Notes under the pieces: generated by a model | The model's input: the letters and a program-made list of their open reading frames with translations, nothing else | Told to the model about the DNA's origin: nothing | Database searches by the model: none | Position numbers and translations under genes: made by a program | Shown: positions 1 to 64,000 of the stretch, piece by piece | Position numbering within the stretch: the stretch's first letter is position 1 | Layout of the letters: each line of letters opens with the position of its first letter | From: an uncultured Alphaproteobacteria bacterium | Lineage (GTDB): Bacteria > Pseudomonadota > Alphaproteobacteria > CAAHEQ01 > UBA3637 | DNA length: 64,000 nt | Direction: 5' to 3' | Assembly: GCA_944391735.1 (NCBI GenBank) | Contig: CALXUR010000002.1 | Location: forward strand, 114,554 to 178,553

Positions 1-292
1 AGGTGCTGATATTCAAAGCAAATTACTGGCCGTTGTTTTTTCAATTGCCAGCGAAATTGAACGACAGCTTATTTCCGAAAGAACAAAAAATTCATTAAAA
101 CGCTTAAAAGATGAAGGCAAACACTTAGGACGTCCTTATGGCTTTTCATATCAAAAATTAAAAAAGAAAGATAAAAAAATCAAAGAACTATTAAATAAAA
201 ATGTATCAAAAGCCGAAATTGCCAGACTGATGGACTGTTCTTGGATTACACTTCATAGGTACATCAGGTCTGAAAACATTTTGCCACATTAA
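1..292 (+). CDS. Serine recombinase (resolvase/invertase), C-terminal part only
   Basis: The reading frame is open from base 2 to a TAA at 290-292; the 5' end lies outside the window. The visible 96 residues contain the end of the long helix E of serine recombinases (AEIERQLISERTK-like, here SEIERQLISERTK), the linker LKDEGKHLGRP, and a C-terminal helix-turn-helix (KAEIARLMDCSWITLHRYI). This layout is that of small DNA invertases and resolvases. The catalytic serine would lie upstream and cannot be seen. It may have mobilised the neighbouring DNA, but that is inference. Confidence 0.85.
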   Translation, partial: GADIQSKLLAVVFSIASEIERQLISERTKNSLKRLKDEGKHLGRPYGFSYQKLKKKDKKIKELLNKNVSKAEIARLMDCSWITLHRYIRSENILPH

Positions 293-384
293 ATTCTTTC
301 TAATCCCAGTGTTTTTTTGCGTACTTTTTAAGGCGCTTACGACATAATAAGTATATGAAACATCAAGCGAAAAGGAGTTTTAAT

Positions 385-837
385 ATGGTTAAATACGTTG
401 TGACAGACCCTTGTTATTTATTAAATGATGAACTTTGGTCAAAATGCTGTAAACACGTCAGAGATTGGGCAAAATTTAATGAATTGATTGAAAAATGCCT
501 ATATATGCGAACCGGTTATCCTGCCTATGTTTGCGAAACAGGTTTTGGCGACTGGACAAACAGACTTTATGGTGAAAATGTCACACAACCTGAATTTTTT
601 GCTGATTCTGGTATGGTTTGCGTTTGCAGATTAACACCTCACCTTGAAGAACACTTGCAAAACACATATCAAACAGATTGTTTTATTGGTGCAGCTGTTT
701 TTGAAGCATCCGAAAACATTGAAGTTAAATTCAACCGAGATGACATTCAATGGACCGTTGTTGAAATTAAAGACAAAGAAACCGGCAATTTTATTAAATC
801 AATGGATCCAATGACTGATGAAGATGAGGATGAATAG
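385..837 (+). CDS. Uncharacterised 150-residue acidic-tailed protein
   Basis: Start ATG at 385 is preferred over the ATG at 355 because AAAGGAG sits directly upstream of it. The protein opens with MVKYVVTDPCYLL, a VTDPCY motif that I recall from small hypothetical proteins of phages and mobile elements, has several conserved-looking Cys and Trp residues, and ends in an acidic tail (TDEDEDE). I recognise no domain of known function. It stands alone between the recombinase fragment and a long intergenic stretch, so it is probably cargo of a mobile element. Confidence 0.6.
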   Translation: MVKYVVTDPCYLLNDELWSKCCKHVRDWAKFNELIEKCLYMRTGYPAYVCETGFGDWTNRLYGENVTQPEFFADSGMVCVCRLTPHLEEHLQNTYQTDCFIGAAVFEASENIEVKFNRDDIQWTVVEIKDKETGNFIKSMDPMTDEDEDE

Positions 838-922
838 AAAAATCAAATAAAAAAGACTTCTTTTTTTAATTATGGACAGATTTTTTTCCTCTCCCGATAA
901 AATTTAACAATTTAAAGCCAAT

Positions 923-943
923 TTTTAAGCGAATGATTGCAAA
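923..943 (+). repeat. 21-bp direct repeat, left copy
   Basis: TTTTAAGCGAATGATTGCAAA is identical to 2721-2741. The two copies bracket the tRNA remnant and the AbiE pair, about 1.8 kb. The inner 11-mer GCGAATGATTG also occurs a third time at the start of the toxin gene (1762-1772). Confidence 0.85.
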
Positions 944-1137
944 AAGGTGGATATTCATACTGCCATCGGCTCCAAATCTTGCCTGTTTTTTTATCGGGAT
1001 GACAAAAAAAGGCTTACATCTATCCTTTTTTGATATATAATAAACATGTGATTTGATTGTGATGCAAACTGTGTAATTTTGGAATGCAACAAGTTAAAAA
1101 GTGTAAGAAAAATCAAGGCTTATTTATAAAATGGATT

Positions 1138-1157
1138 GAATCCGGCTTTCCGCACCA
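1138..1157 (+). other. tRNA 3'-end remnant (candidate attachment-site scar)
   Basis: GAATCCGGCTTTCCGCACCA has the form of a tRNA 3' end: end of the T arm, acceptor strand TTTCCGC, discriminator A and CCA. Upstream sequence does not complete a tRNA, since the T stem already fails to pair. A terminator follows eight bases later, as it would after a genuine tRNA gene. Integrases often use tRNA 3' ends, so this is a candidate attR/attL scar. Confidence 0.5.
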
Positions 1158-1164
1158 AATTAAA

Positions 1165-1195
1165 AACAGCCGATTCATAAAGTCGGCTGTTTTTG
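1165..1195 (+). terminator. Rho-independent terminator behind the tRNA remnant
   Basis: AACAGCCGA and TCGGCTGTT form a 9-bp stem around a 9-nt loop, followed by a T run. Confidence 0.85.
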
Positions 1196-1329
1196 TTATA
1201 CGGATGGTTTCAGGTAAAACATTATATTGAAATCGTGTATCATCCAAATATCAAATAAAGTTTAGCAGAATCATTTATTTCTTTATAAAAAGAACGTATC
1301 ATGATATAATAAAGATAAGAGGAGGCATT

Positions 1330-1773
1330 ATGTCAGACGACTTTTTATTGAACCCATATTTATTTTTACCGCAACTGATTCGGGAAAAGTTTTATGTCGG
1401 TGGATGGTCCGCGGCTGTTTTTTGGGAATTAACGGATGATTTTCCGTTAGATATTTGGGTTATGTCGGAAACACCTCTTCCCAAAATATATCAACATGAA
1501 AACATAATCATTCGGAGTTTTCCCGTTTCGACGGATGCTTTTGAGGGAACTGTGGAAAAGGAAAAAGGAGTATTGATATCCGATATTCATCAGACAGCCC
1601 TTGATGCGTTGTTGTATCCGATGGCTTTCGGGGGAATTCAATCTGCTCTGCAGGTATGGGAAAATTATAAAGCCCACCCATCGAAAGATATAAAGAAGAT
1701 AATGTCTCATGCCTATAAAAGCGGAGATAAAAAAGTAATTTCTTTTTTGTTAAAGGAGTTTGCGAATGATTGA
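1330..1773 (+). CDS. AbiEi-like antitoxin of a type IV toxin-antitoxin pair
   Basis: The 147-residue protein contains YVGGWSAAVFWELT and the later TALDALLYPMAFGGI block, both typical of the C-terminal domain of AbiEi antitoxins. It is shorter than full AbiEi proteins and appears to lack the N-terminal winged helix, so autoregulation is uncertain. AGGAGG lies just ahead of the ATG. It overlaps the toxin gene by 8 bp, the standard translational coupling of AbiE operons. In the family the antitoxin neutralises a nucleotidyltransferase toxin and can confer abortive infection. Confidence 0.8.
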   Translation: MSDDFLLNPYLFLPQLIREKFYVGGWSAAVFWELTDDFPLDIWVMSETPLPKIYQHENIIIRSFPVSTDAFEGTVEKEKGVLISDIHQTALDALLYPMAFGGIQSALQVWENYKAHPSKDIKKIMSHAYKSGDKKVISFLLKEFAND

Positions 1774-2710
1774 ACGTAAAGAGTTGGCGGCTATATCCCG
1801 CAAAATTGGGATTCACGCAGAAATTATTGAGCGAGATTACATGATTGGCATATTGGTTGACGCCTTTCGTCAGGTCATACCCGATGACTTTGCTTTTCAT
1901 GGCGGTTCTTGTAAAAATAAGGCATATAACGGCTTTCCTGGATTATATGATAATAACGAAATTGAAACCTATTTTTCGACAAATCGCTTTTCAACCGATA
2001 TAGATGCATGGTTAAATCCTAAATTGGCGACTCAGGATCGGGTACGGGACATTATGGCACAAGTTTCTTTTGTCGTGAAAAAAGATTTTGGTATCAATAT
2101 TCCTATTTCTTCCATTGATATAAAGGAAAACAGAGGGCCTACGGCGCATCCTTTACCAATACCACGATTAGATGTCCGCCTGCCCTATTTAGGTCCCATG
2201 ACGGGTGGAAATACGAAATTTCAACCGACAAAGGTTAAAATTGCCTTTGGACCCAATGAAGGCCCCGTTTTACAGACAACGACGCAATTAATTTATCATC
2301 CCTATACAGATAAGGGAGAGAAGGTTTTATCGGCACGGTGTTTTTCTTATCCTGAATTATTTGCCAACAAATTATTTGCATTATACAATCGGCACAAAGC
2401 GAAAGATTTATACGATTTAACCTCTTTGGCTCAAAAATATGATATAAAGCCATACTATGCGGATATTCAAAAGGTATTAGAAATCAAAAAAGAGCGGTGG
2501 AAAAAGGTATTACCTCAACAACCGAAGGATTTGCTGGAGGCACGCCAAGGGGCTCAAGCAGAATGGAAAACGGAAATGCCGAGTTTAATTAAATCGTTTG
2601 GTTGTTTTGAGGATGCCTGGCAACAATTTGAATCAATTTTCCTGGAAATGCAATCAATACGACAAAGACAAGCGAAGTGTCTTTTACATAATCATGCTTT
2701 AGAACGATAG
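1766..2710 (+). CDS. AbiEii/AbiGii-type nucleotidyltransferase toxin
   Basis: ATG at 1766 is chosen because TAAAGGAG lies nine bases upstream; an in-frame TTG at 1760 is less likely. The 314-residue protein has the AbiEii core: FHGGSCKNKAYN near residue 46, where the family has GGT-L-K, then FSTDIDAWL near residue 78, matching the conserved FS-D-D/I-D catalytic motif. A later block (ELFANKLFALYNRHKAKDLYDL) is also typical of the family. Known AbiEii/MenA-like toxins add nucleotides to tRNA or bind GTP. It is the partner of the upstream AbiEi-like antitoxin. Confidence 0.85.
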   Translation: MIERKELAAISRKIGIHAEIIERDYMIGILVDAFRQVIPDDFAFHGGSCKNKAYNGFPGLYDNNEIETYFSTNRFSTDIDAWLNPKLATQDRVRDIMAQVSFVVKKDFGINIPISSIDIKENRGPTAHPLPIPRLDVRLPYLGPMTGGNTKFQPTKVKIAFGPNEGPVLQTTTQLIYHPYTDKGEKVLSARCFSYPELFANKLFALYNRHKAKDLYDLTSLAQKYDIKPYYADIQKVLEIKKERWKKVLPQQPKDLLEARQGAQAEWKTEMPSLIKSFGCFEDAWQQFESIFLEMQSIRQRQAKCLLHNHALER

Positions 2711-2720
2711 AATATAGCGA

Positions 2721-2741
2721 TTTTAAGCGAATGATTGCAAA
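2721..2741 (+). repeat. 21-bp direct repeat, right copy
   Basis: Identical to 923-943 and placed 10 bp after the toxin stop codon, so the AbiE pair and tRNA remnant sit between two identical repeats. Confidence 0.85.
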
Positions 2742-2833
2742 GATAGGAGTCATTTATTATCTGATGAAGATATTTTTTCCTCTTGATTTTCGGGTTTAAA
2801 AGCAATATTCTTGTAAAAAACAAGGAGACAAAA

Positions 2834-3433
2834 ATGAGTACACTTCAAGAAGCAATCCGTCAACGGCGGACTTATTATACGATTTCCAAAGAAAGCCCGG
2901 TGGCGGATCAAGAGTTGATTCACCTGATTGAAACGGCTTTAATGCATACACCTTCGGCGTTTAATATGCAGAGTGCGCGGTTGGTTTTACTGTTGGGTAA
3001 AAACCATGATTTATTTTGGGAAAACACATTAAAGATGTTAAAGCCGCTTGTCCCGGAGGAGAGAGTATCTGCTACAGAGGAAAAAATTGCCGGATTTGCG
3101 GCCGGCTATGGGACAATTTTGTTTTTTGATGATACCAAAACGGTTCAAAAATATGCTCGGCAATTCAAACTCTATCAAGATAATTTTCCGATATGGGCGC
3201 AACAAGCAAATGGTATGTTGCAATCAAATATATGGATGTTGTTAGAGGATGCAGGATTGGGTGCCTCTTTGCAGCATTATAATCCCGTTATTGATGACAG
3301 TGTGCATAAAATTTGGGACATACCTGAGGATTGGCAACTGATAGCCCAAATGCCTTTCGGAAAACCAACAGCTTTACCGGGAGATAAGGAATTTATGCCG
3401 ATTGAAAAAAGAATCAAGGTTTTTGGAAAATAG
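2834..3433 (+). CDS. Nitroreductase-family FMN oxidoreductase
   Basis: The 199-residue protein has the nitroreductase start AIRQRRTYYTIS, the HTPSAFNMQSARLVLL block around residue 38 (phosphate and flavin contact), and a C-terminal GLGASLQHYNP and PFGKP pattern. These place it near the YdgI/Frm2-like branch. Members reduce nitro compounds or quinones with NAD(P)H and FMN. ATG at 2834 is preferred because CAAGGAGAC precedes it. It is followed nine bases later by alr and probably shares its transcript; no functional link is obvious. Confidence 0.88.
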   Translation: MSTLQEAIRQRRTYYTISKESPVADQELIHLIETALMHTPSAFNMQSARLVLLLGKNHDLFWENTLKMLKPLVPEERVSATEEKIAGFAAGYGTILFFDDTKTVQKYARQFKLYQDNFPIWAQQANGMLQSNIWMLLEDAGLGASLQHYNPVIDDSVHKIWDIPEDWQLIAQMPFGKPTALPGDKEFMPIEKRIKVFGK

Positions 3434-3441
3434 AGGCTTAT

Positions 3442-4539
3442 ATGTTTGTTCGCCCCCGATTAGATATTAATTTAAGCCGTATTTTGGAAAATTATATTTG
3501 CTTTTCAAACGCAAAGACAAATCCCGATACGCAAATGGGGGCGGTTGTTAAGGATAATGCCTATGGATTAGGTGATCAGGCGGTTGCGGACATACTTTAT
3601 AATCAAGGTGGATGTCGTATTTTCTTTGTGGCTCATGGGTTTGAGGGGCATCGGGTCAGATCGGTGGCTCCGCACGCCGATATCTATGTATTACAAGGGC
3701 CGGGAAAAGAAGACATAAAGTACTTTGCCGAGGATAATTTAATTCCGGTGATCGCCTCCCCTGCCCAACTGTCATTTTGGAATCGGGAGAAACCGAATCG
3801 TCAAAAACCGGCTATTCAAATTGAAACCGGACTCAATCGATTGGGATTTCGTTTGTGTGATATAGAGGCTCTATCTGAACCCGAAAGAAATCAGTTCGGA
3901 TTGGTGTTGTCTCATCTGGCTTGTGCCGATGAACCGGCGCATATCATGAATCAAAAACAACTGGATATGTTTCAGAAACTAACCTCCTTTTTCCCTAAAG
4001 CCCAACTGTCTTTATCGGCTTCGGACGGGTTTATGTTGGGTGCGGCATATCAGTTTGACATTGTGCGTTTGGGGGCGGTTTTATATGGATTAAATCCTGT
4101 TCCGGGATTTTCCTTGAAAAGTCGGAATGTAATTCAAGTAACTGCGCCGATTTTACAGATAGCCGATGTGTATCCCGGGGATTGTATCGGCTATGGTGCG
4201 GATCATATTGTGGACAAGCCCGGCAAAATTGCCATTGTTTCTATCGGTTACGGGGACGGTGTTTTCAGGAGCTTTTATCCGAAAGGAAAGGTTTGGTTTG
4301 AATCGGACGGGCAAATGTTTGGGGCTCCGATGATCGGTCGGGTATCCATGGATAACCTGATTTGTGACGTCAGCCAGATACCGACGGATATTTTAAATAA
4401 AAGTCAGTATGTTACATTAATCAATGATTATTATACCGCAGATGATTTCGGTGCGGATGCAGGCACAATCGGATATGAAGTCATCAGTGCTTTGGGGCAT
4501 GGTATCCGTTTTATTCGAACATATTCATCAAAATTTTAA
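3442..4539 (+). CDS. alr: Alanine racemase
   Basis: This PLP enzyme interconverts L- and D-alanine for peptidoglycan. The PLP lysine motif reads GAVVKDNAYGLG near residue 37, and the C-terminal domain carries the catalytic-tyrosine region CIGYGADH and the MIGRVSMDN block. At 365 residues it has the usual length. GAGG lies just ahead of the ATG. It is probably cotranscribed with the nitroreductase gene. Confidence 0.95.
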   Translation: MFVRPRLDINLSRILENYICFSNAKTNPDTQMGAVVKDNAYGLGDQAVADILYNQGGCRIFFVAHGFEGHRVRSVAPHADIYVLQGPGKEDIKYFAEDNLIPVIASPAQLSFWNREKPNRQKPAIQIETGLNRLGFRLCDIEALSEPERNQFGLVLSHLACADEPAHIMNQKQLDMFQKLTSFFPKAQLSLSASDGFMLGAAYQFDIVRLGAVLYGLNPVPGFSLKSRNVIQVTAPILQIADVYPGDCIGYGADHIVDKPGKIAIVSIGYGDGVFRSFYPKGKVWFESDGQMFGAPMIGRVSMDNLICDVSQIPTDILNKSQYVTLINDYYTADDFGADAGTIGYEVISALGHGIRFIRTYSSKF

Positions 4540-4589
4540 AAATTGATATTGCTTTTTGAAAAAAAATGTGCATAATGAAACTTGTTCAT

Positions 4590-4663
4590 TGGGCTATCGT
4601 CTAATGGTAGGACAGCGGATTCTGATTCCGTCAGTCTTGGTTCGAGTCCAGGTAGCCCAGCCA
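4590..4663 (+). tRNA. tRNA-Gln (anticodon CTG)
   Basis: A complete cloverleaf can be drawn: acceptor TGGGCTA pairs with TAGCCCA, the D loop contains AATGGTAGGA, the anticodon stem GCGGA/TCCGT encloses TTCTGAT with CTG at 34-36, and the T arm is TTGG-TTCGAGT-CCAGG. The discriminator is G4660 and CCA is encoded at 4661-4663. A TTGCTT / CATAAT promoter with 16-bp spacing lies immediately upstream (about 4549-4576). Confidence 0.95.
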
Positions 4664-4667
4664 AATC

Positions 4668-4697
4668 AAAAAGACGTCATTTGGACGTCTTTTTTTG
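4668..4697 (+). terminator. Terminator of tRNA-Gln
   Basis: AAAAGACGTC and GACGTCTTTT pair around a short ATTTG loop, followed by a T run. Confidence 0.9.
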
Positions 4698-4840
4698 GAA
4701 TTATTATTTAAGGTCCCTTTATCTATTTTATCTTCTGTTTTTATTTTATCAAAAGTTATTGAAAAATCAAATTATTTTTTTCATTTGTCATTTGATCGTT
4801 TTGTGATATACTGATATTATAATTGTAAAGGAGCCGGGAA

Positions 4841-5632
4841 ATGACAAAGATGAAGTATTCGTTCATGACATATGCTAATAAAGACGGATCAAGGGAATGG
4901 TGCAAGACACCTCAGTTTCAGAAAAAGGCCAGTGTTGAATATTTATATATTGTCGTAAAAGATGCGGCGTATCCGCATGGCCGAGTTTTGTTGACCTGTC
5001 ACGCTCCGGAAGATGAACATGATCGTCATGAAAATCTTTTGAATCGTCATAAATTTATTCTTGATTATCATATAAAAACTGAAGAACAACGACAAAAAAA
5101 GAGGGCTGAAGGGTATACCCTGTTAAATCTTCAAAAGGATGTCATTGAAGTGGGAGCCGTTCGGTATGATGGCGAAGGTAATCGCTATGATTTTTCTCGA
5201 ACACGGTTTCATGATCAGGAAAATGCGCATGCGCGGCGGCGGACAATTGATTTGGTTTATGCACGCATTAAAAAGCATATGAATCAAGTTGTTGATCGTG
5301 AAATGAAGGCCATGGAGACAAGAAAAGCGGCAGACGAAAAGTTGGCCTTGATATATGCCCCTCTGGGAGTTGATAATCAGGAAAGGCGCGCTTTCATTGT
5401 GCCGAAAGACAGAGGGTTTGAAGACTTTATGAAAGAGAATAATATGATCCCTTACCGTGTTTTTTCCATTGCGCGGGTGAAAAATAATCAGCCTGTTGTT
5501 TCCGAGATGGTTACGTTTGAGCCATATATTGGATTGGCTTCACAAAATCGGGATATAATTTTAAAAGCTATCCCCTCCTCTCCGATTTTGGCTCCGCAGA
5601 TATTAAATCGTCTTTTACGATCGGGTAGGTAA
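4841..5632 (+). CDS. Uncharacterised 263-residue cytosolic protein
   Basis: A clear gene: ribosome site AAAGGAGCC before ATG 4841, a TATACT-like -10 box upstream and a terminator downstream. The protein is hydrophilic and rich in Lys, Arg and His, with no signal peptide or membrane segment. A basic helical middle (residues about 130-175, HARRRTIDLVYARIKKHMNQ) may be coiled. I recognise no family and propose no function. It is monocistronic between tRNA-Gln and the convergent trxA. Confidence 0.75.
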   Translation: MTKMKYSFMTYANKDGSREWCKTPQFQKKASVEYLYIVVKDAAYPHGRVLLTCHAPEDEHDRHENLLNRHKFILDYHIKTEEQRQKKRAEGYTLLNLQKDVIEVGAVRYDGEGNRYDFSRTRFHDQENAHARRRTIDLVYARIKKHMNQVVDREMKAMETRKAADEKLALIYAPLGVDNQERRAFIVPKDRGFEDFMKENNMIPYRVFSIARVKNNQPVVSEMVTFEPYIGLASQNRDIILKAIPSSPILAPQILNRLLRSGR

Positions 5633-5654
5633 ACAGGATACAACCGGAAAAACA

Positions 5655-5683
5655 AAAAAGAGACTTTAGAAGTCTCTTTTTTT
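5655..5683. terminator. Bidirectional terminator between the 263-residue gene and trxA
   Basis: AAAAAGAGACTT, TAGA loop, AAGTCTCTTTTT. The A and T runs on both sides let it serve the two convergent genes. Confidence 0.9.
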
Positions 5684-5698
5684 AATGAATTCAAAATA

Positions 5699-6013
5699 TT
5701 AAATATTTGAATTAATCCAATTCATTAACTCTGATTTCGGCATGGCTCCCATATGTTGAGCGATGACTTGGCCATTTTTAAAAAGAATCAAAGTCGGGAT
5801 ACTGGCGATATCAAATTTCTGGGGTGTATTCGGGGATTCATCCACATCCATCTTAACGATTTTAATCTTGTCAGCCATTTCACCGGAAAGCTCTGTTACA
5901 ATCGGGAGCATTTGGCGACAGGGACCGCACCAGGTAGCAAAAAAGTCGACCAGAACCGGCTTGTCGGATTTCAGGACTTCAGCTTCAAAGTTAGTATCAT
6001 TGATAATTTCCAT
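5699..6013 (-). CDS. trxA: Thioredoxin 1
   Basis: The 104-residue protein has the thioredoxin fold with active site FFATWCGPCRQM near residue 30 and the cis-proline motif IASIPTLILFKNG. It is a general disulfide reductase, recycled by thioredoxin reductase. ATG at 6013 is chosen for its AAAGGAGAA ribosome site and because it gives the normal length. It is transcribed towards the shared terminator and lies just downstream of tsaD. Confidence 0.97.
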   Translation of the reverse strand: MEIINDTNFEAEVLKSDKPVLVDFFATWCGPCRQMLPIVTELSGEMADKIKIVKMDVDESPNTPQKFDIASIPTLILFKNGQVIAQHMGAMPKSELMNWINSNI

Positions 6014-6078
6014 TTTTTTCTCCTTTGTTAAACGTGATGAGTTGAATATAAGGGCTTTTCGGAGTGCTGTCAAGGGAT

Positions 6079-7098
6079 TTAAAGGGTATCCAATGGCCAG
6101 CGGGGACGAGCACGAAAATCCAGAGAACTGGTTAATCCCAGACGAAACCGTTCCAATCCGGCCCAGGCAATCATAACGCCGTTATCCGTGCACAAACCGA
6201 TGGGAGGAGCCGAAAATATCAGATTATTTTTTTCGGCCAGTGTTTGAATCATGGATCGGACAGATTTATTAGCGGCGACACCTCCCGCAACGACTAAATC
6301 TTGGGCTTCGGGGTACCTTTCTTTGAAGACCCGAATGGCATGTGTTAAACGATCTTGCATTTGTTTGATAACGGCCGATTGAAACGAGGCGCATATATCA
6401 CTTTTATCCTGCTCCGAAAGTGGCGCGTGTTTTTCAATACATGTCCGAACAGAGGTCTTTAGACCGGAAAAAGAAAAATCACACCCGGGACGTCCCTTCA
6501 TGGGAACCGGAAAGGCAAATTTCAAAGCATCGCCCTGCCCGGCGCGTTTTTCCAGATTGGGGCCTCCGGGATAACCGATATTCAACATTTTGGCGACTTT
6601 GTCAAAAGCTTCTCCGGCCGAATCATCAATAGTCGCGCCTAACTTTTCATATTGACCGACGCCTTTGACAATTAAAATCTGGCAGTGTCCGCCGGAGGTA
6701 AGCAACAGCAAATAAGGGAAAGAAACCGGATGGCTTAACCGAACGGTCAGTGCATGTCCCTCCAGATGATTAACCGCCACAAACGGCAGGTTATGGCATA
6801 GTGCGATGGATTTAGCCGTCATAACTCCCACCAAAACACCGCCGATAAGACCGGGACCGCCGGCGACAGCAATGGCAGACAGATCCGAAAATGTTTTCCC
6901 GGACTTGTCGAGTGCCTCCCGAATCAACATATCGCATTTTTCCAAATGGGCGCGTGCCGCTATTTCGGGAACGACACCACCGAAGCGACGGTGTTCATCG
7001 TATTGAGACCAAACAACGGAGGATAAAACCTCTTTTTGATCGGACACAATGGCACAGGCTGTTTCATCACAGCTGGATTCAATTCCCATGACAAGCAT
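6079..7098 (-). CDS. tsaD: tRNA N6-adenosine threonylcarbamoyltransferase
   Basis: TsaD transfers threonylcarbamoyl to A37 of ANN-decoding tRNAs, together with TsaB and TsaE (tsaE is at 10664). Seen here are the N-terminal ESSCDETACAIV phosphate-binding motif, the metal ligands in AVNHLEGH near residue 109, SGGHCQ, and the VVAGGVAANK motif near residue 270. Length of 339 is normal. Its start overlaps the upstream smr gene by 20 bp, so the two are coupled. Confidence 0.97.
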   Translation of the reverse strand: MLVMGIESSCDETACAIVSDQKEVLSSVVWSQYDEHRRFGGVVPEIAARAHLEKCDMLIREALDKSGKTFSDLSAIAVAGGPGLIGGVLVGVMTAKSIALCHNLPFVAVNHLEGHALTVRLSHPVSFPYLLLLTSGGHCQILIVKGVGQYEKLGATIDDSAGEAFDKVAKMLNIGYPGGPNLEKRAGQGDALKFAFPVPMKGRPGCDFSFSGLKTSVRTCIEKHAPLSEQDKSDICASFQSAVIKQMQDRLTHAIRVFKERYPEAQDLVVAGGVAANKSVRSMIQTLAEKNNLIFSAPPIGLCTDNGVMIAWAGLERFRLGLTSSLDFRARPRWPLDTL

Positions 7099-7492
7099 TT
7101 TTCTTTTTCCTTTTCAACATAATTTCAAGCGCGCCGCCCCCGTTCAGCCAGCGAGTTTGATTTATTTTTTCTTTAAAAAACGGTGTTTCAAGCCAACCGG
7201 AAATCTCTTTATGAATCAGACCTTCGCTATGTAAACCGCCCTTTCCGGTAATGACCGTAATTAACTTTGTATTTTCCCGATGATGAATCATAATAAACCG
7301 ACGGAACGTTTGATATGCTTCTTCAACCGTTAAGCCGTGTAAATCCAAAACAGACATCAGTTCCCGTTCAGGAGCGCGCCTGACTTTCAATTTTTTAGGA
7401 AAGGAAACCGGTTGAACCGCGCGCCGACCGGTGAGCGGTTTCAGGGTTTGCCGAAGACTTTCCCAAAGAGATAAATCGGATTTTGAAAACAT
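7079..7492 (-). CDS. Smr-domain protein
   Basis: The 137-residue protein ends in a complete Smr domain: VLDLHGLTVEEA near residue 48, the VITGKGG loop near residue 82 and NGGGALEIML at the end. Smr domains are nucleases or nucleic-acid binders related to the tail of MutS2. The basic N-terminal 45 residues are typical of the free-standing alphaproteobacterial version, whose usual neighbours are mltA and the Tim44-domain gene, as here. A specific substrate cannot be inferred. Confidence 0.9.
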   Translation of the reverse strand: MFSKSDLSLWESLRQTLKPLTGRRAVQPVSFPKKLKVRRAPERELMSVLDLHGLTVEEAYQTFRRFIMIHHRENTKLITVITGKGGLHSEGLIHKEISGWLETPFFKEKINQTRWLNGGGALEIMLKRKKKNACHGN

Positions 7493-7505
7493 ACCGAACG
7501 TCTTT

Positions 7506-8528
7506 CTAATCAGGCAGCAACAAATAATAACTGCCCTGTTGATTCATACGGCCGGCTTGGGTAAATGCCTCTTCCCCGTGTCCCCAAAAATAATCGGCGC
7601 GAATACCGCCTTTGATAGCGTTGCCGGTGTCCTGTGCCACGACCAAATGCCGGATTGGCAGACCATCCGGGTCTTGTGTGACAAGCCACATAGGAGTTTG
7701 CATCGGAATGTAATTTTTATCCACGGCAACAGAATGGTGTGGTGTCAAAGGGACACCGGCTGTTCCGACAGGTGTTTCACCCTGAACTTCCCGGAAAAAG
7801 ATATAACGGGGATTTTGCGCCATTAAATCCCGAGCCTGATCCGGATGAGATTTCAACCAACGGCGAATTTCCGGCATGGAGCGTCCCGTTTCCGAGAGCA
7901 AGCCTTCTTCTGCCAAGATGGAACCGATTCCTTTAAATGTTCGTCCGTTGTTGCCCGCATAGCCGAGACGGATTTCCCCGTCCGGGGTTTCCATTCGTCC
8001 CGATCCCTGGATATGAAGGATAAACAAATCGACGGGGTCATCTGCCCAAGCGATAACAGGTGCTTCAAAATCGGCATCCGATTCAATCTCTTCACGTGTT
8101 TCGATTTTTTTATCCCGCACATAATCATAAGGAAGACCATACACCGGCACTTGATTTGCATGGACTTTGTTTCGGGTTCCGGTCAGCTCCGCTTCGTAAT
8201 ACCCCGTTATTTTTCCGGTTTCCTCCCCATATGCCGTTACCTGATAAGGGGTTAAATGTCTTTCAATATATCGACGAATTTTGGGAGCCGAAGCGTATCG
8301 ATAGGAAGACAGGCCGTCACAAAACGACCGCCAAGAGTCGGTCGGTTTGGTGCAGGCTCTTTGGAGTGCCGGCAACGCTTCCGTAAAATCTTCATCCTCC
8401 CAACCGGGAAGGTCGGAAAAAGAGGTTTCCGACAATTTAAACGCCCGCCCTTGAGAGAGAGGATGGGAAGAACACGCCGCTAATAAAGAGGCGATTGCGA
8501 TGGAAAAAGAAAGGGCAAACTTATGCAT
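7506..8528 (-). CDS. mltA: Membrane-bound lytic murein transglycosylase A
   Basis: MltA cleaves glycan strands to 1,6-anhydromuropeptides at the outer membrane. The N-terminus is a lipoprotein signal, IAIASLLAACSS, with the lipobox Cys at residue 19. The MltA domain follows, then the 3D domain with VVAQDTGNAIKGGIRADYFWG, whose aspartates include the catalytic residue. Length of 340 is normal. It overlaps the upstream Tim44-domain gene by 8 bp and leads into smr. Confidence 0.95.
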   Translation of the reverse strand: MHKFALSFSIAIASLLAACSSHPLSQGRAFKLSETSFSDLPGWEDEDFTEALPALQRACTKPTDSWRSFCDGLSSYRYASAPKIRRYIERHLTPYQVTAYGEETGKITGYYEAELTGTRNKVHANQVPVYGLPYDYVRDKKIETREEIESDADFEAPVIAWADDPVDLFILHIQGSGRMETPDGEIRLGYAGNNGRTFKGIGSILAEEGLLSETGRSMPEIRRWLKSHPDQARDLMAQNPRYIFFREVQGETPVGTAGVPLTPHHSVAVDKNYIPMQTPMWLVTQDPDGLPIRHLVVAQDTGNAIKGGIRADYFWGHGEEAFTQAGRMNQQGSYYLLLPD

Positions 8529-9105
8529 GGCGTGCCTGACTGTGGGTTGCGGTTATAATCCAATTATCGCGGGCAATTTTTTGAAAAACCCAGGTATCCT
8601 GCACGACGGCGATATTCATCGGATCTCCCTCAATAACATCACCTTGTTCATTTTTTAACAAGTTAATTTGCTCGGTTATGAATTGAACGGTTACCACATC
8701 ATTTTTGGGAGATTTATCGATAACCTCGACCGAATCGAAGCAAATCAGGGAAAAATCCATTTTTGTTTTATTGTTTCGGCGATTGACAACATCCTGTTCA
8801 AATAAAGCGTAAACATTCGGTGCCAAAACGTTTTTTAAATCTTTTAAATTGCCGACGGCAAAAGAATGCAAGGTTTTCTGAAACACACGTTTGGCGGATT
8901 CAATAAAGGCAACTTTATCCCAACCCGTATTTTTCGCGACATTATCCGGTTGAATAATTTGCATTTCCACAATTTCCCCGGTTTCTTTTGATATCAATCT
9001 GATTTTTTCCGGTTGATTTCGAGGTGTTTTTGATATAGCCCTATAAAGACGCCAGATGAAATATCCGGCAATCAGTCCAAAAACGAGTGTTGTTTCCAAA
9101 GTCAT
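8521..9105 (-). CDS. timA: Tim44-domain membrane protein (TimA)
   Basis: A 194-residue protein with one N-terminal transmembrane helix (TTLVFGLIAGYFIWRLY) and a C-terminal Tim44-like domain ending in DTWVFQKIARDNWIITAT. It is the bacterial relative of the mitochondrial import motor subunit. Alphaproteobacteria keep this gene between secB and mltA, exactly as seen here. Its role is not well established; a link to membrane protein quality control or export is inferred from family and context. Confidence 0.9.
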   Translation of the reverse strand: MTLETTLVFGLIAGYFIWRLYRAISKTPRNQPEKIRLISKETGEIVEMQIIQPDNVAKNTGWDKVAFIESAKRVFQKTLHSFAVGNLKDLKNVLAPNVYALFEQDVVNRRNNKTKMDFSLICFDSVEVIDKSPKNDVVTVQFITEQINLLKNEQGDVIEGDPMNIAVVQDTWVFQKIARDNWIITATHSQARHA

Positions 9106-9205
9106 TTACGTTCATTTCCTCTTTACAATAACACAAAATGCATGTATATATAATCATGTCTAATATAATCTGAATTCCAACTTTTTTTCAAGAGGATTTT
9201 TCAAA

Positions 9206-9658
9206 ATGGAGCAAAAAGAAGCAAAAAACCTGCCGAATATTCAAATAAACGCCCAATATATTAAGGATTTATCTTTTGAAGGACCGGCTCTTCCCGGAAT
9301 TTTGGCGGAAATGAAAGCACCGCCGGCGATTTCGGTTGATATCGATACAAGTGTCAGCAGAAACGGGGATAACCTGTATACGGTAGAACTGACAATTAAA
9401 GCCAACGCCTCCAGAGCGGATGATCAAAGGACGATTTTTATTTGCGAGCTGACATACGGCGGATTGGTTACTTTAAATGTTCCCGAAGATCATGTTGAAC
9501 CGATTTTGCTTGTTGAAATTCCACATTTCCTGTTTCCCTATGCACGTGCCATTGTTGCCAACACGACGCGTGAAGCCGGTTTGCCGCCGTTGCAAATCAA
9601 TCCGGTGGATTTCGCGGCATTGTATCATCAAAAAATAGAAGGCCAAAAAGCGAAGTAA
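9206..9658 (+). CDS. secB: Protein-export chaperone SecB
   Basis: SecB holds precursors unfolded and hands them to SecA. The 150-residue protein has QYIKDLSFEGP near the start, VELTIKANA in the middle and the PHFLFPYARAIVANTTREAGLPPLQ-region signature (residues about 108-132). The gene is divergent from timA, and the 100-bp spacer carries TATAAT-like boxes for both directions. A strong terminator follows. Confidence 0.97.
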   Translation: MEQKEAKNLPNIQINAQYIKDLSFEGPALPGILAEMKAPPAISVDIDTSVSRNGDNLYTVELTIKANASRADDQRTIFICELTYGGLVTLNVPEDHVEPILLVEIPHFLFPYARAIVANTTREAGLPPLQINPVDFAALYHQKIEGQKAK

Positions 9659-9673
9659 GGTGTTCATTTGTTT

Positions 9674-9708
9674 AAAAAGAGGAAAAAAGTTGATTTTTTC
9701 CTCTTTTT
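9674..9708 (+). terminator. Terminator of secB
   Basis: A 15-bp stem AAAAAGAGGAAAAAA / TTTTTTCCTCTTTTT with a five-base loop. Confidence 0.9.
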
Positions 9709-9740
9709 CGGTTTAAATAACAAAAGTAAGGAGAGAGAGC

Positions 9741-10667
9741 ATGATGCTGATAAAACTTTTGTTATGGTCCATCTTGGTCGGTTCCATTGTTATGGGATAT
9801 TTGGGAGTGCAATCCGGATCCGCCGGAAATGCGGCTGCCGGTATCGGGATTATTATTCTGGGCGGATTTTTATTGTATTTTCTGATTAAAATGGTGTTAC
9901 ATTTTGGATTTATTGTCATTAAAATCATCTTGTTTACCGCTTTAATCGTTACGATTATCTTTTTGGGAATCAAAGGATGCCAATTTGTATTTGAAAAAGG
10001 AAAAGAAGCTTCCGTAGCCGCTGTTGAAAAAACAAAGACTTTCGGTCATGAAGTTGAACAAAAAGTAGCGGAACAGGATATATGGCAACGCGCTTTATCT
10101 TTCTTTTCATTCGCGCCTGATAAAAATGACAACACGGTGGCCTCTGTTCCCAAGACGGCATATACACCCCCGGCACCGTCAACACCGACGCTTCCGTCGA
10201 CGATTAACGGTGTGGTGAGCGAAGTGAGATCCGGATATTTAATGCGTATCGGATCCCATTTTATTAAATTATATGGAATAGATGCCCCGGATCCGTCTCA
10301 GACATGTCTGGATAAAAGGGGCGAAACCTATGATTGCGGACGAGAATCTAAAAAGATGTTGGAGCGTTTGGTTTTAGGCAAAAATATTATGTGTCAAACG
10401 GTCGGAGGTGATTACAACGGTAATTATATAGCGACCTGTTCCATCAACGATTTTGATGTCGGAGCCAGTATGGTTACCGTCGGTTGGGCAGTTGCCGACA
10501 GACAGGTGACGGATGTTTATATTCCGTATGAGGATGAAGCGCATGTCAAACGGTTGGGTTTATGGAGTGGAAAGTTTATGGCTCCCTGGGAGGTCAGGAG
10601 TCGAAACCGGCGCGCACAGACTGCACCGTCCGAAAAGTCGGGATTTTGGGAGAGCTTGTTTAAATGA
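9741..10667 (+). CDS. Membrane-anchored staphylococcal-nuclease-like protein
   Basis: The N-terminal 85 residues form two or three transmembrane helices, followed by a charged helical linker and, from about residue 150, an SNase-like (TNase) domain: IKLYGIDAPDPSQTC, YDCGRESKKML, VGWAVADR and LGLWSGKF. Catalytic positions look degenerate: the usual Arg before LYGID is Lys, the Asp-x-Pro-Glu motif ends in Asp, and the usual Tyr-Gly-Arg is YNGNY. It may bind rather than cut nucleic acid. It overlaps tsaE by 4 bp (ATGA) and so starts that operon. Confidence 0.82.
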   Translation: MMLIKLLLWSILVGSIVMGYLGVQSGSAGNAAAGIGIIILGGFLLYFLIKMVLHFGFIVIKIILFTALIVTIIFLGIKGCQFVFEKGKEASVAAVEKTKTFGHEVEQKVAEQDIWQRALSFFSFAPDKNDNTVASVPKTAYTPPAPSTPTLPSTINGVVSEVRSGYLMRIGSHFIKLYGIDAPDPSQTCLDKRGETYDCGRESKKMLERLVLGKNIMCQTVGGDYNGNYIATCSINDFDVGASMVTVGWAVADRQVTDVYIPYEDEAHVKRLGLWSGKFMAPWEVRSRNRRAQTAPSEKSGFWESLFK

Positions 10668-11086
10668 AAACATTTAAATCGGTAAGCGAACGGGATACTG
10701 CCGCTGTTGCGGCATGGTTAGCCGAGCGAGTATCCGTTGGGGATGTCATTGCTTTATACGGGACTTTAGGGGTCGGGAAAACAGCCTTTTGCAGGGGATT
10801 TATTCGATCTTTAACAAATGAATCCGAAGATGTTCCCAGTCCCACTTTTACATTGCTGCAAACTTATGAGACGGCCCTTTTCCCAGTGTATCATTTTGAT
10901 ATGTATCGTTTAAAAACGCCGGATGAAGCCTATGAAATCGGAATAGAGGATGCTTTTGCGGAAGGGGTGTCTTTGATTGAATGGCCGGAAAAAGTCGGAT
11001 CTTTACTGCCGCGAAAACATATTACGGTTCGGATTGATATTCAAAACGATGAAAGAGTTATTACAATTGAAGGAGTCCCCCAGTGA
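10664..11086 (+). CDS. tsaE: tRNA threonylcarbamoyladenosine biosynthesis ATPase
   Basis: TsaE is the ATPase that resets the TsaBD complex. The Walker A motif is ALYGTLGVGKTAFCRGFIRS near residue 31, and SPTFTLLQTYE and YHFDMYRL are family signatures. Length of 140 is normal. It overlaps both neighbours by 4 bp. In alphaproteobacteria tsaE commonly heads the amgK-murU-addB-addA cluster, as seen here. Confidence 0.96.
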   Translation: MKTFKSVSERDTAAVAAWLAERVSVGDVIALYGTLGVGKTAFCRGFIRSLTNESEDVPSPTFTLLQTYETALFPVYHFDMYRLKTPDEAYEIGIEDAFAEGVSLIEWPEKVGSLLPRKHITVRIDIQNDERVITIEGVPQ

Positions 11087-12078
11087 ATCGAGAAGAATCA
11101 CTTTTATCTTTTTTACAACAAGTCGGCTGGCAAAAAGCCAAGCGCGCTTTATTAGCGGCCGATGCGTCATTTCGATCTTATGAACGGTTAACAAATGAAA
11201 CCGGGCAGACGGCTGTTTTAATGAACGCGCCCCCGCCCGAAAATCCGGGTCAATTTATTTTTATTGATCGGTTGTTAGAGCAGGCAGGAATTCGGGTTCC
11301 TCGCATTTTAGCGTCCGATTTAAGCAACGGATTTGTGTTGTTGGAAGATTTCGGAGACGACACGTTTGCCCGATTATTGGATCGGGGAACGTCTGTTCGG
11401 GATTTATATGCCCGGGCAGTTGATACTTTGGCTCAAATGCAAAAGAAAATTGATCTGTCAAATGACGGTATTCCGGCGTATGATTTTGATAAGATGATGT
11501 TTGAGGTTTCTCTGCTTCCCGACTGGTTTGGGAAATATGCGGTTCCGGGCGGGTTATCCGAACAGTCCAGAAATGAGTTTATGGCTTTATGGGAGCCGTT
11601 AATCAGGCAGATTCAAACACTTCCGAAAACACTTGTTCTGTTAGATTTCCACATTGACAACCTGATGATTACACCGGACGAGGTCTGTGGCGTTTTGGAT
11701 TTTCAAGACGGGCGTATCGGACCGGCTGTTTACGATTTAATGTCTTTAGTCGAAGATGAGCGACGGGACGTATCCGAAGAAATTCGCCGAGAAATGATTG
11801 AACGATATTTTGATGCCAGGCCGGAAGTTAACCAGCCGTTTGTTCGGAAAGCGTTGGATCTTGTGGCTATGCAGCGTCACACAAAAGTTGTCGGGATTTT
11901 TGTTCGCTTATGCGTTAGAGATGGGAAAGACAGATATTTGAAAATGATTCCGTTTGTGTGGTCATTGATTGAACGCCATCTGAATCAACCTGAATTTGAA
12001 GCCTATCGGAATTGGATTGACAAGAACATTCCGGACAAGCTTCGTCACATAATACCACAGGTAAAAAAATGTGTATAA
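11083..12078 (+). CDS. amgK: Anomeric MurNAc/GlcNAc kinase (aminoglycoside-phosphotransferase fold)
   Basis: AmgK phosphorylates the anomeric carbon of MurNAc or GlcNAc during peptidoglycan recycling. The 331-residue protein has the kinase-like fold: ADASFRSYERLT (nucleotide loop), LVLLDFHIDNLM with the catalytic Asp, and CGVLDFQDGRIGPAVYDLMSL with the metal Asp. Adjacent murU encodes the next enzyme, which supports this over a generic phosphotransferase. It overlaps tsaE by 4 bp and murU by 10 bp. Confidence 0.9.
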   Translation: MNREESLLSFLQQVGWQKAKRALLAADASFRSYERLTNETGQTAVLMNAPPPENPGQFIFIDRLLEQAGIRVPRILASDLSNGFVLLEDFGDDTFARLLDRGTSVRDLYARAVDTLAQMQKKIDLSNDGIPAYDFDKMMFEVSLLPDWFGKYAVPGGLSEQSRNEFMALWEPLIRQIQTLPKTLVLLDFHIDNLMITPDEVCGVLDFQDGRIGPAVYDLMSLVEDERRDVSEEIRREMIERYFDARPEVNQPFVRKALDLVAMQRHTKVVGIFVRLCVRDGKDRYLKMIPFVWSLIERHLNQPEFEAYRNWIDKNIPDKLRHIIPQVKKCV

Positions 12079-12794
12079 AACCGAATATCATGATGATTTT
12101 AGCCGCCGGACGCGGTGTGCGGATGGACTATTTAACGAATGATAAACCAAAGCCGCTCATTCAAGTGTGCGGTCGAACATTGTTGGACAGGGTTGTGGAT
12201 CAGGGCGTTGCGGCCGGCATTCAAAATTACGTTGTCAACACCTGTTATAAAGCGGAGATGATCGAAGCCTCGTTGAAAGATAGAAAGGGGATATCCGTTC
12301 ATTTTTCACGGGAGGAGACGGCTTTGGAAACGGGGGGTGGCATTTTGAACGCCCTACCCCTTTTGTTGCCCATGGGGCAGAATGGTTTTTATGTCGCGAA
12401 TGCGGATCCTTTATGGATAGATAAAACGGTCTCGGTTTTTGATCAACTGGCGGCAGCCTGGCGGCCGGAAGACATGGATGTGTTGTTGGCACTTGTTCCG
12501 AAAACACAGGCTTTCGGAGATGTTCATGACGGCAATTATTTTATTGAAAACGGTCGGCCGCGGCGTCAACGGCCGGGAGAGCGGGATATTCCCTATTTAT
12601 TTATGGGCATTCAAATTTTACATCCCCGGATTTTCGATCAGGTTTCTGCCGGTGTTTTCAGCGTGCGTGATTTGTATGATAAAGCCGAAAAGAAAGGGCG
12701 GCTTGGGCACATTATTTATGATGGTGAATGGTATCATGTCGGAACGCCGGAAGCTTTAACGGATACGGAAACACGAATAAAAGGACACGTATGA
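12069..12794 (+). CDS. murU: N-acetylmuramate-1-phosphate uridylyltransferase
   Basis: MurU makes UDP-MurNAc from MurNAc-1-phosphate and UTP, bypassing de novo synthesis and fosfomycin-sensitive MurA. The nucleotidyltransferase motif is LAAGRGVRM near residue 11, then DKPKPLIQVCGRTLLDR and the metal-binding VANADPLW. Length is 241. It is coupled to amgK upstream and overlaps addB by 4 bp. Confidence 0.92.
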   Translation: MCIKPNIMMILAAGRGVRMDYLTNDKPKPLIQVCGRTLLDRVVDQGVAAGIQNYVVNTCYKAEMIEASLKDRKGISVHFSREETALETGGGILNALPLLLPMGQNGFYVANADPLWIDKTVSVFDQLAAAWRPEDMDVLLALVPKTQAFGDVHDGNYFIENGRPRRQRPGERDIPYLFMGIQILHPRIFDQVSAGVFSVRDLYDKAEKKGRLGHIIYDGEWYHVGTPEALTDTETRIKGHV

Positions 12795-15598
12795 TTCAAA
12801 CAATCTCATTATCGGACGATTTGGCGGAGCGGATTGCGGATTATGTTTTGCAAAAGGCCGGAGAAAACCCTTTTGAAACAGCCAAAGCACAAATTATCCT
12901 GCCGACACGGCGCGCTTGTCGAACGGTCAAAGAGGCTTTTTTAAGAAGAAGTTTAACAAAATCACTGTTATTGCCGCAGTTAACACCGCTTTATGAGTTG
13001 GATGATTTAGCGACGGATATTCCACCGGCCATGCCCGCATTGGAAAGAACGTTGCTATTATCAAAGCTGTGCGTGAAAAAGCCAAATATCACAACACCGG
13101 ATCAAGCCATCAAAATCGCGTTAAGTTTAGGAGCGTTATTGGATGAGTTTTATCAATTTGAAACCGATACAAGCAAATTGCAGGACTTGGTTCCTGATCC
13201 GGTTTTTGCGGAACATTGGAATGAAACGATTGTGTTTTTGGATATTATCACGCGCATGTGGCCCCGTGTATTATCAGAACGTCAACAAATAGATGAAGTT
13301 GACCGGCGTATCCGCATGATTAATGCCTATACCGAACGATTAAAGAATCAGCACCCTTCCCTGTTGATTGCGGCAGGATTGGATGGCGGGTTGCCCGCAG
13401 TCAGAAGATTGATGCGTGTGATTGATTCGCTCCGTAACGGTATGATTTGGATGGACGGAGCGGATATCAGTCTATCGGAAGAGAATTTCAGAACTTTGCC
13501 GCAACATCATTATCAAAACAGCATACGACAGATTTTAGAGGCTGTGGGTCAAACGCCGAAAGACATTCATTTTGTTTCCAACCGGATAACGGCGCGGGAG
13601 AATTTGATTGTTGAAGCACTTAAACCGGAATCCCGAACAGAAGAGTGGCGTGGTGCCGATTTATTACCGAATTGCCTTGACGGCGTGACGCGGATTGATT
13701 GTGACACCGTCAATGAGGAAGCATTGACGATTGCTCTGTTGTTAAGGGGGGCTTTGGAGGAACCGGGAAAAACGGCGGCATTGGTGACACCGGACAGAAA
13801 TCTGGCGCGGCGCGTTATTCTGGAGATGAAACGATGGGGCGTAACATTGGATGATTCGGCCGGGACACCGCTTCCTCAAACGGATATCGGTATATATCTG
13901 CGTTTGTTGGCAATGGTCGGTGTCAATGGCGGTAAAGCTTCGGATATTCTGGCGTTGTTGAAACATCCTTTGAGCGCGGACGGACACAATCCCGTTTCTT
14001 TCAGACAAAGTGTCAGAAGTGCTGAAAAAAAAGCCAGGCGCGACAAGGAACCGTTCCAAATTGATTTAAAAACGGATTTAAGTGTATTTACGGATTTATT
14101 CCGTAACAATAATATTTTAACACCTTTCGGAGCCCTTTTAAAGGCTCATCTAACAGTTGCCGAAGCGTTGGGAACCAGTGCGGATAGAACGGGAACGGAG
14201 CGTTTGTGGAGTGACGAAGCCGGTTCGGTGGCGTTTGAATTTTTGACGACATTATTGGAAAAGGCGGATTTGATCGGAGATATAGAACCGGCTTTCTACC
14301 CCGAAATTTTAAATATGTTGTTAAACAGTATCAGTGTCCGACCGCTTTACGGAATGCATCCCCGTTTGGATATTTTGGGGCCGATTGAAGCACGTTTCCA
14401 TCACCCCGATATTTGTATTATCGGTGGGTTAAATGAGGGAACGTTTCCCGGTATCCCCGAGACAGGACCATGGTTGAACCGTCCGATGCGGCGGATTTTA
14501 GGATTGCCACCGATTGAATCCAAAACAGCCTCACTTTCAATGGATTTTGCACATTGTTTTTGCAGTCCGCGCGTTTACTTGACACGCGCCCGAAAATCAG
14601 ATGGTGCGGAAACAATCCCATCCCGTTTTTTATCGCGTTTATCCGCGGTTCTGCAGGGATGCGGTATTCAGGAAAAAGTATTATCTGCCACTTGGTCAAA
14701 AGAATTAGACGCTCCTTTATCAACCGATATAATTTGCCGCCCTGCCCCGCGGCCGCCGGTTGAGGCTCGTCCCAAGGCGTTATCGGTAACCCGAATTGAA
14801 CTATGGATGCGAAACCCATATGCGATTTACGCGCGGTATATTTTAGGTTTGTTTCCGTTAAATCCTTTAGAGAACGATCAAAAACAGCAAATATACGGTT
14901 CGGCCGTTCATCAGGTTTTAGAGCAATTTATTCGTAAAAATCCGAACAATTGTGATAAACAAGAGTTAATCAGATTGGCTCGAAACATATTTAAAGAGAA
15001 GGGATTGACCGAAACGGATATGGCGTTTTATTTGCCTCGTTTTGAACAGACGGCTGATTTTATAATTGAGCGTCAGAAAGAAACAAACGGGCAGATTAAA
15101 AAATCATTACCGGAACAAGGTGGATGTATCACATTTGATGTTGCCGGTAAACCGTTTACGTTAACGGGAACAGCCGATCGTATTGATATTCTTAAAAACG
15201 GGACATTGCGATTAATTGATTATAAAACGGGTAGCGTTCCCACCTTAAGTGAGGTAGGGTCTGGATATGCGCCACAGTTGCCGCTGGAAGCATGTTTAAT
15301 TGCGAAAGGTGGTGTAGAGGGGTTAACACCCCGGCCGTTTTCTCAAATAGCATATTGGAAATTATCTGCGCAAAAAGAAAAGTGTCAGGTAACCGATTTA
15401 TTATCACAAAAGAACAAAAGTGCGAATGACATAATTCAAGAAAGCTTTGAGGGCTTGAAGACATTAATTCATGTTTTCAATCAACCGGAAACGCCGTATG
15501 AACCTTGTCCCGTGCCGGGGAAAGCACCGGAATACAATGATTATGAACACTTGTCCCGATCGGCCGAGTGGATGCATGAAGAAGGAGGAGAAGAATGA
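12791..15598 (+). CDS. addB: AddB subunit of the AddAB double-strand-break repair helicase-nuclease
   Basis: AddB carries the inactive helicase core and a RecB-family nuclease domain. The 935-residue protein has LPTRRACRTVKEAF near residue 36, VIGGLNEGTFPG-like text (IIGGLNEGTFPG), the MRRILGLPP block, and the C-terminal nuclease motif GTADRIDILKNGTLRLIDYKTG region. ATG 12791 is chosen because it makes the ATGA overlap with murU. It forms a complex with AddA, encoded next. Confidence 0.95.
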   Translation: MIQTISLSDDLAERIADYVLQKAGENPFETAKAQIILPTRRACRTVKEAFLRRSLTKSLLLPQLTPLYELDDLATDIPPAMPALERTLLLSKLCVKKPNITTPDQAIKIALSLGALLDEFYQFETDTSKLQDLVPDPVFAEHWNETIVFLDIITRMWPRVLSERQQIDEVDRRIRMINAYTERLKNQHPSLLIAAGLDGGLPAVRRLMRVIDSLRNGMIWMDGADISLSEENFRTLPQHHYQNSIRQILEAVGQTPKDIHFVSNRITARENLIVEALKPESRTEEWRGADLLPNCLDGVTRIDCDTVNEEALTIALLLRGALEEPGKTAALVTPDRNLARRVILEMKRWGVTLDDSAGTPLPQTDIGIYLRLLAMVGVNGGKASDILALLKHPLSADGHNPVSFRQSVRSAEKKARRDKEPFQIDLKTDLSVFTDLFRNNNILTPFGALLKAHLTVAEALGTSADRTGTERLWSDEAGSVAFEFLTTLLEKADLIGDIEPAFYPEILNMLLNSISVRPLYGMHPRLDILGPIEARFHHPDICIIGGLNEGTFPGIPETGPWLNRPMRRILGLPPIESKTASLSMDFAHCFCSPRVYLTRARKSDGAETIPSRFLSRLSAVLQGCGIQEKVLSATWSKELDAPLSTDIICRPAPRPPVEARPKALSVTRIELWMRNPYAIYARYILGLFPLNPLENDQKQQIYGSAVHQVLEQFIRKNPNNCDKQELIRLARNIFKEKGLTETDMAFYLPRFEQTADFIIERQKETNGQIKKSLPEQGGCITFDVAGKPFTLTGTADRIDILKNGTLRLIDYKTGSVPTLSEVGSGYAPQLPLEACLIAKGGVEGLTPRPFSQIAYWKLSAQKEKCQVTDLLSQKNKSANDIIQESFEGLKTLIHVFNQPETPYEPCPVPGKAPEYNDYEHLSRSAEWMHEEGGEE

Positions 15599-18500
15599 TT
15601 GATGTGAATAAAACGCAACGACAAGCCAGCAATCCCCTATCCTCTGTTTGGGTATCGGCATCTGCCGGATCCGGAAAAACAAAGGTATTATCGGATCGAG
15701 TTTTAAATCTGTTGTTGTTAAACGGAAAGCCGGAAAAATTATTATGCCTGACCTTTACAAAAGCGGCCGCCGCCGAAATGGCCAACCGCGTTACCGGTAT
15801 TTTAAAAAACTGGGCTGTTTGTTCGGATGAAGAATTAGCGTCACATATTGAAAATTTAACGGGTGAAACGCCGGAAGAGGAAACACTGGTTCGCGCCAGA
15901 AGATTATTTGCCGAGGTTTTGGAAACGCCGGGCGGAATGAAGATTATGACAATTCACAGTTTTTGCCAATCCGTGTTAATGCGGTTTCCGTTAGAGGCCG
16001 GTGTTCCGCCGAATTTTGACATTATTGACGATGTCAAAGCACAATCATTGCTTTTTGATGCTTTGGAAGAGGTGTTATCTCTGGAAAACTTTCAACCGGA
16101 TATTCGGTTGTTGGCCGGATATCAGACTCTAGATCAACTGACGACTTTATTGAAAAGTTTATTAAGCCATCGTTCCAAATTATTGGAATTAACTGCCAGA
16201 AACAGTTTGGAATATCTGATTCATGAATTAAAGAGAAACTTTAACATAGATAATTATCAATCTGAAAAACAAATAATTCAATCTTCTTTTAATCTGGATG
16301 AATGGGATGATATCAAGAGAAAATTCTTGAAAGTCGACGGATTGATGCGAAAAAAGGTTACGGATACAACTCTGGCTCTGAAGGCATGTGAAACAGAACA
16401 AAAAATCCGGAATTTCAGGTTGGTCAGACTAACAGCGGCATTGCTGAATTTAGCATATGAAATTCTAAAGGTTTATCAAAACAAAAAACGAGCAGCAGGG
16501 TTATTGGATTACAATGATTTAATTGATGACACCAAAAAACTGTTGGAGAAAAGTCATGCCGCGGCTTGGGTTTTGTTTAAATTGGACGGTGGCATTGATC
16601 ATATTTTAGTCGATGAGGCGCAAGATACAAACCCGGATCAATGGGCTATTATCCGATTATTAGCGGAAGAATTTTTCTCGGGAGAAGATCATCACGATAC
16701 GATTCGAACAATTTTTGCGGTTGGTGATAAAAAGCAATCTATTTACAGTTTTCAAGGAGCTGAACCGTCCGAGTTTGAACGGATGAGGCTTTTATTTGAC
16801 GAAAAAGTTCGAGCGTCCGAAAATGAATTTGAAACAATTCCTTTTAACTTATCGTTCCGTTCGACTCGTCCGGTTTTAGAGCTTGTCAACCGTGTATTAA
16901 GCCATCCGCAGGCGCGAAAGGGTATTTTATTACCAAATGAGCAGGCGACACATGTAGCGTATCGGGATCAGGATGCCGGCTTGGTTGAAGTATGGCCGTT
17001 GGAGGAATCCATCAAAGCAGATCAGCCTCAGCCTTGGAAACCACCGATTGAGCGGGTTCAAAACCAATCGGCATTATCCCGTTTGGCCGAAAAAATAGCC
17101 TTACGCATACAGGAAATGATTGAAAACGGTGAGTTGTTGGAGTCGGCCGGACGACCGGTTTGTCCCGGCGATTTTTTGATATTGGTTCAACGCCGGCAGC
17201 AATTGGTTACGGAAATCGTTCGTCAACTGAAAGAAAAGGGTATCCCCGTTGCGGGAATTGACCGATTAGATTTAGGCACTCACATCGCCGTTCAGGATAT
17301 GATGGCAGCCGCTAAATTTGCTTTATTACCGGAAGATGATTTAAATTTGGCTTGTTTGTTAAAAAGTCCCTTAATCAAAATGACAGAGGATGATTTATTT
17401 CAAGCGGCCTACGGACGAGAAAAACAAACTTTGTGGCAACGTGTTCAAGCTTTGTTTCCGAAACAGGCCGATATCCTGAAAAGCTTTTTAAATCAAGCGG
17501 ACAAGGTGCCTCCCTATGAGTTTTTCGCTTATATTTTAGGTCCTGCCGGCGGTCGGCGTCACTTTGTGTCCCGTTTGGGGATGGAAGCGAATGAAGCTTT
17601 GGATGAATTTTTAAACTTGGCTTTATCCTTTGAACAAAACGAGGTTCCTTCCCTGCAGCATTTTGTGGATTGGATGGATGCCCGGCAAAAGATTGAAATC
17701 AAACGGGATATGGAATCGAGTCAGAACGCGGTTCGGGTCATGACGGTTCACGGATCCAAAGGGTTGCAGGGAAATATTGTTTTTATCCCCCAGACCAATG
17801 CGTTAAAACGGAACCGCTCCCCGTTTATTTGGGTGAACGGAACTCCTTTGTGGGTACCCAATCAAGAGATGAGAAGTCAGGAAACACAAGCGTTACAGAC
17901 TCTTTTGGATGAGGAAGAAGATGACGAAAGTCGTCGTTTATTATATGTGGCCTTAACGCGGGCGCGGGATAGATTATATATTTGCGGATATAAAAACACA
18001 AGAAGCTTTAAAACATGTTGTTGGTATGATTTAATTCGTGAATCACTTGAAACTTATCCCGAGGATGAAGATGGTGTTATTCGGATACACAGTTCTCAAG
18101 TTCATTCTGTCAGCGTGGCAGCCGAACAAAAAAGTGACATCGCTCCATCGTCTCTGCCGAAATGGATTAGGCAAATGGCACCGGATGAACCCGTTCCGCC
18201 CAGACCTTTATCCCCCTCAAAACCGGAGGGCGTTGTATATGAGAGGGATTCTGTGGTAACATCGGGGCAAGCGGCTGCCATGAGGCGAGGTGTCTTTATT
18301 CATCAATTGTTGCAATATTTACCCGATGTTCCGGTTGATAAATGGGAAACGGTTATTAAACGGTTAAAACCGGCGGATGTTGATGTTCCGGATAACTTGG
18401 AAAGCCTTTTAAAAACGGAAGCTTATCAGTTTATATTCGGGGCGAACTCTTTATCCGAGGTACCGGTTGTGGGGGTGTGGAAAAACAAGGGCATATCAGG

Positions 18501-18717
18501 ACAAATCGACCGCTTGATTGTGGGAGAGAAAGAGGTATGGATTGTTGATTTTAAGACGAATCGCCATGTTCCGACGACACAGGCGTCTGTTCCCGATGTT
18601 TACAAAGAGCAGTTAAGCGCATACAAAGGCTTGATTAAAGATATTTTTCCTGATAAAGTAATCAAGACATACCTGTTATGGACGGAAAATTTAACTCTGA
18701 TGGAGATAACCGAATGA
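15595..18717 (+). CDS. addA: AddA helicase-nuclease subunit
   Basis: The 1040-residue protein is an SF1A UvrD/RecB-type helicase with Walker A SASAGSGKTKVLSDR near residue 22, LLCLTFTKAAAAEMANR, motif II ILVDEAQDTN, QSIYSFQGAEP, MTVHGSKGLQG and the motif VI LYVALTRARDRLYI. A RecB nuclease domain closes it (ISGQIDRLIVGEKEVWIVDFKT). It resects broken ends for RecA loading. ATGA overlaps tie it to addB and the next gene. Confidence 0.97.
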   Translation: MIDVNKTQRQASNPLSSVWVSASAGSGKTKVLSDRVLNLLLLNGKPEKLLCLTFTKAAAAEMANRVTGILKNWAVCSDEELASHIENLTGETPEEETLVRARRLFAEVLETPGGMKIMTIHSFCQSVLMRFPLEAGVPPNFDIIDDVKAQSLLFDALEEVLSLENFQPDIRLLAGYQTLDQLTTLLKSLLSHRSKLLELTARNSLEYLIHELKRNFNIDNYQSEKQIIQSSFNLDEWDDIKRKFLKVDGLMRKKVTDTTLALKACETEQKIRNFRLVRLTAALLNLAYEILKVYQNKKRAAGLLDYNDLIDDTKKLLEKSHAAAWVLFKLDGGIDHILVDEAQDTNPDQWAIIRLLAEEFFSGEDHHDTIRTIFAVGDKKQSIYSFQGAEPSEFERMRLLFDEKVRASENEFETIPFNLSFRSTRPVLELVNRVLSHPQARKGILLPNEQATHVAYRDQDAGLVEVWPLEESIKADQPQPWKPPIERVQNQSALSRLAEKIALRIQEMIENGELLESAGRPVCPGDFLILVQRRQQLVTEIVRQLKEKGIPVAGIDRLDLGTHIAVQDMMAAAKFALLPEDDLNLACLLKSPLIKMTEDDLFQAAYGREKQTLWQRVQALFPKQADILKSFLNQADKVPPYEFFAYILGPAGGRRHFVSRLGMEANEALDEFLNLALSFEQNEVPSLQHFVDWMDARQKIEIKRDMESSQNAVRVMTVHGSKGLQGNIVFIPQTNALKRNRSPFIWVNGTPLWVPNQEMRSQETQALQTLLDEEEDDESRRLLYVALTRARDRLYICGYKNTRSFKTCCWYDLIRESLETYPEDEDGVIRIHSSQVHSVSVAAEQKSDIAPSSLPKWIRQMAPDEPVPPRPLSPSKPEGVVYERDSVVTSGQAAAMRRGVFIHQLLQYLPDVPVDKWETVIKRLKPADVDVPDNLESLLKTEAYQFIFGANSLSEVPVVGVWKNKGISGQIDRLIVGEKEVWIVDFKTNRHVPTTQASVPDVYKEQLSAYKGLIKDIFPDKVIKTYLLWTENLTLMEITE

Positions 18718-19451
18718 AAGTCAAATACTTGTTCATATTGTTTTTATTGTTTATCGGTGGATGTGCCGGGAGACGTCCCGAGACACCGGTCGGGTTTACC
18801 GAAAAAACAATTGAAACAGAACACTTTTCAATTGCCGTTTGGGAGAAGAACATTACAGCCGGAGAACCGCTGCGCATTTATATTGAAGGTGACGGTGATC
18901 CGATGCCCAAGCAAGCAACGGCTTTGGAATTTGCGGTGCGGGATCCCTCGCAGAATGTGATTTATGTATCCCGACCGTGTCAATACATTTGGTGTAAAGA
19001 ATGCAGTAATCCGTTGATATGGGGGCAAGAGCGGTTTCATGAAGAAATTGTAAACGAAATGAAGGAGTTGATTGTTTATCTGGCCTATAAGTATAAGACA
19101 CCTTCATTGGAATTGGTAGGGTATGACGGTGGTGGAACGATGGCGTTGATTCTGGCAACTAAAATACCTGTGGCGCGGGTTATCACCATAGGTGGTATTT
19201 TAGACACAAAAGTATATGCCGCCGAGCATGATTTAGCCCCGATTAACGGATTAAATCCGGGAGAGTTAAAGGACATTTTGGCGCGTGTTCCCCAAACACA
19301 TTATGTCGGCGGGCGGGATACAGTTACCACACGCCGTATGGCCGAACGTTTTGTCGCACGGCTTCGTAATCCGAAAGATGCCGTTGTTAAAGTCATTCCC
19401 GAGGCCACACATACGGATTGGCGAGCGGCTCCGTTTGATTATTACCAGTGA
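18714..19451 (+). CDS. Lipoprotein with an alpha/beta-hydrolase-like fold
   Basis: ATG 18714 overlaps the addA stop by 4 bp. A lipoprotein signal ends in FIGGCAG (Cys17). Residues 50-245 look like an alpha/beta hydrolase: YIEGDGDP, YVSRPCQ, the nucleophile elbow LVGYDGGGTMALI and a late His in ATHTDW. The elbow normally reads G-x-S-x-G; here the codon is GAC, so Asp138 replaces the serine. It may be inactive as an esterase or work by a different chemistry. Link to addAB is only positional. Confidence 0.75.
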   Translation: MKVKYLFILFLLFIGGCAGRRPETPVGFTEKTIETEHFSIAVWEKNITAGEPLRIYIEGDGDPMPKQATALEFAVRDPSQNVIYVSRPCQYIWCKECSNPLIWGQERFHEEIVNEMKELIVYLAYKYKTPSLELVGYDGGGTMALILATKIPVARVITIGGILDTKVYAAEHDLAPINGLNPGELKDILARVPQTHYVGGRDTVTTRRMAERFVARLRNPKDAVVKVIPEATHTDWRAAPFDYYQ

Positions 19452-19461
19452 GACAGCTTTT

Positions 19462-21654
19462 TTAAGTATCCAACTGTATTAAGGAAACAGCCTGTTCCAA
19501 AGAAGCGTCATGCTCTATAAAATCGGGCATTTTCTTGGCCGGAGGGAGTTTCGTCAAGTCATTATAGTGTCCTGGTTTGAAACACAAAGGTGTTTTCGCG
19601 CGAATAGGCGTTTTTAAGTGACCGGCATATAAAACCAGTTGTTTTTCATTCGCCATGGATAAAATACCGGAGCCGCCGATAACGCTATCAGATTGAAGCT
19701 TAATTTTATGTGAATATCCATGATAAAAATTGAAGAGTGATTTTTTCATTTCACCGCTACCGAAAATAGGTCCCAACAAACTGGTATTTTGACTGTAAGA
19801 ATGCACCACCTTTGTCAAAGGTGTAATTCCTTTGAGGAGCGGATTTCTGGTTTCCGGATTATTTTGTCGTTTAATGATTTTCGCGGCGGTAGAGCTCATA
19901 ATCACGTCGGCAGTTTCCTGTCCGTATTTAGAAGAGATTTGATGCCAATCCTGAACAACAACAAAGAACATATTTTGCTTTGTGCGACCGAAAACAATCC
20001 CGTCCGAGATACTTTGAAGCGATGGCATATGTTGAAATTCGTCTAAAATAAAGCCCATGGGATACGGTCCGCTTGTCCCCTCATTCGGTCCGAATTCCAT
20101 CAAATACCCTGTTGCCATATTGATAAACAGAGTGCTGAGTAAAATAGAGGAGTTCAAGTCTTCATACGGAACGGACATATAAATTGTAACGGGTTTATAC
20201 TCTCCTGTTTCGGGATCTTTCATTCCGCGCAGTTGATCATAATTAAAATCATTCATGGATGTTCGTGTCCGAACGGCCGCATTCTTAAACAAATTAATAC
20301 CGGATAAAGCCATTGAAATGACGGAGCCACGCTGTTTATCCGGTAATCCCAAGACTTGATTTAACTCCAACAATGTGCGTCGACCGTAGCCGTAATAAGC
20401 TGTTTCCAGAACAATATCCTCCAAAAGGATTTTCCAGGCATCCGTATTAGCGGCCCCCATATCCCCTGCCCGCCGTCGCTCAGATAACTCGGCATTAATA
20501 CGAATTTGGGCATTTGTAATAATATCAAGCAACATGGCGAAACAAGCATCGGCAGCCCCTTGCCAACTTTTTGGCAAAGGATCCCATTTGCCGATTGGTA
20601 AATAGTTTTCCTTGGTTATTTTTTTATCTTCCGCATTTTGAATTGCTTGTTTAACTTCTTTAAAATCACGCATGGATTTATAAAACGACAGCAAAACGGC
20701 GTAATCTTCATCATCCAATTCACCTTCCTGTAACCGGGAAACGAAATAATCATTGGCGCGCGCTTGTTCAACTTTACCGCAAATATATCCGGTTAAGCCG
20801 GTCAGGCAACCGCGCCCGGACTTAACCCAATAAGGATCTGTTCCCGTCGGCCCATCGGGAATTAAAAATGAAATCAACGTATCAATATAGCTTTCTCTCC
20901 CGGCATGAAGCGGTGGCAGATTTTCCCCTCCGATCGGATTCCAACAGGGCCAGCGAATGCCTTTTTTCGGATCATCCGAACCGGCCCAATTCATCATAAA
21001 AACGGGCCCTTTCTGGGCTCGGTAACCGCTTGTCAGGCGGGCTATTTCCCCTTTCGGATCATTAATAATCAAGGACGCGTTATCCATTTCAAAAATAGCC
21101 GGAATAACCGTCCCCATTGTTTTGCCGGATCCGGGGGTGCCGATACAAAAAACGGAGCGCGTATCGGGCAATTTTAGTTTTTGTCCCTCATACGTTCCCA
21201 AAAATAAATATCGACCATCCAATAACCCCATCGCTTTCACTTCCGGCGGTCGCGCTTCATGCCCGTCTCCGAAAGTTTGATCTAAAAAGGTAAAAGGATT
21301 CAGGACAAACAGCCATAACTCATAAAAAATAAATCCGCCCAAAGGTAAAAGCGGCAATTTCCAAGCAAAAAAACTGCTCCATACCATGTGTCTGGGTTCA
21401 TTGAAAGTATAATCTTTCAACCATGTTCCAAAAACAGAGAAAGGGTAAAACAGGTTGTGGGTGGCTGTTTGACTCCAGAATCGGGCAAAAACCTGTGTCA
21501 GAGGAGACTCGTTTTCCGGCATGAGCCAAAGGCTGAACGGCATCATAATTAAAAGAGCACCCCACAGAACCATTATACCGATGAAAGCGCGCCAACTCCA
21601 CCATTTAATACTGTTGCGTCGTGATTGAAAAGCGTCGTTTAGGCGTTTAGGCAT
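19462..21654 (-). CDS. VirD4/TraG-type IV secretion coupling ATPase
   Basis: The 730-residue protein has two N-terminal transmembrane regions (about 24-45 and 98-122), Walker A IGTPGSGKTMGTVIP at residues 171-185, INDPKGEIARLTSGYR, and Walker B GFILDEFQHMPSL. These are the landmarks of VirD4/TraG coupling proteins, which pump substrates into a type IV secretion channel. No other secretion genes lie in the window, so its partners must be elsewhere. A pentapeptide-repeat gene directly upstream is probably in the same operon. Confidence 0.9.
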   Translation of the reverse strand: MPKRLNDAFQSRRNSIKWWSWRAFIGIMVLWGALLIMMPFSLWLMPENESPLTQVFARFWSQTATHNLFYPFSVFGTWLKDYTFNEPRHMVWSSFFAWKLPLLPLGGFIFYELWLFVLNPFTFLDQTFGDGHEARPPEVKAMGLLDGRYLFLGTYEGQKLKLPDTRSVFCIGTPGSGKTMGTVIPAIFEMDNASLIINDPKGEIARLTSGYRAQKGPVFMMNWAGSDDPKKGIRWPCWNPIGGENLPPLHAGRESYIDTLISFLIPDGPTGTDPYWVKSGRGCLTGLTGYICGKVEQARANDYFVSRLQEGELDDEDYAVLLSFYKSMRDFKEVKQAIQNAEDKKITKENYLPIGKWDPLPKSWQGAADACFAMLLDIITNAQIRINAELSERRRAGDMGAANTDAWKILLEDIVLETAYYGYGRRTLLELNQVLGLPDKQRGSVISMALSGINLFKNAAVRTRTSMNDFNYDQLRGMKDPETGEYKPVTIYMSVPYEDLNSSILLSTLFINMATGYLMEFGPNEGTSGPYPMGFILDEFQHMPSLQSISDGIVFGRTKQNMFFVVVQDWHQISSKYGQETADVIMSSTAAKIIKRQNNPETRNPLLKGITPLTKVVHSYSQNTSLLGPIFGSGEMKKSLFNFYHGYSHKIKLQSDSVIGGSGILSMANEKQLVLYAGHLKTPIRAKTPLCFKPGHYNDLTKLPPAKKMPDFIEHDASLEQAVSLIQLDT

Positions 21655-21657
21655 ATC

Positions 21658-22650
21658 TTAATTCCTGTTTTTATTCTTTTTATCCGATTTGGGAATAACT
21701 TGTTGATCTTGTATTTTTTTGGGTTCGGGCGTATCCGGACGAATATCTGCCGGTTTGGACTCTTGTTGTGCCGGCACAGGTTCCTGTCTGGCAAACTCAT
21801 CTTGTTTAGGTTGAGGGCGTCTCCGTTGATTCGGCGGTGTTTTGACGGGAGCATTGATATCCGGGCGTTCGGTTATTTCCCGCATGGCATAGGCCTCCAA
21901 TTCTTTTTTCCGGGCTTTTAATGTTTTCAGAGTTTCCTCTTTCAACTTTTTTTCCCCCAGTTGTTCCACCAACAGCAAATCTTTTTGAAAGTTATCCATA
22001 CTGAGCTTTTGAAGCGGATTGACATATACGCCGCGCAAATTGACGCCCTCCAGAACAAACATGGATAAATCCATATCGGATATATCGATTTTTGACATGT
22101 CCAAACGCCTTAAATCCAGACACATCAGCTCTGATTTCGTCAAGCAATGGATATCAATGGCGCCGGATTCAATTTGTTCAATTAAAAAATCCATGGCGGT
22201 TATGCGGCGGCGCGTCTCATCATCCAGTCGGGCATCATCAATAGTCAACCGGCGCAGATATGTTTTTTTAAAGCAAGCCCCGGTAAACCAAGAATGGGAA
22301 AAATCCGTATCCTCCAAATAAGCTTCGGTAAAATCACAATCGGTAAAATCACAATCGGTTGCGGCAGTCTTATAAAAAACAGCTCCCTTAAAAGAAGAGC
22401 CCGCTAATTTTGCCCCCGAAATATCGGCATTTTTAAGATTGATTCCCGAATAATCTTTTCCGGAAACATCTTTTCCGTCACGAATATCCTGCAACAACTG
22501 AATCGCCCGCGGATCCGACCGGTAGTCATCCCGTTCAGACGGAAGAATAAAATCGGGTTCATCCAACCCCAAAGAAAAATAAATCATATCTGATTCGGTT
22601 ACTTTGGTGTTGGCTAATTTCATACCGGGACGTTGTAATTTCGATATCAT
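21658..22650 (-). CDS. Pentapeptide-repeat protein with a basic proline-rich tail
   Basis: ATG 22650 is chosen because further upstream the frame runs into lspA; no good ribosome site is visible. The 330-residue protein has pentapeptide repeats at about 78-135 (LKNADISGAKLAGSSFKGA style) and again near 185-205, a helical segment, and a low-complexity tail rich in P, Q, K and R. Just 3 bp separate it from the coupling-protein gene, suggesting a partner or substrate role. Its function is unknown. Confidence 0.8.
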   Translation of the reverse strand: MISKLQRPGMKLANTKVTESDMIYFSLGLDEPDFILPSERDDYRSDPRAIQLLQDIRDGKDVSGKDYSGINLKNADISGAKLAGSSFKGAVFYKTAATDCDFTDCDFTEAYLEDTDFSHSWFTGACFKKTYLRRLTIDDARLDDETRRRITAMDFLIEQIESGAIDIHCLTKSELMCLDLRRLDMSKIDISDMDLSMFVLEGVNLRGVYVNPLQKLSMDNFQKDLLLVEQLGEKKLKEETLKTLKARKKELEAYAMREITERPDINAPVKTPPNQRRRPQPKQDEFARQEPVPAQQESKPADIRPDTPEPKKIQDQQVIPKSDKKNKNRN

Positions 22651-22748
22651 AAGATATATTATAACACAGAAATGACAAAAATAAATAAAAAAAGAGTGAC
22701 TTTTTACGTTATTTATACTATAACAGAAAGAAACAAAAAGGATAAAAT

Positions 22749-23210
22749 ATGATATATTTGCTTTCATTGGGCGTTATTTTGGCCGATCAAATAACAAAAA
22801 TGCTGATTGAAGCGGCGTTAATACCGCAAGAAGTTGTCCCCGTCTTTCCGGGATTTAATTTATTTTTAACGTATAATAAAGGTGTCAGTTTTTCGTTTTT
22901 ATCAAGCGACCACACGTGGATGCCTTGGGCTTTATCCGCTTTGGCTTTGGTTATCTGTTTGTTTATCGTTCAATGGATGCGGGTGGAAAAATCACGTTTG
23001 ATTTTGACGGGGCTGGCTTTGATTTTAGGTGGTGCCATCGGAAATGTGATTGACCGCATTCGTTTCGGAGCCGTTGTTGATTTTCTGGATGTCTATGTCG
23101 GATCCTATCACTGGCCTGCTTTTAATGTGGCCGACAGCGCGATTTGCATCGGGGTCGGTTTGATTTTATTGGATTATTTAAAGAAGGGAAAAACACATGA
23201 AAAAAATTAG
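22749..23210 (+). CDS. lspA: Lipoprotein signal peptidase (signal peptidase II)
   Basis: LspA removes signal peptides from prolipoproteins in the inner membrane. The 153-residue protein has four membrane segments and both catalytic aspartates in conserved context: GGAIGNVIDRIRFGAVVDFLD and FNVADSAICIG. It opens the lspA-bamF-like-pgi-mutL run and overlaps the next gene by 14 bp. Confidence 0.97.
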   Translation: MIYLLSLGVILADQITKMLIEAALIPQEVVPVFPGFNLFLTYNKGVSFSFLSSDHTWMPWALSALALVICLFIVQWMRVEKSRLILTGLALILGGAIGNVIDRIRFGAVVDFLDVYVGSYHWPAFNVADSAICIGVGLILLDYLKKGKTHEKN

Positions 23211-23361
23211 CTTGATTGTTGTTTGTCTGGCTCTATGCGCTTGCACACCGAAAAAACCACCTTTGGAGCCGACACAAATCGTAAACGGAAAATCTATTGT
23301 TATCCCGCCGGAATTTGATGTGGTTCCGGAACAAACAACAACTTCCGAAAAGGAGAAATAA
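23197..23361 (+). CDS. Short BamF-like (DUF3035-type) lipoprotein
   Basis: A 54-residue gene with signal peptide MKKISLIVVCLALCAC and lipobox Cys at 16. The mature part carries IVIPPEFDVVPE, matching the PP-F-D motif of the alphaproteobacterial BamF/DUF3035 family, which is usually encoded directly after lspA. It is much shorter than many members. It overlaps lspA by 14 bp and is followed by pgi after three bases. A role in outer-membrane protein assembly is inferred from the family. Confidence 0.75.
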   Translation: MKKISLIVVCLALCACTPKKPPLEPTQIVNGKSIVIPPEFDVVPEQTTTSEKEK

Positions 23362-23364
23362 AAA

Positions 23365-24966
23365 ATGGCAACAATTTATGAAAAACTGCAAAAACATGCG
23401 GATAAAATTAAAACGGAACACCTGCGCGACATGTTCGTTGCGGATCCGGACAGATTCAATAAGTTTCATATAGATTTTAATGAGTTTTTGTTGGATTATT
23501 CCAAAAACAACATCACAGAGGAAACCGTTGGTCTTTTATTAGAGTTGGCGCGGGAGTCCGGTTTGGAGCAGGCAATCAAAGATATGTTTGAAGGCAAGCG
23601 TATCAACACGACCGAGAATCGTCCCGTATTGCATATTGCGTTACGTAATCGCGACAATCATCCGATTCTAGTGGACGGGAAAGATGTTATGCCGGATATC
23701 AACGCCGTTTTGGAAAAAATGAAAGTCTTTTCGGAACAGGTAAGATCGGGTAAATGGTTGGGGGCGACAGGTAAGTCGATAACGGATGTCATCAATATCG
23801 GCATCGGTGGATCCGATTTGGGGCCGGCCATGGCAACCGAGGCACTAAAATTTTATAAAACGGACGCTTTGAATTTCCACTTTGTATCAAACGTGGACGG
23901 GACAGATATTACCGAAACCCTGAAAGCGTGTCGTCCCGAAACGACTTTATTTATTATTTCTTCTAAAACATTCACAACGCAAGAGACGTTGACAAATGCG
24001 AAAACGGCCCGGGAATGGCTTGTTAAAGCATTGGGGGATGATGCCGTCGCCAAGCATTTCGTTGCCGTATCCACCAACACGGAAGCGGTTCGGGCTTTTG
24101 GTATTGATCCCGACAACATGTTTGTGTTTTGGGATTTTGTCGGCGGACGTTATTCTTTATGGTCCGCTATCGGGTTATCGTTAATGCTGGGAATCGGATA
24201 CGATCGTTTTATTGAAATGTTAACCGGTGCCTATGAAATGGATATGCATTTCTTAAACACGCCGTTGGAGAAAAACATGCCGGTTATCATGGGGCTTTTA
24301 TCTGTTTGGTACAGCACCTATATGGGAGCCGAAGGATACGCCGTTTTACCGTATGACCAATATTTACGCCGACTGCCCGCCTATCTGCAACAATTAGATA
24401 TGGAAAGTAACGGTAAAGGGGTTAAGAAAAACGGAAAGCCTGTTGATTACGCAACCGGTGCGATTTTGTTCGGAGAACCGGGAACAAACGGACAGCACTC
24501 TTTTTATCAATTGATTCACCAAGGAACCCATTTGATTCCGGCGGACTTTATCGCTCCTGTTCACTCTTTAAATGAAACCGGTGATCACCATGATATTTTA
24601 TTAGCGAACTTTATCGCCCAGACGGAAGCCTTGATGAAAGGAAAAACCGCCGAAGAAGTGCGTGCCGAGGGTGTTAAAGAAGAGTTAATTCCTTTTAAGG
24701 TGTTTACGGGAAACAGGCCGAGCAATACGATTTTATTTGACAAGATGACGCCGAAAGTCTTTGGCGCCTTGATTGCCTTATACGAACACAAAGTTTTTGT
24801 ATCCGGTGTTATTTGGAATATTGACAGTTTTGACCAATGGGGCGTTGAACTCGGAAAACAACTGGCTAAAGCTATATTACCTGAAATTCAGAATAAAAAT
24901 CAAATATTAACACACGACAGTTCAACCAATGCTCTCATTGAAAAAATTCGTGAAAAACGGAAATAG
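23365..24966 (+). CDS. pgi: Glucose-6-phosphate isomerase
   Basis: Pgi interconverts glucose-6-phosphate and fructose-6-phosphate. The 533-residue protein contains [14 protein letters not shown], the sugar-phosphate site [31 protein letters not shown], and the catalytic-lysine region [10 protein letters not shown] near the end. GGAG lies ten bases before the ATG. It sits in the lspA-mutL run with no clear functional link. Confidence 0.97.
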
Positions 24967-24971
24967 CCGAT

Positions 24972-26828
24972 ATGATACGATTATTACCCCAAAATCTGAT
25001 TAACCAAATTGCGGCCGGTGAAGTCGTGGAAAGACCGGCAGCAGCGTTAAAAGAGCTGATTGAAAACGCGATTGATGCCGGCGGCACAAAAATAGACATA
25101 AAGATGACGGATGGCGGGAAAACTTATTTTTCCGTAACGGATAACGGAAAAGGTATGACACCCGAGGAATTGTCTTTGTCTGTTGAGCGTCATGCAACCA
25201 GTAAATTACCAAACGATGATTTATTTAATATCAATTTTCTGGGGTTTCGGGGGGAGGCTTTACCGTCAATCGCATCTGTCGCCCGCGTTAAAATCACATC
25301 TCGGCCGAAAGAGGCTTCCGAAGGTTGGTCGTTATCAATCGAGGGCGGACAAAAAGACGCACCCCGACCGGCGGCACACGGTTTCGGCACAACCGTTGAA
25401 GTGCGAGATTTATTTTTTGCCACCCCTGCCCGTTTGAAATTTTTAAAATCGGCGCAAAGTGAAATGATGGCGGCCAAAGATGTCATCAATCGATTGGCTA
25501 TGGCGTATCCCGGGATTTCTTTTTCACTATCCGACGACAGACGTGTTATTTTAAGTTATCCGGCGGTTGACACGTTATTGAAGCGAGTCGGTGCTGTTAT
25601 CGGAAAAGCGTTTGAGGAAAATGTTGTCCCGATTCAAACAGCTTATGAGGATATCGAATTATCCGGTTTTGTGGGATTGCCGACATATGTTCGGGCAACA
25701 TCAAGCGAGCAATACTTATTTGTAAATGGACGGTGTATTCGGGACAAAGTTTTGACAGGTGCCGTCCGTGGGGCTTATCAGGGACTTATCGGACATGATG
25801 CGTATCCGGTTGTCGTTCTTTTTTTGAAAGTGCCGAATACGGATGTTGATGTCAATGTTCATCCGGCCAAAACAGAAGTTCGTTTTAAAGATACGGCGCG
25901 TATCAAGGGGCTTTTGGTCGGTTCCATTCGTAACGCTTTGTCCGAACAAGGCAACAAAACAGCAACAACCATTGCCATAGGCGCTTTGGATAAAGCGGCG
26001 GTTCCCGTTATACCGCATCCAATTCCCTTACCGCACAGACAAAGTACCTATCGTGGCAGCAGTCGTCCCTATTTCACCCCACCTATGGAGAGACGGATAG
26101 AGCCTGTGCCTTTGGGTTTGGCTTCATCTGCGGAAGAGCCGGTTATGGAATTGCGGGATAGTTTTTCCGTCAAAGCGAAATCTGTTTCAGTTCCGGCGCA
26201 GAAAGAGAAAACTGCTCAATCGGCTGTCCCTGTTTCAGAGGAGATATTCCCACCATTAGGGTTGGCAAAGGCTCAAGTCCACAAAACCTACATTATTGCC
26301 CAGGCAAAAGAAGGGATTGTGATCGTTGATCAGCATGCGGCGCATGAGCGTTTGACCTATGAAAAACTAATCAAAACAGTCGGAAATCATCCCCAAACGC
26401 AAATCATGTTAATTCCGGAGGTTATTGAAATGACCGCGGATGAGGTTCGTTTGCTATCGCATCGATCGGACGAGTTAAAAGAATTCGGTTTGGTTTTGGA
26501 TGTGTTCGGACATGATTGTATCGCGGTGCGGGAAATCCCGGCCTTGTTGGACAAAGCCGATTTAAAGAAAATGGTTCAGGATTTAGCGGATACCCTGAAA
26601 GAATTCGGGGATACCGTTTTATTGAAGGATCGTATTAAAGACGTTTGTGCCAGAATAGCGTGTCATGGTTCCATTCGGGCGGGACGGGTTTTAAGTATTG
26701 AGGAAATGAACGCCCTCTTACGTCAAATGGAAGCATGCGGCACATCGGGGCAATGCATTCACGGGCGACCGACTTATATCGAATTAAAACTAACCGATAT
26801 TGAAAAATTATTCGGACGCCGGGGGTAG
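24972..26828 (+). CDS. mutL: DNA mismatch repair protein MutL (endonuclease type)
   Basis: The GHKL ATPase domain is complete: IAAGEVVERPAAALKELIENAIDAG, DNGKGM and FRGEALPSIASV. A linker (about 330-420) precedes the C-terminal domain, which has VDQHAAHERLTYE, fitting the DQHA-x2-E-x4-E endonuclease motif, plus ACHGSIRAG and CIHGRPT. It therefore nicks DNA itself, as in bacteria without MutH. Length of 618 is normal. It lies six bases after pgi. Confidence 0.97.
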   Translation: MIRLLPQNLINQIAAGEVVERPAAALKELIENAIDAGGTKIDIKMTDGGKTYFSVTDNGKGMTPEELSLSVERHATSKLPNDDLFNINFLGFRGEALPSIASVARVKITSRPKEASEGWSLSIEGGQKDAPRPAAHGFGTTVEVRDLFFATPARLKFLKSAQSEMMAAKDVINRLAMAYPGISFSLSDDRRVILSYPAVDTLLKRVGAVIGKAFEENVVPIQTAYEDIELSGFVGLPTYVRATSSEQYLFVNGRCIRDKVLTGAVRGAYQGLIGHDAYPVVVLFLKVPNTDVDVNVHPAKTEVRFKDTARIKGLLVGSIRNALSEQGNKTATTIAIGALDKAAVPVIPHPIPLPHRQSTYRGSSRPYFTPPMERRIEPVPLGLASSAEEPVMELRDSFSVKAKSVSVPAQKEKTAQSAVPVSEEIFPPLGLAKAQVHKTYIIAQAKEGIVIVDQHAAHERLTYEKLIKTVGNHPQTQIMLIPEVIEMTADEVRLLSHRSDELKEFGLVLDVFGHDCIAVREIPALLDKADLKKMVQDLADTLKEFGDTVLLKDRIKDVCARIACHGSIRAGRVLSIEEMNALLRQMEACGTSGQCIHGRPTYIELKLTDIEKLFGRRG

Positions 26829-26830
26829 CG

Positions 26831-27409
26831 TTAAACGGATTGCTTTGTTTCCCACTCTGATCGAAGTTTTGTCCAAACATTAATATCGCCGTAATGGCCG
26901 TCAACATACTTTATTGCCGAACGCATGACGCCGTCTTTATGATACCCTAATTTTTCCGCGACATGTGCCGAACGTTGATTTTTGACGTCATTTCGAATAA
27001 CAAGGCGGATTAAATTGGGTAAAAAAGCATTTTCCAACAGTCGAACAGCTTCCTGCATATATCCTTTACCCTGAAACCGAGTGCCAAGCCAATACCCGAT
27101 TTCGGCAGAGTTAAACTCATTGAATCGGATAACGCTGGCGATCCCCATATATTCTTGTGTTTCTCGATTAAAAATACCATACTGTGCCTTTGTTTTATTT
27201 TTCCAATCATCAGCCGTCGAAATGAGAAAAGAAAAAGAATGCTCGAGGCGGGTTGTTTTGTTGACTCAGGGCAAAAACGCGCCCAGACAATCCCGAGACG
27301 AATCAACCAAATGAAACAAGGTGTGCGCCATATCAAACGTAACCGGATGTTTTTTCAAGATAATCCGCTTACCTATCATTTCATCTTTAAATTCATATTG
27401 GTATGCCAT
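26831..27409 (-). pseudogene. GNAT acetyltransferase gene with one in-frame TGA
   Basis: Starting at ATG 27409 (GGAGGCG upstream), the frame gives 47 residues ending LGAFLP, then TGA at 27266-27268, then continues in the same frame for 144 residues with VNKTTRLEHSF, IGYWLGTRFQGKGYMQEA and NQRSAHVAEKLGYHKDG, the acetyl-CoA site and end of a RimJ/RimL-like acetyltransferase. Relatives normally have Trp after FLP, so a single TGG to TGA change explains it. TGA serves as a normal stop in many genes here, so recoding is unlikely. Confidence 0.8.
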
Positions 27410-27455
27410 AATTACGCCTCCAGTTAAATGGAAACATAAAAAAACAGACTGTCAA

Positions 27456-28241
27456 TTATTTTTTTCGAAAAATTAAAGCGCGAGGTATGGCGCCAAAATC
27501 CACAGCTGTTTCTACAAGAGACAACCCTGCCGCTTGAAATAAAGCAGAAACCGGTTCTGCCTGGTTAATACCGATTTCAAGGAAGAGGAATGCATTTGGT
27601 TTCAGGAGAGAATAAACCCTCTTTGTCAAATGTCTGTAGGCATCCAGTCCATCGGTTCCGCCATCCAAAGCGTCACGCGGGTCATATAGGTATACATCGG
27701 GAGCCAGTTTGTCGATATCCGCCGACGGGATATAAGGCGGGTTGGAAACGACTATATCAAACTGTCCTAAATCAACACTCCAATTTTCCTGCGTAAAATC
27801 AGCCTGAATTAACGTGGCAGAACGCCCCTGTTGATTTTTTTCGGCAACCTGCAACGCTTTGATTGATTTATCAATTCCGATACCGGTAGCAATCGGGTAT
27901 TCATCTAACAAACTAAACAACAAACATCCGGAACCGACCCCGATATCCAAAATTCGATAGGGATTTCTGTGTTTCGGGTAAAATCTTAAGACGGCATCGA
28001 TTAGGATTTCGGAGTCCGGACGCGGATCCAACACATCAACGGTTGAAAGAAAATCAGCTTTCCAAAACCCACGTTTGCCGATAATTTTCGAAACCGGTTC
28101 ATGCTTCAAACGGCGTTCAATATAGGTATTCAGTTTATCCGAATCATCTTGAGCTGCCTGACACAATAAACGGGCATCCAACAAAGGTGTATCGGAAACG
28201 GGTATTAATTGAGCAGCTATCTTCCAAATAATATCATGCAT
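27456..28241 (-). CDS. prmC: Release-factor glutamine methyltransferase
   Basis: PrmC methylates the Gln of the GGQ motif in release factors. The 261-residue protein has an N-terminal helical domain, the SAM site LDIGVGSGCLLFSLL near residue 98 and the catalytic VVSNPPYIP near 165. Its start overlaps the prfA stop by one base, pairing the enzyme with its substrate RF1. Confidence 0.96.
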   Translation of the reverse strand: MHDIIWKIAAQLIPVSDTPLLDARLLCQAAQDDSDKLNTYIERRLKHEPVSKIIGKRGFWKADFLSTVDVLDPRPDSEILIDAVLRFYPKHRNPYRILDIGVGSGCLLFSLLDEYPIATGIGIDKSIKALQVAEKNQQGRSATLIQADFTQENWSVDLGQFDIVVSNPPYIPSADIDKLAPDVYLYDPRDALDGGTDGLDAYRHLTKRVYSLLKPNAFLFLEIGINQAEPVSALFQAAGLSLVETAVDFGAIPRALIFRKK

Positions 28242-29308
28242 TAATCAATTTCCGACAAACGAGCCATCTGATCTTCCATAATCAAGGCGTCAATGAATTC
28301 ATCTAAATTGCCATCCATGAATTCGTGCAGCTGATAACTTGTCTTGTTAATACGATGATCCGTCACGCGTCCCTGCGGAAAATTATAGGTTCTGATTCGT
28401 TCGGAGCGATCCCCTGAACCGACTTGGTTTTTCCGATTTTGAGAACGTTCTTTATCCAAAGCCTGACGTTGCATATCATATAAAGCCGTTCTTAAACGGG
28501 TCATGGCTTTTTCTTTGTTTTTAAATTGAGAGCGTTCCTCCTGACACTCAACGGCAATGCCGGTCGGTTTGTGCACAATTCGAATGGCACTGTCTGTTTT
28601 ATTAACGTGCTGTCCGCCGGCTCCTGAAGCACGGCAGGTTGTAATTTCCAAATCGGCGTCATTGATTTTAATATCCACCTCTTGCGCTTCGGGCAAAACG
28701 GCAACCGTGGCCGCGGATGTGTGGACACGCCCGCCCGCCTCTGTTTCCGGAACACGTTGAACCCGGTGCGCACCGGATTCAAATTTTAAGCGTGCGAAAA
28801 CGGCATGCCCGGAAATTTGCGCCACCGCTTCCTTATATCCGCCGAGTCCCGTGTCATTTAATGATAATATTTCAAATTTCCAACCATGGGCGGCGGCATA
28901 GCGTTCATACATTCGAAACAGTTCGGCGGCAAACAAAGCGGCCTCTTCACCGCCTGTGCCGGCTCGAATTTCCAAAATAACATTTCTGTCATCCGCTTCA
29001 TCGCGCGGTAACAAAAGGATTTGAATTTGTTTTTCCAATTCGGGGAGCTTGTCTTTCAAAGAATGCACTTCTTGTTCCGCCATGTCTTTCATTTCGGCGT
29101 CCAAAGAAGTGTCTTGCAACAGATTTTCGGCGTCGGATAAATCAGACACGCATTTTTTATATTCGTTTCCGATGCGAACCACCTCCTCCAGGGAACTTAA
29201 TTCCTTGGATAATTTAACAAATTCATCTCCTGAAGCACCGGCGGCAAGCAATGCCGTTACCTCTTCATAACGGGATAAAATCGTTTCCAGTTTCTGTTCA
29301 AAATTCAT
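28241..29308 (-). CDS. prfA: Peptide chain release factor 1
   Basis: RF1 reads UAA and UAG. The 355-residue protein has the PxT-type codon-recognition motif in [15 protein letters not shown] and the catalytic GGQ in [15 protein letters not shown]. Length is normal. It lies between rodZ-like and prmC genes on the same strand with tiny gaps, so the three form an operon. Confidence 0.97.
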
Positions 29309-29312
29309 AATG

Positions 29313-30275
29313 TTATTCTCTTTCTAAATCCTCAACACCCATTAAAATCCCCGATTTGATAACACCGTTCGATCCCATTTTCCGAACAAAACGGCCATCA
29401 ATATAAAGGGACAAGGCACCGGCATTTGCCGTTTTTAAAACAAGTCCGTCCGCTTCCTCAACAGGATTATATCGGTCACCGGGTTCTAATACTTTACTCA
29501 ACAGAACACGGTTAACCTCCGCATCACGCACTTCAATCCAAACTCTGTCGGTTGCAACAAAAGAAACCCGCGCCGCTTTTTTTAAACCGTAAACAATCGG
29601 TTCCCGATCGACCCGCGATATGTGATCCTGATTTTCGGATATTTGTGAATCGGATGTCGATTTTTCTTCTTTGAGAGGCGGTTCGGATTGTTGGATTTCC
29701 TCCGCCGATACCGGTGCCGTTATTTCCTGTGTTCCCGCGGACAAAACAGCCGTAGCGGTTGTTTCCACGGCCGGGGGCAATATCATTTCCGGCTTTTCGG
29801 GCAGAGATGTGGATCTGATGAGATTCCAGATCAAATACAGCAACAACAAAATCAAAATCGTCTTAAAAATACATTTTCCGGACGGCAGAGCATTTGTGTT
29901 TTCGGCCTGAGGCATATCCAACGGCTCCGCTTTCATCCCGGATGTTTCCTGATAAAAGCGTTCAACCATATCGGAAGCATCCAACCCCAAGAAAGACGCA
30001 TATGTTCGCAGAAAGCCGACACCGTAAACCAATCCCGGAAAAGCGTAATAATGCCCCTTTTCCAAAGCATCCAAATAGATTTCTTTAATACATAATTTTT
30101 GGGAAATATCGTCTAATTTCAATTTCTTACGTTGTCTTGCCTGTTGTAAAATCATGCCGAGTGTTAACGGTAACATATCATCCGAAGCGGATGTTTCTTT
30201 TTTCCGTCGAATCGGTTTGGACATTTTTTCTAAATCCAAATGAACAAGTGTTTCTTCTTTTTTTCTGCGCGCCAT
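29313..30275 (-). CDS. rodZ: RodZ-like cytoskeletal membrane protein
   Basis: Order of domains matches RodZ: basic N-terminus, an HTH_25 domain ([23 protein letters not shown], residues about 38-100), one transmembrane helix (about 148-164, [14 protein letters not shown]), a periplasmic linker and a C-terminal DUF4115 domain ([25 protein letters not shown]). RodZ links MreB to the cell-wall elongation machinery. The 320-residue protein lies four bases upstream of prfA. Confidence 0.88.
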
Positions 30276-30336
30276 TTTAAACCCCTGTATTGATAATTTC
30301 GGATATCATACCGTTTTTAAACGCTTTTGTAAAGTA

Positions 30337-31044
30337 TTATTTCGCATAAATGATGAAGAAAGCGACCAATGCGGCCAAACCGAGAGCGGGACCGAACGCG
30401 CCGTTTCGCTTGGCGTTAATCAAAACGCGTAACGCAAACAGCATGAAAGCGAGTAACAGTGTAAAATTGAGTCCGGGAGCCCCCAGCCATGTCCCGAGAG
30501 CCGTGACCATTTTAACATCTCCGGCTCCGAATTCGGCTTTGCGGATCAACCCCATGACAAAGACGGAAACAACCGAAACGAAGTATCCGAAAAAAGCACC
30601 GACCAAACTATACTCAATCGGTAAATCGTCAACAAAAGCAGCGGCCGTAAAACCGCCCAAAAGAAGCGGAATCGTAAAAAAATCAGGTAATAAAAAGTAT
30701 TGTTGATCCACGATAATGCAGAAACAAATGAGTGTGCAAAAAAACATCCCCCAAACACTCATTTGTGAAACCAACAAGAAATATGACGCCGTATAAAGTG
30801 AGGCCAACAAACACCCCCACAACAAGGAGTGAAACGCCAGCTTCCACCATTTACGCCTTAACAACCGGCGACGTGAAACATTCGGTGTATACGGAAAATG
30901 CGGTTTATGGAACAGACGCAACAAAATCATTCCCGGATCAGCCGGCAAAATTTTACCGAACCGGCTGGCAATAACAGGCATCAGGAAGCCCAAACAAAAA
31001 CCGACAATACCCGACATGATCATACAGATGTTTCCTTCATTCAA
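30337..31044 (-). CDS. Type IV prepilin peptidase (A24 family)
   Basis: The 235-residue integral membrane protein has both catalytic aspartates: CIIVDQQYFLLPD and the GxGD motif in EFGAGDVKMVTALG. It cleaves and may methylate type IV pilin-like precursors. It lacks the Cys-rich N-terminal cytoplasmic domain of PilD methylases, so it may be a pure peptidase. No pilus genes are nearby; a pilin-like tail fragment at 35.5 kb is a weak hint. Confidence 0.88.
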   Translation of the reverse strand: MNEGNICMIMSGIVGFCLGFLMPVIASRFGKILPADPGMILLRLFHKPHFPYTPNVSRRRLLRRKWWKLAFHSLLWGCLLASLYTASYFLLVSQMSVWGMFFCTLICFCIIVDQQYFLLPDFFTIPLLLGGFTAAAFVDDLPIEYSLVGAFFGYFVSVVSVFVMGLIRKAEFGAGDVKMVTALGTWLGAPGLNFTLLLAFMLFALRVLINAKRNGAFGPALGLAALVAFFIIYAK

Positions 31045-31140
31045 GCCTTATAATGAAAAAAACGGTTAAGCGCAAGATTTTTCTTTTCTTTCATTGAAAA
31101 AAAAACTATAATATCTTCGTTTTGAAAAAGGAGATTAAAA

Positions 31141-31593
31141 ATGATTCGGGAACAAATCAAAAGCAAATTAATTGAATCGATGAAAGCAAAAGACGAAAAG
31201 GTGACAGGGACGTTGCGCTTAATCAACGCGGCAATTAAAGATAAGGATATAGAGGCACGCCCCAAAGGCATCACGGAGATTGATGACACGGCTATTTTAA
31301 GTCTGTTGCAGTCCATGATTAAACAGCGCAAAGAAAGTATTGACATGTATCAAAAAGGCGGTCGATCGGATTTGGCGGCCAACGAACAATCGGAAATTGA
31401 TGTTATTCAATCATTCTTGCCCAAGCAAATGACGGACGAGGAAATAAAATCGGCGATAGAAACGATTATTTCCGAAACAGGAGCAAGCTCTGTTAAGGAT
31501 ATGGGAAAGGTTATGGGCGTTCTGAAAAGCAAATATGCGGGACAATTGGATATGGGAAAAGCCTCGGCTCTGATTAAAGGATTATTGGGTTAA
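31141..31593 (+). CDS. GatB/YqeY-domain protein
   Basis: The 150-residue protein has the YqeY pattern: LKSKLIESMKAKDE-like start, TLRLINAAIKDKDIEAR, ILSLLQSMIKQRKESIDMY, QSFLPKQM and the closing GQLDMGKASALIKGLL. The domain is the tRNA-binding tail domain of GatB; the free-standing protein has no firm function. TATAAT at about 31109 and AAAGGAG before the ATG support expression. It is the first gene of a yqeY-dnaG-rpoD macromolecular-synthesis operon. Confidence 0.92.
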   Translation: MIREQIKSKLIESMKAKDEKVTGTLRLINAAIKDKDIEARPKGITEIDDTAILSLLQSMIKQRKESIDMYQKGGRSDLAANEQSEIDVIQSFLPKQMTDEEIKSAIETIISETGASSVKDMGKVMGVLKSKYAGQLDMGKASALIKGLLG

Positions 31594-31594
31594 G

Positions 31595-33343
31595 ATGGCA
31601 CTGCCCCCGCGTTTTTTGGAAGAGTTGAGAGACAAGGTTCCGCTGTCAACCGTTATCGGTCGAAAAGTCAAACTGACACGGCGCGGTCATGAATATACGG
31701 GACTTTGTCCTTTTCACCATGAAAAAACCCCCTCTTTCACGATTAATGATGCAAAGGGATTTTATCATTGTTTCGGTTGCGGTGCGCACGGAGATATTAT
31801 CAAGTACCTGATGGATGCCGAAAAAATGCCATTCATGGAAGCGGTCGAGCATTTGGCGGGAATGGCCGGAATGAAAGTTCCCGAAAGCTCTCCCGCACAA
31901 CTGGCGCAGGAAAAAAGACGGGGAGATCTGACCGCGATCATGGAAGAAGCATGTCGTTTCTTTCAGACTCAACTTTTCAGCATGGGGGGTGAGCGTGGTA
32001 AAAACTACCTTATCAGACGTGGTATTTCAGGACAAGTAGCCAAACAGTTTCGTTTGGGATACGCGCCGAGCGGATCGGCTTTGACAGCTCATTTTCAGGC
32101 AAAAGGGTTTGATATCAAGGAATGCATGAATTTGGGGTTAGTGGTGCGGAACGCTAAAACGGGGCGGTTACATGATTATTTTTATGACAGAGTCATATTT
32201 CCTATTTTAGACCGTCGAAAGCGTGTCATCGGTTTCGGGGGGCGCATGATGGAAAAAGGAGAGCCCAAATACCTAAACTCTCCGGAAACAGCTTTGTTTC
32301 ATAAGGGAGAACAGTTGTATGCTCTTCCCAATGCCATTGAAACAATCCGGCAAAAAAATGAAGTGATTTTAGTTGAGGGATATATGGATGTTATAGCCCT
32401 TCATTCTGCCGGTTTCACAAACGCCGTCGCTCCTTTGGGAACAGCTTTAACCGAACAGCAGATTAAAATTCTGTGGCAATCCTGCGATGAACCGCTTATT
32501 TGTTTTGATGGTGACGGCGCCGGACGGAAAGCTTCCGTCAGGGCGTTAAATCGGGCGTTACCGATTTTAACACCGGGAAAGTCTTTGCGTTTTGTCTTTT
32601 TGCCGGATCCGTTTGATCCGGATGACATGATACGAAAAAAATCGCCTGAGGCATTTGCGCAACTCATCAAAGAAGCAAGGTCTTTTGCGGATGTTCTATG
32701 GGATACATTAACGGTGGCACATCCGGTTGACACACCGGAACGTATGGCGAAATTTGAAAAAGATGTCAGGGATACTGTCGCTCTGATTCAAGACACAACC
32801 GTTCGCGGATATTATCAAAAAGATTTTAAGGACAGACTGTGGAAGCTGACCCATGGCTCAAAGAAAGGGCGCGTTCGTTTGGCGGGACGACGAATACTCC
32901 CCATCCACTCGCCCACACCGGGGTTAGCCGAGGCTCGGATGTTATTAGCCTATGTTCTATGTTATCCTCAGGCAGCAGAACCTTTTATTGAAGATATAGC
33001 AACAACGCGTCTGCCGGATAAGATATTAAATGATGCATTGCAAGAAATGGCGGCCTTAATTTTGGATATGCCGGAAATAACGTCCGAGACAGTGATAAAC
33101 AGTATTCAACCGGACATAATGCATCTGTTGTCTGCCGAGATTGAGATGTTAAAAAGATCTGACAGAGAAACGGGGGAAGTCAGCCGGGAAATCGGGCGAA
33201 TGTTGCAACAATCACGGATTCAAGCGATTCAGACGGAAATAGCCCAAGAAACGGAACGTTATCTGGCAAATCCGGATCCGGAAGTCTGGGAAAACATCAA
33301 AGCATTGAAAAAAGAAATCGAAAAACTGTCCGAAAGTGAATAA
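31595..33343 (+). CDS. dnaG: DNA primase
   Basis: DnaG lays RNA primers at the fork. The 582-residue protein has the CHC2 zinc finger (CPFHHEKTPSFTIN then YHCFGCGAHGD, residues 38-66), the RNA-polymerase core with VIGFGGRMMEKGEPKYLNSPET, and the TOPRIM acidic motifs VEGYMDVIAL and CFDGDGAGRKA. It is two bases after yqeY and shortly upstream of rpoD, the classical order. Confidence 0.97.
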   Translation: MALPPRFLEELRDKVPLSTVIGRKVKLTRRGHEYTGLCPFHHEKTPSFTINDAKGFYHCFGCGAHGDIIKYLMDAEKMPFMEAVEHLAGMAGMKVPESSPAQLAQEKRRGDLTAIMEEACRFFQTQLFSMGGERGKNYLIRRGISGQVAKQFRLGYAPSGSALTAHFQAKGFDIKECMNLGLVVRNAKTGRLHDYFYDRVIFPILDRRKRVIGFGGRMMEKGEPKYLNSPETALFHKGEQLYALPNAIETIRQKNEVILVEGYMDVIALHSAGFTNAVAPLGTALTEQQIKILWQSCDEPLICFDGDGAGRKASVRALNRALPILTPGKSLRFVFLPDPFDPDDMIRKKSPEAFAQLIKEARSFADVLWDTLTVAHPVDTPERMAKFEKDVRDTVALIQDTTVRGYYQKDFKDRLWKLTHGSKKGRVRLAGRRILPIHSPTPGLAEARMLLAYVLCYPQAAEPFIEDIATTRLPDKILNDALQEMAALILDMPEITSETVINSIQPDIMHLLSAEIEMLKRSDRETGEVSREIGRMLQQSRIQAIQTEIAQETERYLANPDPEVWENIKALKKEIEKLSESE

Positions 33344-33348
33344 AAGCG

Positions 33349-33376
33349 TTGACATCACGCTTAAAATGCATATAAT
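33349..33376 (+). promoter_or_regulatory. Sigma-70 promoter of rpoD
   Basis: TTGACA at 33349-33354 and TATAAT at 33371-33376, spacing 16 bp, both perfect consensus. It starts just after the dnaG stop codon and gives rpoD its own transcript. Confidence 0.9.
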
Positions 33377-33420
33377 ATACATAATTTGTTTTTGATCCAG
33401 AAAAGCGAGCTTGTACGACA

Positions 33421-35484
33421 ATGACCTCTACTATGATGAATGAAGAAACTTCAGGCGTTTCTTTTGAAGGTGTTATCCCCGATTCAAAATCCATGATGAA
33501 AAAGTTGATTGATCAAGGAAAAGAGCGTGGCTTTATTTCCATGGAGCAGTTAAAAAAAGTCCTGCCGCCCGAATCTCAAACAGAAGATGCTTTGGAAGTA
33601 ATCTTGTCATCTTTTTCGGACATGAGAATTAACGTTATTGACGGTAGCGAAGATATCACCGATTTGACGGAGATGTCCCAGACACACGCACCGACCGTCG
33701 TCGAAGAAACGGCTCCCGAGGATACCGGCAGTCGTGTGAATGACCCGGTTCGCCTATATTTAAGGGAAATGGGGGCCGTTGAGCTATTATCCCGCGATGG
33801 TGAAATTGCGATTGCGAAACGCATTGCCGCCGGAACAAATGTTATGATGAGCGGTTTGGCCGAAAGTGCTTTAACAATGACATCTTTAAATGAGTGGCAT
33901 TCGCAATTGGCCGATGGAACAATGTTATTGCGTGAGATTATTGACTTGGAGGCAACGTTTGAATCCAACCCAAACAAAGAACAGATGGAAAAGGCGGAAA
34001 AAATCCGAAAAGAAGCTACCGCCGATTTAGAAAAATTAGAACAGGAAAATAAAGAAGAGAGCCGGAGTAAGGAAAAATCCGTTAAGAATGAAGAAGTCGA
34101 GGAACGGCGGGTTGAAAATAAAACCACAGATGACATTGATGATATTGATGATTTCGATGTGGAACCGAATCGTCCCGTGGAAGAGGATGCGGAAGAGGAT
34201 GAAGAAGACAACGCCTTGTCAATCGGTCAGATGGAAGAGAATCTGTTACCCCAAATTTTACAAGCGTTAACAGAAATTGACACAATATACCAAGATTTTA
34301 TTACAATTCAAAATGATATCTCCGTTGCCCTTTTAAAGGGAAAGGAAATACCGGCTCATTTAGAAAAGAAATATAAAGCGTTACGGGATGATTTAACCGT
34401 GCGCCTTCAGAATATTCATTTAAATCCGGCCAGAATTGAACAGTTGATTGATCGTATAAACGATATGAACCAACGTTTGATGATGCTTGAAGGAAAATTG
34501 TTGCGTTTGGCGACCGCTTCCAAGATTGACAGGGATGACTTTTTGGCTTTTTATCATAACAGCGAAATGGACGCGAAATGGATCAGTAAAGCAGCCAAAA
34601 AAACAGATAAACATTGGCAGGCTTTCATTGAAAAACATGAGGGCGATATCCGGGATATCCGCGAAGCCATTCAACACATTGCTGAAGAAGTTCGCCTACC
34701 GATTTCCGAATACCGAAAATTGGTTGCAACGGTTAAAAAAGGAAGACAGGAAACAAATAAGGCAAAACAAGAAATGATTGAAGCCAATTTACGACTTGTC
34801 ATTTCAATCTCCAAAAAGTATACGAATCGCGGGCTGCAGTTTTTGGATTTAATCCAAGAAGGTAACATCGGGCTTATGAAAGCGGTTGACAAGTTTGAAT
34901 ATCAGCGCGGATATAAGTTTTCGACCTATGCAACTTGGTGGATTCGTCAATCAATTACACGCGCTATTGCCGATCAGGCACGTACAATCCGCATTCCGGT
35001 TCATATGATTGAAACGATTAATAAAATGTTGCGAACCAGTCGTCAAATGATGTTGGAAACGGGACATGAACCGACACCGGAAGAATTGGCTCCGAGAATC
35101 AACATGTCTGTTGAAAAAATTAAAAAAGTATTGAAAATTGCCAAAGAACCGATTTCTTTGGAAACTCCTGTTGGTGATGAAGAGGATAGTCATTTAGGCG
35201 ATTTCATAGAAGATAAGAACACATTACAACCCTTGGAAGCGGCTATTCAAACAAATTTGCGTCAATCCTGCACAGCGGTTTTATCAACATTATCGCCACG
35301 GGAAGAGCGTGTTTTACGCATGCGCTTCGGTATCGGGATGAACTCGGATCATACGTTGGAAGAGGTCGGACTTCAATTTGCCGTTACCCGTGAACGCATT
35401 CGTCAGATTGAAGCGAAAGCTTTGCGTAAATTAAAACACCCCAGCCGCTCTCGAAAATTACGCAGCTTTTTGGAGGATGTTTAG
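33421..35484 (+). CDS. rpoD: Primary sigma factor RpoD (sigma-70)
   Basis: All regions are present in 687 residues: region 1.1 ([23 protein letters not shown], near 22), region 1.2 ([21 protein letters not shown]), a long acidic non-conserved region with [10 protein letters not shown]-like tracts, region 2 ([36 protein letters not shown]), region 3 and region 4 ([33 protein letters not shown]). The start is not strongly supported by a ribosome site; ATG codons at 33433 and 33436 are alternatives. It is the housekeeping sigma and a useful comparison for the island sigma at 58559. Confidence 0.97.
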
Positions 35485-35485
35485 T

Positions 35486-35509
35486 AAAAGGCACTTAAAA
35501 GTGCCTTTT
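35486..35509. terminator. Terminator of rpoD
   Basis: AAAAGGCACTT and AAGTGCCTTTT form an 11-bp stem with a two-base loop; it can work in both directions. Confidence 0.88.
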
Positions 35510-35524
35510 ATCACAGGATTGATT

Positions 35525-35845
35525 TCAATTTGTACACAGAACAACCGCTGGTTTATGAATTCTTGAATCTGTCGCAAAATAACCGGAATCACCCAAAATG
35601 ACAGTCCATGCCAAACATGCTTCGGCGTCAGTATCTGTCCATAGTTTTACATCTCCATAAGCATTGTCTAATGATTGAATTACCACACTTCGTTCAGCAT
35701 TGGGATTTGCGTTTCTTAAGCCTGTAACATCTTTATTGCAAAATCCCCAATTACCTCTGAAAGACGGGTCATTTCCCATATTTTCATCGTAACATTGTAA
35801 TTTATTACCACGAACGTTTAATAACTTTCCTTTCAGTGTAAAAAT
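35525..35845 (-). pseudogene. Fragment of a secreted or pilin-like protein
   Basis: An 84-residue frame starts at ATG 35779, but the frame stays open 22 codons further upstream with protein-like text (RGNKLQCYDEN) and no start codon or ribosome site before a stop at 35846. It contains RGNWGFCNKDVTGL and ends ILGDSGYFATDSRIHKPAVVLCTN, with several Cys as in exported proteins. It looks like the 3' end of a larger gene that lost its 5' part. I do not recognise the family. Confidence 0.4.
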
Positions 35846-36043
35846 TTAAGGGGCAATATTTTTTTACACTTTCGGGAAAAGACACAAAACATTTTTTTTC
35901 TTTGAAATTCAACAAAAAAGCCCTTGTCAGACAAGAACCTTCTATGTTATAAAATTCATAACATTTTATTGACCCTTTTTTCGTTATACTGACAAAAAAA
36001 ATCGTTGGAAAACCAGGGAAAGTAATCGTATGTCACATCCAAC

Positions 36044-36070
36044 AAAAAAAAGAACCGTTTTAAACGGTTC
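36044..36070 (-). terminator. Terminator of the 64-residue gene (leftward)
   Basis: GAACCGTTT / AAACGGTTC stem followed, on the minus strand, by eight Ts. The 36.0-kb stretch to its left (35846-36043) contains no further gene that I can see. Confidence 0.85.
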
Positions 36071-36078
36071 CCAGAGAT

Positions 36079-36273
36079 TTAAGCGACGCGTTCCCCGCGA
36101 CGTTTAGGCGGGATTCTGTTAAAACCCGGACGCCGACGAACCACCGTTTGAGGTTTGGACTCGGAATTTTTAATTTCCGGTTTTTCTTTTTTTTGCACAG
36201 GTTCCCGTTGTTCTTGCAGGTTTTGAGGCGTTACTAAATCACCAATTTCCTGAATTCCTTGTTCTATTGTCAT
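36079..36273 (-). CDS. Small basic protein of 64 residues
   Basis: A strong ribosome site, GGGAGGGT, nine bases before ATG 36273 and a terminator directly after the stop mark this as a real gene. The N-terminus is acidic and helical; the C-terminus (RRRPGFNRIPPKRRGERVA) is strongly basic and Pro-rich, as in small RNA- or ribosome-binding proteins. No family is recognised. Confidence 0.65.
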   Translation of the reverse strand: MTIEQGIQEIGDLVTPQNLQEQREPVQKKEKPEIKNSESKPQTVVRRRPGFNRIPPKRRGERVA

Positions 36274-36392
36274 ATACCCTCCCTGTTTCTATCAATGAAT
36301 AGGAATGAAAAAGAGATGCCCATAGACTTTCTTGAAATGAGATTATGAGGAGTATTACCATCACAAGACTCTTTTCCACTCCGATTATCAAT

Positions 36393-36860
36393 TTACTCCT
36401 CTTTTTTCTTTTTGTCAATATATTTTTTAACATTGAGAACGATATTATTATCACTCCCTGTTATCAATACGTTATCTCCTTTTTTTAAGGCATCATGTGA
36501 TGTTGCAGGCCAAACTGTATCACCGATTGAAACCTGAATTTTATGATCCTGAACATCAGCAACCCTTACAACCTGACCAATATATTGAGCCACGCTGTCA
36601 TTTAAATGGCGATAGGCCAAAGGCTTGTCAGCTTTAAAAATAAAACGGCCGTAAAGACGCCATCCGATTAGAGCAAAGACAACAGATAAAGCACCAAATA
36701 AAATAAATTGATAGACCAATCCGAATGAACCAATCAGAAAAACAATCGCTCCCATGGTCAAAGCGGAAAAACCAAACCACACCAAATAGGTGCCGGGCAA
36801 GAGTAACTCCAATAAAATCAGAGCTACCCCTGCCGTTAACCATTCCAAAAATAAAGGCAT
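36393..36860 (-). CDS. NfeD-family membrane protein
   Basis: The 155-residue protein has an N-terminal helical hairpin and third helix (about 5-75: LTAGVALILLELLLPGTYLVWFG) followed by an OB-fold domain (QYIGQVVRVADV to KKGDNVLITG). This is the short NfeD1b/YbbK type, nearly always encoded with an SPFH protein, as here, 12 bp downstream of it. The pair is thought to organise membrane microdomains or protein quality control. Confidence 0.92.
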   Translation of the reverse strand: MPLFLEWLTAGVALILLELLLPGTYLVWFGFSALTMGAIVFLIGSFGLVYQFILFGALSVVFALIGWRLYGRFIFKADKPLAYRHLNDSVAQYIGQVVRVADVQDHKIQVSIGDTVWPATSHDALKKGDNVLITGSDNNIVLNVKKYIDKKKKEE

Positions 36861-36871
36861 GATACTATCAC

Positions 36872-37798
36872 CTATTTCTTTTTAGAAGAACTTGCCGCCG
36901 GTTGAAGAATTTCCTTGGCTATTTCGGCTATCCCAGCCAAAGACCCGGCGACATTAGCCGTATCCATCGGCAACATTAACAGTTTTTGATTCGGTGATGT
37001 TACAATGCCTTGCAACGCTTCAATATACTTTTGCCCCAGAAAATAATTCAAAGCCTGTGTATTTCCTTTGGCAATGGCATCCGAAACCATTTTTGTTGCG
37101 TTTGCTTCGGCTTCTGCGGAACGCTCACGCGCCTCTGCCTCCATAAATGCCGCCGTTTTCTTACCTTCGGCATCCAAAATGGCCGCTTGTTTTTCACCTT
37201 CCGCTTTTAAGATTTCAGATTGACGGAAACCTTCGGCATCCAAAATATTAGCCCGCTTTTCACGTTCCGCCTTCATCTGACGCGCCATCGCATCAATCAA
37301 ATCCCGCGGCGGTGTGATATCTTTAATTTCTACCCGCGTTACCTTAACACCCCAAGGAATCGTCGCTTCATCAACAACGGACAACAGTTTATGATTGATC
37401 ATATCACGCTGTGACAACAATTCATCGATTTCCATACTTCCGATAACCGTCCGTATATTTGTCATAATCAAGTTTAAAATAGCGGCATGGAGGTCGCGCA
37501 CCTGATATGCGGCATTAACGGCATCTTGGATTTGAAAGAATAATACGCCGTCAACACGCACCATGGCGTTATCCTTGGTAATCACTTCCTGAGACGGAAC
37601 ATCAAGCACTTGTTCCATCTTACTTAATTTAGCTCCGACAGATTCGACAATCGGCATTACAAAATGAAGTCCCGGTCCTAAAACACGTGTAAAACGACCA
37701 AAGTTTTCAATTGTATATTCATACCCTTGGCGAACGACAACAATTGACTTTAAAATAACAAAAAAAACCAAAACGATTAAAATAATTGCAAATTCCAT
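36872..37798 (-). CDS. SPFH/stomatin-like membrane protein (QmcA type)
   Basis: One N-terminal membrane helix (residues 2-17) precedes an SPFH domain with QGYEYTIENFGRFTRVLGPGLHFV, DVPSQEVITKDNAMV and GVKVTRVEIKDITPP, then a long coiled coil rich in Ala, Glu and Lys (about 165-245). The 308-residue length and the NfeD partner fit the QmcA/stomatin branch rather than HflK/C. Confidence 0.94.
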   Translation of the reverse strand: MEFAIILIVLVFFVILKSIVVVRQGYEYTIENFGRFTRVLGPGLHFVMPIVESVGAKLSKMEQVLDVPSQEVITKDNAMVRVDGVLFFQIQDAVNAAYQVRDLHAAILNLIMTNIRTVIGSMEIDELLSQRDMINHKLLSVVDEATIPWGVKVTRVEIKDITPPRDLIDAMARQMKAEREKRANILDAEGFRQSEILKAEGEKQAAILDAEGKKTAAFMEAEARERSAEAEANATKMVSDAIAKGNTQALNYFLGQKYIEALQGIVTSPNQKLLMLPMDTANVAGSLAGIAEIAKEILQPAASSSKKK

Positions 37799-37815
37799 AG
37801 GGGAAATCCTTTCTG

Positions 37816-38259
37816 TTAAGAGTTATAATTCATCCGGGGCGGCAAATTTCTAAGCCGAACCAGATACGGCTTCAGCAGTCGATCACGACTGAGAATATGT
37901 CCCAAGAACCAAAGATTTAAAAAATCTGCCGCTTCGATAGCCGCTTTCTTTTTATCCGCGGCCGTTCGGGCATTTTCATATCTTTGTCTGAACTCGGATA
38001 TATTTTGAATAAACGTGCGATGTGCATTCATATGCGCTTCCATATCGGGAAATTGAATTCGCTCCATAATATCTTCTTCATGAGCAAAATGGTTACGAAC
38101 ATAATCATAACATTTTTCAAATACCCAATCCATTTGAGAAAAATCACCCGCATGCGCCGCAACCGGAGCCTGATTAACGACATTTAAAAAATCCTGATGT
38201 TCCTCATCCAACGGAGGATAATTTAAACTCATTTGTTCACGCCACGGAACTATCGGCAT
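37816..38259 (-). CDS. Bacteriohemerythrin
   Basis: The 147-residue protein shows the di-iron ligands of hemerythrins: LDEEHQDF, RNHFAHEEDIM, DMEAHMNAHRTF and LGHILSRDRLLKPYL. It binds O2 at a diiron site and may act in oxygen sensing, storage or delivery. ATG 38259 is chosen because AAAGGAAATC lies just upstream. It follows ychF closely. Confidence 0.92.
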   Translation of the reverse strand: MPIVPWREQMSLNYPPLDEEHQDFLNVVNQAPVAAHAGDFSQMDWVFEKCYDYVRNHFAHEEDIMERIQFPDMEAHMNAHRTFIQNISEFRQRYENARTAADKKKAAIEAADFLNLWFLGHILSRDRLLKPYLVRLRNLPPRMNYNS

Positions 38260-38270
38260 TTGATTTCCTT

Positions 38271-39374
38271 TCAAACATTAAATAAAAAATGGACGACGTC
38301 TCCGTCCCGCATCTCATAGGCTTTTCCCTCTTGACGCAGTTTTCCGTTTTCACGAGCGCCGACCTCTCCTTTATATTTAGTATAATCTTCAAAAGATACA
38401 ACCTCTGCCCGGATAAATCCTCTTTCGAAATCAGAATGAATGACACCGGCAGCCTGTGGCGCGGTCATTCCTTTTTTCATTGTCCAGGCATGCGATTCTT
38501 TCGGGCCGCTTGTAAAAAACGTTTCAAGCCCCAACAAAGCATATCCCGCCTTAATGATTCGACTCAAACCTGTTTCTGCCAATCCCAACGCGGATAAAAA
38601 CTCTGTTTGCTCTTCCTTATCCGTCAACTGAGCCACTTCGGCCTCAATGGCGGCGGAAATAACAACACTTGAATTTCCTTGTTTTTGAGCCATTTCACGC
38701 ACTTTATCAGAATAAGCGTTTCCGGTTGCAGCCGCCCCTTCATCCACATTACACACATATAAGACCGGTTTTCCGGTCAACAAATACATGTTATCAAACA
38801 GCTTTCTTGCCTCAACATCTTCGGGGCGTGCCAAGCGAGCGGGTTTACCATTTTGCAGCATAGACAACGCCGGACGCATAACTTCAAGTAAGGCCTTGGA
38901 TTCTTTGTCTCCAGCCTGCGCTTTTTTTTGAACACCGACAATCCGTTTTTCAAGACTGTCCAAATCGGCTAACATTAACTCCGTTTCAACCGTTTCCGCG
39001 TCACGAATAGGGTCTACCGATCCTTCGACATGAACAACATCTGTATCGTCAAAACAGCGCAACACATGAATAATGGCATCCACTTCACGGATATTGGCTA
39101 AAAATTGATTACCCAATCCCTCCCCTTTGGAAGCCCCCTTCACAAGTCCTGCAATATCCACGAATTCCAATTGTGTCGGAACGATTTTTTCGGCATGATC
39201 AATTTGTTGTAATTGTTCCAAACGATCATCCGGCACAGCCACACGACCGACATTCGGTTCAATCGTACAAAACGGATAATTTGCCGCCTGCGCATTCACG
39301 GTTGCCGTTAAGGCATTAAAAAGCGTTGATTTACCAACATTCGGAAGTCCGACGATTCCACAATTAAATCCCAT
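38271..39374 (-). CDS. ychF: Redox-regulated ribosome-binding ATPase YchF
   Basis: The Obg-family protein has P-loop GLPNVGKSTLFNAL near residue 9, the YPFCTIEPNVGRV switch region, EFVDIAGLVKGASKGEGLGN, and the C-terminal TGS domain (LETFFTSGPKESHAW, GAREAGKLRQEGK-like GARENGKLRQEGK). Length of 367 is normal. YchF binds ribosomes and prefers ATP. Monocistronic on the minus strand with AAGGAAT ahead of the ATG. Confidence 0.97.
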   Translation of the reverse strand: MGFNCGIVGLPNVGKSTLFNALTATVNAQAANYPFCTIEPNVGRVAVPDDRLEQLQQIDHAEKIVPTQLEFVDIAGLVKGASKGEGLGNQFLANIREVDAIIHVLRCFDDTDVVHVEGSVDPIRDAETVETELMLADLDSLEKRIVGVQKKAQAGDKESKALLEVMRPALSMLQNGKPARLARPEDVEARKLFDNMYLLTGKPVLYVCNVDEGAAATGNAYSDKVREMAQKQGNSSVVISAAIEAEVAQLTDKEEQTEFLSALGLAETGLSRIIKAGYALLGLETFFTSGPKESHAWTMKKGMTAPQAAGVIHSDFERGFIRAEVVSFEDYTKYKGEVGARENGKLRQEGKAYEMRDGDVVHFLFNV

Positions 39375-39508
39375 AATTTCATTCCTTGTTCATCAATTTA
39401 AAATTGATTTCATTATAAAGAAACGGGGACAGATGTCAATAAGTTTTTAAGTGTTTTTATCGTTTTTGGATGTAAGCCGATATCTGTATTTATACATGAT
39501 TCAAATTA

Positions 39509-40069
39509 TTACTGTCCGGACAATCGATTCATAAAAGTTTGATCGTTTTGGGCTAACAACAACGGTAAATATTCGGCAATTTGGGACAACACATGATCAA
39601 TCTGCTGACGACTTTCCGAATCAAAAGATGTTAAAACCCAATTCACAACATCTTCCCTACGGACAGGACGACCCACACCGATTCGCACACGTGTATAATC
39701 AACTCCGATATGGGCATCAATGCTTTTTATCCCGTTATGGCCACCGGGGCTACCGCCTGTTTTGACTTTGACTTTACCGACGGGAAGATCCATATCATCT
39801 TGAAAAACAATAATCTGACTTGGCTTTATTTTATAAAAAGAACAGGCAGATAAAACAGATTCGCCCGACAAATTCATATAGGTTGACGGTTTAAGAAGAG
39901 CGACTTTTTCACCGTCCACCTCCCCTGTTGCCATCACCCCTTTGAATTTATCTTTAAAATGAGTAACAGTATAGCGGCGGACAATCTCGTCCACCGCCAT
40001 GAAACCGACATTGTGGCGGGTTCCCGCATATTCCGATCCCGGATTGCCAAGCCCTACCAACAAAAACAC
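39509..40069 (-). CDS. pth: Peptidyl-tRNA hydrolase
   Basis: Pth rescues tRNA from peptidyl-tRNA that drops off ribosomes. The 186-residue protein has VGLGNPGSEYAGTRHNVGFMAVD with the catalytic His near residue 20, LLKPSTYMNLSG, FQDDMDLPVGKVKVKTGGSPGGHNG and IGVGRP. It lies two bases after rplY, the usual bacterial pair. Confidence 0.97.
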   Translation of the reverse strand: MFLLVGLGNPGSEYAGTRHNVGFMAVDEIVRRYTVTHFKDKFKGVMATGEVDGEKVALLKPSTYMNLSGESVLSACSFYKIKPSQIIVFQDDMDLPVGKVKVKTGGSPGGHNGIKSIDAHIGVDYTRVRIGVGRPVRREDVVNWVLTSFDSESRQQIDHVLSQIAEYLPLLLAQNDQTFMNRLSGQ

Positions 40070-40071
40070 GG

Positions 40072-40710
40072 TTAGTCCTTTTTCTCGGCCGGAGCAGCAG
40101 CGTCAGCCGTCGGAGCGGCGGTATCAGCAGTTTGCACCTCTTCGGATTCCTGTGTCGGCATAACGATTGTAGCAACCGTAAAATCTTCATCAGCCGTTAA
40201 GGAAACACCTTTCGGCATTGTCAAAGCAAAAGCCGTGAAAGAATCGCCGATTTCGGCCTGCGCTAAATCAATAACGAACGATTCAGGAATGCTATCCGGC
40301 GTACATTTAACTTCAACAGTCCGGTGAACAATGTTCAACACAGCACCTTTCTTGATACCCGGTGCGATTTCTTCATTAGCAAATTCCAAGGGAATATCCA
40401 TGACCAGGTGAGAGTTTTTGGAAATCCGCAAAAAGTCCGCATGAACGGGACGATTGGATACCGGATGTTTTTGAATATCCTGGCACAGAACATGATGGCT
40501 TTCACCATCGGCAATCACTTCAAACTGACGTGTCCAAAGACCTTTTTTGTTCATTTCGGCAACTAAAACCTTTTCTTCCAAGGCAATCATCACCGGTGCT
40601 TTTTTATCACCATAAATAACAGCAGGAATCAGACCAGCCCGACGATTTGCCCGAGAGGCCCCCTTACCAGCTTTTTCACGTTTTGTTGCGTTTAATTGAG
40701 TCGCTTTCAT
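40072..40710 (-). CDS. rplY: 50S ribosomal protein L25 (CTC type)
   Basis: The 212-residue protein has the 5S-rRNA-binding L25 domain (REKAGKGASRANRRAGLIPAVIYG at the start, DIQKHPVSNRPVHADFLRI) and the C-terminal TL5/CTC domain, ending in an Ala-rich acidic tail. The long form is usual in alphaproteobacteria. Cotranscribed with pth. Confidence 0.96.
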   Translation of the reverse strand: MKATQLNATKREKAGKGASRANRRAGLIPAVIYGDKKAPVMIALEEKVLVAEMNKKGLWTRQFEVIADGESHHVLCQDIQKHPVSNRPVHADFLRISKNSHLVMDIPLEFANEEIAPGIKKGAVLNIVHRTVEVKCTPDSIPESFVIDLAQAEIGDSFTAFALTMPKGVSLTADEDFTVATIVMPTQESEEVQTADTAAPTADAAAPAEKKD

Positions 40711-40917
40711 AATTTTATCCTTTAAAATGAAAATAAAACAAGGGTTATCCTCCAGGGGTGAATCAGCCCTTGCCGCCCGTCACCATGACAAGCGGACATA
40801 TTTATACACTTAATTCTTTTAAAAGGCAAGAAAATTTTTTATTTTTCAAAAAGAAAAAAAAGGATACTAAAAAAATACTTGCTTTTCGGAAAGAAATACG
40901 TTATAAAGAATTTGTCA
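40711..40917. promoter_or_regulatory. Spacer with the tRNA-Pro promoter
   Basis: Between rplY (leftward) and tRNA-Pro (rightward). TTGCTT and TATAAA, 17 bp apart, lie at about 40880-40908 just before the tRNA. The same TTGCTT -35 box is used by tRNA-Gln. No gene is visible in the rest. Confidence 0.7.
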
Positions 40918-40994
40918 CGGAATGTAGCGCAGCCTGGTAGCGCACTTGTCTGGGGGGCAAGTGGTCGTGGGTTCAAATCCCGCCATTCCGACCA
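40918..40994 (+). tRNA. tRNA-Pro (anticodon GGG)
   Basis: Acceptor CGGAATG pairs with CATTCCG, D arm GCGCAGCCTGGTAGCGC, anticodon stem CTTGT/GCAAG encloses CTGGGGG with GGG at 34-36, T arm GTGGG-TTCAAAT-CCCGC; A discriminator and encoded CCA. It marks the border between core genes and the accessory island and may be its integration site. An imperfect terminator hairpin with a T run follows (about 41009-41040). Confidence 0.95.
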
Positions 40995-41362
40995 TTATAA
41001 AAAAATAAAAACGGATACCTTTTAGGGTCCGCTTTTTTTATACCCGCTTAAAGCCCAGTTTCAGCCACTATTCCACCCTGTCAATTTTTAATGCACCAAG
41101 ATGTCGCTTAGATAGTTCTGCCCCTAAAAGTATACCTATACCCTAAAAAGTATACCTTGACCACTTGGACAACTTTCACGCGCCACGTGGTCATAAGTAA
41201 TTGATTCTTATATATTTACATACTTTGATATTTGGGTTGAGGTTCAAATCCAACGTGGACACCTACACTTTTGTCGCGAAACGTGGCCTTAACTTGTTGT
41301 AAAACAATGCTTTTTATGATGTGAACATACAATCGCATTATAATTGACTTTTTGTGTTAGAT
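40995..41362. other. Non-coding left margin of the island with short repeats
   Basis: No gene is visible in this 368-bp stretch. It holds the tRNA-Pro terminator, two copies of CCCTAAA(A)AGTATACCT (41122-41137 and 41141-41157), four variants of CCACGTGGAC-like sequence (near 41162, 41184, 41252 and 41280), and a T-arm-like sequence near 41240 sharing GGTTCAAATCC with tRNA-Pro. TATAAT at 41339-41344 is the likely -10 box of the polymerase gene. Confidence 0.5.
41122..41157 (+). repeat. Two direct repeats CCCTAAA(A)AGTATACCT
   Basis: Copies at 41122-41137 and 41141-41157 differ by a single A. Each contains the palindrome GTATAC. They could be operator or iteron-like sites. Confidence 0.6.
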
Positions 41363-41377
41363 GTTCTACTCTTGTTC
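41363..41377 (+). promoter_or_regulatory. LexA (SOS) box of the alphaproteobacterial type
   Basis: GTTC-TACTCTT-GTTC is a perfect GTTC-N7-GTTC direct repeat, the known alphaproteobacterial LexA site. It lies between the -10 box TATAAT (41339-41344) and the start codon at 41380, where repressor would block transcription of the polymerase gene. Confidence 0.8.
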
Positions 41378-41379
41378 TT

Positions 41380-42543
41380 ATGCAACGGATTGTAGCTTTG
41401 ATAGATTGTGATTGTTTTTTCGTGTCCTGTGAGCGGGTCAGGGATCCAAAATTACAGGGCAAGCCCGTCTGTGTCATGACCGGCGGTGGTGATAAAGGCA
41501 TCATTGTTTCCCGGTCAAAGGAGGCAAAAGCACTCGGCGTTAAGATGGGCGAACCGTATTTCAAGGCCAAAGTCGAACATCCTGATGCAATTTGTATTCC
41601 TGCGCATCACTCTCTTTACCACGAAATATCGCAACAAGTTATGGACACCCTCCGAGATTTTACACCCGATGTTGAGGTTGTTTCGGTTGATGAAGCCTAC
41701 GCTGATGTGACCGGTTTTAACAAATTACACAAAATAACCTACACCCAATTCATCACTAATATTCGAGATGAGGTCCTGAAGCGCACAGGCGTTCCGGTAT
41801 CAATCGGCCTTTGTTCGTCTAAGACCCTAGCAAAGTTGGCTAGTGATAAAGCAAAAAAATGCGGTGGTATTTATGTGATCCGGCCGGAAGTTGATAAGAT
41901 CCTTGAAAAAGTCGGCGATGATCCGATCGATTCTGTATGTGGCGTTGGACGGCAGAACTCTAAACACTTATTATATAATGACATCAACACCATTCGAGAA
42001 TATGTTTCCAAGTCGGACAGCTGGCTGAGAAAAGGCTTTGGCGTGAATGGTGTAACCTTGAAGCACGAACTTTTAGGCGAAACTGTCTCACCGGTAAATC
42101 CAAAACCCGAGCCACCGCAATCTATTCAGGACACCAGCGCGTTTGCAGAATTTTCAAAAGACATAGATTACCTACACTCCACGCTATCCGGACATATACA
42201 CAATGCTTCTAAAAAGCTCCGGCTATGGAACGGATATTGTTCAACTATTGCTGTTATGGTCCGGACAAAGGAATTTGCCGTCTATCAATTGGAAGCAAAA
42301 CTTGAAAACCCAACGAACTCCGAAAAAACTTTGCGTAATGCGGCGCATATGTTGTTGGATCAGCTTTACCACCGCGGCACGACTTACCGAGCGACCGGAA
42401 TTACCTTGATGAACCTGACTATCGGTAAAAAACAACAGTTTTCACTATTTGATAATTTAGAACCGGAAGATGACAAACTCTCCCGAGTTATTGACCAGTT
42501 AGAAAACAAATTCGGTTCAGGGATAATCAAAACCTTGCGTTAA
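41380..42543 (+). CDS. Y-family translesion DNA polymerase (UmuC/DinB-like)
   Basis: The 387-residue protein has the Y-family catalytic motifs: VALIDCDCFFVSCE with the first acidic residues, and VVSVDEAYADVTG with the SxDE motif near residue 105; SIGLCSSKTLAKLASDKAKK is the thumb/HhH region. QFSLFD near the end is a beta-clamp-binding peptide. Sequence style is closest to UmuC-type proteins, but no UmuD lies nearby. ATG 41380 directly follows the LexA box. It converges with the next gene, overlapping by 4 bp. Confidence 0.92.
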   Translation: MQRIVALIDCDCFFVSCERVRDPKLQGKPVCVMTGGGDKGIIVSRSKEAKALGVKMGEPYFKAKVEHPDAICIPAHHSLYHEISQQVMDTLRDFTPDVEVVSVDEAYADVTGFNKLHKITYTQFITNIRDEVLKRTGVPVSIGLCSSKTLAKLASDKAKKCGGIYVIRPEVDKILEKVGDDPIDSVCGVGRQNSKHLLYNDINTIREYVSKSDSWLRKGFGVNGVTLKHELLGETVSPVNPKPEPPQSIQDTSAFAEFSKDIDYLHSTLSGHIHNASKKLRLWNGYCSTIAVMVRTKEFAVYQLEAKLENPTNSEKTLRNAAHMLLDQLYHRGTTYRATGITLMNLTIGKKQQFSLFDNLEPEDDKLSRVIDQLENKFGSGIIKTLR

Positions 42544-42731
42544 TCATTATCTTCTGCCGGTTTTAATAAAGCCTGGCAGTAGTGAATAGCACCATATTCA
42601 TCTGTGTAAGTGGAAACGCCACCCAGCGGTAAATAACCATTATGCAGGCGTTCTCCTACTGTGTCCTCAAAAATACTTCTTGGGCCTTCATCAATTACGA
42701 TATAAAGTTTTTCGTCCTCATATTTTGCCAT
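42540..42731 (-). CDS. Small DUF1737-like protein
   Basis: The 63-residue protein starts at ATG 42731 with AGGAG seven bases upstream. The pattern YIVIDEGPRSIFEDTVGERLHNGYLPLGGVSTY resembles the DUF1737 fold (a residue pattern of the type 'short strand, helix, then G-W/Y-x-P-x-GG'). It follows the macrodomain gene by 16 bp and is probably cotranscribed. Its function is unknown. Confidence 0.65.
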   Translation of the reverse strand: MAKYEDEKLYIVIDEGPRSIFEDTVGERLHNGYLPLGGVSTYTDEYGAIHYCQALLKPAEDND

Positions 42732-42747
42732 GATTACGCTCCTTAAG

Positions 42748-43278
42748 TTACGCAACAAGTGCTTCATCAAAAACTTCTTTAATGTCCTGATTGAATAAAA
42801 CAAAGACGATATTCTCAAAGCGTTCTGCGGCTGTTTGTCCTGAATTTTTGCTCTTCCAATTCTTTATTGTTTCAACCGCAATTTTAGAGGCATCACCCAA
42901 GGGAAAATGATAAATACCGCATGAAATCGCTGGAATTGTAATTGTTTTAATGTCGGAATGCTCGTCTGCTTCATTCAGTATAGATGTATAAGTTGAAGCC
43001 AATAGTTCCTTTGCCTTTTCACCCTTTACAAGAAAGTAATTCGGGCCGCACGCATGAATAACATACTTTGCCGGCAGGTTGTAGGCTTTAGTAGTCTTTG
43101 CCTTGCCAATTTCACAACCACCTAAAGTCTGGCACTCTCTTTCAAGTTCAGGACCGGCAGCATAGTGAATTGCACCACAGACACCTGAACCGGCTAATAA
43201 AGAATGATTTGCCGCGTTTACGATTGCATCTGAATGAATTTCCGTTATATCACCAAGTATTGTTTTAATGATTCCCAT
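42748..43278 (-). CDS. Macrodomain protein (ADP-ribose binding or hydrolysis)
   Basis: The 176-residue protein is a single macrodomain: GDITEIHSDAIVNAANHSLLAGSGVCGAIHYAAG with the conserved Asn residues, then TITIPAISCGIYHFPLGDASKIAVET. This is the MacroD/YmdB-like class, which removes ADP-ribose from proteins or cleaves O-acetyl-ADP-ribose. In defence islands macrodomains can counter ADP-ribosyl toxins or sense NAD-derived signals. ATG 43278 follows AAGGAGAAG. A TTGAAT / TATACC promoter lies at 43329-43303. Confidence 0.92.
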   Translation of the reverse strand: MGIIKTILGDITEIHSDAIVNAANHSLLAGSGVCGAIHYAAGPELERECQTLGGCEIGKAKTTKAYNLPAKYVIHACGPNYFLVKGEKAKELLASTYTSILNEADEHSDIKTITIPAISCGIYHFPLGDASKIAVETIKNWKSKNSGQTAAERFENIVFVLFNQDIKEVFDEALVA

Positions 43279-43347
43279 TTTCTTCTCCTTGTTAAGACGG
43301 ATGGTATAGGATTTTGAAAAATTATTCAAGCATGGCTATATTGGCTG

Positions 43348-43362
43348 TGTCAAAAATTGTCA
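43348..43362. promoter_or_regulatory. Candidate operator TGTCAAAAATTGTCA
   Basis: The same 15-mer occurs at 45196-45210, and TGTCATTTTTTGTCA occurs at 53082-53096. Here it lies 18 bp upstream of the -35 box of the macrodomain gene. Confidence 0.4.
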
Positions 43363-43380
43363 TTACTAATCGTTATGCAT

Positions 43381-43468
43381 GTAGTCCGGGTGTGGGTCGA
43401 AGGTAGTCTGGAGGTAAGTCGCAGGTAGTCCGGATAAAGTTCGCCGGTAGTTCGGACATAGTTCGCAG
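43381..43468 (+). repeat. Four degenerate 22-bp tandem repeats (11-bp half-period)
   Basis: Units begin GTAGTCCGGGTG, GTAGTCTGGAGG, GTAGTCCGGATA and GTAGTTCGGACA at 43381, 43403, 43425 and 43447. Each splits into two related 11-mers of the form GTAGTCCGGAN / RTAGTTCGCAG, so the repeat has an approximately one-helical-turn period. Confidence 0.85.
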
Positions 43469-43601
43469 GTTTGCTCAAACACTATACAGCCGTAAGGTTT
43501 AAGTCGATCGCATTTCAAATTAAATTATAAAAAAATCAGAAAAAAAGTATGTTAAATTATGTCATACTACCTATACAATCCTTGTTCAATGCAAGGTTCT
43601 T

Positions 43602-44321
43602 TTACGAATGGGTTCGGGTTTCCTTGGATTTCCTCGATACGTTTGGCCCGGGTGCATCCCATGGTGTGACCGGATATAAAACATTCCAGGCATCCATCAT
43701 CCGCCGCGATTGCTTACTCATGCTATATGTTGGGTATTCGCTATCAAAATAAAGGTATGTCCTGGCAATTTCGCCTTTGCACATGTCCGCCGGCTCAACC
43801 TGGTGGCCCAGTACCTTAAAGTTACAGGCATCAATGATAAAATCAACATCTTCCGGTAACTCGGCAAAATTATAGTTTGACCGGATAGCATTAACCGCGC
43901 CAACGGACGGGTAAAGATTATACATATCAGCCTGCATCATACGAAATTGATTGTTGGTTTTGTTTGCACAGCGGCGGCCTTTGAATGGTTGGCCTTTTCT
44001 GTTAACACATGCCGGGTCTCCCTCACGCCATTCTCGGAAAGCTCGGCCAAAGTTCTCGGCCGGAATTATATGTTCCCATTCCATGCGGCCAGCGTGCTTT
44101 TTATGTTTCGTTATGTAAAAATCTACCGGTAATATGGTCTTATTATAAACATCAAAAGGAACATGACAGTAAAATGTCTGATGATGGTCATAATATACCA
44201 GGTTTTTCAGGTCATTTTTGGCCTTATTAAAGGACATAATGCGCTCATTTCCGGCTAACGCTGAGGTTGTGATGAACATCATCGAACATATAAGAGCATA
44301 TTTACACACTATGTTTGACAT
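43602..44321 (-). CDS. Secreted endonuclease I (EndA/Dns family)
   Basis: The 239-residue protein has a signal peptide (ALICSMMFITTSALAG) and the endonuclease I catalytic core: HAGRMEWEHIIPAENFGRAF with the catalytic His, CANKTNNQFRMMQADMYNLYPSVGAVNAIRSNYNF-region residues about 125-155, and a late CKGEIARTYLYFD. The enzymes cut double-stranded DNA non-specifically in the periplasm or medium. GGTGAT precedes the ATG. It overlaps the SLOG gene by 13 bp, so the two are coupled. Confidence 0.92.
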   Translation of the reverse strand: MSNIVCKYALICSMMFITTSALAGNERIMSFNKAKNDLKNLVYYDHHQTFYCHVPFDVYNKTILPVDFYITKHKKHAGRMEWEHIIPAENFGRAFREWREGDPACVNRKGQPFKGRRCANKTNNQFRMMQADMYNLYPSVGAVNAIRSNYNFAELPEDVDFIIDACNFKVLGHQVEPADMCKGEIARTYLYFDSEYPTYSMSKQSRRMMDAWNVLYPVTPWDAPGPNVSRKSKETRTHS

Positions 44322-44761
44322 ATGTTTATCACCTTTTTTTTGTGGGTCATCGCTGTTTTCATAGCGACATAGGCTCCTCCATAATCGCGCTTAACGTAAC
44401 ATATCATGTAATCTGTGTTGAAAGACATCCAACGGTTGCGCCTTGTGATCGCAAATCGCTGAGGACCAACCTCAACACCGTCTGGTAAAAAGATATGATC
44501 ATAATAACGCTCTTTCCACTCGTAATCCTCTTTATTTGTTGGAATGTAGGACAGAACAAGTGCTAGTTTTATGTTTGGGAATTTTTCTTTGAGTTGTCTG
44601 ACTGTATAGCTACAAAGGGAATCAAATTCGCCTTTGGCACCGACCCAAAATTCAGTAACATCGTGATTTTCGATAAGATCGGTAATTGAAGCAGTTAATT
44701 TTTCTTTCTCTGCTTCTGTAAGCGGTGCGTATCTATGACCAAAGAACGTGCATATAGCCAT
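44309..44761 (-). CDS. SLOG-family (DUF1273/YpsA-like) protein
   Basis: The 150-residue protein opens MAICTFFGHRYAPL, the glycine-containing nucleotide-binding start of small SLOG proteins, and has a Rossmann-like pattern (EFWVGAKGEFDSLCSYTVRQLKE, IKLALVLSYIP). SLOG domains bind nucleotide-derived ligands and are often sensors in phage or defence contexts. It overlaps the endonuclease gene and is preceded, with 14 bp between them, by the structured RNA at 44776-45010. The ribosome site (GGATAAG) is weak. Confidence 0.8.
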   Translation of the reverse strand: MAICTFFGHRYAPLTEAEKEKLTASITDLIENHDVTEFWVGAKGEFDSLCSYTVRQLKEKFPNIKLALVLSYIPTNKEDYEWKERYYDHIFLPDGVEVGPQRFAITRRNRWMSFNTDYMICYVKRDYGGAYVAMKTAMTHKKKVINICQT

Positions 44762-44775
44762 TACTTATCCATTCA

Positions 44776-45010
44776 GCCCGTAGTCATAACCCGCCATATT
44801 CCAGGCGGGTGGATGTGCTAACTACGATCAGTATGATAAGTAGCCCAGTTATTGGGGCGAAGCCTTATTCACTGGCATCCACCCCTAAGGAGTAGATGCC
44901 CCAAAACATTCGATCTGCACCCAAAATAAGAATCAAAAAGGATGCACAAACGACTGCCCATACTGATCAGATTTAGCATATCCTAGCCACGATGGGCCAT
45001 CGTGACGGGC
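44776..45010 (-). ncRNA. Large structured RNA upstream of the SLOG gene
   Basis: A closing stem pairs GCCCGT (5' end, from 45010) with ACGGGC (3' end, to 44776). Inside are a hairpin CACGATGG/CCATCGTG (44988-45004), a long stem GCTAA + GATCAGTATG (44973-44977 / 44817-44821 and 44959-44968 / 44826-44835), a strong hairpin GGCATC-ACTCC/GGGGT-GATGCC (44874-44900), a TGCATCC/GGGTGCA hairpin, and ACCCGCC/GGCGGGT (44789-44810). Strand is set by the promoter at 45014-45042. It could be a free RNA or the 5' leader of the SLOG-endonuclease operon. I cannot assign a family; the raiA class should be tested first. Confidence 0.75.
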
Positions 45011-45013
45011 TAT

Positions 45014-45042
45014 ACTATACCCGATGTTAACAACAAACGCAA
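45014..45042 (-). promoter_or_regulatory. Promoter of the structured RNA
   Basis: On the minus strand TTGCGT (45042-45037) and TATAGT (45019-45014) are 17 bp apart, and transcription would begin almost exactly at the closing stem GCCCGT. Confidence 0.7.
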
Positions 45043-45168
45043 GAGATTTGTGAATTTTTTCGACAACTCATGCGCTGGACATCTACATTTTACTGGCAGA
45101 CATCCCCACCGGAATTAGAATTATACAAATAAAAAAAGATTACAACCGCACCACCGCAAACAGAAGTC

Positions 45169-45196
45169 AAAAAATGGCACAATGAGGCTGTGCCAT
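45169..45196 (-). terminator. Leftward terminator
   Basis: On the minus strand ATGGCACA, a 7-nt loop and TGTGCCAT are followed by TTTTTT. It probably ends the transcript of the small gene near 45.4 kb. Confidence 0.8.
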
Positions 45197-45210
45197 GTCA
45201 AAAATTGTCA
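45196..45210. promoter_or_regulatory. Candidate operator TGTCAAAAATTGTCA, second copy
   Basis: Identical to 43348-43362. It abuts the leftward terminator. Confidence 0.35.
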
Positions 45211-45361
45211 GAGTTTGGATTTTTTCTACCGATCACGCTCTTCATCTTCACGCTCCTAACTCAGATTTCCATGTTCATTTATGAAATTGCGTTGGCCGTC
45301 ATCGTAATTATCGCGCTCGATCTCTCCGGATCGGATATAATCTTCTGCGGTGGGTTCTTGA

Positions 45362-45436
45362 TTAAACGGACTGCGCCTTCTTGGTTGTTCGTTTGATTGA
45401 TTCAATTCCAAAAAACAATTCACTAAAAAATCCCAT
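45362..45436 (-). other. Possible small or broken gene with a ribosome site inside a hairpin
   Basis: ATG 45436 follows AAAGGAGAACATTATT and gives 24 residues beginning MGFFSELFFGIESIKRT. In another frame an open, acidic stretch continues to 45256 (DYIRSGEIERDNYDDGQRN), so a frameshifted gene of about 60 residues is possible. AATGTTC and GAACATT (about 45440-45465) form a 7-bp stem that puts the ribosome site in its loop. Confidence 0.35.
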
Positions 45437-45506
45437 AATAATGTTCTCCTTTGCCTGGAACATTTTAGCAGAAAATAAGCCAAAACTTAAATTTTTTTAC
45501 TGGTTC

Positions 45507-45561
45507 GTGCCATTTTTTGACATCTATTTAATTGACATTCGAAATTGATTTAATGTATAAT
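45507..45561 (+). promoter_or_regulatory. Promoter and operator region of the WYL gene
   Basis: TTGACA (45532-45537) and TATAAT (45556-45561) are 18 bp apart. Upstream lies GTGCCATTTTTTGAC (45507-45521), the exact reverse complement of 45166-45180, and TTGACAT occurs twice (45518 and 45532). Confidence 0.75.
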
Positions 45562-45593
45562 CATTTCGCTATTAGTAAAAATGGAGCCGGAAC

Positions 45594-46529
45594 ATGTATA
45601 AAAAAACGCAAACGCTCAATGACCTGATCTTGTGGATGCAGGACACAGATGACGGTATTTCCCTTAAAGATATCATGGAAAAGTATGACGTCTCCCTCCG
45701 GACAGCTGTCCGCATGAAAGATTCCATCGCCGAAAAATATCCTGAATTAAATGAAATCAGCGGTCCATACAACACAAAACGTTGGTATCTGCCAAAAGGA
45801 ACCGGCCGCGATATGGTCAGCTTTTCAATGGAAGAAATTCACGCGCTACAAAACGCATCCAAACTTTTGGCTTCTAAAAAGATGATTGATTCTCGATATA
45901 TCGATAACGTCCTGCACAAGATAAAAGCCCTCATCGGTAAGGATGCCATCAACAGAATAGAACCGGATGCCGAAGCACTATTGGAAGCTGAAGGTTACGC
46001 TTTTCGGCCCGGACCAAAGATTATCATCAACACAGAACACTTAAAACAGCTCCGCTACGCAATTATTGCGTGCAACCGCATTAAAATAAAATATGATTCC
46101 GAACATAACAAGGACTGGCGCGAGTTGTACCCTTATGGCTTCCTGTATGGAAATAAGCACTATTTAATTGCTTGGGATCCAGCAAAGCGCAAGATGTGTC
46201 ACTTTAATTTGAATAAAATAAAAGAAATTGAGGTCTTAAATACATACTTCAAGCGCGATCCTCATTTCTCACTAAAGGAATTCAGCGAACAAGCCTTTGG
46301 TGTTTATCAAGAAAAACCTTTTGATGTTGAATGGCTGTTTGATGCAGGAGTTGCAGATTCCGCGGCTCAATATACTTTTCATCCGAAGCAAGAAGCAATC
46401 CGCAATCCGGACGGTACGTTAACCGTTAAGTTCCGGGCTGGCGGCGCACGCGAGATGGACTGGCACCTTTACACATGGGGTGGCCACGTTAAAGTAATCA
46501 AACCGGAAGATTTTGATAAAAGAAAGTAA
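45594..46529 (+). CDS. WYL-domain transcriptional regulator
   Basis: The 311-residue protein has an N-terminal winged helix (NDLILWMQDTDDGISLKDIMEKYDVSLRTAVRMKDSI, residues about 8-45), a linker, and a WYL domain (about 130-200: NRIKIKYDSEHNKDWRELYPYGFLYGNKHYLIAWDPAKRK) followed by a WCX-like C-terminus. WYL proteins sense nucleic-acid or nucleotide ligands and commonly control defence islands (BrxR/CapW type). It is the first gene of the island on this strand and has a good promoter and GGAG site. Confidence 0.9.
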   Translation: MYKKTQTLNDLILWMQDTDDGISLKDIMEKYDVSLRTAVRMKDSIAEKYPELNEISGPYNTKRWYLPKGTGRDMVSFSMEEIHALQNASKLLASKKMIDSRYIDNVLHKIKALIGKDAINRIEPDAEALLEAEGYAFRPGPKIIINTEHLKQLRYAIIACNRIKIKYDSEHNKDWRELYPYGFLYGNKHYLIAWDPAKRKMCHFNLNKIKEIEVLNTYFKRDPHFSLKEFSEQAFGVYQEKPFDVEWLFDAGVADSAAQYTFHPKQEAIRNPDGTLTVKFRAGGAREMDWHLYTWGGHVKVIKPEDFDKRK

Positions 46530-46534
46530 CTTTA

Positions 46535-46759
46535 ATGTGGATTAGTAAGGAAAAATACGAAGATATTGAAAGGCGTGTAAAGGAACTCAACGAGGAATTA
46601 CAACGGCTTTATAATTTAGCATATCTCGTCGATATAAAACAAGACGGAATGAAAATGGTAATGACCTTTTGCCAAGGCGATAAAATGTTCACAATTGAGG
46701 CTGTTCGGATCATTTCCGGCGGTAAGGATATATCAAAACTAATTCCGCCCGCTGATTAA
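46535..46759 (+). CDS. Small coiled-coil protein next to the WYL regulator
   Basis: The 74-residue protein follows the WYL gene by 5 bp. Residues 5-30 form a coiled coil (YEDIERRVKELNEELQRLYNL), then a small beta-rich part. No family is recognised. Its 3' end overlaps the convergent sspA gene by 21 bp. It could be a partner of the WYL protein. Confidence 0.65.
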   Translation: MWISKEKYEDIERRVKELNEELQRLYNLAYLVDIKQDGMKMVMTFCQGDKMFTIEAVRIISGGKDISKLIPPAD

Positions 46760-47920
46760 TTCAATAGCGGTATTAATATCGTCCATATTAGAAAAGCGAC
46801 CAACGGTAATTCGGAAAGAGTGTTCTGCTTCCTCTGTTGTCAGACCAATTGCCTTCAAAACGTGTGATGGCTCTTGAATACCGCTAGTACATGCAGAACC
46901 GGTAGAAAATGCTATTTTAGGCTGTAACGACAATATCATGTCTCGTGCATCGCGGTTAGAAAGCATAACATTAAGATTTCCCGGATGCCGGCTATCCATT
47001 GTGCCATTGATTTTTATATCCGGGAATTTAGCCTTTAAACCCTCAAGCAATTTCGCGCGTAAATCACTAATATATTGGGTCTCTGTGTCCTTTAAATCTT
47101 TCATCAGGCTAAAAGCTTCACCCATCCCGACAACTAAAAAGGTCGGCATTGTACCGGATCTGTATCCACTTTGTTGACCACCGCCTCTTATAATAGGTGT
47201 CGGTTTCAATTCGCTCGCTTGATTAATATAAAGTGCGCCAATGCCTTTCGGTCCATAAACTTTGTGACCGGATAAACTCATCATATCCACGTGATTTTCG
47301 ACAACATCAATGTTTGCATACGCGCCTTGTGCCGCATCAACATGAAAAATTGCACCTTTTTCTTTGCACATTGTGCCAATTTTTTCTAAAGGTTGATTAA
47401 CGCCGATTTCGTTGTTTGTTGCCATTGTTGAAACAAGAAGTACATCATCTGTCAGAAGCTCATTTAATGCATTAAAGTCAATAATTCCATCGTGTTTCAC
47501 AGGAATTTTTTTAATAGTAAAGCCAAAACGTTCTAGAAAGCGCGATGCCCCTAGGACACATTTATGTTCAATTGCTGAAACAAGGATCGTTCTCCTTTTT
47601 AACTTATCTAAAGCCGTGTAACCCATTCCAATGATCGCTAGATTATTTGACTCTGTTGCTCCTGACGTAAAAACTATTTCATCTTCAAGTGCATTAATAT
47701 AATCAGCAACCATTCCTTTTGCGCTTTCAATAGCATCATTTGCTTTCCACCCGAAAGAGTGCTCTGATGAATGAGGATTACCAAATTCCGTTGTCATAAA
47801 CGGGAGCATTTTATCCAAAACGCGCGCATCAAGAGGCGTTGATGCCTGATAGTCAAGATAAATACCTGTATTACCAGTATTTTCGCTGTTTTTAAGTAAA
47901 TTTGATAAATTATTTTTCAT
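46739..47920 (-). CDS. sspA: Cysteine desulfurase of the phosphorothioation system
   Basis: An IscS/NifS-type PLP enzyme of 393 residues that mobilises sulfur from cysteine. SGATESNNLA, the PLP lysine in LSGHKVYGPKG (Lys220) and the catalytic Cys344 in STGSACTSG are all present. ATG 47920 gives the normal start; the longer frame upstream is unlikely. It is divergent from sspB with a 92-bp spacer. The desulfurase of Ssp or Dnd systems feeds sulfur to SspD/DndC; its place here supports that role over Fe-S assembly, which I infer. Confidence 0.88.
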   Translation of the reverse strand: MKNNLSNLLKNSENTGNTGIYLDYQASTPLDARVLDKMLPFMTTEFGNPHSSEHSFGWKANDAIESAKGMVADYINALEDEIVFTSGATESNNLAIIGMGYTALDKLKRRTILVSAIEHKCVLGASRFLERFGFTIKKIPVKHDGIIDFNALNELLTDDVLLVSTMATNNEIGVNQPLEKIGTMCKEKGAIFHVDAAQGAYANIDVVENHVDMMSLSGHKVYGPKGIGALYINQASELKPTPIIRGGGQQSGYRSGTMPTFLVVGMGEAFSLMKDLKDTETQYISDLRAKLLEGLKAKFPDIKINGTMDSRHPGNLNVMLSNRDARDMILSLQPKIAFSTGSACTSGIQEPSHVLKAIGLTTEEAEHSFRITVGRFSNMDDINTAIELISGRN

Positions 47921-48012
47921 TTTTTTCACTTTTCTATGGAATTTTTTTTTTGAATCCTGTATCATCATTTTCGACTGGAGAATGTCGCCAGCGAAAAAAA
48001 GGATAGCATAAA

Positions 48013-48951
48013 ATGAAAAATGAATCAACTCTAAAAAATTCAAAACCCGTTTTTTCGGGTCATGAAACATTTCCTCTTAGGTACGGATGGCTGAAAAAAG
48101 TGTACGATGCGGCTACCGCTGTGGAAGAAAAAAAAGGAAATATTTCCAAGGACTTATTCAATAATATTGAGGCAATTTCAATCCTCGGCGTTGGTAAAAA
48201 CATGGTTTCATCAATGCGTTATTGGGCTCTTTATACAGGCATTTTAGCTGTGAATGAAGATAAAAATTTGTATGTCACAGACTATGCAAAAAAAATTTTC
48301 GCAGATACCGGCTTTGATCCATGGCTTGAAAACTATGCTACCCTTTGGCTAATACATTGGAATTTGGCGACAAATCCGAATTTGTTTACTTATTACTGGG
48401 TTTTCAACAGGCTCAATGCGGCAACTTTTGACAAGGATTCACTTGTAGCCTCTATTCAGGAAGCTCTTTCTGAGTACGATTTACCGGATGTTTCCCTCTC
48501 TACTTTAAAGCGTGATGTTGAGTGCTTTCTGGGGGTTTATTCCACCCGTTCTGCAAAGGAAAAATCTAACGAAGAGAGCATTGAGTCACCGTTGACAGAG
48601 CTTGCCTTGATTTCGCCGCTTACACGTAGAGATTTGTTTCAAACAAAGGTCGGTGCAAAACCTAATTTATCCGTTTATACCTTTATTTTCGGGCTTCTAA
48701 TGTTCTGGAAATTTTATTCTCCTAATTCTAAGACTTTATCCTTAGAAGCGATTTGTTACGAAGAAATGTCACCGGGGCGCATATTTCTTATTAATGAAAA
48801 TGCTATTGGAGATTTTGCCCAGAATATTTCTGAAGTTACAAATGGTTTGTTAGAATGGTCAGAAACAGCGGGACTAAAACAAATCTTATTAAAAAAGGAT
48901 ATAGATTTTGAAAAAGAAGCCTTTAAGATCTTTGAAAGGAATTACAAATGA
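48013..48951 (+). CDS. sspB: SspB, DUF4007 DNA nickase-type protein
   Basis: The 312-residue protein starts with FSGHETFPLRYGWLKKVYDA near residue 15, the signature of DUF4007, and has YATLWLIHWNLATNPN and a C-terminal domain of the same family. In the Vibrio single-strand phosphorothioation system SspB is a nickase needed for SspABCD modification (established). It overlaps sspC by 4 bp. AAGGAT lies ahead of the ATG. Confidence 0.88.
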   Translation: MKNESTLKNSKPVFSGHETFPLRYGWLKKVYDAATAVEEKKGNISKDLFNNIEAISILGVGKNMVSSMRYWALYTGILAVNEDKNLYVTDYAKKIFADTGFDPWLENYATLWLIHWNLATNPNLFTYYWVFNRLNAATFDKDSLVASIQEALSEYDLPDVSLSTLKRDVECFLGVYSTRSAKEKSNEESIESPLTELALISPLTRRDLFQTKVGAKPNLSVYTFIFGLLMFWKFYSPNSKTLSLEAICYEEMSPGRIFLINENAIGDFAQNISEVTNGLLEWSETAGLKQILLKKDIDFEKEAFKIFERNYK

Positions 48952-51900
48952 TGGAAAAAATGTCCGACATCGTAAAAATAAATACTAGATTTTGTCGTTC
49001 AATTAACATTAATCAAGATCTTGGAAATGCCGATATTCTTGCAGGCTTTATTTGTCCTGCTTCGTCTGAAATTGCTTTGCTTAATATTGCTGAAAATGTA
49101 TATGCTACGGGGCAAGCCGCATTTACATGGACAGGCCCTTATGGTTCCGGTAAGTCTTCTCTTGCTTTGTTTTTATCAGCATTAATAGGCAAAGATAAAA
49201 AACTACGCGCCCTAGCGCAAAGTTTATTTAAGGAATCTGCAAAAGAAGAATTTTACTCAAAAATCAAAGTAAATGACGGTTGGGAAATTCTTCCAATAAT
49301 CGGCGATAAACAGGATCCTGCGATACTCTTAAAAGAAGCTATTGAAAAGAAGCAAGGTAAAAAGTGCACAGACATTCTAAAATCAATACAAGAAATCGCC
49401 GATACATCAGATGGACTGCTAATTTTTATTGATGAAATGGGAAAATGCCTAGAGAGTGCGGCAAAAGGTCAAGGCGACGTGTATCTGTTTCAACAATTAG
49501 CTGAGTATGTATCAAGAAGCAATGGCAAAATAATCCTTATTGGAATTTTACACCAGGCGTTTGCAGAGTACGCACGTTATTTGCCGCATACTATCCGCGA
49601 TGAATGGATCAAAATTCAAGGACGTTTTGTTGATACACCCATCAATACTGCCGGCGAAGAACAAATTGAATTGATTTCTAAAGCGATAACAACAGACTTT
49701 ACCTCATCATCAATAAAGGATGTTGTTGAAAAAACGGTTACGTCCATTGCAAAAAATAAACTTATTACATCAAAGGATGGTTTAACGCAGTCACTTCTTC
49801 ACTGCTGGCCTATTTCTCCAGTAGTAGTTACGTTGCTAGCTCAAATTTCAAGAAAAAGATTTGGCCAAAACCAGCGCAGTATTTTCTCGTTCTTGAGTTC
49901 CGGAGAGCCGAAAGCATTCAGAGACTTTATTAACTCAACAAGTTTTTCCGATGATAAGATGTACATGCCGGAGGATTTGTTTGACTATCTGAAGCTAAAT
50001 CTTGAATCTTCTATTTTATCATCATCTGATTCAAAGATTTGGAACATTGCTACTGACGTTTTAGCACGTTGCCAAGCAAAAGGAGCTTCCCTGGAACACA
50101 TAAATGTCTTAAAAACGATTGCTCTGATTGATATGTTTAATGGTGCTTCTGGCCTTGTTTCAAATGAAGAACTCCTCCAGGCACTTTATCCAAAGGCAAA
50201 TATAAAAGCTATTATAAAAGATTTAACATCCTGGTCAGTCATTATTCTTAAAAAGCACTTAAACGCGTATTCAATTTATGAAGGTAGCGACTTTGACATA
50301 GAAAAAGCACTTGCTGAAGCGTATGCCGCAATTCCAACGCTTGAAATTCAAAAACTCGTTGATATTGCCAATTTCAAACCGATTATTGCAAAACGCCATT
50401 ATCATAAATACGGATGCATGAGATGGTTAGATATTCTGCTTACCCCGGTTGAAAATTATAAAGAGTTCTTGAACCATGAACATGATCATAACAAGTCTGT
50501 TGGTTTTTTTGCTATCTTCCTCCCGCAAAACCCGACTGAGGAACAAAAAGCAACCGAAATAACGCAAGGAAAAAATAAATTTGATTTTCCTGTGTTTATG
50601 ACTGTTGCAAAAAACACTCAGACAATTAATGAGTACTTAAAAGAATTGCTTTCCCTTGAGTGGATCCAAAAAAACAAAAATGAACTAGCAGGCGACCATA
50701 TTGCACGCCGTGAAATAGAAAATAGACGGTTAATCATTATTTCGTTGCTAGAAGTCCAATTGAATGAAATTTTAACGGCTTCTGATTGGTATAAAAATGG
50801 TGAGGCTTTAGGATTAATTAAGCAGAATGAATTTAGTATTTTAGCTTCCAAAGTCTGTGAACAAGTTTATCCAGAAACTCCAATCATCAAAAGTGAGCTG
50901 GTTAATAGAACAAAGCCTTCAGGAAGTGCAAACAGCGCATTGAACAATTTATTAAAGGATATGGTTTTGCAAGAAGGCGAAGAACTTCTTGGTATCAAGG
51001 GATTCACCCCAGAACGCGGCTTGTTTAACATTTTGCTTCAAGAAACTGGTATATATCGCCTAACAGATAAGGAAACATACGGATTCGGAGCACCAAGGGC
51101 CGAGAATTTATTAAGCCTTTGGAAAACAACAGATTCAATGTTTAAAAAAGTTAAACGAGCTGTTTCATTGGCTGATGTTTATGAGCAATGGAGTAAGCCG
51201 CCGTTTGGTATAAAGGCCGGATTATATAATTTCCTTGCTCTTGCATATATGCTAAGCAGAAAAACAAAAATAGCAGTCTACAGAGACGGAACGTATATTC
51301 CTGAGATAAATGACCTTTTAGTGGATTATTTATTGAAATCACCTAAAACCATTTCATTAAAATTGGTTGATGCAGATGATGTAACTGGTCATATTTTACC
51401 GGCAATCGCACAATTATTAAATACGCTTCAATCTACAAATCAAATTCCATTGAACGCATCACCGTTGACAATTGCTCGTAAGTTAGTGCAGATCATTGAT
51501 AAATTGCCGCCTTGGGTATTGAAAACTAAAACACTGTCAAAGCGGACGATAAAATTTAGGGAAATTGTTAAATCTGCAAATGATCCACATAAGTTGCTTT
51601 TAGAGGATATTGAGAAAGTCTTTTATGATGAAGTGGAAAATAAAGACGGTGATAAGTCTGCCATTATTATTCAAAATCTGAAGGAAGCCATGGAGGAACT
51701 TATTAATATTTATCCGGCAACAATGACCAACATTGCTTTGTTGCTGACAAATGAGCTGGATGTTCCTCTCGCCACGCCAACGCACTTGGAAAAGTTGCGT
51801 GAGCGCGCTAAGAATATCAAAGGCGTATCAGGCAATTTCAAAATTGATGCATTTGCGGCTCGTATTTCTACATTTAACTCCAGCCTTGCAGATATCGCTG

Positions 51901-52250
51901 GTATCGTAAGTTTGGCAAACAACAAACCACCGCATGACTGGATTGATCTTGATATTGAAAATGCTAAAAAGGAAATCTTAAACCTTTGTACCGAATTCAA
52001 GAAAGCTGAGTTATATACGAAAGTCAAAAATCGCCCAGCTTCACGACAGGCTGTCGCTTTTATTGCCGGTATCGGAAATAAAGCTGAAGTTATCGAGGGC
52101 GAATTTGATTTGCTTACCGATATGCAATCTGACGTATCTAATTTAAAAAACAAAATTAAAGATGCTGTTAAAGATATGACAAACAAAAACGTACTTTTAG
52201 CCGCATTAACAGAAATTAGCATTGAGTATTTAAAGGCAGGAAATGACTGA
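48948..52250 (+). CDS. sspC: SspC, large ATPase of the phosphorothioation complex
   Basis: The 1100-residue protein has an N-terminal P-loop FTWTGPYGSGKSSLALFLS (residues 59-77), Walker B-like LLIFIDEMGKCLE near 165, and a conserved LPHTIRDEWIKIQGRFVDTPIN block. The long C-terminal part is helical and has no recognised domain. In the Ssp system SspC is the ATPase partner of SspB and SspD. It overlaps both neighbours by 4 and 8 bp. The ATG pair at 48948/48951 leaves the exact start open by a codon or so. Confidence 0.87.
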   Translation: MMEKMSDIVKINTRFCRSININQDLGNADILAGFICPASSEIALLNIAENVYATGQAAFTWTGPYGSGKSSLALFLSALIGKDKKLRALAQSLFKESAKEEFYSKIKVNDGWEILPIIGDKQDPAILLKEAIEKKQGKKCTDILKSIQEIADTSDGLLIFIDEMGKCLESAAKGQGDVYLFQQLAEYVSRSNGKIILIGILHQAFAEYARYLPHTIRDEWIKIQGRFVDTPINTAGEEQIELISKAITTDFTSSSIKDVVEKTVTSIAKNKLITSKDGLTQSLLHCWPISPVVVTLLAQISRKRFGQNQRSIFSFLSSGEPKAFRDFINSTSFSDDKMYMPEDLFDYLKLNLESSILSSSDSKIWNIATDVLARCQAKGASLEHINVLKTIALIDMFNGASGLVSNEELLQALYPKANIKAIIKDLTSWSVIILKKHLNAYSIYEGSDFDIEKALAEAYAAIPTLEIQKLVDIANFKPIIAKRHYHKYGCMRWLDILLTPVENYKEFLNHEHDHNKSVGFFAIFLPQNPTEEQKATEITQGKNKFDFPVFMTVAKNTQTINEYLKELLSLEWIQKNKNELAGDHIARREIENRRLIIISLLEVQLNEILTASDWYKNGEALGLIKQNEFSILASKVCEQVYPETPIIKSELVNRTKPSGSANSALNNLLKDMVLQEGEELLGIKGFTPERGLFNILLQETGIYRLTDKETYGFGAPRAENLLSLWKTTDSMFKKVKRAVSLADVYEQWSKPPFGIKAGLYNFLALAYMLSRKTKIAVYRDGTYIPEINDLLVDYLLKSPKTISLKLVDADDVTGHILPAIAQLLNTLQSTNQIPLNASPLTIARKLVQIIDKLPPWVLKTKTLSKRTIKFREIVKSANDPHKLLLEDIEKVFYDEVENKDGDKSAIIIQNLKEAMEELINIYPATMTNIALLLTNELDVPLATPTHLEKLRERAKNIKGVSGNFKIDAFAARISTFNSSLADIAGIVSLANNKPPHDWIDLDIENAKKEILNLCTEFKKAELYTKVKNRPASRQAVAFIAGIGNKAEVIEGEFDLLTDMQSDVSNLKNKIKDAVKDMTNKNVLLAALTEISIEYLKAGND

Positions 52251-53079
52251 AAAAGTAAAACACGTTTTAGGAATATCGGGTGGAAAGGATAGCGCGGCTC
52301 TCGCTGTTTATATGCGTGATAACTATCCTGAGCTTGATATTGACTACTTCTTCACCGACACGGGAAAAGAGCTTCCTGAGGTTTATTCTTTTCTTAGCAA
52401 ACTAGAAGGATATTTAGGTAAACCTATTTTGCGTATTAATCCGGATCGCGATTTTGACTTTTGGTTGATGCAACACAATAACTTCCTGCCATCGGCACAG
52501 GCCCGTTGGTGTACGATTTGCATGAAACTTAAACCTTTTGAGGCTTGGGTCGGCAAATTCTTAAATGACGGATATACCGTGTATTCATATGTTGCTATTC
52601 GCTCAGACGAAGAATATCGCGAAGGCTATCAATCTCGCCATGAAAATCTAAAGGTAAAAATGCCCTTTAGAGAAAATGGAATTGATAAAAAAGGCGTTAT
52701 TGACATTCTTGAATACTCAGGGCTTGGATTGCCGGATTATTACAAATGGCGATCAAGAAGTGGTTGTACGTTCTGTTTCTTCCAAAGAAAGATTGAGTGG
52801 GTTCGCTTAATGGAGAAACACCCGGATGCTTTTGAGGAAGCAAAAAGTTATGAGAAAAAAGCCACCGCCAGCGGATCACCTTTCACATGGTCAGAGCATG
52901 AATCACTCGAGGATCTATCAAAACCTGAGAGAGTAGCCCAAATTAAGCAAGATTATGAAAGACGTCTAGAGCGGCTGAAAAAGCAACGCATGGCAAATCC
53001 GCTTCGTCCTGATAATGAAGAAATCGATATAGATGATTTATATGGAAAATCAAAGGTATGTTTAGCATGTCACAAATAG
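52243..53079 (+). CDS. sspD: SspD/DndC-like sulfurtransferase (PP-loop, Fe-S)
   Basis: The 278-residue PAPS-reductase-like protein has the PP-loop GISGGKDSAALAVYM (residues 10-24) and two Cys pairs, CTIC at 90-93 and CTFC at 175-178, suited to a 4Fe-4S cluster as in DndC; a third pair ends the protein (CLAC). The enzyme adenylates backbone phosphate and installs sulfur (known for DndC, assigned to SspD by analogy). It overlaps sspC by 8 bp and ends the writer operon. Confidence 0.88.
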   Translation: MTEKVKHVLGISGGKDSAALAVYMRDNYPELDIDYFFTDTGKELPEVYSFLSKLEGYLGKPILRINPDRDFDFWLMQHNNFLPSAQARWCTICMKLKPFEAWVGKFLNDGYTVYSYVAIRSDEEYREGYQSRHENLKVKMPFRENGIDKKGVIDILEYSGLGLPDYYKWRSRSGCTFCFFQRKIEWVRLMEKHPDAFEEAKSYEKKATASGSPFTWSEHESLEDLSKPERVAQIKQDYERRLERLKKQRMANPLRPDNEEIDIDDLYGKSKVCLACHK

Positions 53080-53081
53080 TA

Positions 53082-53143
53082 TGTCATTTTTTGTCATTAC
53101 ATTTTATGCGGAGATTGAATTTTCTGCAGAATTGGTGTACAAT
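53082..53143 (+). promoter_or_regulatory. Second promoter of the island, before the helicase gene
   Basis: TTGAAT (53115-53120) and TACAAT (53138-53143) are 17 bp apart. TGTCATTTTTTGTCA lies at 53082-53096, 18 bp upstream of the -35 box, the same distance as at the macrodomain gene. This gives the restriction genes independent expression from the writer genes. Confidence 0.65.
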
Positions 53144-53170
53144 GTGGCGCAACTTTAACTTGAGGATATT

Positions 53171-55351
53171 ATGAGCCTAAAGGAGATACCCATAAAGCGG
53201 GAATACCGCCCCGAAGATAATGTCGTGAGGAATTTTTATATTCCTCTGCTTTCTTCTGCTATCTCTTATCAGCGTGCTGTGGGCTTTTTTTCTTCCACAA
53301 TTCTTGCTGAAATTGCCGTTGGAATATCTGCGCTCGTTCGCAATAATGGTAAGATCCAAATAGTTGCATCTCCTTACCTATCGGATGAAGATGTTGAAGC
53401 AATAAAAATGGGGTATAAGGCCCGGGACGAAGTCGTAAAAGATTCTATACTAAATGCTCTTGAGGATCCTAAATCTGACTTTGAAAAAGAAAATCTCAAT
53501 TTGTTAGCAAATTTAATTGCAGACAGTGTTCTTGATATAAAAATTGCGTTTACTGAAAAAGGTCACTCGTTTGGTATGTACCACGAAAAGATGGGAATTA
53601 TCTCGGATGCCGAAGGAAATCGTGTGGCTTTCTCAGGATCCTTGAACGAGACATTTAACGCTGTTCATTTTAATTATGAAACAATAGATGTTTATTGCTC
53701 ATGGAAGACTGAGGATGTAGAGCGCGTTAACGATAAAATCTCAGCTTTTGAACGTATTTGGAATAATGACGAAGCTAATATCACTATCATTGATTTCCCG
53801 GAATTAAAAGACGAAATGATCAGAAAATATAAACGAGAAAAGGTTGATTATGAAAAATTCGTAGAGCCGAAACTTCCGGATATCATCGACGCTCCGATAA
53901 AGATGGAAGTTTTGAATCGTCCGACCATGCCTGATTGGCTTGATTTACATGACTACCAAGAATCTGCAATTGAAGAATGGGCCAAACGTGGCTACAGAGG
54001 CATTTTTGATATGGCCACAGGTACAGGTAAAACATTAACTGGCTTAAGTGCGATTACAAAAATTTCAAAAGACCTAAATAATAAGTTGGCAGTAATTGTT
54101 GTCGCTCCCTATCAACACCTCGTTGATCAATGGTGCGAAGATATTGAAAAGTTTAACATAGCACCAATTATTGGCTACAGTTCATCACCGCAACGAAATT
54201 GGTTAGATCGTCTTAAGAATGCAATCTTTGATCAAAACCTTGGAGTAAAGAACAGCGAGTTTTTCTTATTCGTTTGTACCAATGCGACATTTGGTCTTGA
54301 ACGTACACAAGCACAGTTAGCAAAAATTAAAGGCGATGTACTTTTGGTAATTGATGAAGCTCACAATGCTGGTTCCGCCTCCTTTGAAAAGCTCCTTAAT
54401 CCAAAATATAAGTATAGGTTAGCACTTTCAGCTACACTTGACAGACATGGGGACGAAGAAGGTACACAACGTCTTTATGACTATTTCGGCGAAAAATGTA
54501 TTACATATCCTTTAGACCAGGCGATTGAAGCTGGATGGTTAACTCGTTATTATTATCATCCTATTGTCGTGACTTTAGAGCCTGATGAATTAGAAGAATA
54601 CATAGGCCTTTCCCGTGAAATTGGAAAATGTATAATTTGGGGCCGTGATGGGAAAAAACAGTTGAACGAACGCGGCAAAAGATTAGCTCTTGCTCGCGCT
54701 AGGATTGTGAGTGGAGCACGACAAAAACTGTCAGCTTTACGTCGTGAAATTGAACCGTTTAAGGATGACAAGTTTATTTTAGTCTATTGTGGTGCCACAA
54801 ATGTTTTGCCGGATGATCAGGATAGATCCTCAACTAATGAAAATGATATTAGACAGGTTGAAGCAGTTTCTAGTATTTTAGGAAATGAACTCGGCATGAA
54901 GAGTGCACGTTTCACTTCTGATGAGGATATGAGCGAGAGAAAAATAATCAAAGAACAATTTTCAATGGGCAATTTACAAGCTCTGGTTGCTATTAAATGT
55001 CTTGATGAAGGTGTTAATATCCCAGCCATAAGAACTGCATTTATATTAGCAAGCACTACAAACCCAAAAGAATACATCCAACGCCGAGGAAGAGTTTTAC
55101 GCCTGAGTAAAGGTAAGGAATATGCGAATATATATGATTTTATCACGCTTCCGCGGCCAATTGATACAGCACATTATCTTACAGATGACCAGGCGAAAAT
55201 GGAGTTGTCACTAATTAAGTCAGAAATCAAACGAGCTGAGGAATTCGCTCGCATTTCTATGAATAAAATGGACGCTATGAAACTCATTGATTCAATCAAA
55301 GAGGCATATAGTATTGATAAATACTTACTACTTGATGAGGAGGTTTTATGA
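53171..55351 (+). CDS. PLD-nuclease/DEAH-helicase fusion, candidate restriction effector
   Basis: The 726-residue protein has an N-terminal phospholipase-D-like domain with one HxK motif (His138, Lys140, Asp146 in MYHEKMGIISD, then SGSLNET), then an SF2 helicase: Walker A FDMATGTGKTLTG (280-292), DEAH at 395-398 (LVIDEAHNAGS), LALSATLDRHGD, and motif VI QRRGRVLRLSKG. Such fusions cut and translocate DNA in restriction-like systems. Position after sspBCD suggests an effector of the SspFGH kind; I have not assigned those names because I cannot check them. GAGGATATT precedes the ATG. Confidence 0.88.
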   Translation: MSLKEIPIKREYRPEDNVVRNFYIPLLSSAISYQRAVGFFSSTILAEIAVGISALVRNNGKIQIVASPYLSDEDVEAIKMGYKARDEVVKDSILNALEDPKSDFEKENLNLLANLIADSVLDIKIAFTEKGHSFGMYHEKMGIISDAEGNRVAFSGSLNETFNAVHFNYETIDVYCSWKTEDVERVNDKISAFERIWNNDEANITIIDFPELKDEMIRKYKREKVDYEKFVEPKLPDIIDAPIKMEVLNRPTMPDWLDLHDYQESAIEEWAKRGYRGIFDMATGTGKTLTGLSAITKISKDLNNKLAVIVVAPYQHLVDQWCEDIEKFNIAPIIGYSSSPQRNWLDRLKNAIFDQNLGVKNSEFFLFVCTNATFGLERTQAQLAKIKGDVLLVIDEAHNAGSASFEKLLNPKYKYRLALSATLDRHGDEEGTQRLYDYFGEKCITYPLDQAIEAGWLTRYYYHPIVVTLEPDELEEYIGLSREIGKCIIWGRDGKKQLNERGKRLALARARIVSGARQKLSALRREIEPFKDDKFILVYCGATNVLPDDQDRSSTNENDIRQVEAVSSILGNELGMKSARFTSDEDMSERKIIKEQFSMGNLQALVAIKCLDEGVNIPAIRTAFILASTTNPKEYIQRRGRVLRLSKGKEYANIYDFITLPRPIDTAHYLTDDQAKMELSLIKSEIKRAEEFARISMNKMDAMKLIDSIKEAYSIDKYLLLDEEVL

Positions 55352-55524
55352 CCGAAGAAAAAGTAATGCAAAACAACACCGAAATTGATGTTAAAAAGGC
55401 TCAGATGATTTTGAAAAAAATCATTGTAAAAGAGAATAATAACATTAAGCGAAAAGACAAAAACGATGGTGAAATGGTAAAAATGATCCAAAAGTTGATC
55501 GAGGAGGAAGTAAAATGCTATTAA
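55348..55524 (+). CDS. 58-residue helical protein between the helicase and SMC genes
   Basis: ATG 55348 overlaps the helicase stop by 4 bp (ATGA) and follows GAGGAGGTTTT, an excellent ribosome site. The end overlaps the next gene by 10 bp. The product is very charged and helical, for example KKAQMILKKIIVKE and MIQKLIEEEVKCY. Coupling on both sides argues that it is a real gene. It may be a small subunit or antitoxin-like partner; no family is recognised. Confidence 0.7.
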   Translation: MTEEKVMQNNTEIDVKKAQMILKKIIVKENNNIKRKDKNDGEMVKMIQKLIEEEVKCY

Positions 55525-57515
55525 AATCCATAAAAGTAAAAGATTTTAGACAATTTAAAGGAGAGCAGTATGTTTCTTTCTCTACTGATCCTGAACGCAA
55601 TGTAACCATCATTCAAGGTGATAATGGTGCTGGTAAAACATCTTTTGCACAAGCCTTTCGTTGGTGTTTATATGGCGAAACTGACTTTTCTAACAAGACT
55701 CTATTATCAATGGCTGTTTCAGATCAAATGTTGCCAGGAGATGAAAAAGATGTTCAGGTTGAAATTTGCCTGGTACACAATGATATAGAGTATACCGTAA
55801 CAAGACGTCAAAGATATAAAAAGGATACGGCAAATAGAATTTCTAATTCGGGTCGTAATAAGTTTGTTATTTCATATAAGAAAAGTGACGGTAACACTGA
55901 ATATGTCCCCGAATTAGAAACAGAGTTAAAGATGAAGGAAATTTTACCGGCTGATCTTTCTCGCTATTTCTTTTTTGACGGCGAACATATTGACCATATG
56001 GGAAAAGAAATTCGTAATGGACGTAGCTCCGATTTTGCAGATGCTGTTCGTAGTCTTTTGGGATTAAATGCTTTTATTGCAACATTAAATCACCTTAAAG
56101 GAAACGGGAAAAACTCCGTTATTGGTCGTTATAATGAAAGTTATAATGCCGGTGCAGATGAAACTCTTTCTCAACTTATTAAAAACATTAATTCATACAA
56201 TGAAAGAATATCAGCGATTGACAAACGCTTGAACGAGTTAGAACAACAAGATGCCTTTGCAAATGATAAATGCCAACAATTGAGACTCAGAATTGAAAAA
56301 AATCAAGATAGTAAAGAATTGGCCGAAGAGAGAAATAAGTTGGAAAAAGAACTTGCAGGGCTAGAAGTTACAAAGAAAGAAAAGACTGGATTACTTCTGA
56401 AAAATTTTAATGCCCATGCACCAAGGTACTTCTCGAAAAAAATGATGAAAGATGCTCTAGAATTATTAAAGAGTGCTGAACAGTTAGATAAAGGAATTCC
56501 TGATGTAACAGCAAAAACTATAGATTACTTGCTTGCACGAGGATATTGCTTGTGTGGCCATAAAATTGAGATTGGCGATGATGCATTTAACGCTCTCAAT
56601 AAATTAAGAGACTTCATTCCTCCGAAATCAATTGGTAGTTTGATCTCAGATTTTAGTTCATCCTGTCAGGAGAAAACTGCGAGTACCTCTAGCTTCTTTG
56701 ATAACTTTCAAGATATAATTAAGTTCATTCGTGAGTTTGATAATAACAGAAATACACTTGAAGATAGACTTAAAAAGATCAAAGAAAGACTCCTCGGAAT
56801 GGAAAATGTTGGAGCTCTACAGCAAGAATTGACCAACTATGAACGTGATATTAGAAAGAATTCAGATGAGCGTGATAATCTAAATCAAGAAAAAGGTGTT
56901 GCACAAAGTAAGCTCCAGAGTGACGAAGAAAAGCGTAGTTCTCTTGCAATCGGCGATGCCAACAATAGAAAAATTGAAACGTATCGTGCTTATGCTGAAT
57001 ATATGTATAATACACTTAAACAAGAGTATGACATTAAAGAAACAGAAACTCGTGAACAATTAGCTAAAACAGTTAATACGATCTTTAAGAAGATTTATAA
57101 CGGTGGTTTTTCGCTTTCGCTTGATGCAAAATATAACATCATATTGACCGCCGATGGAAGAAGTAAGGCAAATGACGATGACAACATAGAAACTTCAACA
57201 GCACAAAGTATTTCAATTATTTTTGCATTTATTGCCGGCGTGATTAAAATGGCAAAAGAAAATCAAGGTTCTGATGAACGTTTAGCCCAAACGGAGCCTT
57301 ATCCGCTCGTTATGGATGCTCCTCTTTCTGCTTTCGATGAAAAGAGAATAGACACTGTATGCGATGTACTACCCAAAATTGCAGAACAAATTATTATTTT
57401 TATAAATCCAAAAGATGGTAAATTAGCAGAAGATAATCTTGGTTTAAGAATTGCTAAACGCTATACATTTACAAAGAAAACAGAATTTGAAACTGATTTG
57501 ATGGAGGTAGGCTAA
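55515..57515 (+). CDS. DndD-like SMC/Rad50-type ATPase
   Basis: The 666-residue protein has Walker A IIQGDNGAGKTSFAQAF (residues 32-48), two long coiled-coil arms, a CLCGHKI zinc-hook-like pair in the middle (near residue 335), and a C-terminal Walker B VMDAPLSAFDEKR. This is the layout of DndD and Rad50-like proteins. Since sspABCD is a complete writer without DndD, this copy likely serves the restriction side with the helicase. GAGGAGGAAG overlaps the upstream gene; the stop overlaps the next start (TAATG). Confidence 0.85.
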   Translation: MLLKSIKVKDFRQFKGEQYVSFSTDPERNVTIIQGDNGAGKTSFAQAFRWCLYGETDFSNKTLLSMAVSDQMLPGDEKDVQVEICLVHNDIEYTVTRRQRYKKDTANRISNSGRNKFVISYKKSDGNTEYVPELETELKMKEILPADLSRYFFFDGEHIDHMGKEIRNGRSSDFADAVRSLLGLNAFIATLNHLKGNGKNSVIGRYNESYNAGADETLSQLIKNINSYNERISAIDKRLNELEQQDAFANDKCQQLRLRIEKNQDSKELAEERNKLEKELAGLEVTKKEKTGLLLKNFNAHAPRYFSKKMMKDALELLKSAEQLDKGIPDVTAKTIDYLLARGYCLCGHKIEIGDDAFNALNKLRDFIPPKSIGSLISDFSSSCQEKTASTSSFFDNFQDIIKFIREFDNNRNTLEDRLKKIKERLLGMENVGALQQELTNYERDIRKNSDERDNLNQEKGVAQSKLQSDEEKRSSLAIGDANNRKIETYRAYAEYMYNTLKQEYDIKETETREQLAKTVNTIFKKIYNGGFSLSLDAKYNIILTADGRSKANDDDNIETSTAQSISIIFAFIAGVIKMAKENQGSDERLAQTEPYPLVMDAPLSAFDEKRIDTVCDVLPKIAEQIIIFINPKDGKLAEDNLGLRIAKRYTFTKKTEFETDLMEVG

Positions 57516-58036
57516 TGTTATTTACACACGATTATTCCTTTAAGGGGGCTCATGCTGAAAAAGTTAAAGCACTTGTTGGCCACAAATTTGATAAAGAACA
57601 CACTCTTTTTGAGAGAAATATGGACGTGTATTTAATGGCCCCGGTTGTCGGTTTTTTGTATAGCCGGAAAGCTGAACTAGATAAAAGTAAGCCATCAACT
57701 ACAAATATCTTAGCAGAAATCATGATTAAATATCAAAAAGAGCTTACATTCACATATCGTCTTGTCATGTTGTTAGATAAGGAATATGAGCCTGATACCG
57801 AAAAGCGCATTAATAAGGCTTTTAGAGATTATGCAAAAGAAGATACTAAAGATCTGGAAGAGTACGACAGCTATGTTCGTGGTGGCGTTGATGTCCTATA
57901 TGAAAAGCTGATGAAGGATGCAACACAAGCTGATGATTACATCAGAAATCTGTATGAATTTATGGCAGATTTTGAAGACCGTTATTCACAAAATTCAGAT
58001 GAAATTATGGATTTGTGTAAGCTGGCCAGAGAATAA
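57515..58036 (+). CDS. Uncharacterised 173-residue island protein
   Basis: Start and the preceding stop share one base (TAATG), so translation is coupled to the SMC gene. The protein is mainly helical, with HTLFERNMDVYLMAPVVGFLYSRKAELD near residue 28 and an acidic C-terminus. It does not look like DndE, which is shorter and has a different core. Tight coupling suggests it is a subunit that works with the SMC ATPase. No function is proposed. Confidence 0.75.
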   Translation: MLFTHDYSFKGAHAEKVKALVGHKFDKEHTLFERNMDVYLMAPVVGFLYSRKAELDKSKPSTTNILAEIMIKYQKELTFTYRLVMLLDKEYEPDTEKRINKAFRDYAKEDTKDLEEYDSYVRGGVDVLYEKLMKDATQADDYIRNLYEFMADFEDRYSQNSDEIMDLCKLARE

Positions 58037-58047
58037 ACGGGGGCATT

Positions 58048-58557
58048 ATGACCGATGAGACAAATAAAATTGTACAAGAGCTTTTTCAAAAATCCCATCG
58101 CTTTCTTGCCGAGGACGAGGTAGTAAGTGCGGCACTTGAAGCAAAACTATCTCTGTTCGAGACAAACGCTGTCATTGAAGCTCTTATAGCTAAAGGTGTC
58201 TATATATCGGATAACATTCAAGATGCGTTAAAACAGGTTTGCAAAGACAAAGTGGAAAAAGTAAGCACAGGAATGTCTAGAAAATCGCAAGAGAGTGCTA
58301 CAACATTTTCTATGTTACGAATACCAGCTGGCTCGAAACTTACTTTTTTAAAGGATCGCAATATTGTTGCAATTACTCTTGATGAAACAAATAGAATTAG
58401 ATTAGAGGATGGATCTCTTGAGGGTTCAACATCTAGATTAGCACAAATCCTTGCTGTAAAGTTCGGCTACGCTGATGTTGCACGCCAAGGACCTCGTTGG
58501 TGGTTATACCAAGGTCAACCACTCCTTGCTATAAGGGAAGAACTAGAGAACGATTGA
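58048..58557 (+). CDS. Two-domain protein: sigma-1.1-like domain plus RAMA/DUF4357-like domain
   Basis: The 169-residue protein has an N-terminal helical domain (5-55: KIVQELFQKSHRFLAEDEVV, LSLFETNAVIEALIAKGVYI) that clearly resembles the N-terminus of the next gene's sigma factor. The C-terminal domain (about 88-160) reads RIPAGSKLTFLKDRNIVAITL, NRIRLEDGS and GPRWWLYQGQPLLAIRE, a pattern like the RAMA and DUF4357 domains found in DNA-modification systems and proposed to read modified DNA. The assignment is by eye. GGGGGC before the ATG; one base separates it from the sigma gene. Confidence 0.65.
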   Translation: MTDETNKIVQELFQKSHRFLAEDEVVSAALEAKLSLFETNAVIEALIAKGVYISDNIQDALKQVCKDKVEKVSTGMSRKSQESATTFSMLRIPAGSKLTFLKDRNIVAITLDETNRIRLEDGSLEGSTSRLAQILAVKFGYADVARQGPRWWLYQGQPLLAIREELEND

Positions 58558-58558
58558 G

Positions 58559-59620
58559 ATGGCGAATGAAGCAAAGCAAAAAATCATTGATCTTTTGACG
58601 GACCTGTACAAAACAAACGGTTATGTAACAGAAGATGAAGTTTTTGAGCTTTCAGAACGCGAAAATCTTTCAGTTTTTGATATAAATTACATTACAGAGT
58701 ATTTGCTCTCGCATGGAGTTATAATAAGCGAAGAAAAAGAAAAAATAACCACTAAAAAAGGACGTGGATACAGGCGCGATCATACAAAATTCTTTAAGGA
58801 AATTTCAAAGGAATACAAGGACCTTAAATTTTTTATTAGATATTATAATTCAATTGATGGCTTAGCTGAAGGAGAATGGGTCACTCTGATACAACAGGCG
58901 CGACATGGGAATGAGTGGGCTAGAACAAGATTGTTTGATACCTCAATGCAGAAAACAATAAAACAAGCCTATGCTGTTTCAAAAAAATTCGACTTGGACT
59001 TTGAAAATACACTGCAGGCTTCATCTTTTGGAATCCTGTATGCAATAAGCGCATTTGATGAAACGGAACACTCTTCGTTCCCTTCTTATGTTCCTCTCGC
59101 TGTTAATAGTCAGTTGCGACGAGATGTTTATCTTCATTCAAACCCTGTCATTGATTTTCCAACGTACTTGATGAACGATTTCTTCAAAATTCATACTCTT
59201 GTAAAAGAACATAATTGTAGCGAATGCGCATATAGCAATAACAAATTAACGTGTGAAAATTTACGTAATGAGATCCAAGATAAATTAAAATCAACCGCAG
59301 AGGAAGTTGATGAATGTATTAAATACTTACAACCGCTTGAAGATTTATGGGAAGATACTTGCATAGATGATTCGGATATCACTAAAGGCTTACGTGAGAA
59401 TGAAATGAGAATAAGTGTAAATCAACTACTATCGCATCTAAAACCTCAAGAGGAAGAAGTTATCCGAATGCGCTTTGGAATTGATAGCGAAGAATATTCG
59501 CTAGAAAGCATTGCACAGATAAAATCCGTAACCAGACAGCGAATTCAGCAGGTTGAGGTAAAGGCACTTGATAAATTGCGACAGCTTGCTAGAAGTGTCT
59601 TAAAAGTTGAAAGACCATAA
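58559..59620 (+). CDS. Sigma-70-family factor encoded at the end of the phosphorothioation island
   Basis: The 353-residue protein has a region-1.1-like N-terminus (8-58), region 2 (about 108-192: LIQQARHGNEWARTRLFD, NTLQASSFGILYAISAFDE, FPSYVPLAVNSQLRRDVY), region-3-like text with a Cys cluster (Cys220, 223, 232) and a convincing region 4 (288-345: LLSHLKPQEEEVIRMRFGID, SVTRQRIQQVEVKALDKLRQL). It is not an ECF factor. It should direct RNA polymerase to specific promoters, perhaps those of the island. Region 2 is divergent from RpoD, so promoter specificity should differ. One base separates it from the reader-like gene. Confidence 0.88.
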   Translation: MANEAKQKIIDLLTDLYKTNGYVTEDEVFELSERENLSVFDINYITEYLLSHGVIISEEKEKITTKKGRGYRRDHTKFFKEISKEYKDLKFFIRYYNSIDGLAEGEWVTLIQQARHGNEWARTRLFDTSMQKTIKQAYAVSKKFDLDFENTLQASSFGILYAISAFDETEHSSFPSYVPLAVNSQLRRDVYLHSNPVIDFPTYLMNDFFKIHTLVKEHNCSECAYSNNKLTCENLRNEIQDKLKSTAEEVDECIKYLQPLEDLWEDTCIDDSDITKGLRENEMRISVNQLLSHLKPQEEEVIRMRFGIDSEEYSLESIAQIKSVTRQRIQQVEVKALDKLRQLARSVLKVERP

Positions 59621-59624
59621 ATAA

Positions 59625-59660
59625 AAAAATCCCCGCAGGTGTTATTCCCGCGGGGTTTTT
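59625..59660. terminator. Terminator between the island operon and HU
   Basis: CCCCGC and GCGGGG form a GC-rich stem with flanking A and T runs; it serves both convergent transcripts. Confidence 0.92.
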
Positions 59661-59676
59661 AGAAACTTTATAAAAT

Positions 59677-59949
59677 TTATTTCACTGCATTTTTCAAAAC
59701 TGCACCGGCTTTGAACTTAGGAGCTTTTGTTGCAGCAATTTTGATTTCTTTACCAGTTCTTGGGTTACGGCCTGTACGAGCGGCTTTTTTAACAACATCA
59801 AATGTACCAAAACCAGTTAATTGAACAGCTTCACCTTTTTTCAAAGATTTTGTAATAACAGCTAAACAAGCATCAACAGCAATTGTAGCTTGTGCTTTTG
59901 TCATTCCTGCAGCTTCAGCAACAGCTGCTACGTATTCAGTTTTATTCAT
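59677..59949 (-). CDS. HU-family DNA-binding protein
   Basis: The 90-residue protein has the complete HU/IHF fold: MNKTEYVAAVAEAAGMTKAQA, LTGFGTFDVVKKAARTGRNPRTGKEI with the DNA-bending arm proline, and KFKAGAVLKNAVK. ATG 59949 follows AAAGGAAAA and gives the standard length. It is convergent with the sigma gene and upstream of nothing else on its strand before the phage genes; it may be phage- or island-encoded. Confidence 0.95.
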   Translation of the reverse strand: MNKTEYVAAVAEAAGMTKAQATIAVDACLAVITKSLKKGEAVQLTGFGTFDVVKKAARTGRNPRTGKEIKIAATKAPKFKAGAVLKNAVK

Positions 59950-60046
59950 GTTTAATTTTCCTTTCTTAACGTTAAGTTTATAGAGGTTCATGACGCCTCC
60001 GCTTATGATTCGAGCTATTTTTGCATGAAAAGTCAAACAAAATCTT

Positions 60047-60241
60047 TTAATTTGTACATAAATCATCGTAAACCACATTGTTTCTATCAATTTGGCGAAT
60101 AGTTTCCGGGGTGTCATGCTCATAATCCGCATACACCGGTTCGTATAAAAGGCAAAAATCACCGTTTATATTTGTCGTGCAACCGCTTAGCGCGCTCAGG
60201 ATCAGCCAGGCTGTCCCGACTTTTTTTAGCTGTTTTAACAT
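60047..60241 (-). CDS. Rz1-like spanin lipoprotein
   Basis: The 64-residue protein has a lipoprotein signal (ILSALSGCTT, Cys21) and a conserved-looking YEPVYADYEHDTPETIRQIDRNN segment, common in alphaproteobacterial phage lysis regions. It starts inside the preceding gene in another frame, overlapping it by 83 bp, the embedded Rz/Rz1 arrangement. It would be the outer-membrane spanin subunit. Confidence 0.78.
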   Translation of the reverse strand: MLKQLKKVGTAWLILSALSGCTTNINGDFCLLYEPVYADYEHDTPETIRQIDRNNVVYDDLCTN

Positions 60242-60380
60242 TGTCCACCGTTCCTTTCATTACTTTCACTTGTTCTTTTTCCTTGCCGCGCCGATAGCCG
60301 AGCATATATAAGACGGCCACCGCTCCGGCGATTATCCAGTATTTACCCTTATTCCAAAGTTTTGTTATTCTGTTCAACAT
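60159..60380 (-). CDS. Rz-like inner-membrane spanin
   Basis: The 73-residue protein has one N-terminal membrane helix (YWIIAGAVAVLYMLGY) and a charged periplasmic helix ending PERAKRLHDKYKR. With the overlapping lipoprotein gene it forms a two-component spanin that fuses inner and outer membranes at lysis. It overlaps the holin gene by 32 bp. Confidence 0.72.
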   Translation of the reverse strand: MLNRITKLWNKGKYWIIAGAVAVLYMLGYRRGKEKEQVKVMKGTVDNVKTAKKSRDSLADPERAKRLHDKYKR

Positions 60381-60567
60381 CTTGTTTTTGCCTTTCCTTT
60401 AACCCAATATCTCGTGCGCCACTGACACCGAGTAAAATGCCCATGGCCGTTAATAAATACTCCCAGTCCACTACCGGAAGGCCCGTTATAGGCGCGATCA
60501 GGCAGTTATGGAGGAACCCGTAACACAGGATCCACCCGAGGACCGGGATCCAAAGCCGCTTTTTCAT
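60349..60567 (-). CDS. Holin-like membrane protein
   Basis: The 72-residue protein has two membrane segments (PVLGWILCYGFLHNCLIA and WEYLLTAMGILLGVSGARD) and a charged tail. The GVSGARDIG end resembles the 3TM holins of alphaproteobacterial phages and gene-transfer agents. It overlaps the endolysin gene by 4 bp. Confidence 0.72.
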   Translation of the reverse strand: MKKRLWIPVLGWILCYGFLHNCLIAPITGLPVVDWEYLLTAMGILLGVSGARDIGLKERQKQDVEQNNKTLE

Positions 60568-60971
60568 GCCATTTGTATTCCTTTCAATAAAGTTTCATTA
60601 GAGTATGGCTGTATGCCGTTTTCATGTCTGATGATTGCCTTAATAAAGACCAGCAAGACACCATCTTCCGAAAGGTCGACCGGTGTGTCTGGAGTGATGT
60701 TCAGTTGCCAGGACACGCTGTTAATATATGAAACTGTTTCGTTTTCGGTTGGTGGTGCGTACCGGCTGATAATCTTCCGGGGCGTGTTCAGGACATAGAG
60801 CCGCTGATAGTTGCGCAGTAATTTGGCCAACGCCCGGATACCGTATTCCGGTGTTTCAAATACACAAAAGGACGGGTCCTGCTGTTTCCCGTCCTTTTTT
60901 AGTCCTTTCCAGTCCGAACCCCAACGGATGTTCCCAGGGTTATTATTTCTTATGCCGCGTGGTGTGTTCAT
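60564..60971 (-). CDS. Phage endolysin (lytic-transglycosylase-like, P5 type)
   Basis: ATG 60971 gives 135 residues beginning MNTPRGIRNNNPGNIRWGSDWKG, the hallmark RNNNPGNI-W of phage structural/lysis P5-like muralytic proteins, followed by FETPEYGIRALAKLLRNYQ and IISRYAPPTENETVSYI. It degrades peptidoglycan for lysis or entry. The longer upstream frame lacks these features. It overlaps the preceding gene by 29 bp. Confidence 0.82.
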   Translation of the reverse strand: MNTPRGIRNNNPGNIRWGSDWKGLKKDGKQQDPSFCVFETPEYGIRALAKLLRNYQRLYVLNTPRKIISRYAPPTENETVSYINSVSWQLNITPDTPVDLSEDGVLLVFIKAIIRHENGIQPYSNETLLKGIQMA

Positions 60972-61185
60972 TGTGCATCTCCCATAAAAGCTGATGTAAT
61001 TCATCAATCTTCGTCTCCAGGCGATTGATGTTAACCTGAGTGGCATACTCTTTGGCCACCGCAACTTTGAACTCGTTGAGGTCACGCTCGAGGGTTTTAA
61101 TCTCCTTGCGTTGTTCCCCGAGTTTATAAAAAAACCAGCCAAAGGCCGGTACGCAGATGATCTGTAAAAATTGAATCCAATCCAT
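60943..61185 (-). CDS. Small phage membrane protein with coiled coil
   Basis: ATG 61185 gives 80 residues: one membrane helix (WIQFLQIICVPAFGWFFY) followed by a coiled coil with KEYATQVNINRLETKIDELHQLLWEM. Similar helix-plus-coil proteins lie between tail and lysis genes in many phages. It follows AAAGGAC. The role is unknown. Confidence 0.7.
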   Translation of the reverse strand: MDWIQFLQIICVPAFGWFFYKLGEQRKEIKTLERDLNEFKVAVAKEYATQVNINRLETKIDELHQLLWEMHNEHTTRHKK

Positions 61186-61198
61186 TGTTTGTCCTTTC

Positions 61199-63433
61199 TT
61201 AGTTGGTGTGAACTCTTGAGTCCTCAATTGCCGCTGTGATTTCAACTTGACCGGAACGCGGTTTTATCCCGGTAACGCGTGCCAAAGTTCCCCATTTATC
61301 TTGAGTTCCAAAGGCAAAATGTGTTCGTTCTGAGTTCGTACCTGTCCCAATTTCAATGTCCGGCGTTTCTTGCAAAATGACCTCATTTGGCAGTGATCCG
61401 GCTGTTACCCGGTATGGTCCGGACAGGCTCCCGGTTCGAGTTCTTAAAGCCAAATAGTGATTTTGGCCCTCGATAAACTCAACCGGTTCGGATAGCGTTA
61501 AAGTCATGTCATTTTTTGACAGGATTTCACCGCCGGTTCCCCAATGCGGCATATCGTGTGTGATCGAGATTAAATCCCCATAGCTCGGGATTAAACCTTC
61601 CAGTTCGGTTGAAAATGTTACAATGCGCCGGCGATATCGGTTGGCCAACGCCATATAGATGGCCTCCCGGAGAGCTTGGTTTTTATCGGTACAACCGAAA
61701 AGCTCAACAGTTGCCGTCTTATCCGAGGTGGATCCTACAAAACTGCCGGTTATCTCTGAGTTCTTCCAAGTCCGGTCCGAAAAATACTGAACGCAAACGC
61801 TGTCAGCTGTATCTTCAGAAGGCATAATATATTGAATTGACAGGCTGTTTTTAACGATGTTTCTTGGCCCGAACAATGCAACCGGTATTGATTTTGGCTC
61901 GTCCCGGACAAAGCGAACAATGCCGCCTTGGATATAGGGAACGGAACGTCCGACTTTGCAGGTACGCGACAAGGCATCATAAACCGTTAGTTTGGAATCA
62001 AAGACGGCATTAAACGTGTCACCGCGTGCGGCCCAAATCTGATCCAGCCGGTATAAACCTTCAAGATCTATGGACTTATCGGTCAGCCTTGCACCATAAT
62101 TGGCCTTTAAGATATCGGCTATAGCCCACGCAATAGAGCGTGTCGGCACTCTGCCGGTCCAGCCACCAGACGGCGACCATGTCGGCAATTTTCTTGTCAC
62201 GATGCAGTTAAGCATGCGGCTTGAACGTTGTGACAGGTTGTTTGTGGCTTTCATTTTAATGGCGATCAATGTTACGTCGCCGTAACTTGGGCTCGATACA
62301 ATAAACCCTTTTGCCGAAGCCCATCTAATTTCATGTCCGGCGCGTGAAGATGTGTCTTTGACATCTAAACGAACGGCGCGAACCTCGTATCTTCCGCTGG
62401 CGACAGCATATGAGTAAGTGCGGAACATGCTATTGTGGTTATTTGATGTAAATGATTCGCTACCCAGTGTAAACCAATCACCAAGGGGTAAATCCTCATC
62501 GTCAATTAGCCTTGCATCAATGCGCCATTGAATGGTTTTATTGTCCATGCCTCCGTTGTTGTTTGCATAATAAAGGCCTCTTTGAAAAGCTACATCAATC
62601 TCTATTTTATCGATTACACTTTCTGTCGGATTTAATACAAAAGGTCCGCATACCTCATCTTTTAGCAGTTCTTGCCCGGCAACTTCAGGCGAAGTCACAA
62701 CATCATCACGAAAGAGCGTGTTTTGCTCGCCCGGATTGATTATTTTGTATGTAATCTCTTCAAATGAATCAATCGGAGTATCTTCAATTCTTATTTGTTC
62801 GATGTTGTATTCACCTTGACCAATGCAATGGAGCTGATAAACATACTGTTCATCATTCGCATATGCATAATATGGCTGACTGGCAAAATCCGGATAAATC
62901 AGGTGCCGCCCGTAAATGACCGGTATCGGACTACCGAGCCTTGCTTGGTTTCCTTGCGCTTGCAAAGAGTATGTCGGACTTTGTGCCGCTATGGAGTTGG
63001 CCGAGCCTGAACCATTAAGCGATGCCCTTGGGGTGGGAACAAATGTATTAACCAAAAAGCTCCTGGCCATAGAGACACCGGCCGCCGCAACGCCGCCCCA
63101 TACAGCACCATAAGCTGCTCCTACAGCACCGCCAGTATAAACAGAAGCAACCACAACGGCCACCATCAAAACAACTTGAATAGGGTTTGATGACTTTTTA
63201 CCGCCACCGCCTTGTGGTAAAGTGATGAAGCAGACCAAGGATTTCGGCTGAACGGTATCGTTCCAAAACTTCCTGAGGACTGCGGCACCGTCTATCATGC
63301 ATATTGTCGGGCGCGAAAGGTCCACTTTCTGTTCCCGGACCATGTCCCAAACGGTTTTGCCGTCATCAAGGACATTGTCTATCCGACCCTTATTCGGCTG
63401 AAAAGGGTTTGTAATGTGTGAAAAGTAAATCAT
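61199..63433 (-). CDS. Phage tail-tip protein J (central fibre/host specificity)
   Basis: The 744-residue protein has a short N-terminal domain, a hydrophobic glycine-rich stretch (about 105-140: VVLMVAVVVASVYTGGAVGAAYG), then the TipJ core SPTYSLQAQGNQARLGSPIPVIYGRHLIYPDFAS-region (about 172-205), WRIDARLIDDED and further tail domains. It matches lambda gpJ-like proteins but is shorter than lambda J (about 1130), lacking most of the C-terminal fibronectin-type part. AAAAGGAAAATAA precedes the ATG. The genes that normally lie upstream are missing. Confidence 0.88.
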   Translation of the reverse strand: MIYFSHITNPFQPNKGRIDNVLDDGKTVWDMVREQKVDLSRPTICMIDGAAVLRKFWNDTVQPKSLVCFITLPQGGGGKKSSNPIQVVLMVAVVVASVYTGGAVGAAYGAVWGGVAAAGVSMARSFLVNTFVPTPRASLNGSGSANSIAAQSPTYSLQAQGNQARLGSPIPVIYGRHLIYPDFASQPYYAYANDEQYVYQLHCIGQGEYNIEQIRIEDTPIDSFEEITYKIINPGEQNTLFRDDVVTSPEVAGQELLKDEVCGPFVLNPTESVIDKIEIDVAFQRGLYYANNNGGMDNKTIQWRIDARLIDDEDLPLGDWFTLGSESFTSNNHNSMFRTYSYAVASGRYEVRAVRLDVKDTSSRAGHEIRWASAKGFIVSSPSYGDVTLIAIKMKATNNLSQRSSRMLNCIVTRKLPTWSPSGGWTGRVPTRSIAWAIADILKANYGARLTDKSIDLEGLYRLDQIWAARGDTFNAVFDSKLTVYDALSRTCKVGRSVPYIQGGIVRFVRDEPKSIPVALFGPRNIVKNSLSIQYIMPSEDTADSVCVQYFSDRTWKNSEITGSFVGSTSDKTATVELFGCTDKNQALREAIYMALANRYRRRIVTFSTELEGLIPSYGDLISITHDMPHWGTGGEILSKNDMTLTLSEPVEFIEGQNHYLALRTRTGSLSGPYRVTAGSLPNEVILQETPDIEIGTGTNSERTHFAFGTQDKWGTLARVTGIKPRSGQVEITAAIEDSRVHTN

Positions 63434-63676
63434 TTATTTTCCTTTTACTCGTTGTTGGGCATCATATTTAACGGATTTTGCTTCATAAATTTGATACCTC
63501 ATTTTTTTGATTATTTGATGTGTCCATATTATCCAGCCCTATACGATGGGCTGTTATCAAATTGTTATCGGTGGTGATAACGGGGGGTAGCAGGGTTGTT
63601 GTTTTCTCTGGTGGTTTACAACTACATTTTACCACGAAAGGCAGGGAAATGCAATAACCATCCTTGCTGTGGCGTA
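63434..63676. other. Junction between phage J and the tet gene
   Basis: No normal gene is present. Just upstream of J, a 22-codon frame (MRYQIYEAKSVKYDAQQRVKGK, ending directly at the J start codon) may be the tail end of a lost phage gene. Two hairpins, CAGCCC/GGGCTG (63535-63554) and GTTATC/GATAAC (63564-63581), and TGGT/ACCA near 63610-63640 lie between it and the tet stop. I see no transposase or clear target duplication. Confidence 0.5.
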
Positions 63677-64000
63677 TCAAGGAATCTTACTGAACATATG
63701 GCGCACCTTATCCAAACGGCTGTTTGGACGACGGGGCTGGATGATTGGCTCGCCGACAGTGGCCTGATACCCTTTCAGTTCCGTCAGGCACACGCTCCGC
63801 CCGTTGGTGTAAAAGGCCAAATCAGTACGGTATGCCTGTATGCAACGGGCGGGAATCTCGCCAGTAAAGACAACTTCATCCTTTTTTATCTGGGCCGTTT
63901 CGATGGTGGCACAGTATTTCGGCGCATCATGATAAGCCCTGGAAAGATATTCCCGGGGCGCATAGAGGGTGAAGGAGAGATAAGGTTCCAGCAGTTGCGT
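63677..64000 (-). CDS. Tetracycline resistance ribosomal protection protein, C-terminal part (tet(W)/tet(O) type)
   Basis: Reading leftward from the window edge to TGA at 63677-63679 gives 107 residues. They include [51 protein letters not shown] and the end [19 protein letters not shown], which is the C-terminus of Tet(W)/Tet(O)/Tet(M)-type proteins; by memory it is closest to Tet(W). These GTPases dislodge tetracycline from ribosomes. The GC content is visibly higher than in the surrounding genes, a sign of recent transfer. Confidence 0.92.

Follow-up and report, generated by a model that had tools for sequence, protein, structure and literature searches.

Described systems and the present locus

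Work on relatives of the genes described here has established that the Ssp proteins put sulfur into host DNA, that PbeABCD blocks virus replication and that the phosphorothioate (PT) modification is required for activity. The DndCDEA-PbeABCD system of Haloterrigena jeotgali (PMC6459918, available parts) combines a Dnd writer with an effector whose genes follow in the order A, small B, C, D and code for the helicase PbeA, a PbeB of 66 aa, the ATPase PbeC and a PbeD of 152 aa; according to the same pages 320 of 553 pbeAC sets have no dnd genes nearby. The CxC ABC-ATPase systems (Rakesh et al., 2024; PMC10853773, available parts) contain a CxC ATPase, a DndE cognate, an HKD-SF2 protein and a small disordered protein. 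No stand-alone sigma factor is mentioned in those parts of the paper, and in the whole text the word "sigma" occurs once, for an HTH that is sigma-related and lies within some DndH proteins. The mode of action of PbeABCD is disputed: as far as the available parts of the two papers go, one describes a block of replication without cleavage (PMC6459918), the other cleavage by the HKD nuclease (PMC10853773). SspABCD writers are known together with SspE or with SspFGH; the latter is described, in the part of PMC8092258 at hand, as showing no significant homology apart from a Walker A motif in a single gene and an FtsK-like C-terminus in SspH. In the MZA anti-phage system mzaA is called a sigma factor (PMC9523054, available part).

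The locus analysed here lies in a window of 64,000 nucleotides, which is the whole stretch of DNA that was analysed. It has the same kind of writer as SspABCD-SspE and SspABCD-SspFGH, and the same effector order as H. jeotgali, likewise with a PbeA helicase and a PbeC ATPase; its small protein has 58 aa and its PbeD-like protein 173 aa. It differs from the H. jeotgali system in having SspABCD instead of the Dnd writer, and an added sigma factor and reader-like gene. The locus shows that an Ssp writer, too, can be the partner of a Pbe effector. The Pbe effector as such was known; its combination with a stand-alone sigma factor and a reader-like gene is absent from the part of the literature that was searched. 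We lean slightly towards the view that the island is a PT defence, in which an SspABCD writer and a PbeABCD (CxC) effector, with an operon ending in a sigma70-family component, work in the way proposed below. The gene identities, the membership of the sigma factor in the effector module and its separateness from housekeeping RpoD are supported by the sequence work.

The writer genes

The predicted writer is SspABCD, and all four proteins match strongly. The first-pass annotation had recognized sspA, sspB (DUF4007), sspC and sspD, and PADLOC bears this out. SspA (46739..48070, minus strand, longest ORF; 1.3e-136) is a cysteine desulfurase whose active-site Cys lies in the motif TGSACTS at residue 390, with SGHK at 267; SspB (48013..48951, plus strand; 4.4e-95) is a DUF4007 protein (Pfam 4e-77); the SspC ATPase (48948..52250, plus; E=0, 1161.6 bits) has the Walker A motif GPYGSGKS at residue 63; and SspD (52243..53079, plus; 3.8e-136), a PAPS-reductase-like ATP pyrophosphatase, has its loop SGGKDS at residue 12. 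Because the listed sspA ORF overlaps sspB, the true start of sspA is probably internal. The island had been taken to begin at 45594. The ssp genes are indeed there, but a WYL-domain regulator (45594..46529, plus; Pfam WYL 1.3e-10, WCX 3e-7), a possible neighbour, and a 74-aa ORF (46535..46759, plus; function unassigned, no Pfam family above its cut-off) are not ssp genes and lie outside the block common to the window and its nearest relative, locus L028, which begins at 46750.

That SspE is missing was also claimed, and DUF262 (PF03235, GmrSD_N) has 0 matches in the locus's own genome, which is 75% complete; in this the locus differs from SspABCD-SspE. In two related loci, L079 and L081, a GmrSD-type gene occupies the slot after pbeD, and the one in L079 has a weak match to a PADLOC SspE model (2.2e-4).

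A second promoter had been placed between sspD and pbeA. The 91-bp gap (53080..53170, plus) does contain a sigma70-like match, TTGAAT-17-TACAAT at 53115-53143, in the right place before pbeA, but it is not above chance: the scan gave 38 sigma70-like sites where 43.3 were expected, and no site in the 160 bases upstream of pbeA is better than those in shuffles.

The effector module

By family assignment the effector block is a PbeABCD (CxC ABC-ATPase) module, not SspFGH. From pbeA to the sigma gene adjacent genes overlap or are at most 11 bp apart, in agreement with the earlier description of them as coupled or nearly so, and every member listed there (PLD-DEAH helicase, 58-residue protein, DndD-like ATPase, 173-residue protein, RAMA-like protein and sigma factor) was located. 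PbeA (53171..55351, plus; PADLOC 1.3e-246; Pfam ResIII and Helicase_C) joins an HKD (PLD) nuclease domain to an SF2 DEAH helicase; its motifs are HEKMGIISD at 138, GSLN at 156 and DEAH at 395, and the HKD motif is intact. The small protein in the PbeB place (55348..55524, plus), with no Pfam family above cut-off, is assigned by its position and by homologues in related loci, recognizable in 11 of the 14 loci of one set and 12 of the 15 regions of another. PbeC (55515..57515, plus; PADLOC 1.9e-104), a CxC-type (DndD-like) ABC ATPase, has Walker A at 35 and CLCG at 345, and the CxC motif is present in 14 of 15 PbeC rows examined, the exception being L034. The PbeD-like protein (57515..58036, plus) has a predicted model which resembles DndE best, as befits a DndE cognate; Foldseek alone returned no match to this model under E 0.001. 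PbeD was found neither in viral contigs nor, with the window protein as query, in plasmids, and a PbeD profile gave weak, partial matches in G122, G159, G740 and G1031. The dS of pbeD between the window and L028 is saturated.

It had been suggested that the helicase/SMC part might correspond to SspFGH, which has a comparable place adjoining sspBCD. When the ten main proteins were compared with PADLOC, NCBIfam and Pfam profiles, however, the families assigned were SspABCD, PbeA and PbeC, and no FtsK/SpoIIIE-like protein was among the matches listed for the ten, although FtsK similarity is described for SspH (PMC8092258, available part). These assignments refute the SspFGH identity, and the chance that it is correct is practically nil.

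The sigma factor as a component of the module

The sigma70-family protein (58559..59620, plus; Pfam Sigma70_r4 4.4e-12) ends the operon, and a terminator-like hairpin (59631..59655, minus) lies between its gene and a convergent HU-like gene (14 such sites in the region, 10.1 expected). Comparison of loci indicates that the sigma factor is a genuine member of the effector module, its fifth component in this clade. Among 28 related loci with a PbeD above 75 bits, 10 have a sigma gene downstream of pbeD, a count which includes L036, a near copy of L027; in nine it follows directly, with gaps of -1 to 25 bp, and in L028 it comes after a reader-like gene. The sigma-bearing Pbe loci span Bacillota, Spirochaetota and Alphaproteobacteria. 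On a PbeC tree of 34 rows, where near copies help the clustering and from which L044, L074 and L079 were left out for their short PbeC, the sigma label changes 3 times against a mean of 9.4 for shuffled labels, and 0 of 500 shuffles were as low. Divergence of the sigma factor follows that of PbeC (r=0.71, p=0.0002), PbeA (r=0.57) and PbeD (r=0.64; both p<0.003), all with n=9, L028 being left out as a near copy and L036 as a duplicate; with the writer there is no such co-divergence (SspC r=0.20, p=0.22; SspB r=0.22; n=8). Since the sigma factor co-diverges with PbeC and not with SspC, it is to be assigned to the effector and not to the writer. The Pbe-sigma arrangement is kept in L026, the locus of Saccharibacillus endophyticus, where the writer is downstream of the sigma gene, and in L075, which has no writer in 19.5 kb. 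Between the window and L028 the sigma gene has a dN/dS of 0.091, a sign of purifying selection, which is rough at a dS of 0.53. In 18 of the 28 related loci the sigma factor is missing, so that Pbe modules do not as a rule require it.

The first-pass annotation had put the last two genes outside any known version of the system, with the proviso that their absence from related loci, with different neighbours everywhere, would speak against their belonging. For the sigma factor, which recurs in the same place and co-diverges with the effector, the claim of belonging is upheld; the reader-like gene was found in one other locus only, L028, and by that proviso only the sigma gene, of the two, counts as a general part. 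Both genes might instead be accidental passengers, or the sigma gene a recent copy of the host rpoD, and the restriction of the reader-like gene to two loci and the many related loci without sigma fit with this. Nevertheless a 100/100 tree branch parts the sigmas from RpoD, including that of the host, and on this ground the rpoD copy was rejected; the same slot in three phyla and the co-divergence with PbeC also argue against passengers. This reading is unlikely for the sigma factor, and we give it very little credence overall.

Sequence and relatives of the sigma factor

The earlier designation as a full sigma factor holds in so far as a profile of six family members, window included, aligns over the whole of SigA (positions 6-362; 2.6e-59); for the window protein alone, however, Pfam gives region 4, a sub-threshold region 1.1 and no region 2. 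Identity within the family is 25-48% (nine loci). In a numbering which we take to be that of E. coli, Y430, R441, R584, Q589 and K593 are kept in all ten sigmas and F427 in nine, and the region 2.2 Gly/Ala is invariant in all ten. Region 2 of the window protein is degenerate (W433L, W434A, Q437S, T440R) and, since Pfam does not report it either, promoter opening may be lost. Compared with the host RpoD the window protein is 46-47% identical in regions 4.1-4.2 and 15% in region 2.3-2.4; in L075 and L076, by contrast, region 2.3-2.4 of the sigma factor is close to consensus, with identities to host RpoD of 65% and 50%.

The family is separated from one MzaA as well as from RpoD by a supported branch; L036 is absent from these trees, and in the one used for the RpoD comparison the host RpoD row is cut to 417 aa. 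As the trees are unrooted, they allow a single origin of the sigma group and do not prove it. MzaA is likewise a sigma70-family protein in an anti-phage operon, the window sigma matches MzaA models (2.9e-19), and an MzaA of Thalassospira (L171) is the only plasmid record whose match extends over 80% or more of the L075 sigma. Kinship with MzaA is not supported by the tree, which holds a single MzaA on a long branch and on which the family does not group with it. In viral contigs the relatives of the sigma number at least 185, with 80 loci among the matches listed, at 23-56% identity and mostly partial. A sigma factor was also seen in two helicase/methyltransferase islands, and in three Pbe loci (L043, L039, L084) PbeA is directly preceded by a large protein that includes a sigma region-4 HTH.

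Upstream stretches, 14 from 10 sigma loci (the window and nine others) and 6 from loci without sigma, were compared by a scan for the sigma70 consensus and by eye, with the longest ORFs taken as starts; no sigma-specific promoter was seen. An 11-of-12 housekeeping promoter lies upstream of L025, which bears sigma, and of L029, which does not.

The reader-like protein

The reader-like protein (58048..58557, plus; PADLOC PDC-S57 1.9e-13 over residues 55-167) has an N-terminus which is a relative of the sigma's own region 1.1. It had been called RAMA/DUF4357-like, and the C-terminus is RAMA-like; but the RAMA match of the window copy is 14.1 bits, below the Pfam cut-off of 35.2, and none is reported for the copy in L028. 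The C-terminus also resembles the domain after a T5orf172/GIY-YIG nuclease: shuffle z was 13.7 against the L090 domain that follows T5orf172 and 18.4 against the C-terminus of L089, two proteins chosen as the best database matches (E 0.3 and 1e-3) and in neither of which Pfam names RAMA/DUF4357. The dN/dS between the two copies is 0.079, again a sign of purifying selection, and rough at a dS of 1.49. The protein was not found in viral contigs, nor as a whole in plasmids at 1e-5; outside the two loci there were weak C-terminal matches only. Its predicted model, from two sequences, has a pLDDT of 48.

Proposed working and alternative roles

We propose that PbeC, together with the DndE-like PbeD, would scan DNA for the PT mark, and that the PbeA helicase, whose HKD motif is intact, would act on invading DNA. 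Once the effector is engaged, the sigma factor would bind core RNA polymerase and direct it to promoters of its own, a step which would couple discrimination of DNA to a transcription response. In the lineage of the window the reader-like protein, with its region-1.1 part and its likeness to readers of modified DNA, probably tunes this step. A single locus may tie the marking of DNA to the attack on foreign DNA and to the control of genes. The locus had been pictured as a writer, a restriction complex and a transcription switch; the PT writer, a restriction-like effector and the sigma factor are there, and the switch is a reasonable supposition.

Other roles for the sigma factor have to be weighed. 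The protein might no longer start transcription and might serve as a guard or decoy, sensing phage takeover of RNA polymerase and releasing the Pbe effector. Region 4, which it keeps, is the target of some phage anti-sigma proteins, e.g., AsiA of T4. Likeness of the window protein to host RpoD is high in regions 4.1-4.2 and low in region 2.3-2.4, its -12 contact residues are lost, and identity in the family is low, all of which would suit a decoy; we nevertheless find this role rather unlikely, as the region 2.3-2.4 of L075 and L076 is near-consensus and a pure decoy would not need the invariant Y430, R441 and region 2.2 Gly/Ala. It is about equally doubtful that the protein is an adaptor, i.e., a Pbe subunit which brings the complex to promoters or open DNA and has no role in transcription. 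The sigma region-4 HTH proteins immediately upstream of PbeA in three loci and the sigma-related HTH that some DndH proteins contain (PMC10853773, available part) point that way, but the alignment of the stand-alone family extends over all of SigA, which is more than a DNA-binding HTH would require.

Implications

We can imagine that the sigma factor and the reader-like protein make up a switch in which a reader of DNA modification controls the sigma through their shared region-1.1 domains, the C-terminal domain on marked or phage-modified DNA freeing or blocking the sigma. This is speculative and on balance improbable. If true, the epigenetic state of the DNA would directly set transcription of the defence response, and the pair would to our knowledge be the first of its kind. 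Sigma factors would, if the proposal holds, be a recurrent, separately recruited anti-phage component (Pbe, MZA and the two helicase/methyltransferase islands).

A dedicated sigma factor in the Pbe module suggests a third element beside replication block and cleavage, namely control through RNA polymerase. An effect of PT on transcription has been reported (PMC9239176, available part), and a sigma factor that evolves together with an effector linked to PT offers a concrete candidate for such a connection. The locus may make two open questions testable, how PbeABCD acts and how PT is connected with transcription.

The island and its nearest relative

The genes named in the first-pass annotation of the island (45594..59620) agree with the ORF list. 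The ten main proteins were scanned against PADLOC, NCBIfam and Pfam, and the 58-aa and 74-aa ORFs against Pfam only. The phosphorothioate writer proteins SspA, SspB (DUF4007), SspC and SspD are recognisable as claimed (PADLOC E 4.4e-95 to 0), and the effector proteins PbeA and PbeC match PADLOC at 1.3e-246 and 1.9e-104. Intact motifs are found in SspA (TGSACTS), SspD (SGGKDS), SspC and PbeC (Walker A), PbeC (CLCG) and PbeA (the HKD-like HEKMGIISD and DEAH). A second promoter had been proposed ahead of pbeA; the match there does not beat chance.

The block common to the window and L028, the nearest related locus, extends from 46750 to 59968, and the WYL regulator and small ORF making up the first 1.2 kb of the island lie outside it. 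Compared over 46740-59980, the two are 98-100% identical at 46.7-52.7 kb (most of the writer), 77-88% at 52.7-53.7 kb, 97-100% at 53.7-54.5 kb and 72-91% in the remainder (most of the effector). The L028 pbeA is interrupted by a 71-bp repeat close to an identity junction. Recombination could account for this mosaic, and so could mixed strains in the MAGs. At the far side (59677-63433) the common block stops within a gene for a small DNA-binding protein (phrog_379), which we read as HU-like; past it lie phage endolysin and tail (J-like) genes on the minus strand. The contig end cuts a TetM/TetW-type ribosomal protection gene, leaving its C-terminal portion at 63677-64000.

The sigma gene in related loci

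A PbeA search of 84,980 species genomes gave 14 loci, from which a PbeD profile was derived (cut-off E <= 0.001, query genomes counted). It matched 5 of 391 genomes in the class of a Lachnospiraceae genome, 5/296 in the phylum of Treponema and 12/378 in that of Saccharibacillus; the single matches in the window's family (44 genomes), in the phylum of a Paludibacteraceae genome (Bacteroidota, 375) and in Pseudomonadota (378) were the query genomes themselves. Five of all these matches are weak and partial. Fifteen regions were retrieved from this search and annotated with profiles; 14 of them, together with the 14 PbeA loci, have PbeD above 75 bits.

The sigma gene (58559-59620 in the window), described earlier as part of the locus, is kept after pbeD in 10 of these 28 loci: L025 (Dethiobacter), L026 (Saccharibacillus), L035 (Treponema bryantii), L027 and its near copy L036 (Lachnospiraceae), L028 (an alphaproteobacterial MAG), L072 and L073 (Spirochaetota search), and L075 and L076 (Bacillota search). 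It is directly 3' of pbeD in nine, with gaps of -1 to 25 bp; in L028 the reader gene stands between. The slot has other content or is empty in the remaining 18. One family without known domains (287-481 aa) occupies it in L029, L030, L032, L033 and L071, with no match in a Pfam scan of the L029, L030, L033 and L071 members, and a GmrSD-type gene takes the place in L079:12940-15084 and L081:12882-15047. Four additional loci with weak PbeD (22-33 bits; L040, L041, L045, L084) have no sigma gene in the post-pbeD place.

On a PbeC tree of 34 rows the 11 sigma-bearing rows all sit in a single group of 15 with support 96/99. The distribution of the sigma label is explained by 3 changes, where shuffled labels require 9.4 on average (0/500 shuffles as low). 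Pairwise sigma identities over nine loci track those of PbeC (r=0.71, p=0.0002), PbeA (r=0.57, p=0.0006) and PbeD (r=0.64, p=0.0026), but over eight loci not those of SspC (r=0.20, p=0.22) or SspB (r=0.22, p=0.19); PbeC and SspC are likewise uncorrelated (r=-0.24). Thus the writer is swapped while sigma and Pbe remain together, and the sigma factor belongs to the effector module. In L026 the writer is downstream, and in L075 none is found within 19.5 kb.

The ten sigmas are split from 13 RpoD proteins, the window's own included, by a 100/100 branch of an unrooted tree with several long branches. One MzaA, the sigma factor of the MZA anti-phage system, and one Burkholderia island sigma fall on the RpoD side, which suggests that defence systems have acquired sigma factors on more than one occasion.

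The reader gene

The reader gene (58048-58557), also assigned to the locus, is present in the window and L028 but is not a general part of related loci; the whole protein is common only to L028 among the material searched. Residues 4-61 match sigma N-termini (BLASTP 8e-7; 2.9e-9 for 1000 targets with a profile of the sigma N-terminus, the best of 1000 shuffles giving 0.045). This profile also matches some RpoD proteins (best 2.5e-6), as would be anticipated for region 1.1. Residues 76-169 match PADLOC PDC-S57 and resemble the domain after T5orf172/GIY-YIG in an L090 protein (z 13.7 against shuffles) and the C-terminus of an L089 protein (z 18.4) with T5orf172 traces under the Pfam cut-off, both chosen as best database matches. 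The simplest origin would be partial duplication of a sigma gene and fusion to a reader-like domain. Between window and L028, dN/dS is 0.079 for the reader and 0.091 for sigma, indicating purifying selection, the values being rough since dS is high.

Other sigma-like genes and Pbe arrangements

In three loci a protein of 1026-1156 aa that includes a sigma region-4 HTH is encoded immediately upstream of PbeA: L043:6876-9956 (a Dnd locus, Ruegeria), L039:3018-6266 (a Lactiplantibacillus plasmid, short PbeA) and L084:4532-8002 (a Bacillota genome). Sigma-like domains are associated with Pbe here in a second way. Plasmids of Burkholderia (L024:14872-25452, with DUF1998) and Roseomonas (L173:8983-16013) each carry a sigma70-family gene with a helicase gene after it, in the vicinity of a DNA cytosine methyltransferase; this appears to be a further defence island equipped with a sigma factor of its own. 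On a Rhizobium indigoferae plasmid (L042:7499-18401) SspABCD adjoins a Pbe set ordered C, D, A, and a search of this region for a sigma gene gave no match.

Possible function of the sigma factor

The alignment to the sigma family profile spans all of SigA, and regions 4.1-4.2 are well conserved. Identity to the host RpoD in region 2.3-2.4 ranges from 65% (L075) to 12% (L035), with 15% in the window. In what we take to be E. coli numbering, Y430, R441, R584, Q589 and K593 are conserved in all ten sigmas, W433 in two and T440 in none; the window sigma additionally has E585Q and R588Q. This pattern fits either a sigma with altered promoter choice or a protein leaving transcription.

The reading we favour, at somewhat better than even chances for the statement as a whole, is that the sigma would take part in the Pbe response by redirecting RNA polymerase. 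That it serves as a decoy guard appears unlikely, and a role as DNA-binding adaptor is equally doubtful. In the parts of the literature that were seen we found no description of a stand-alone sigma factor in Pbe/CxC loci.
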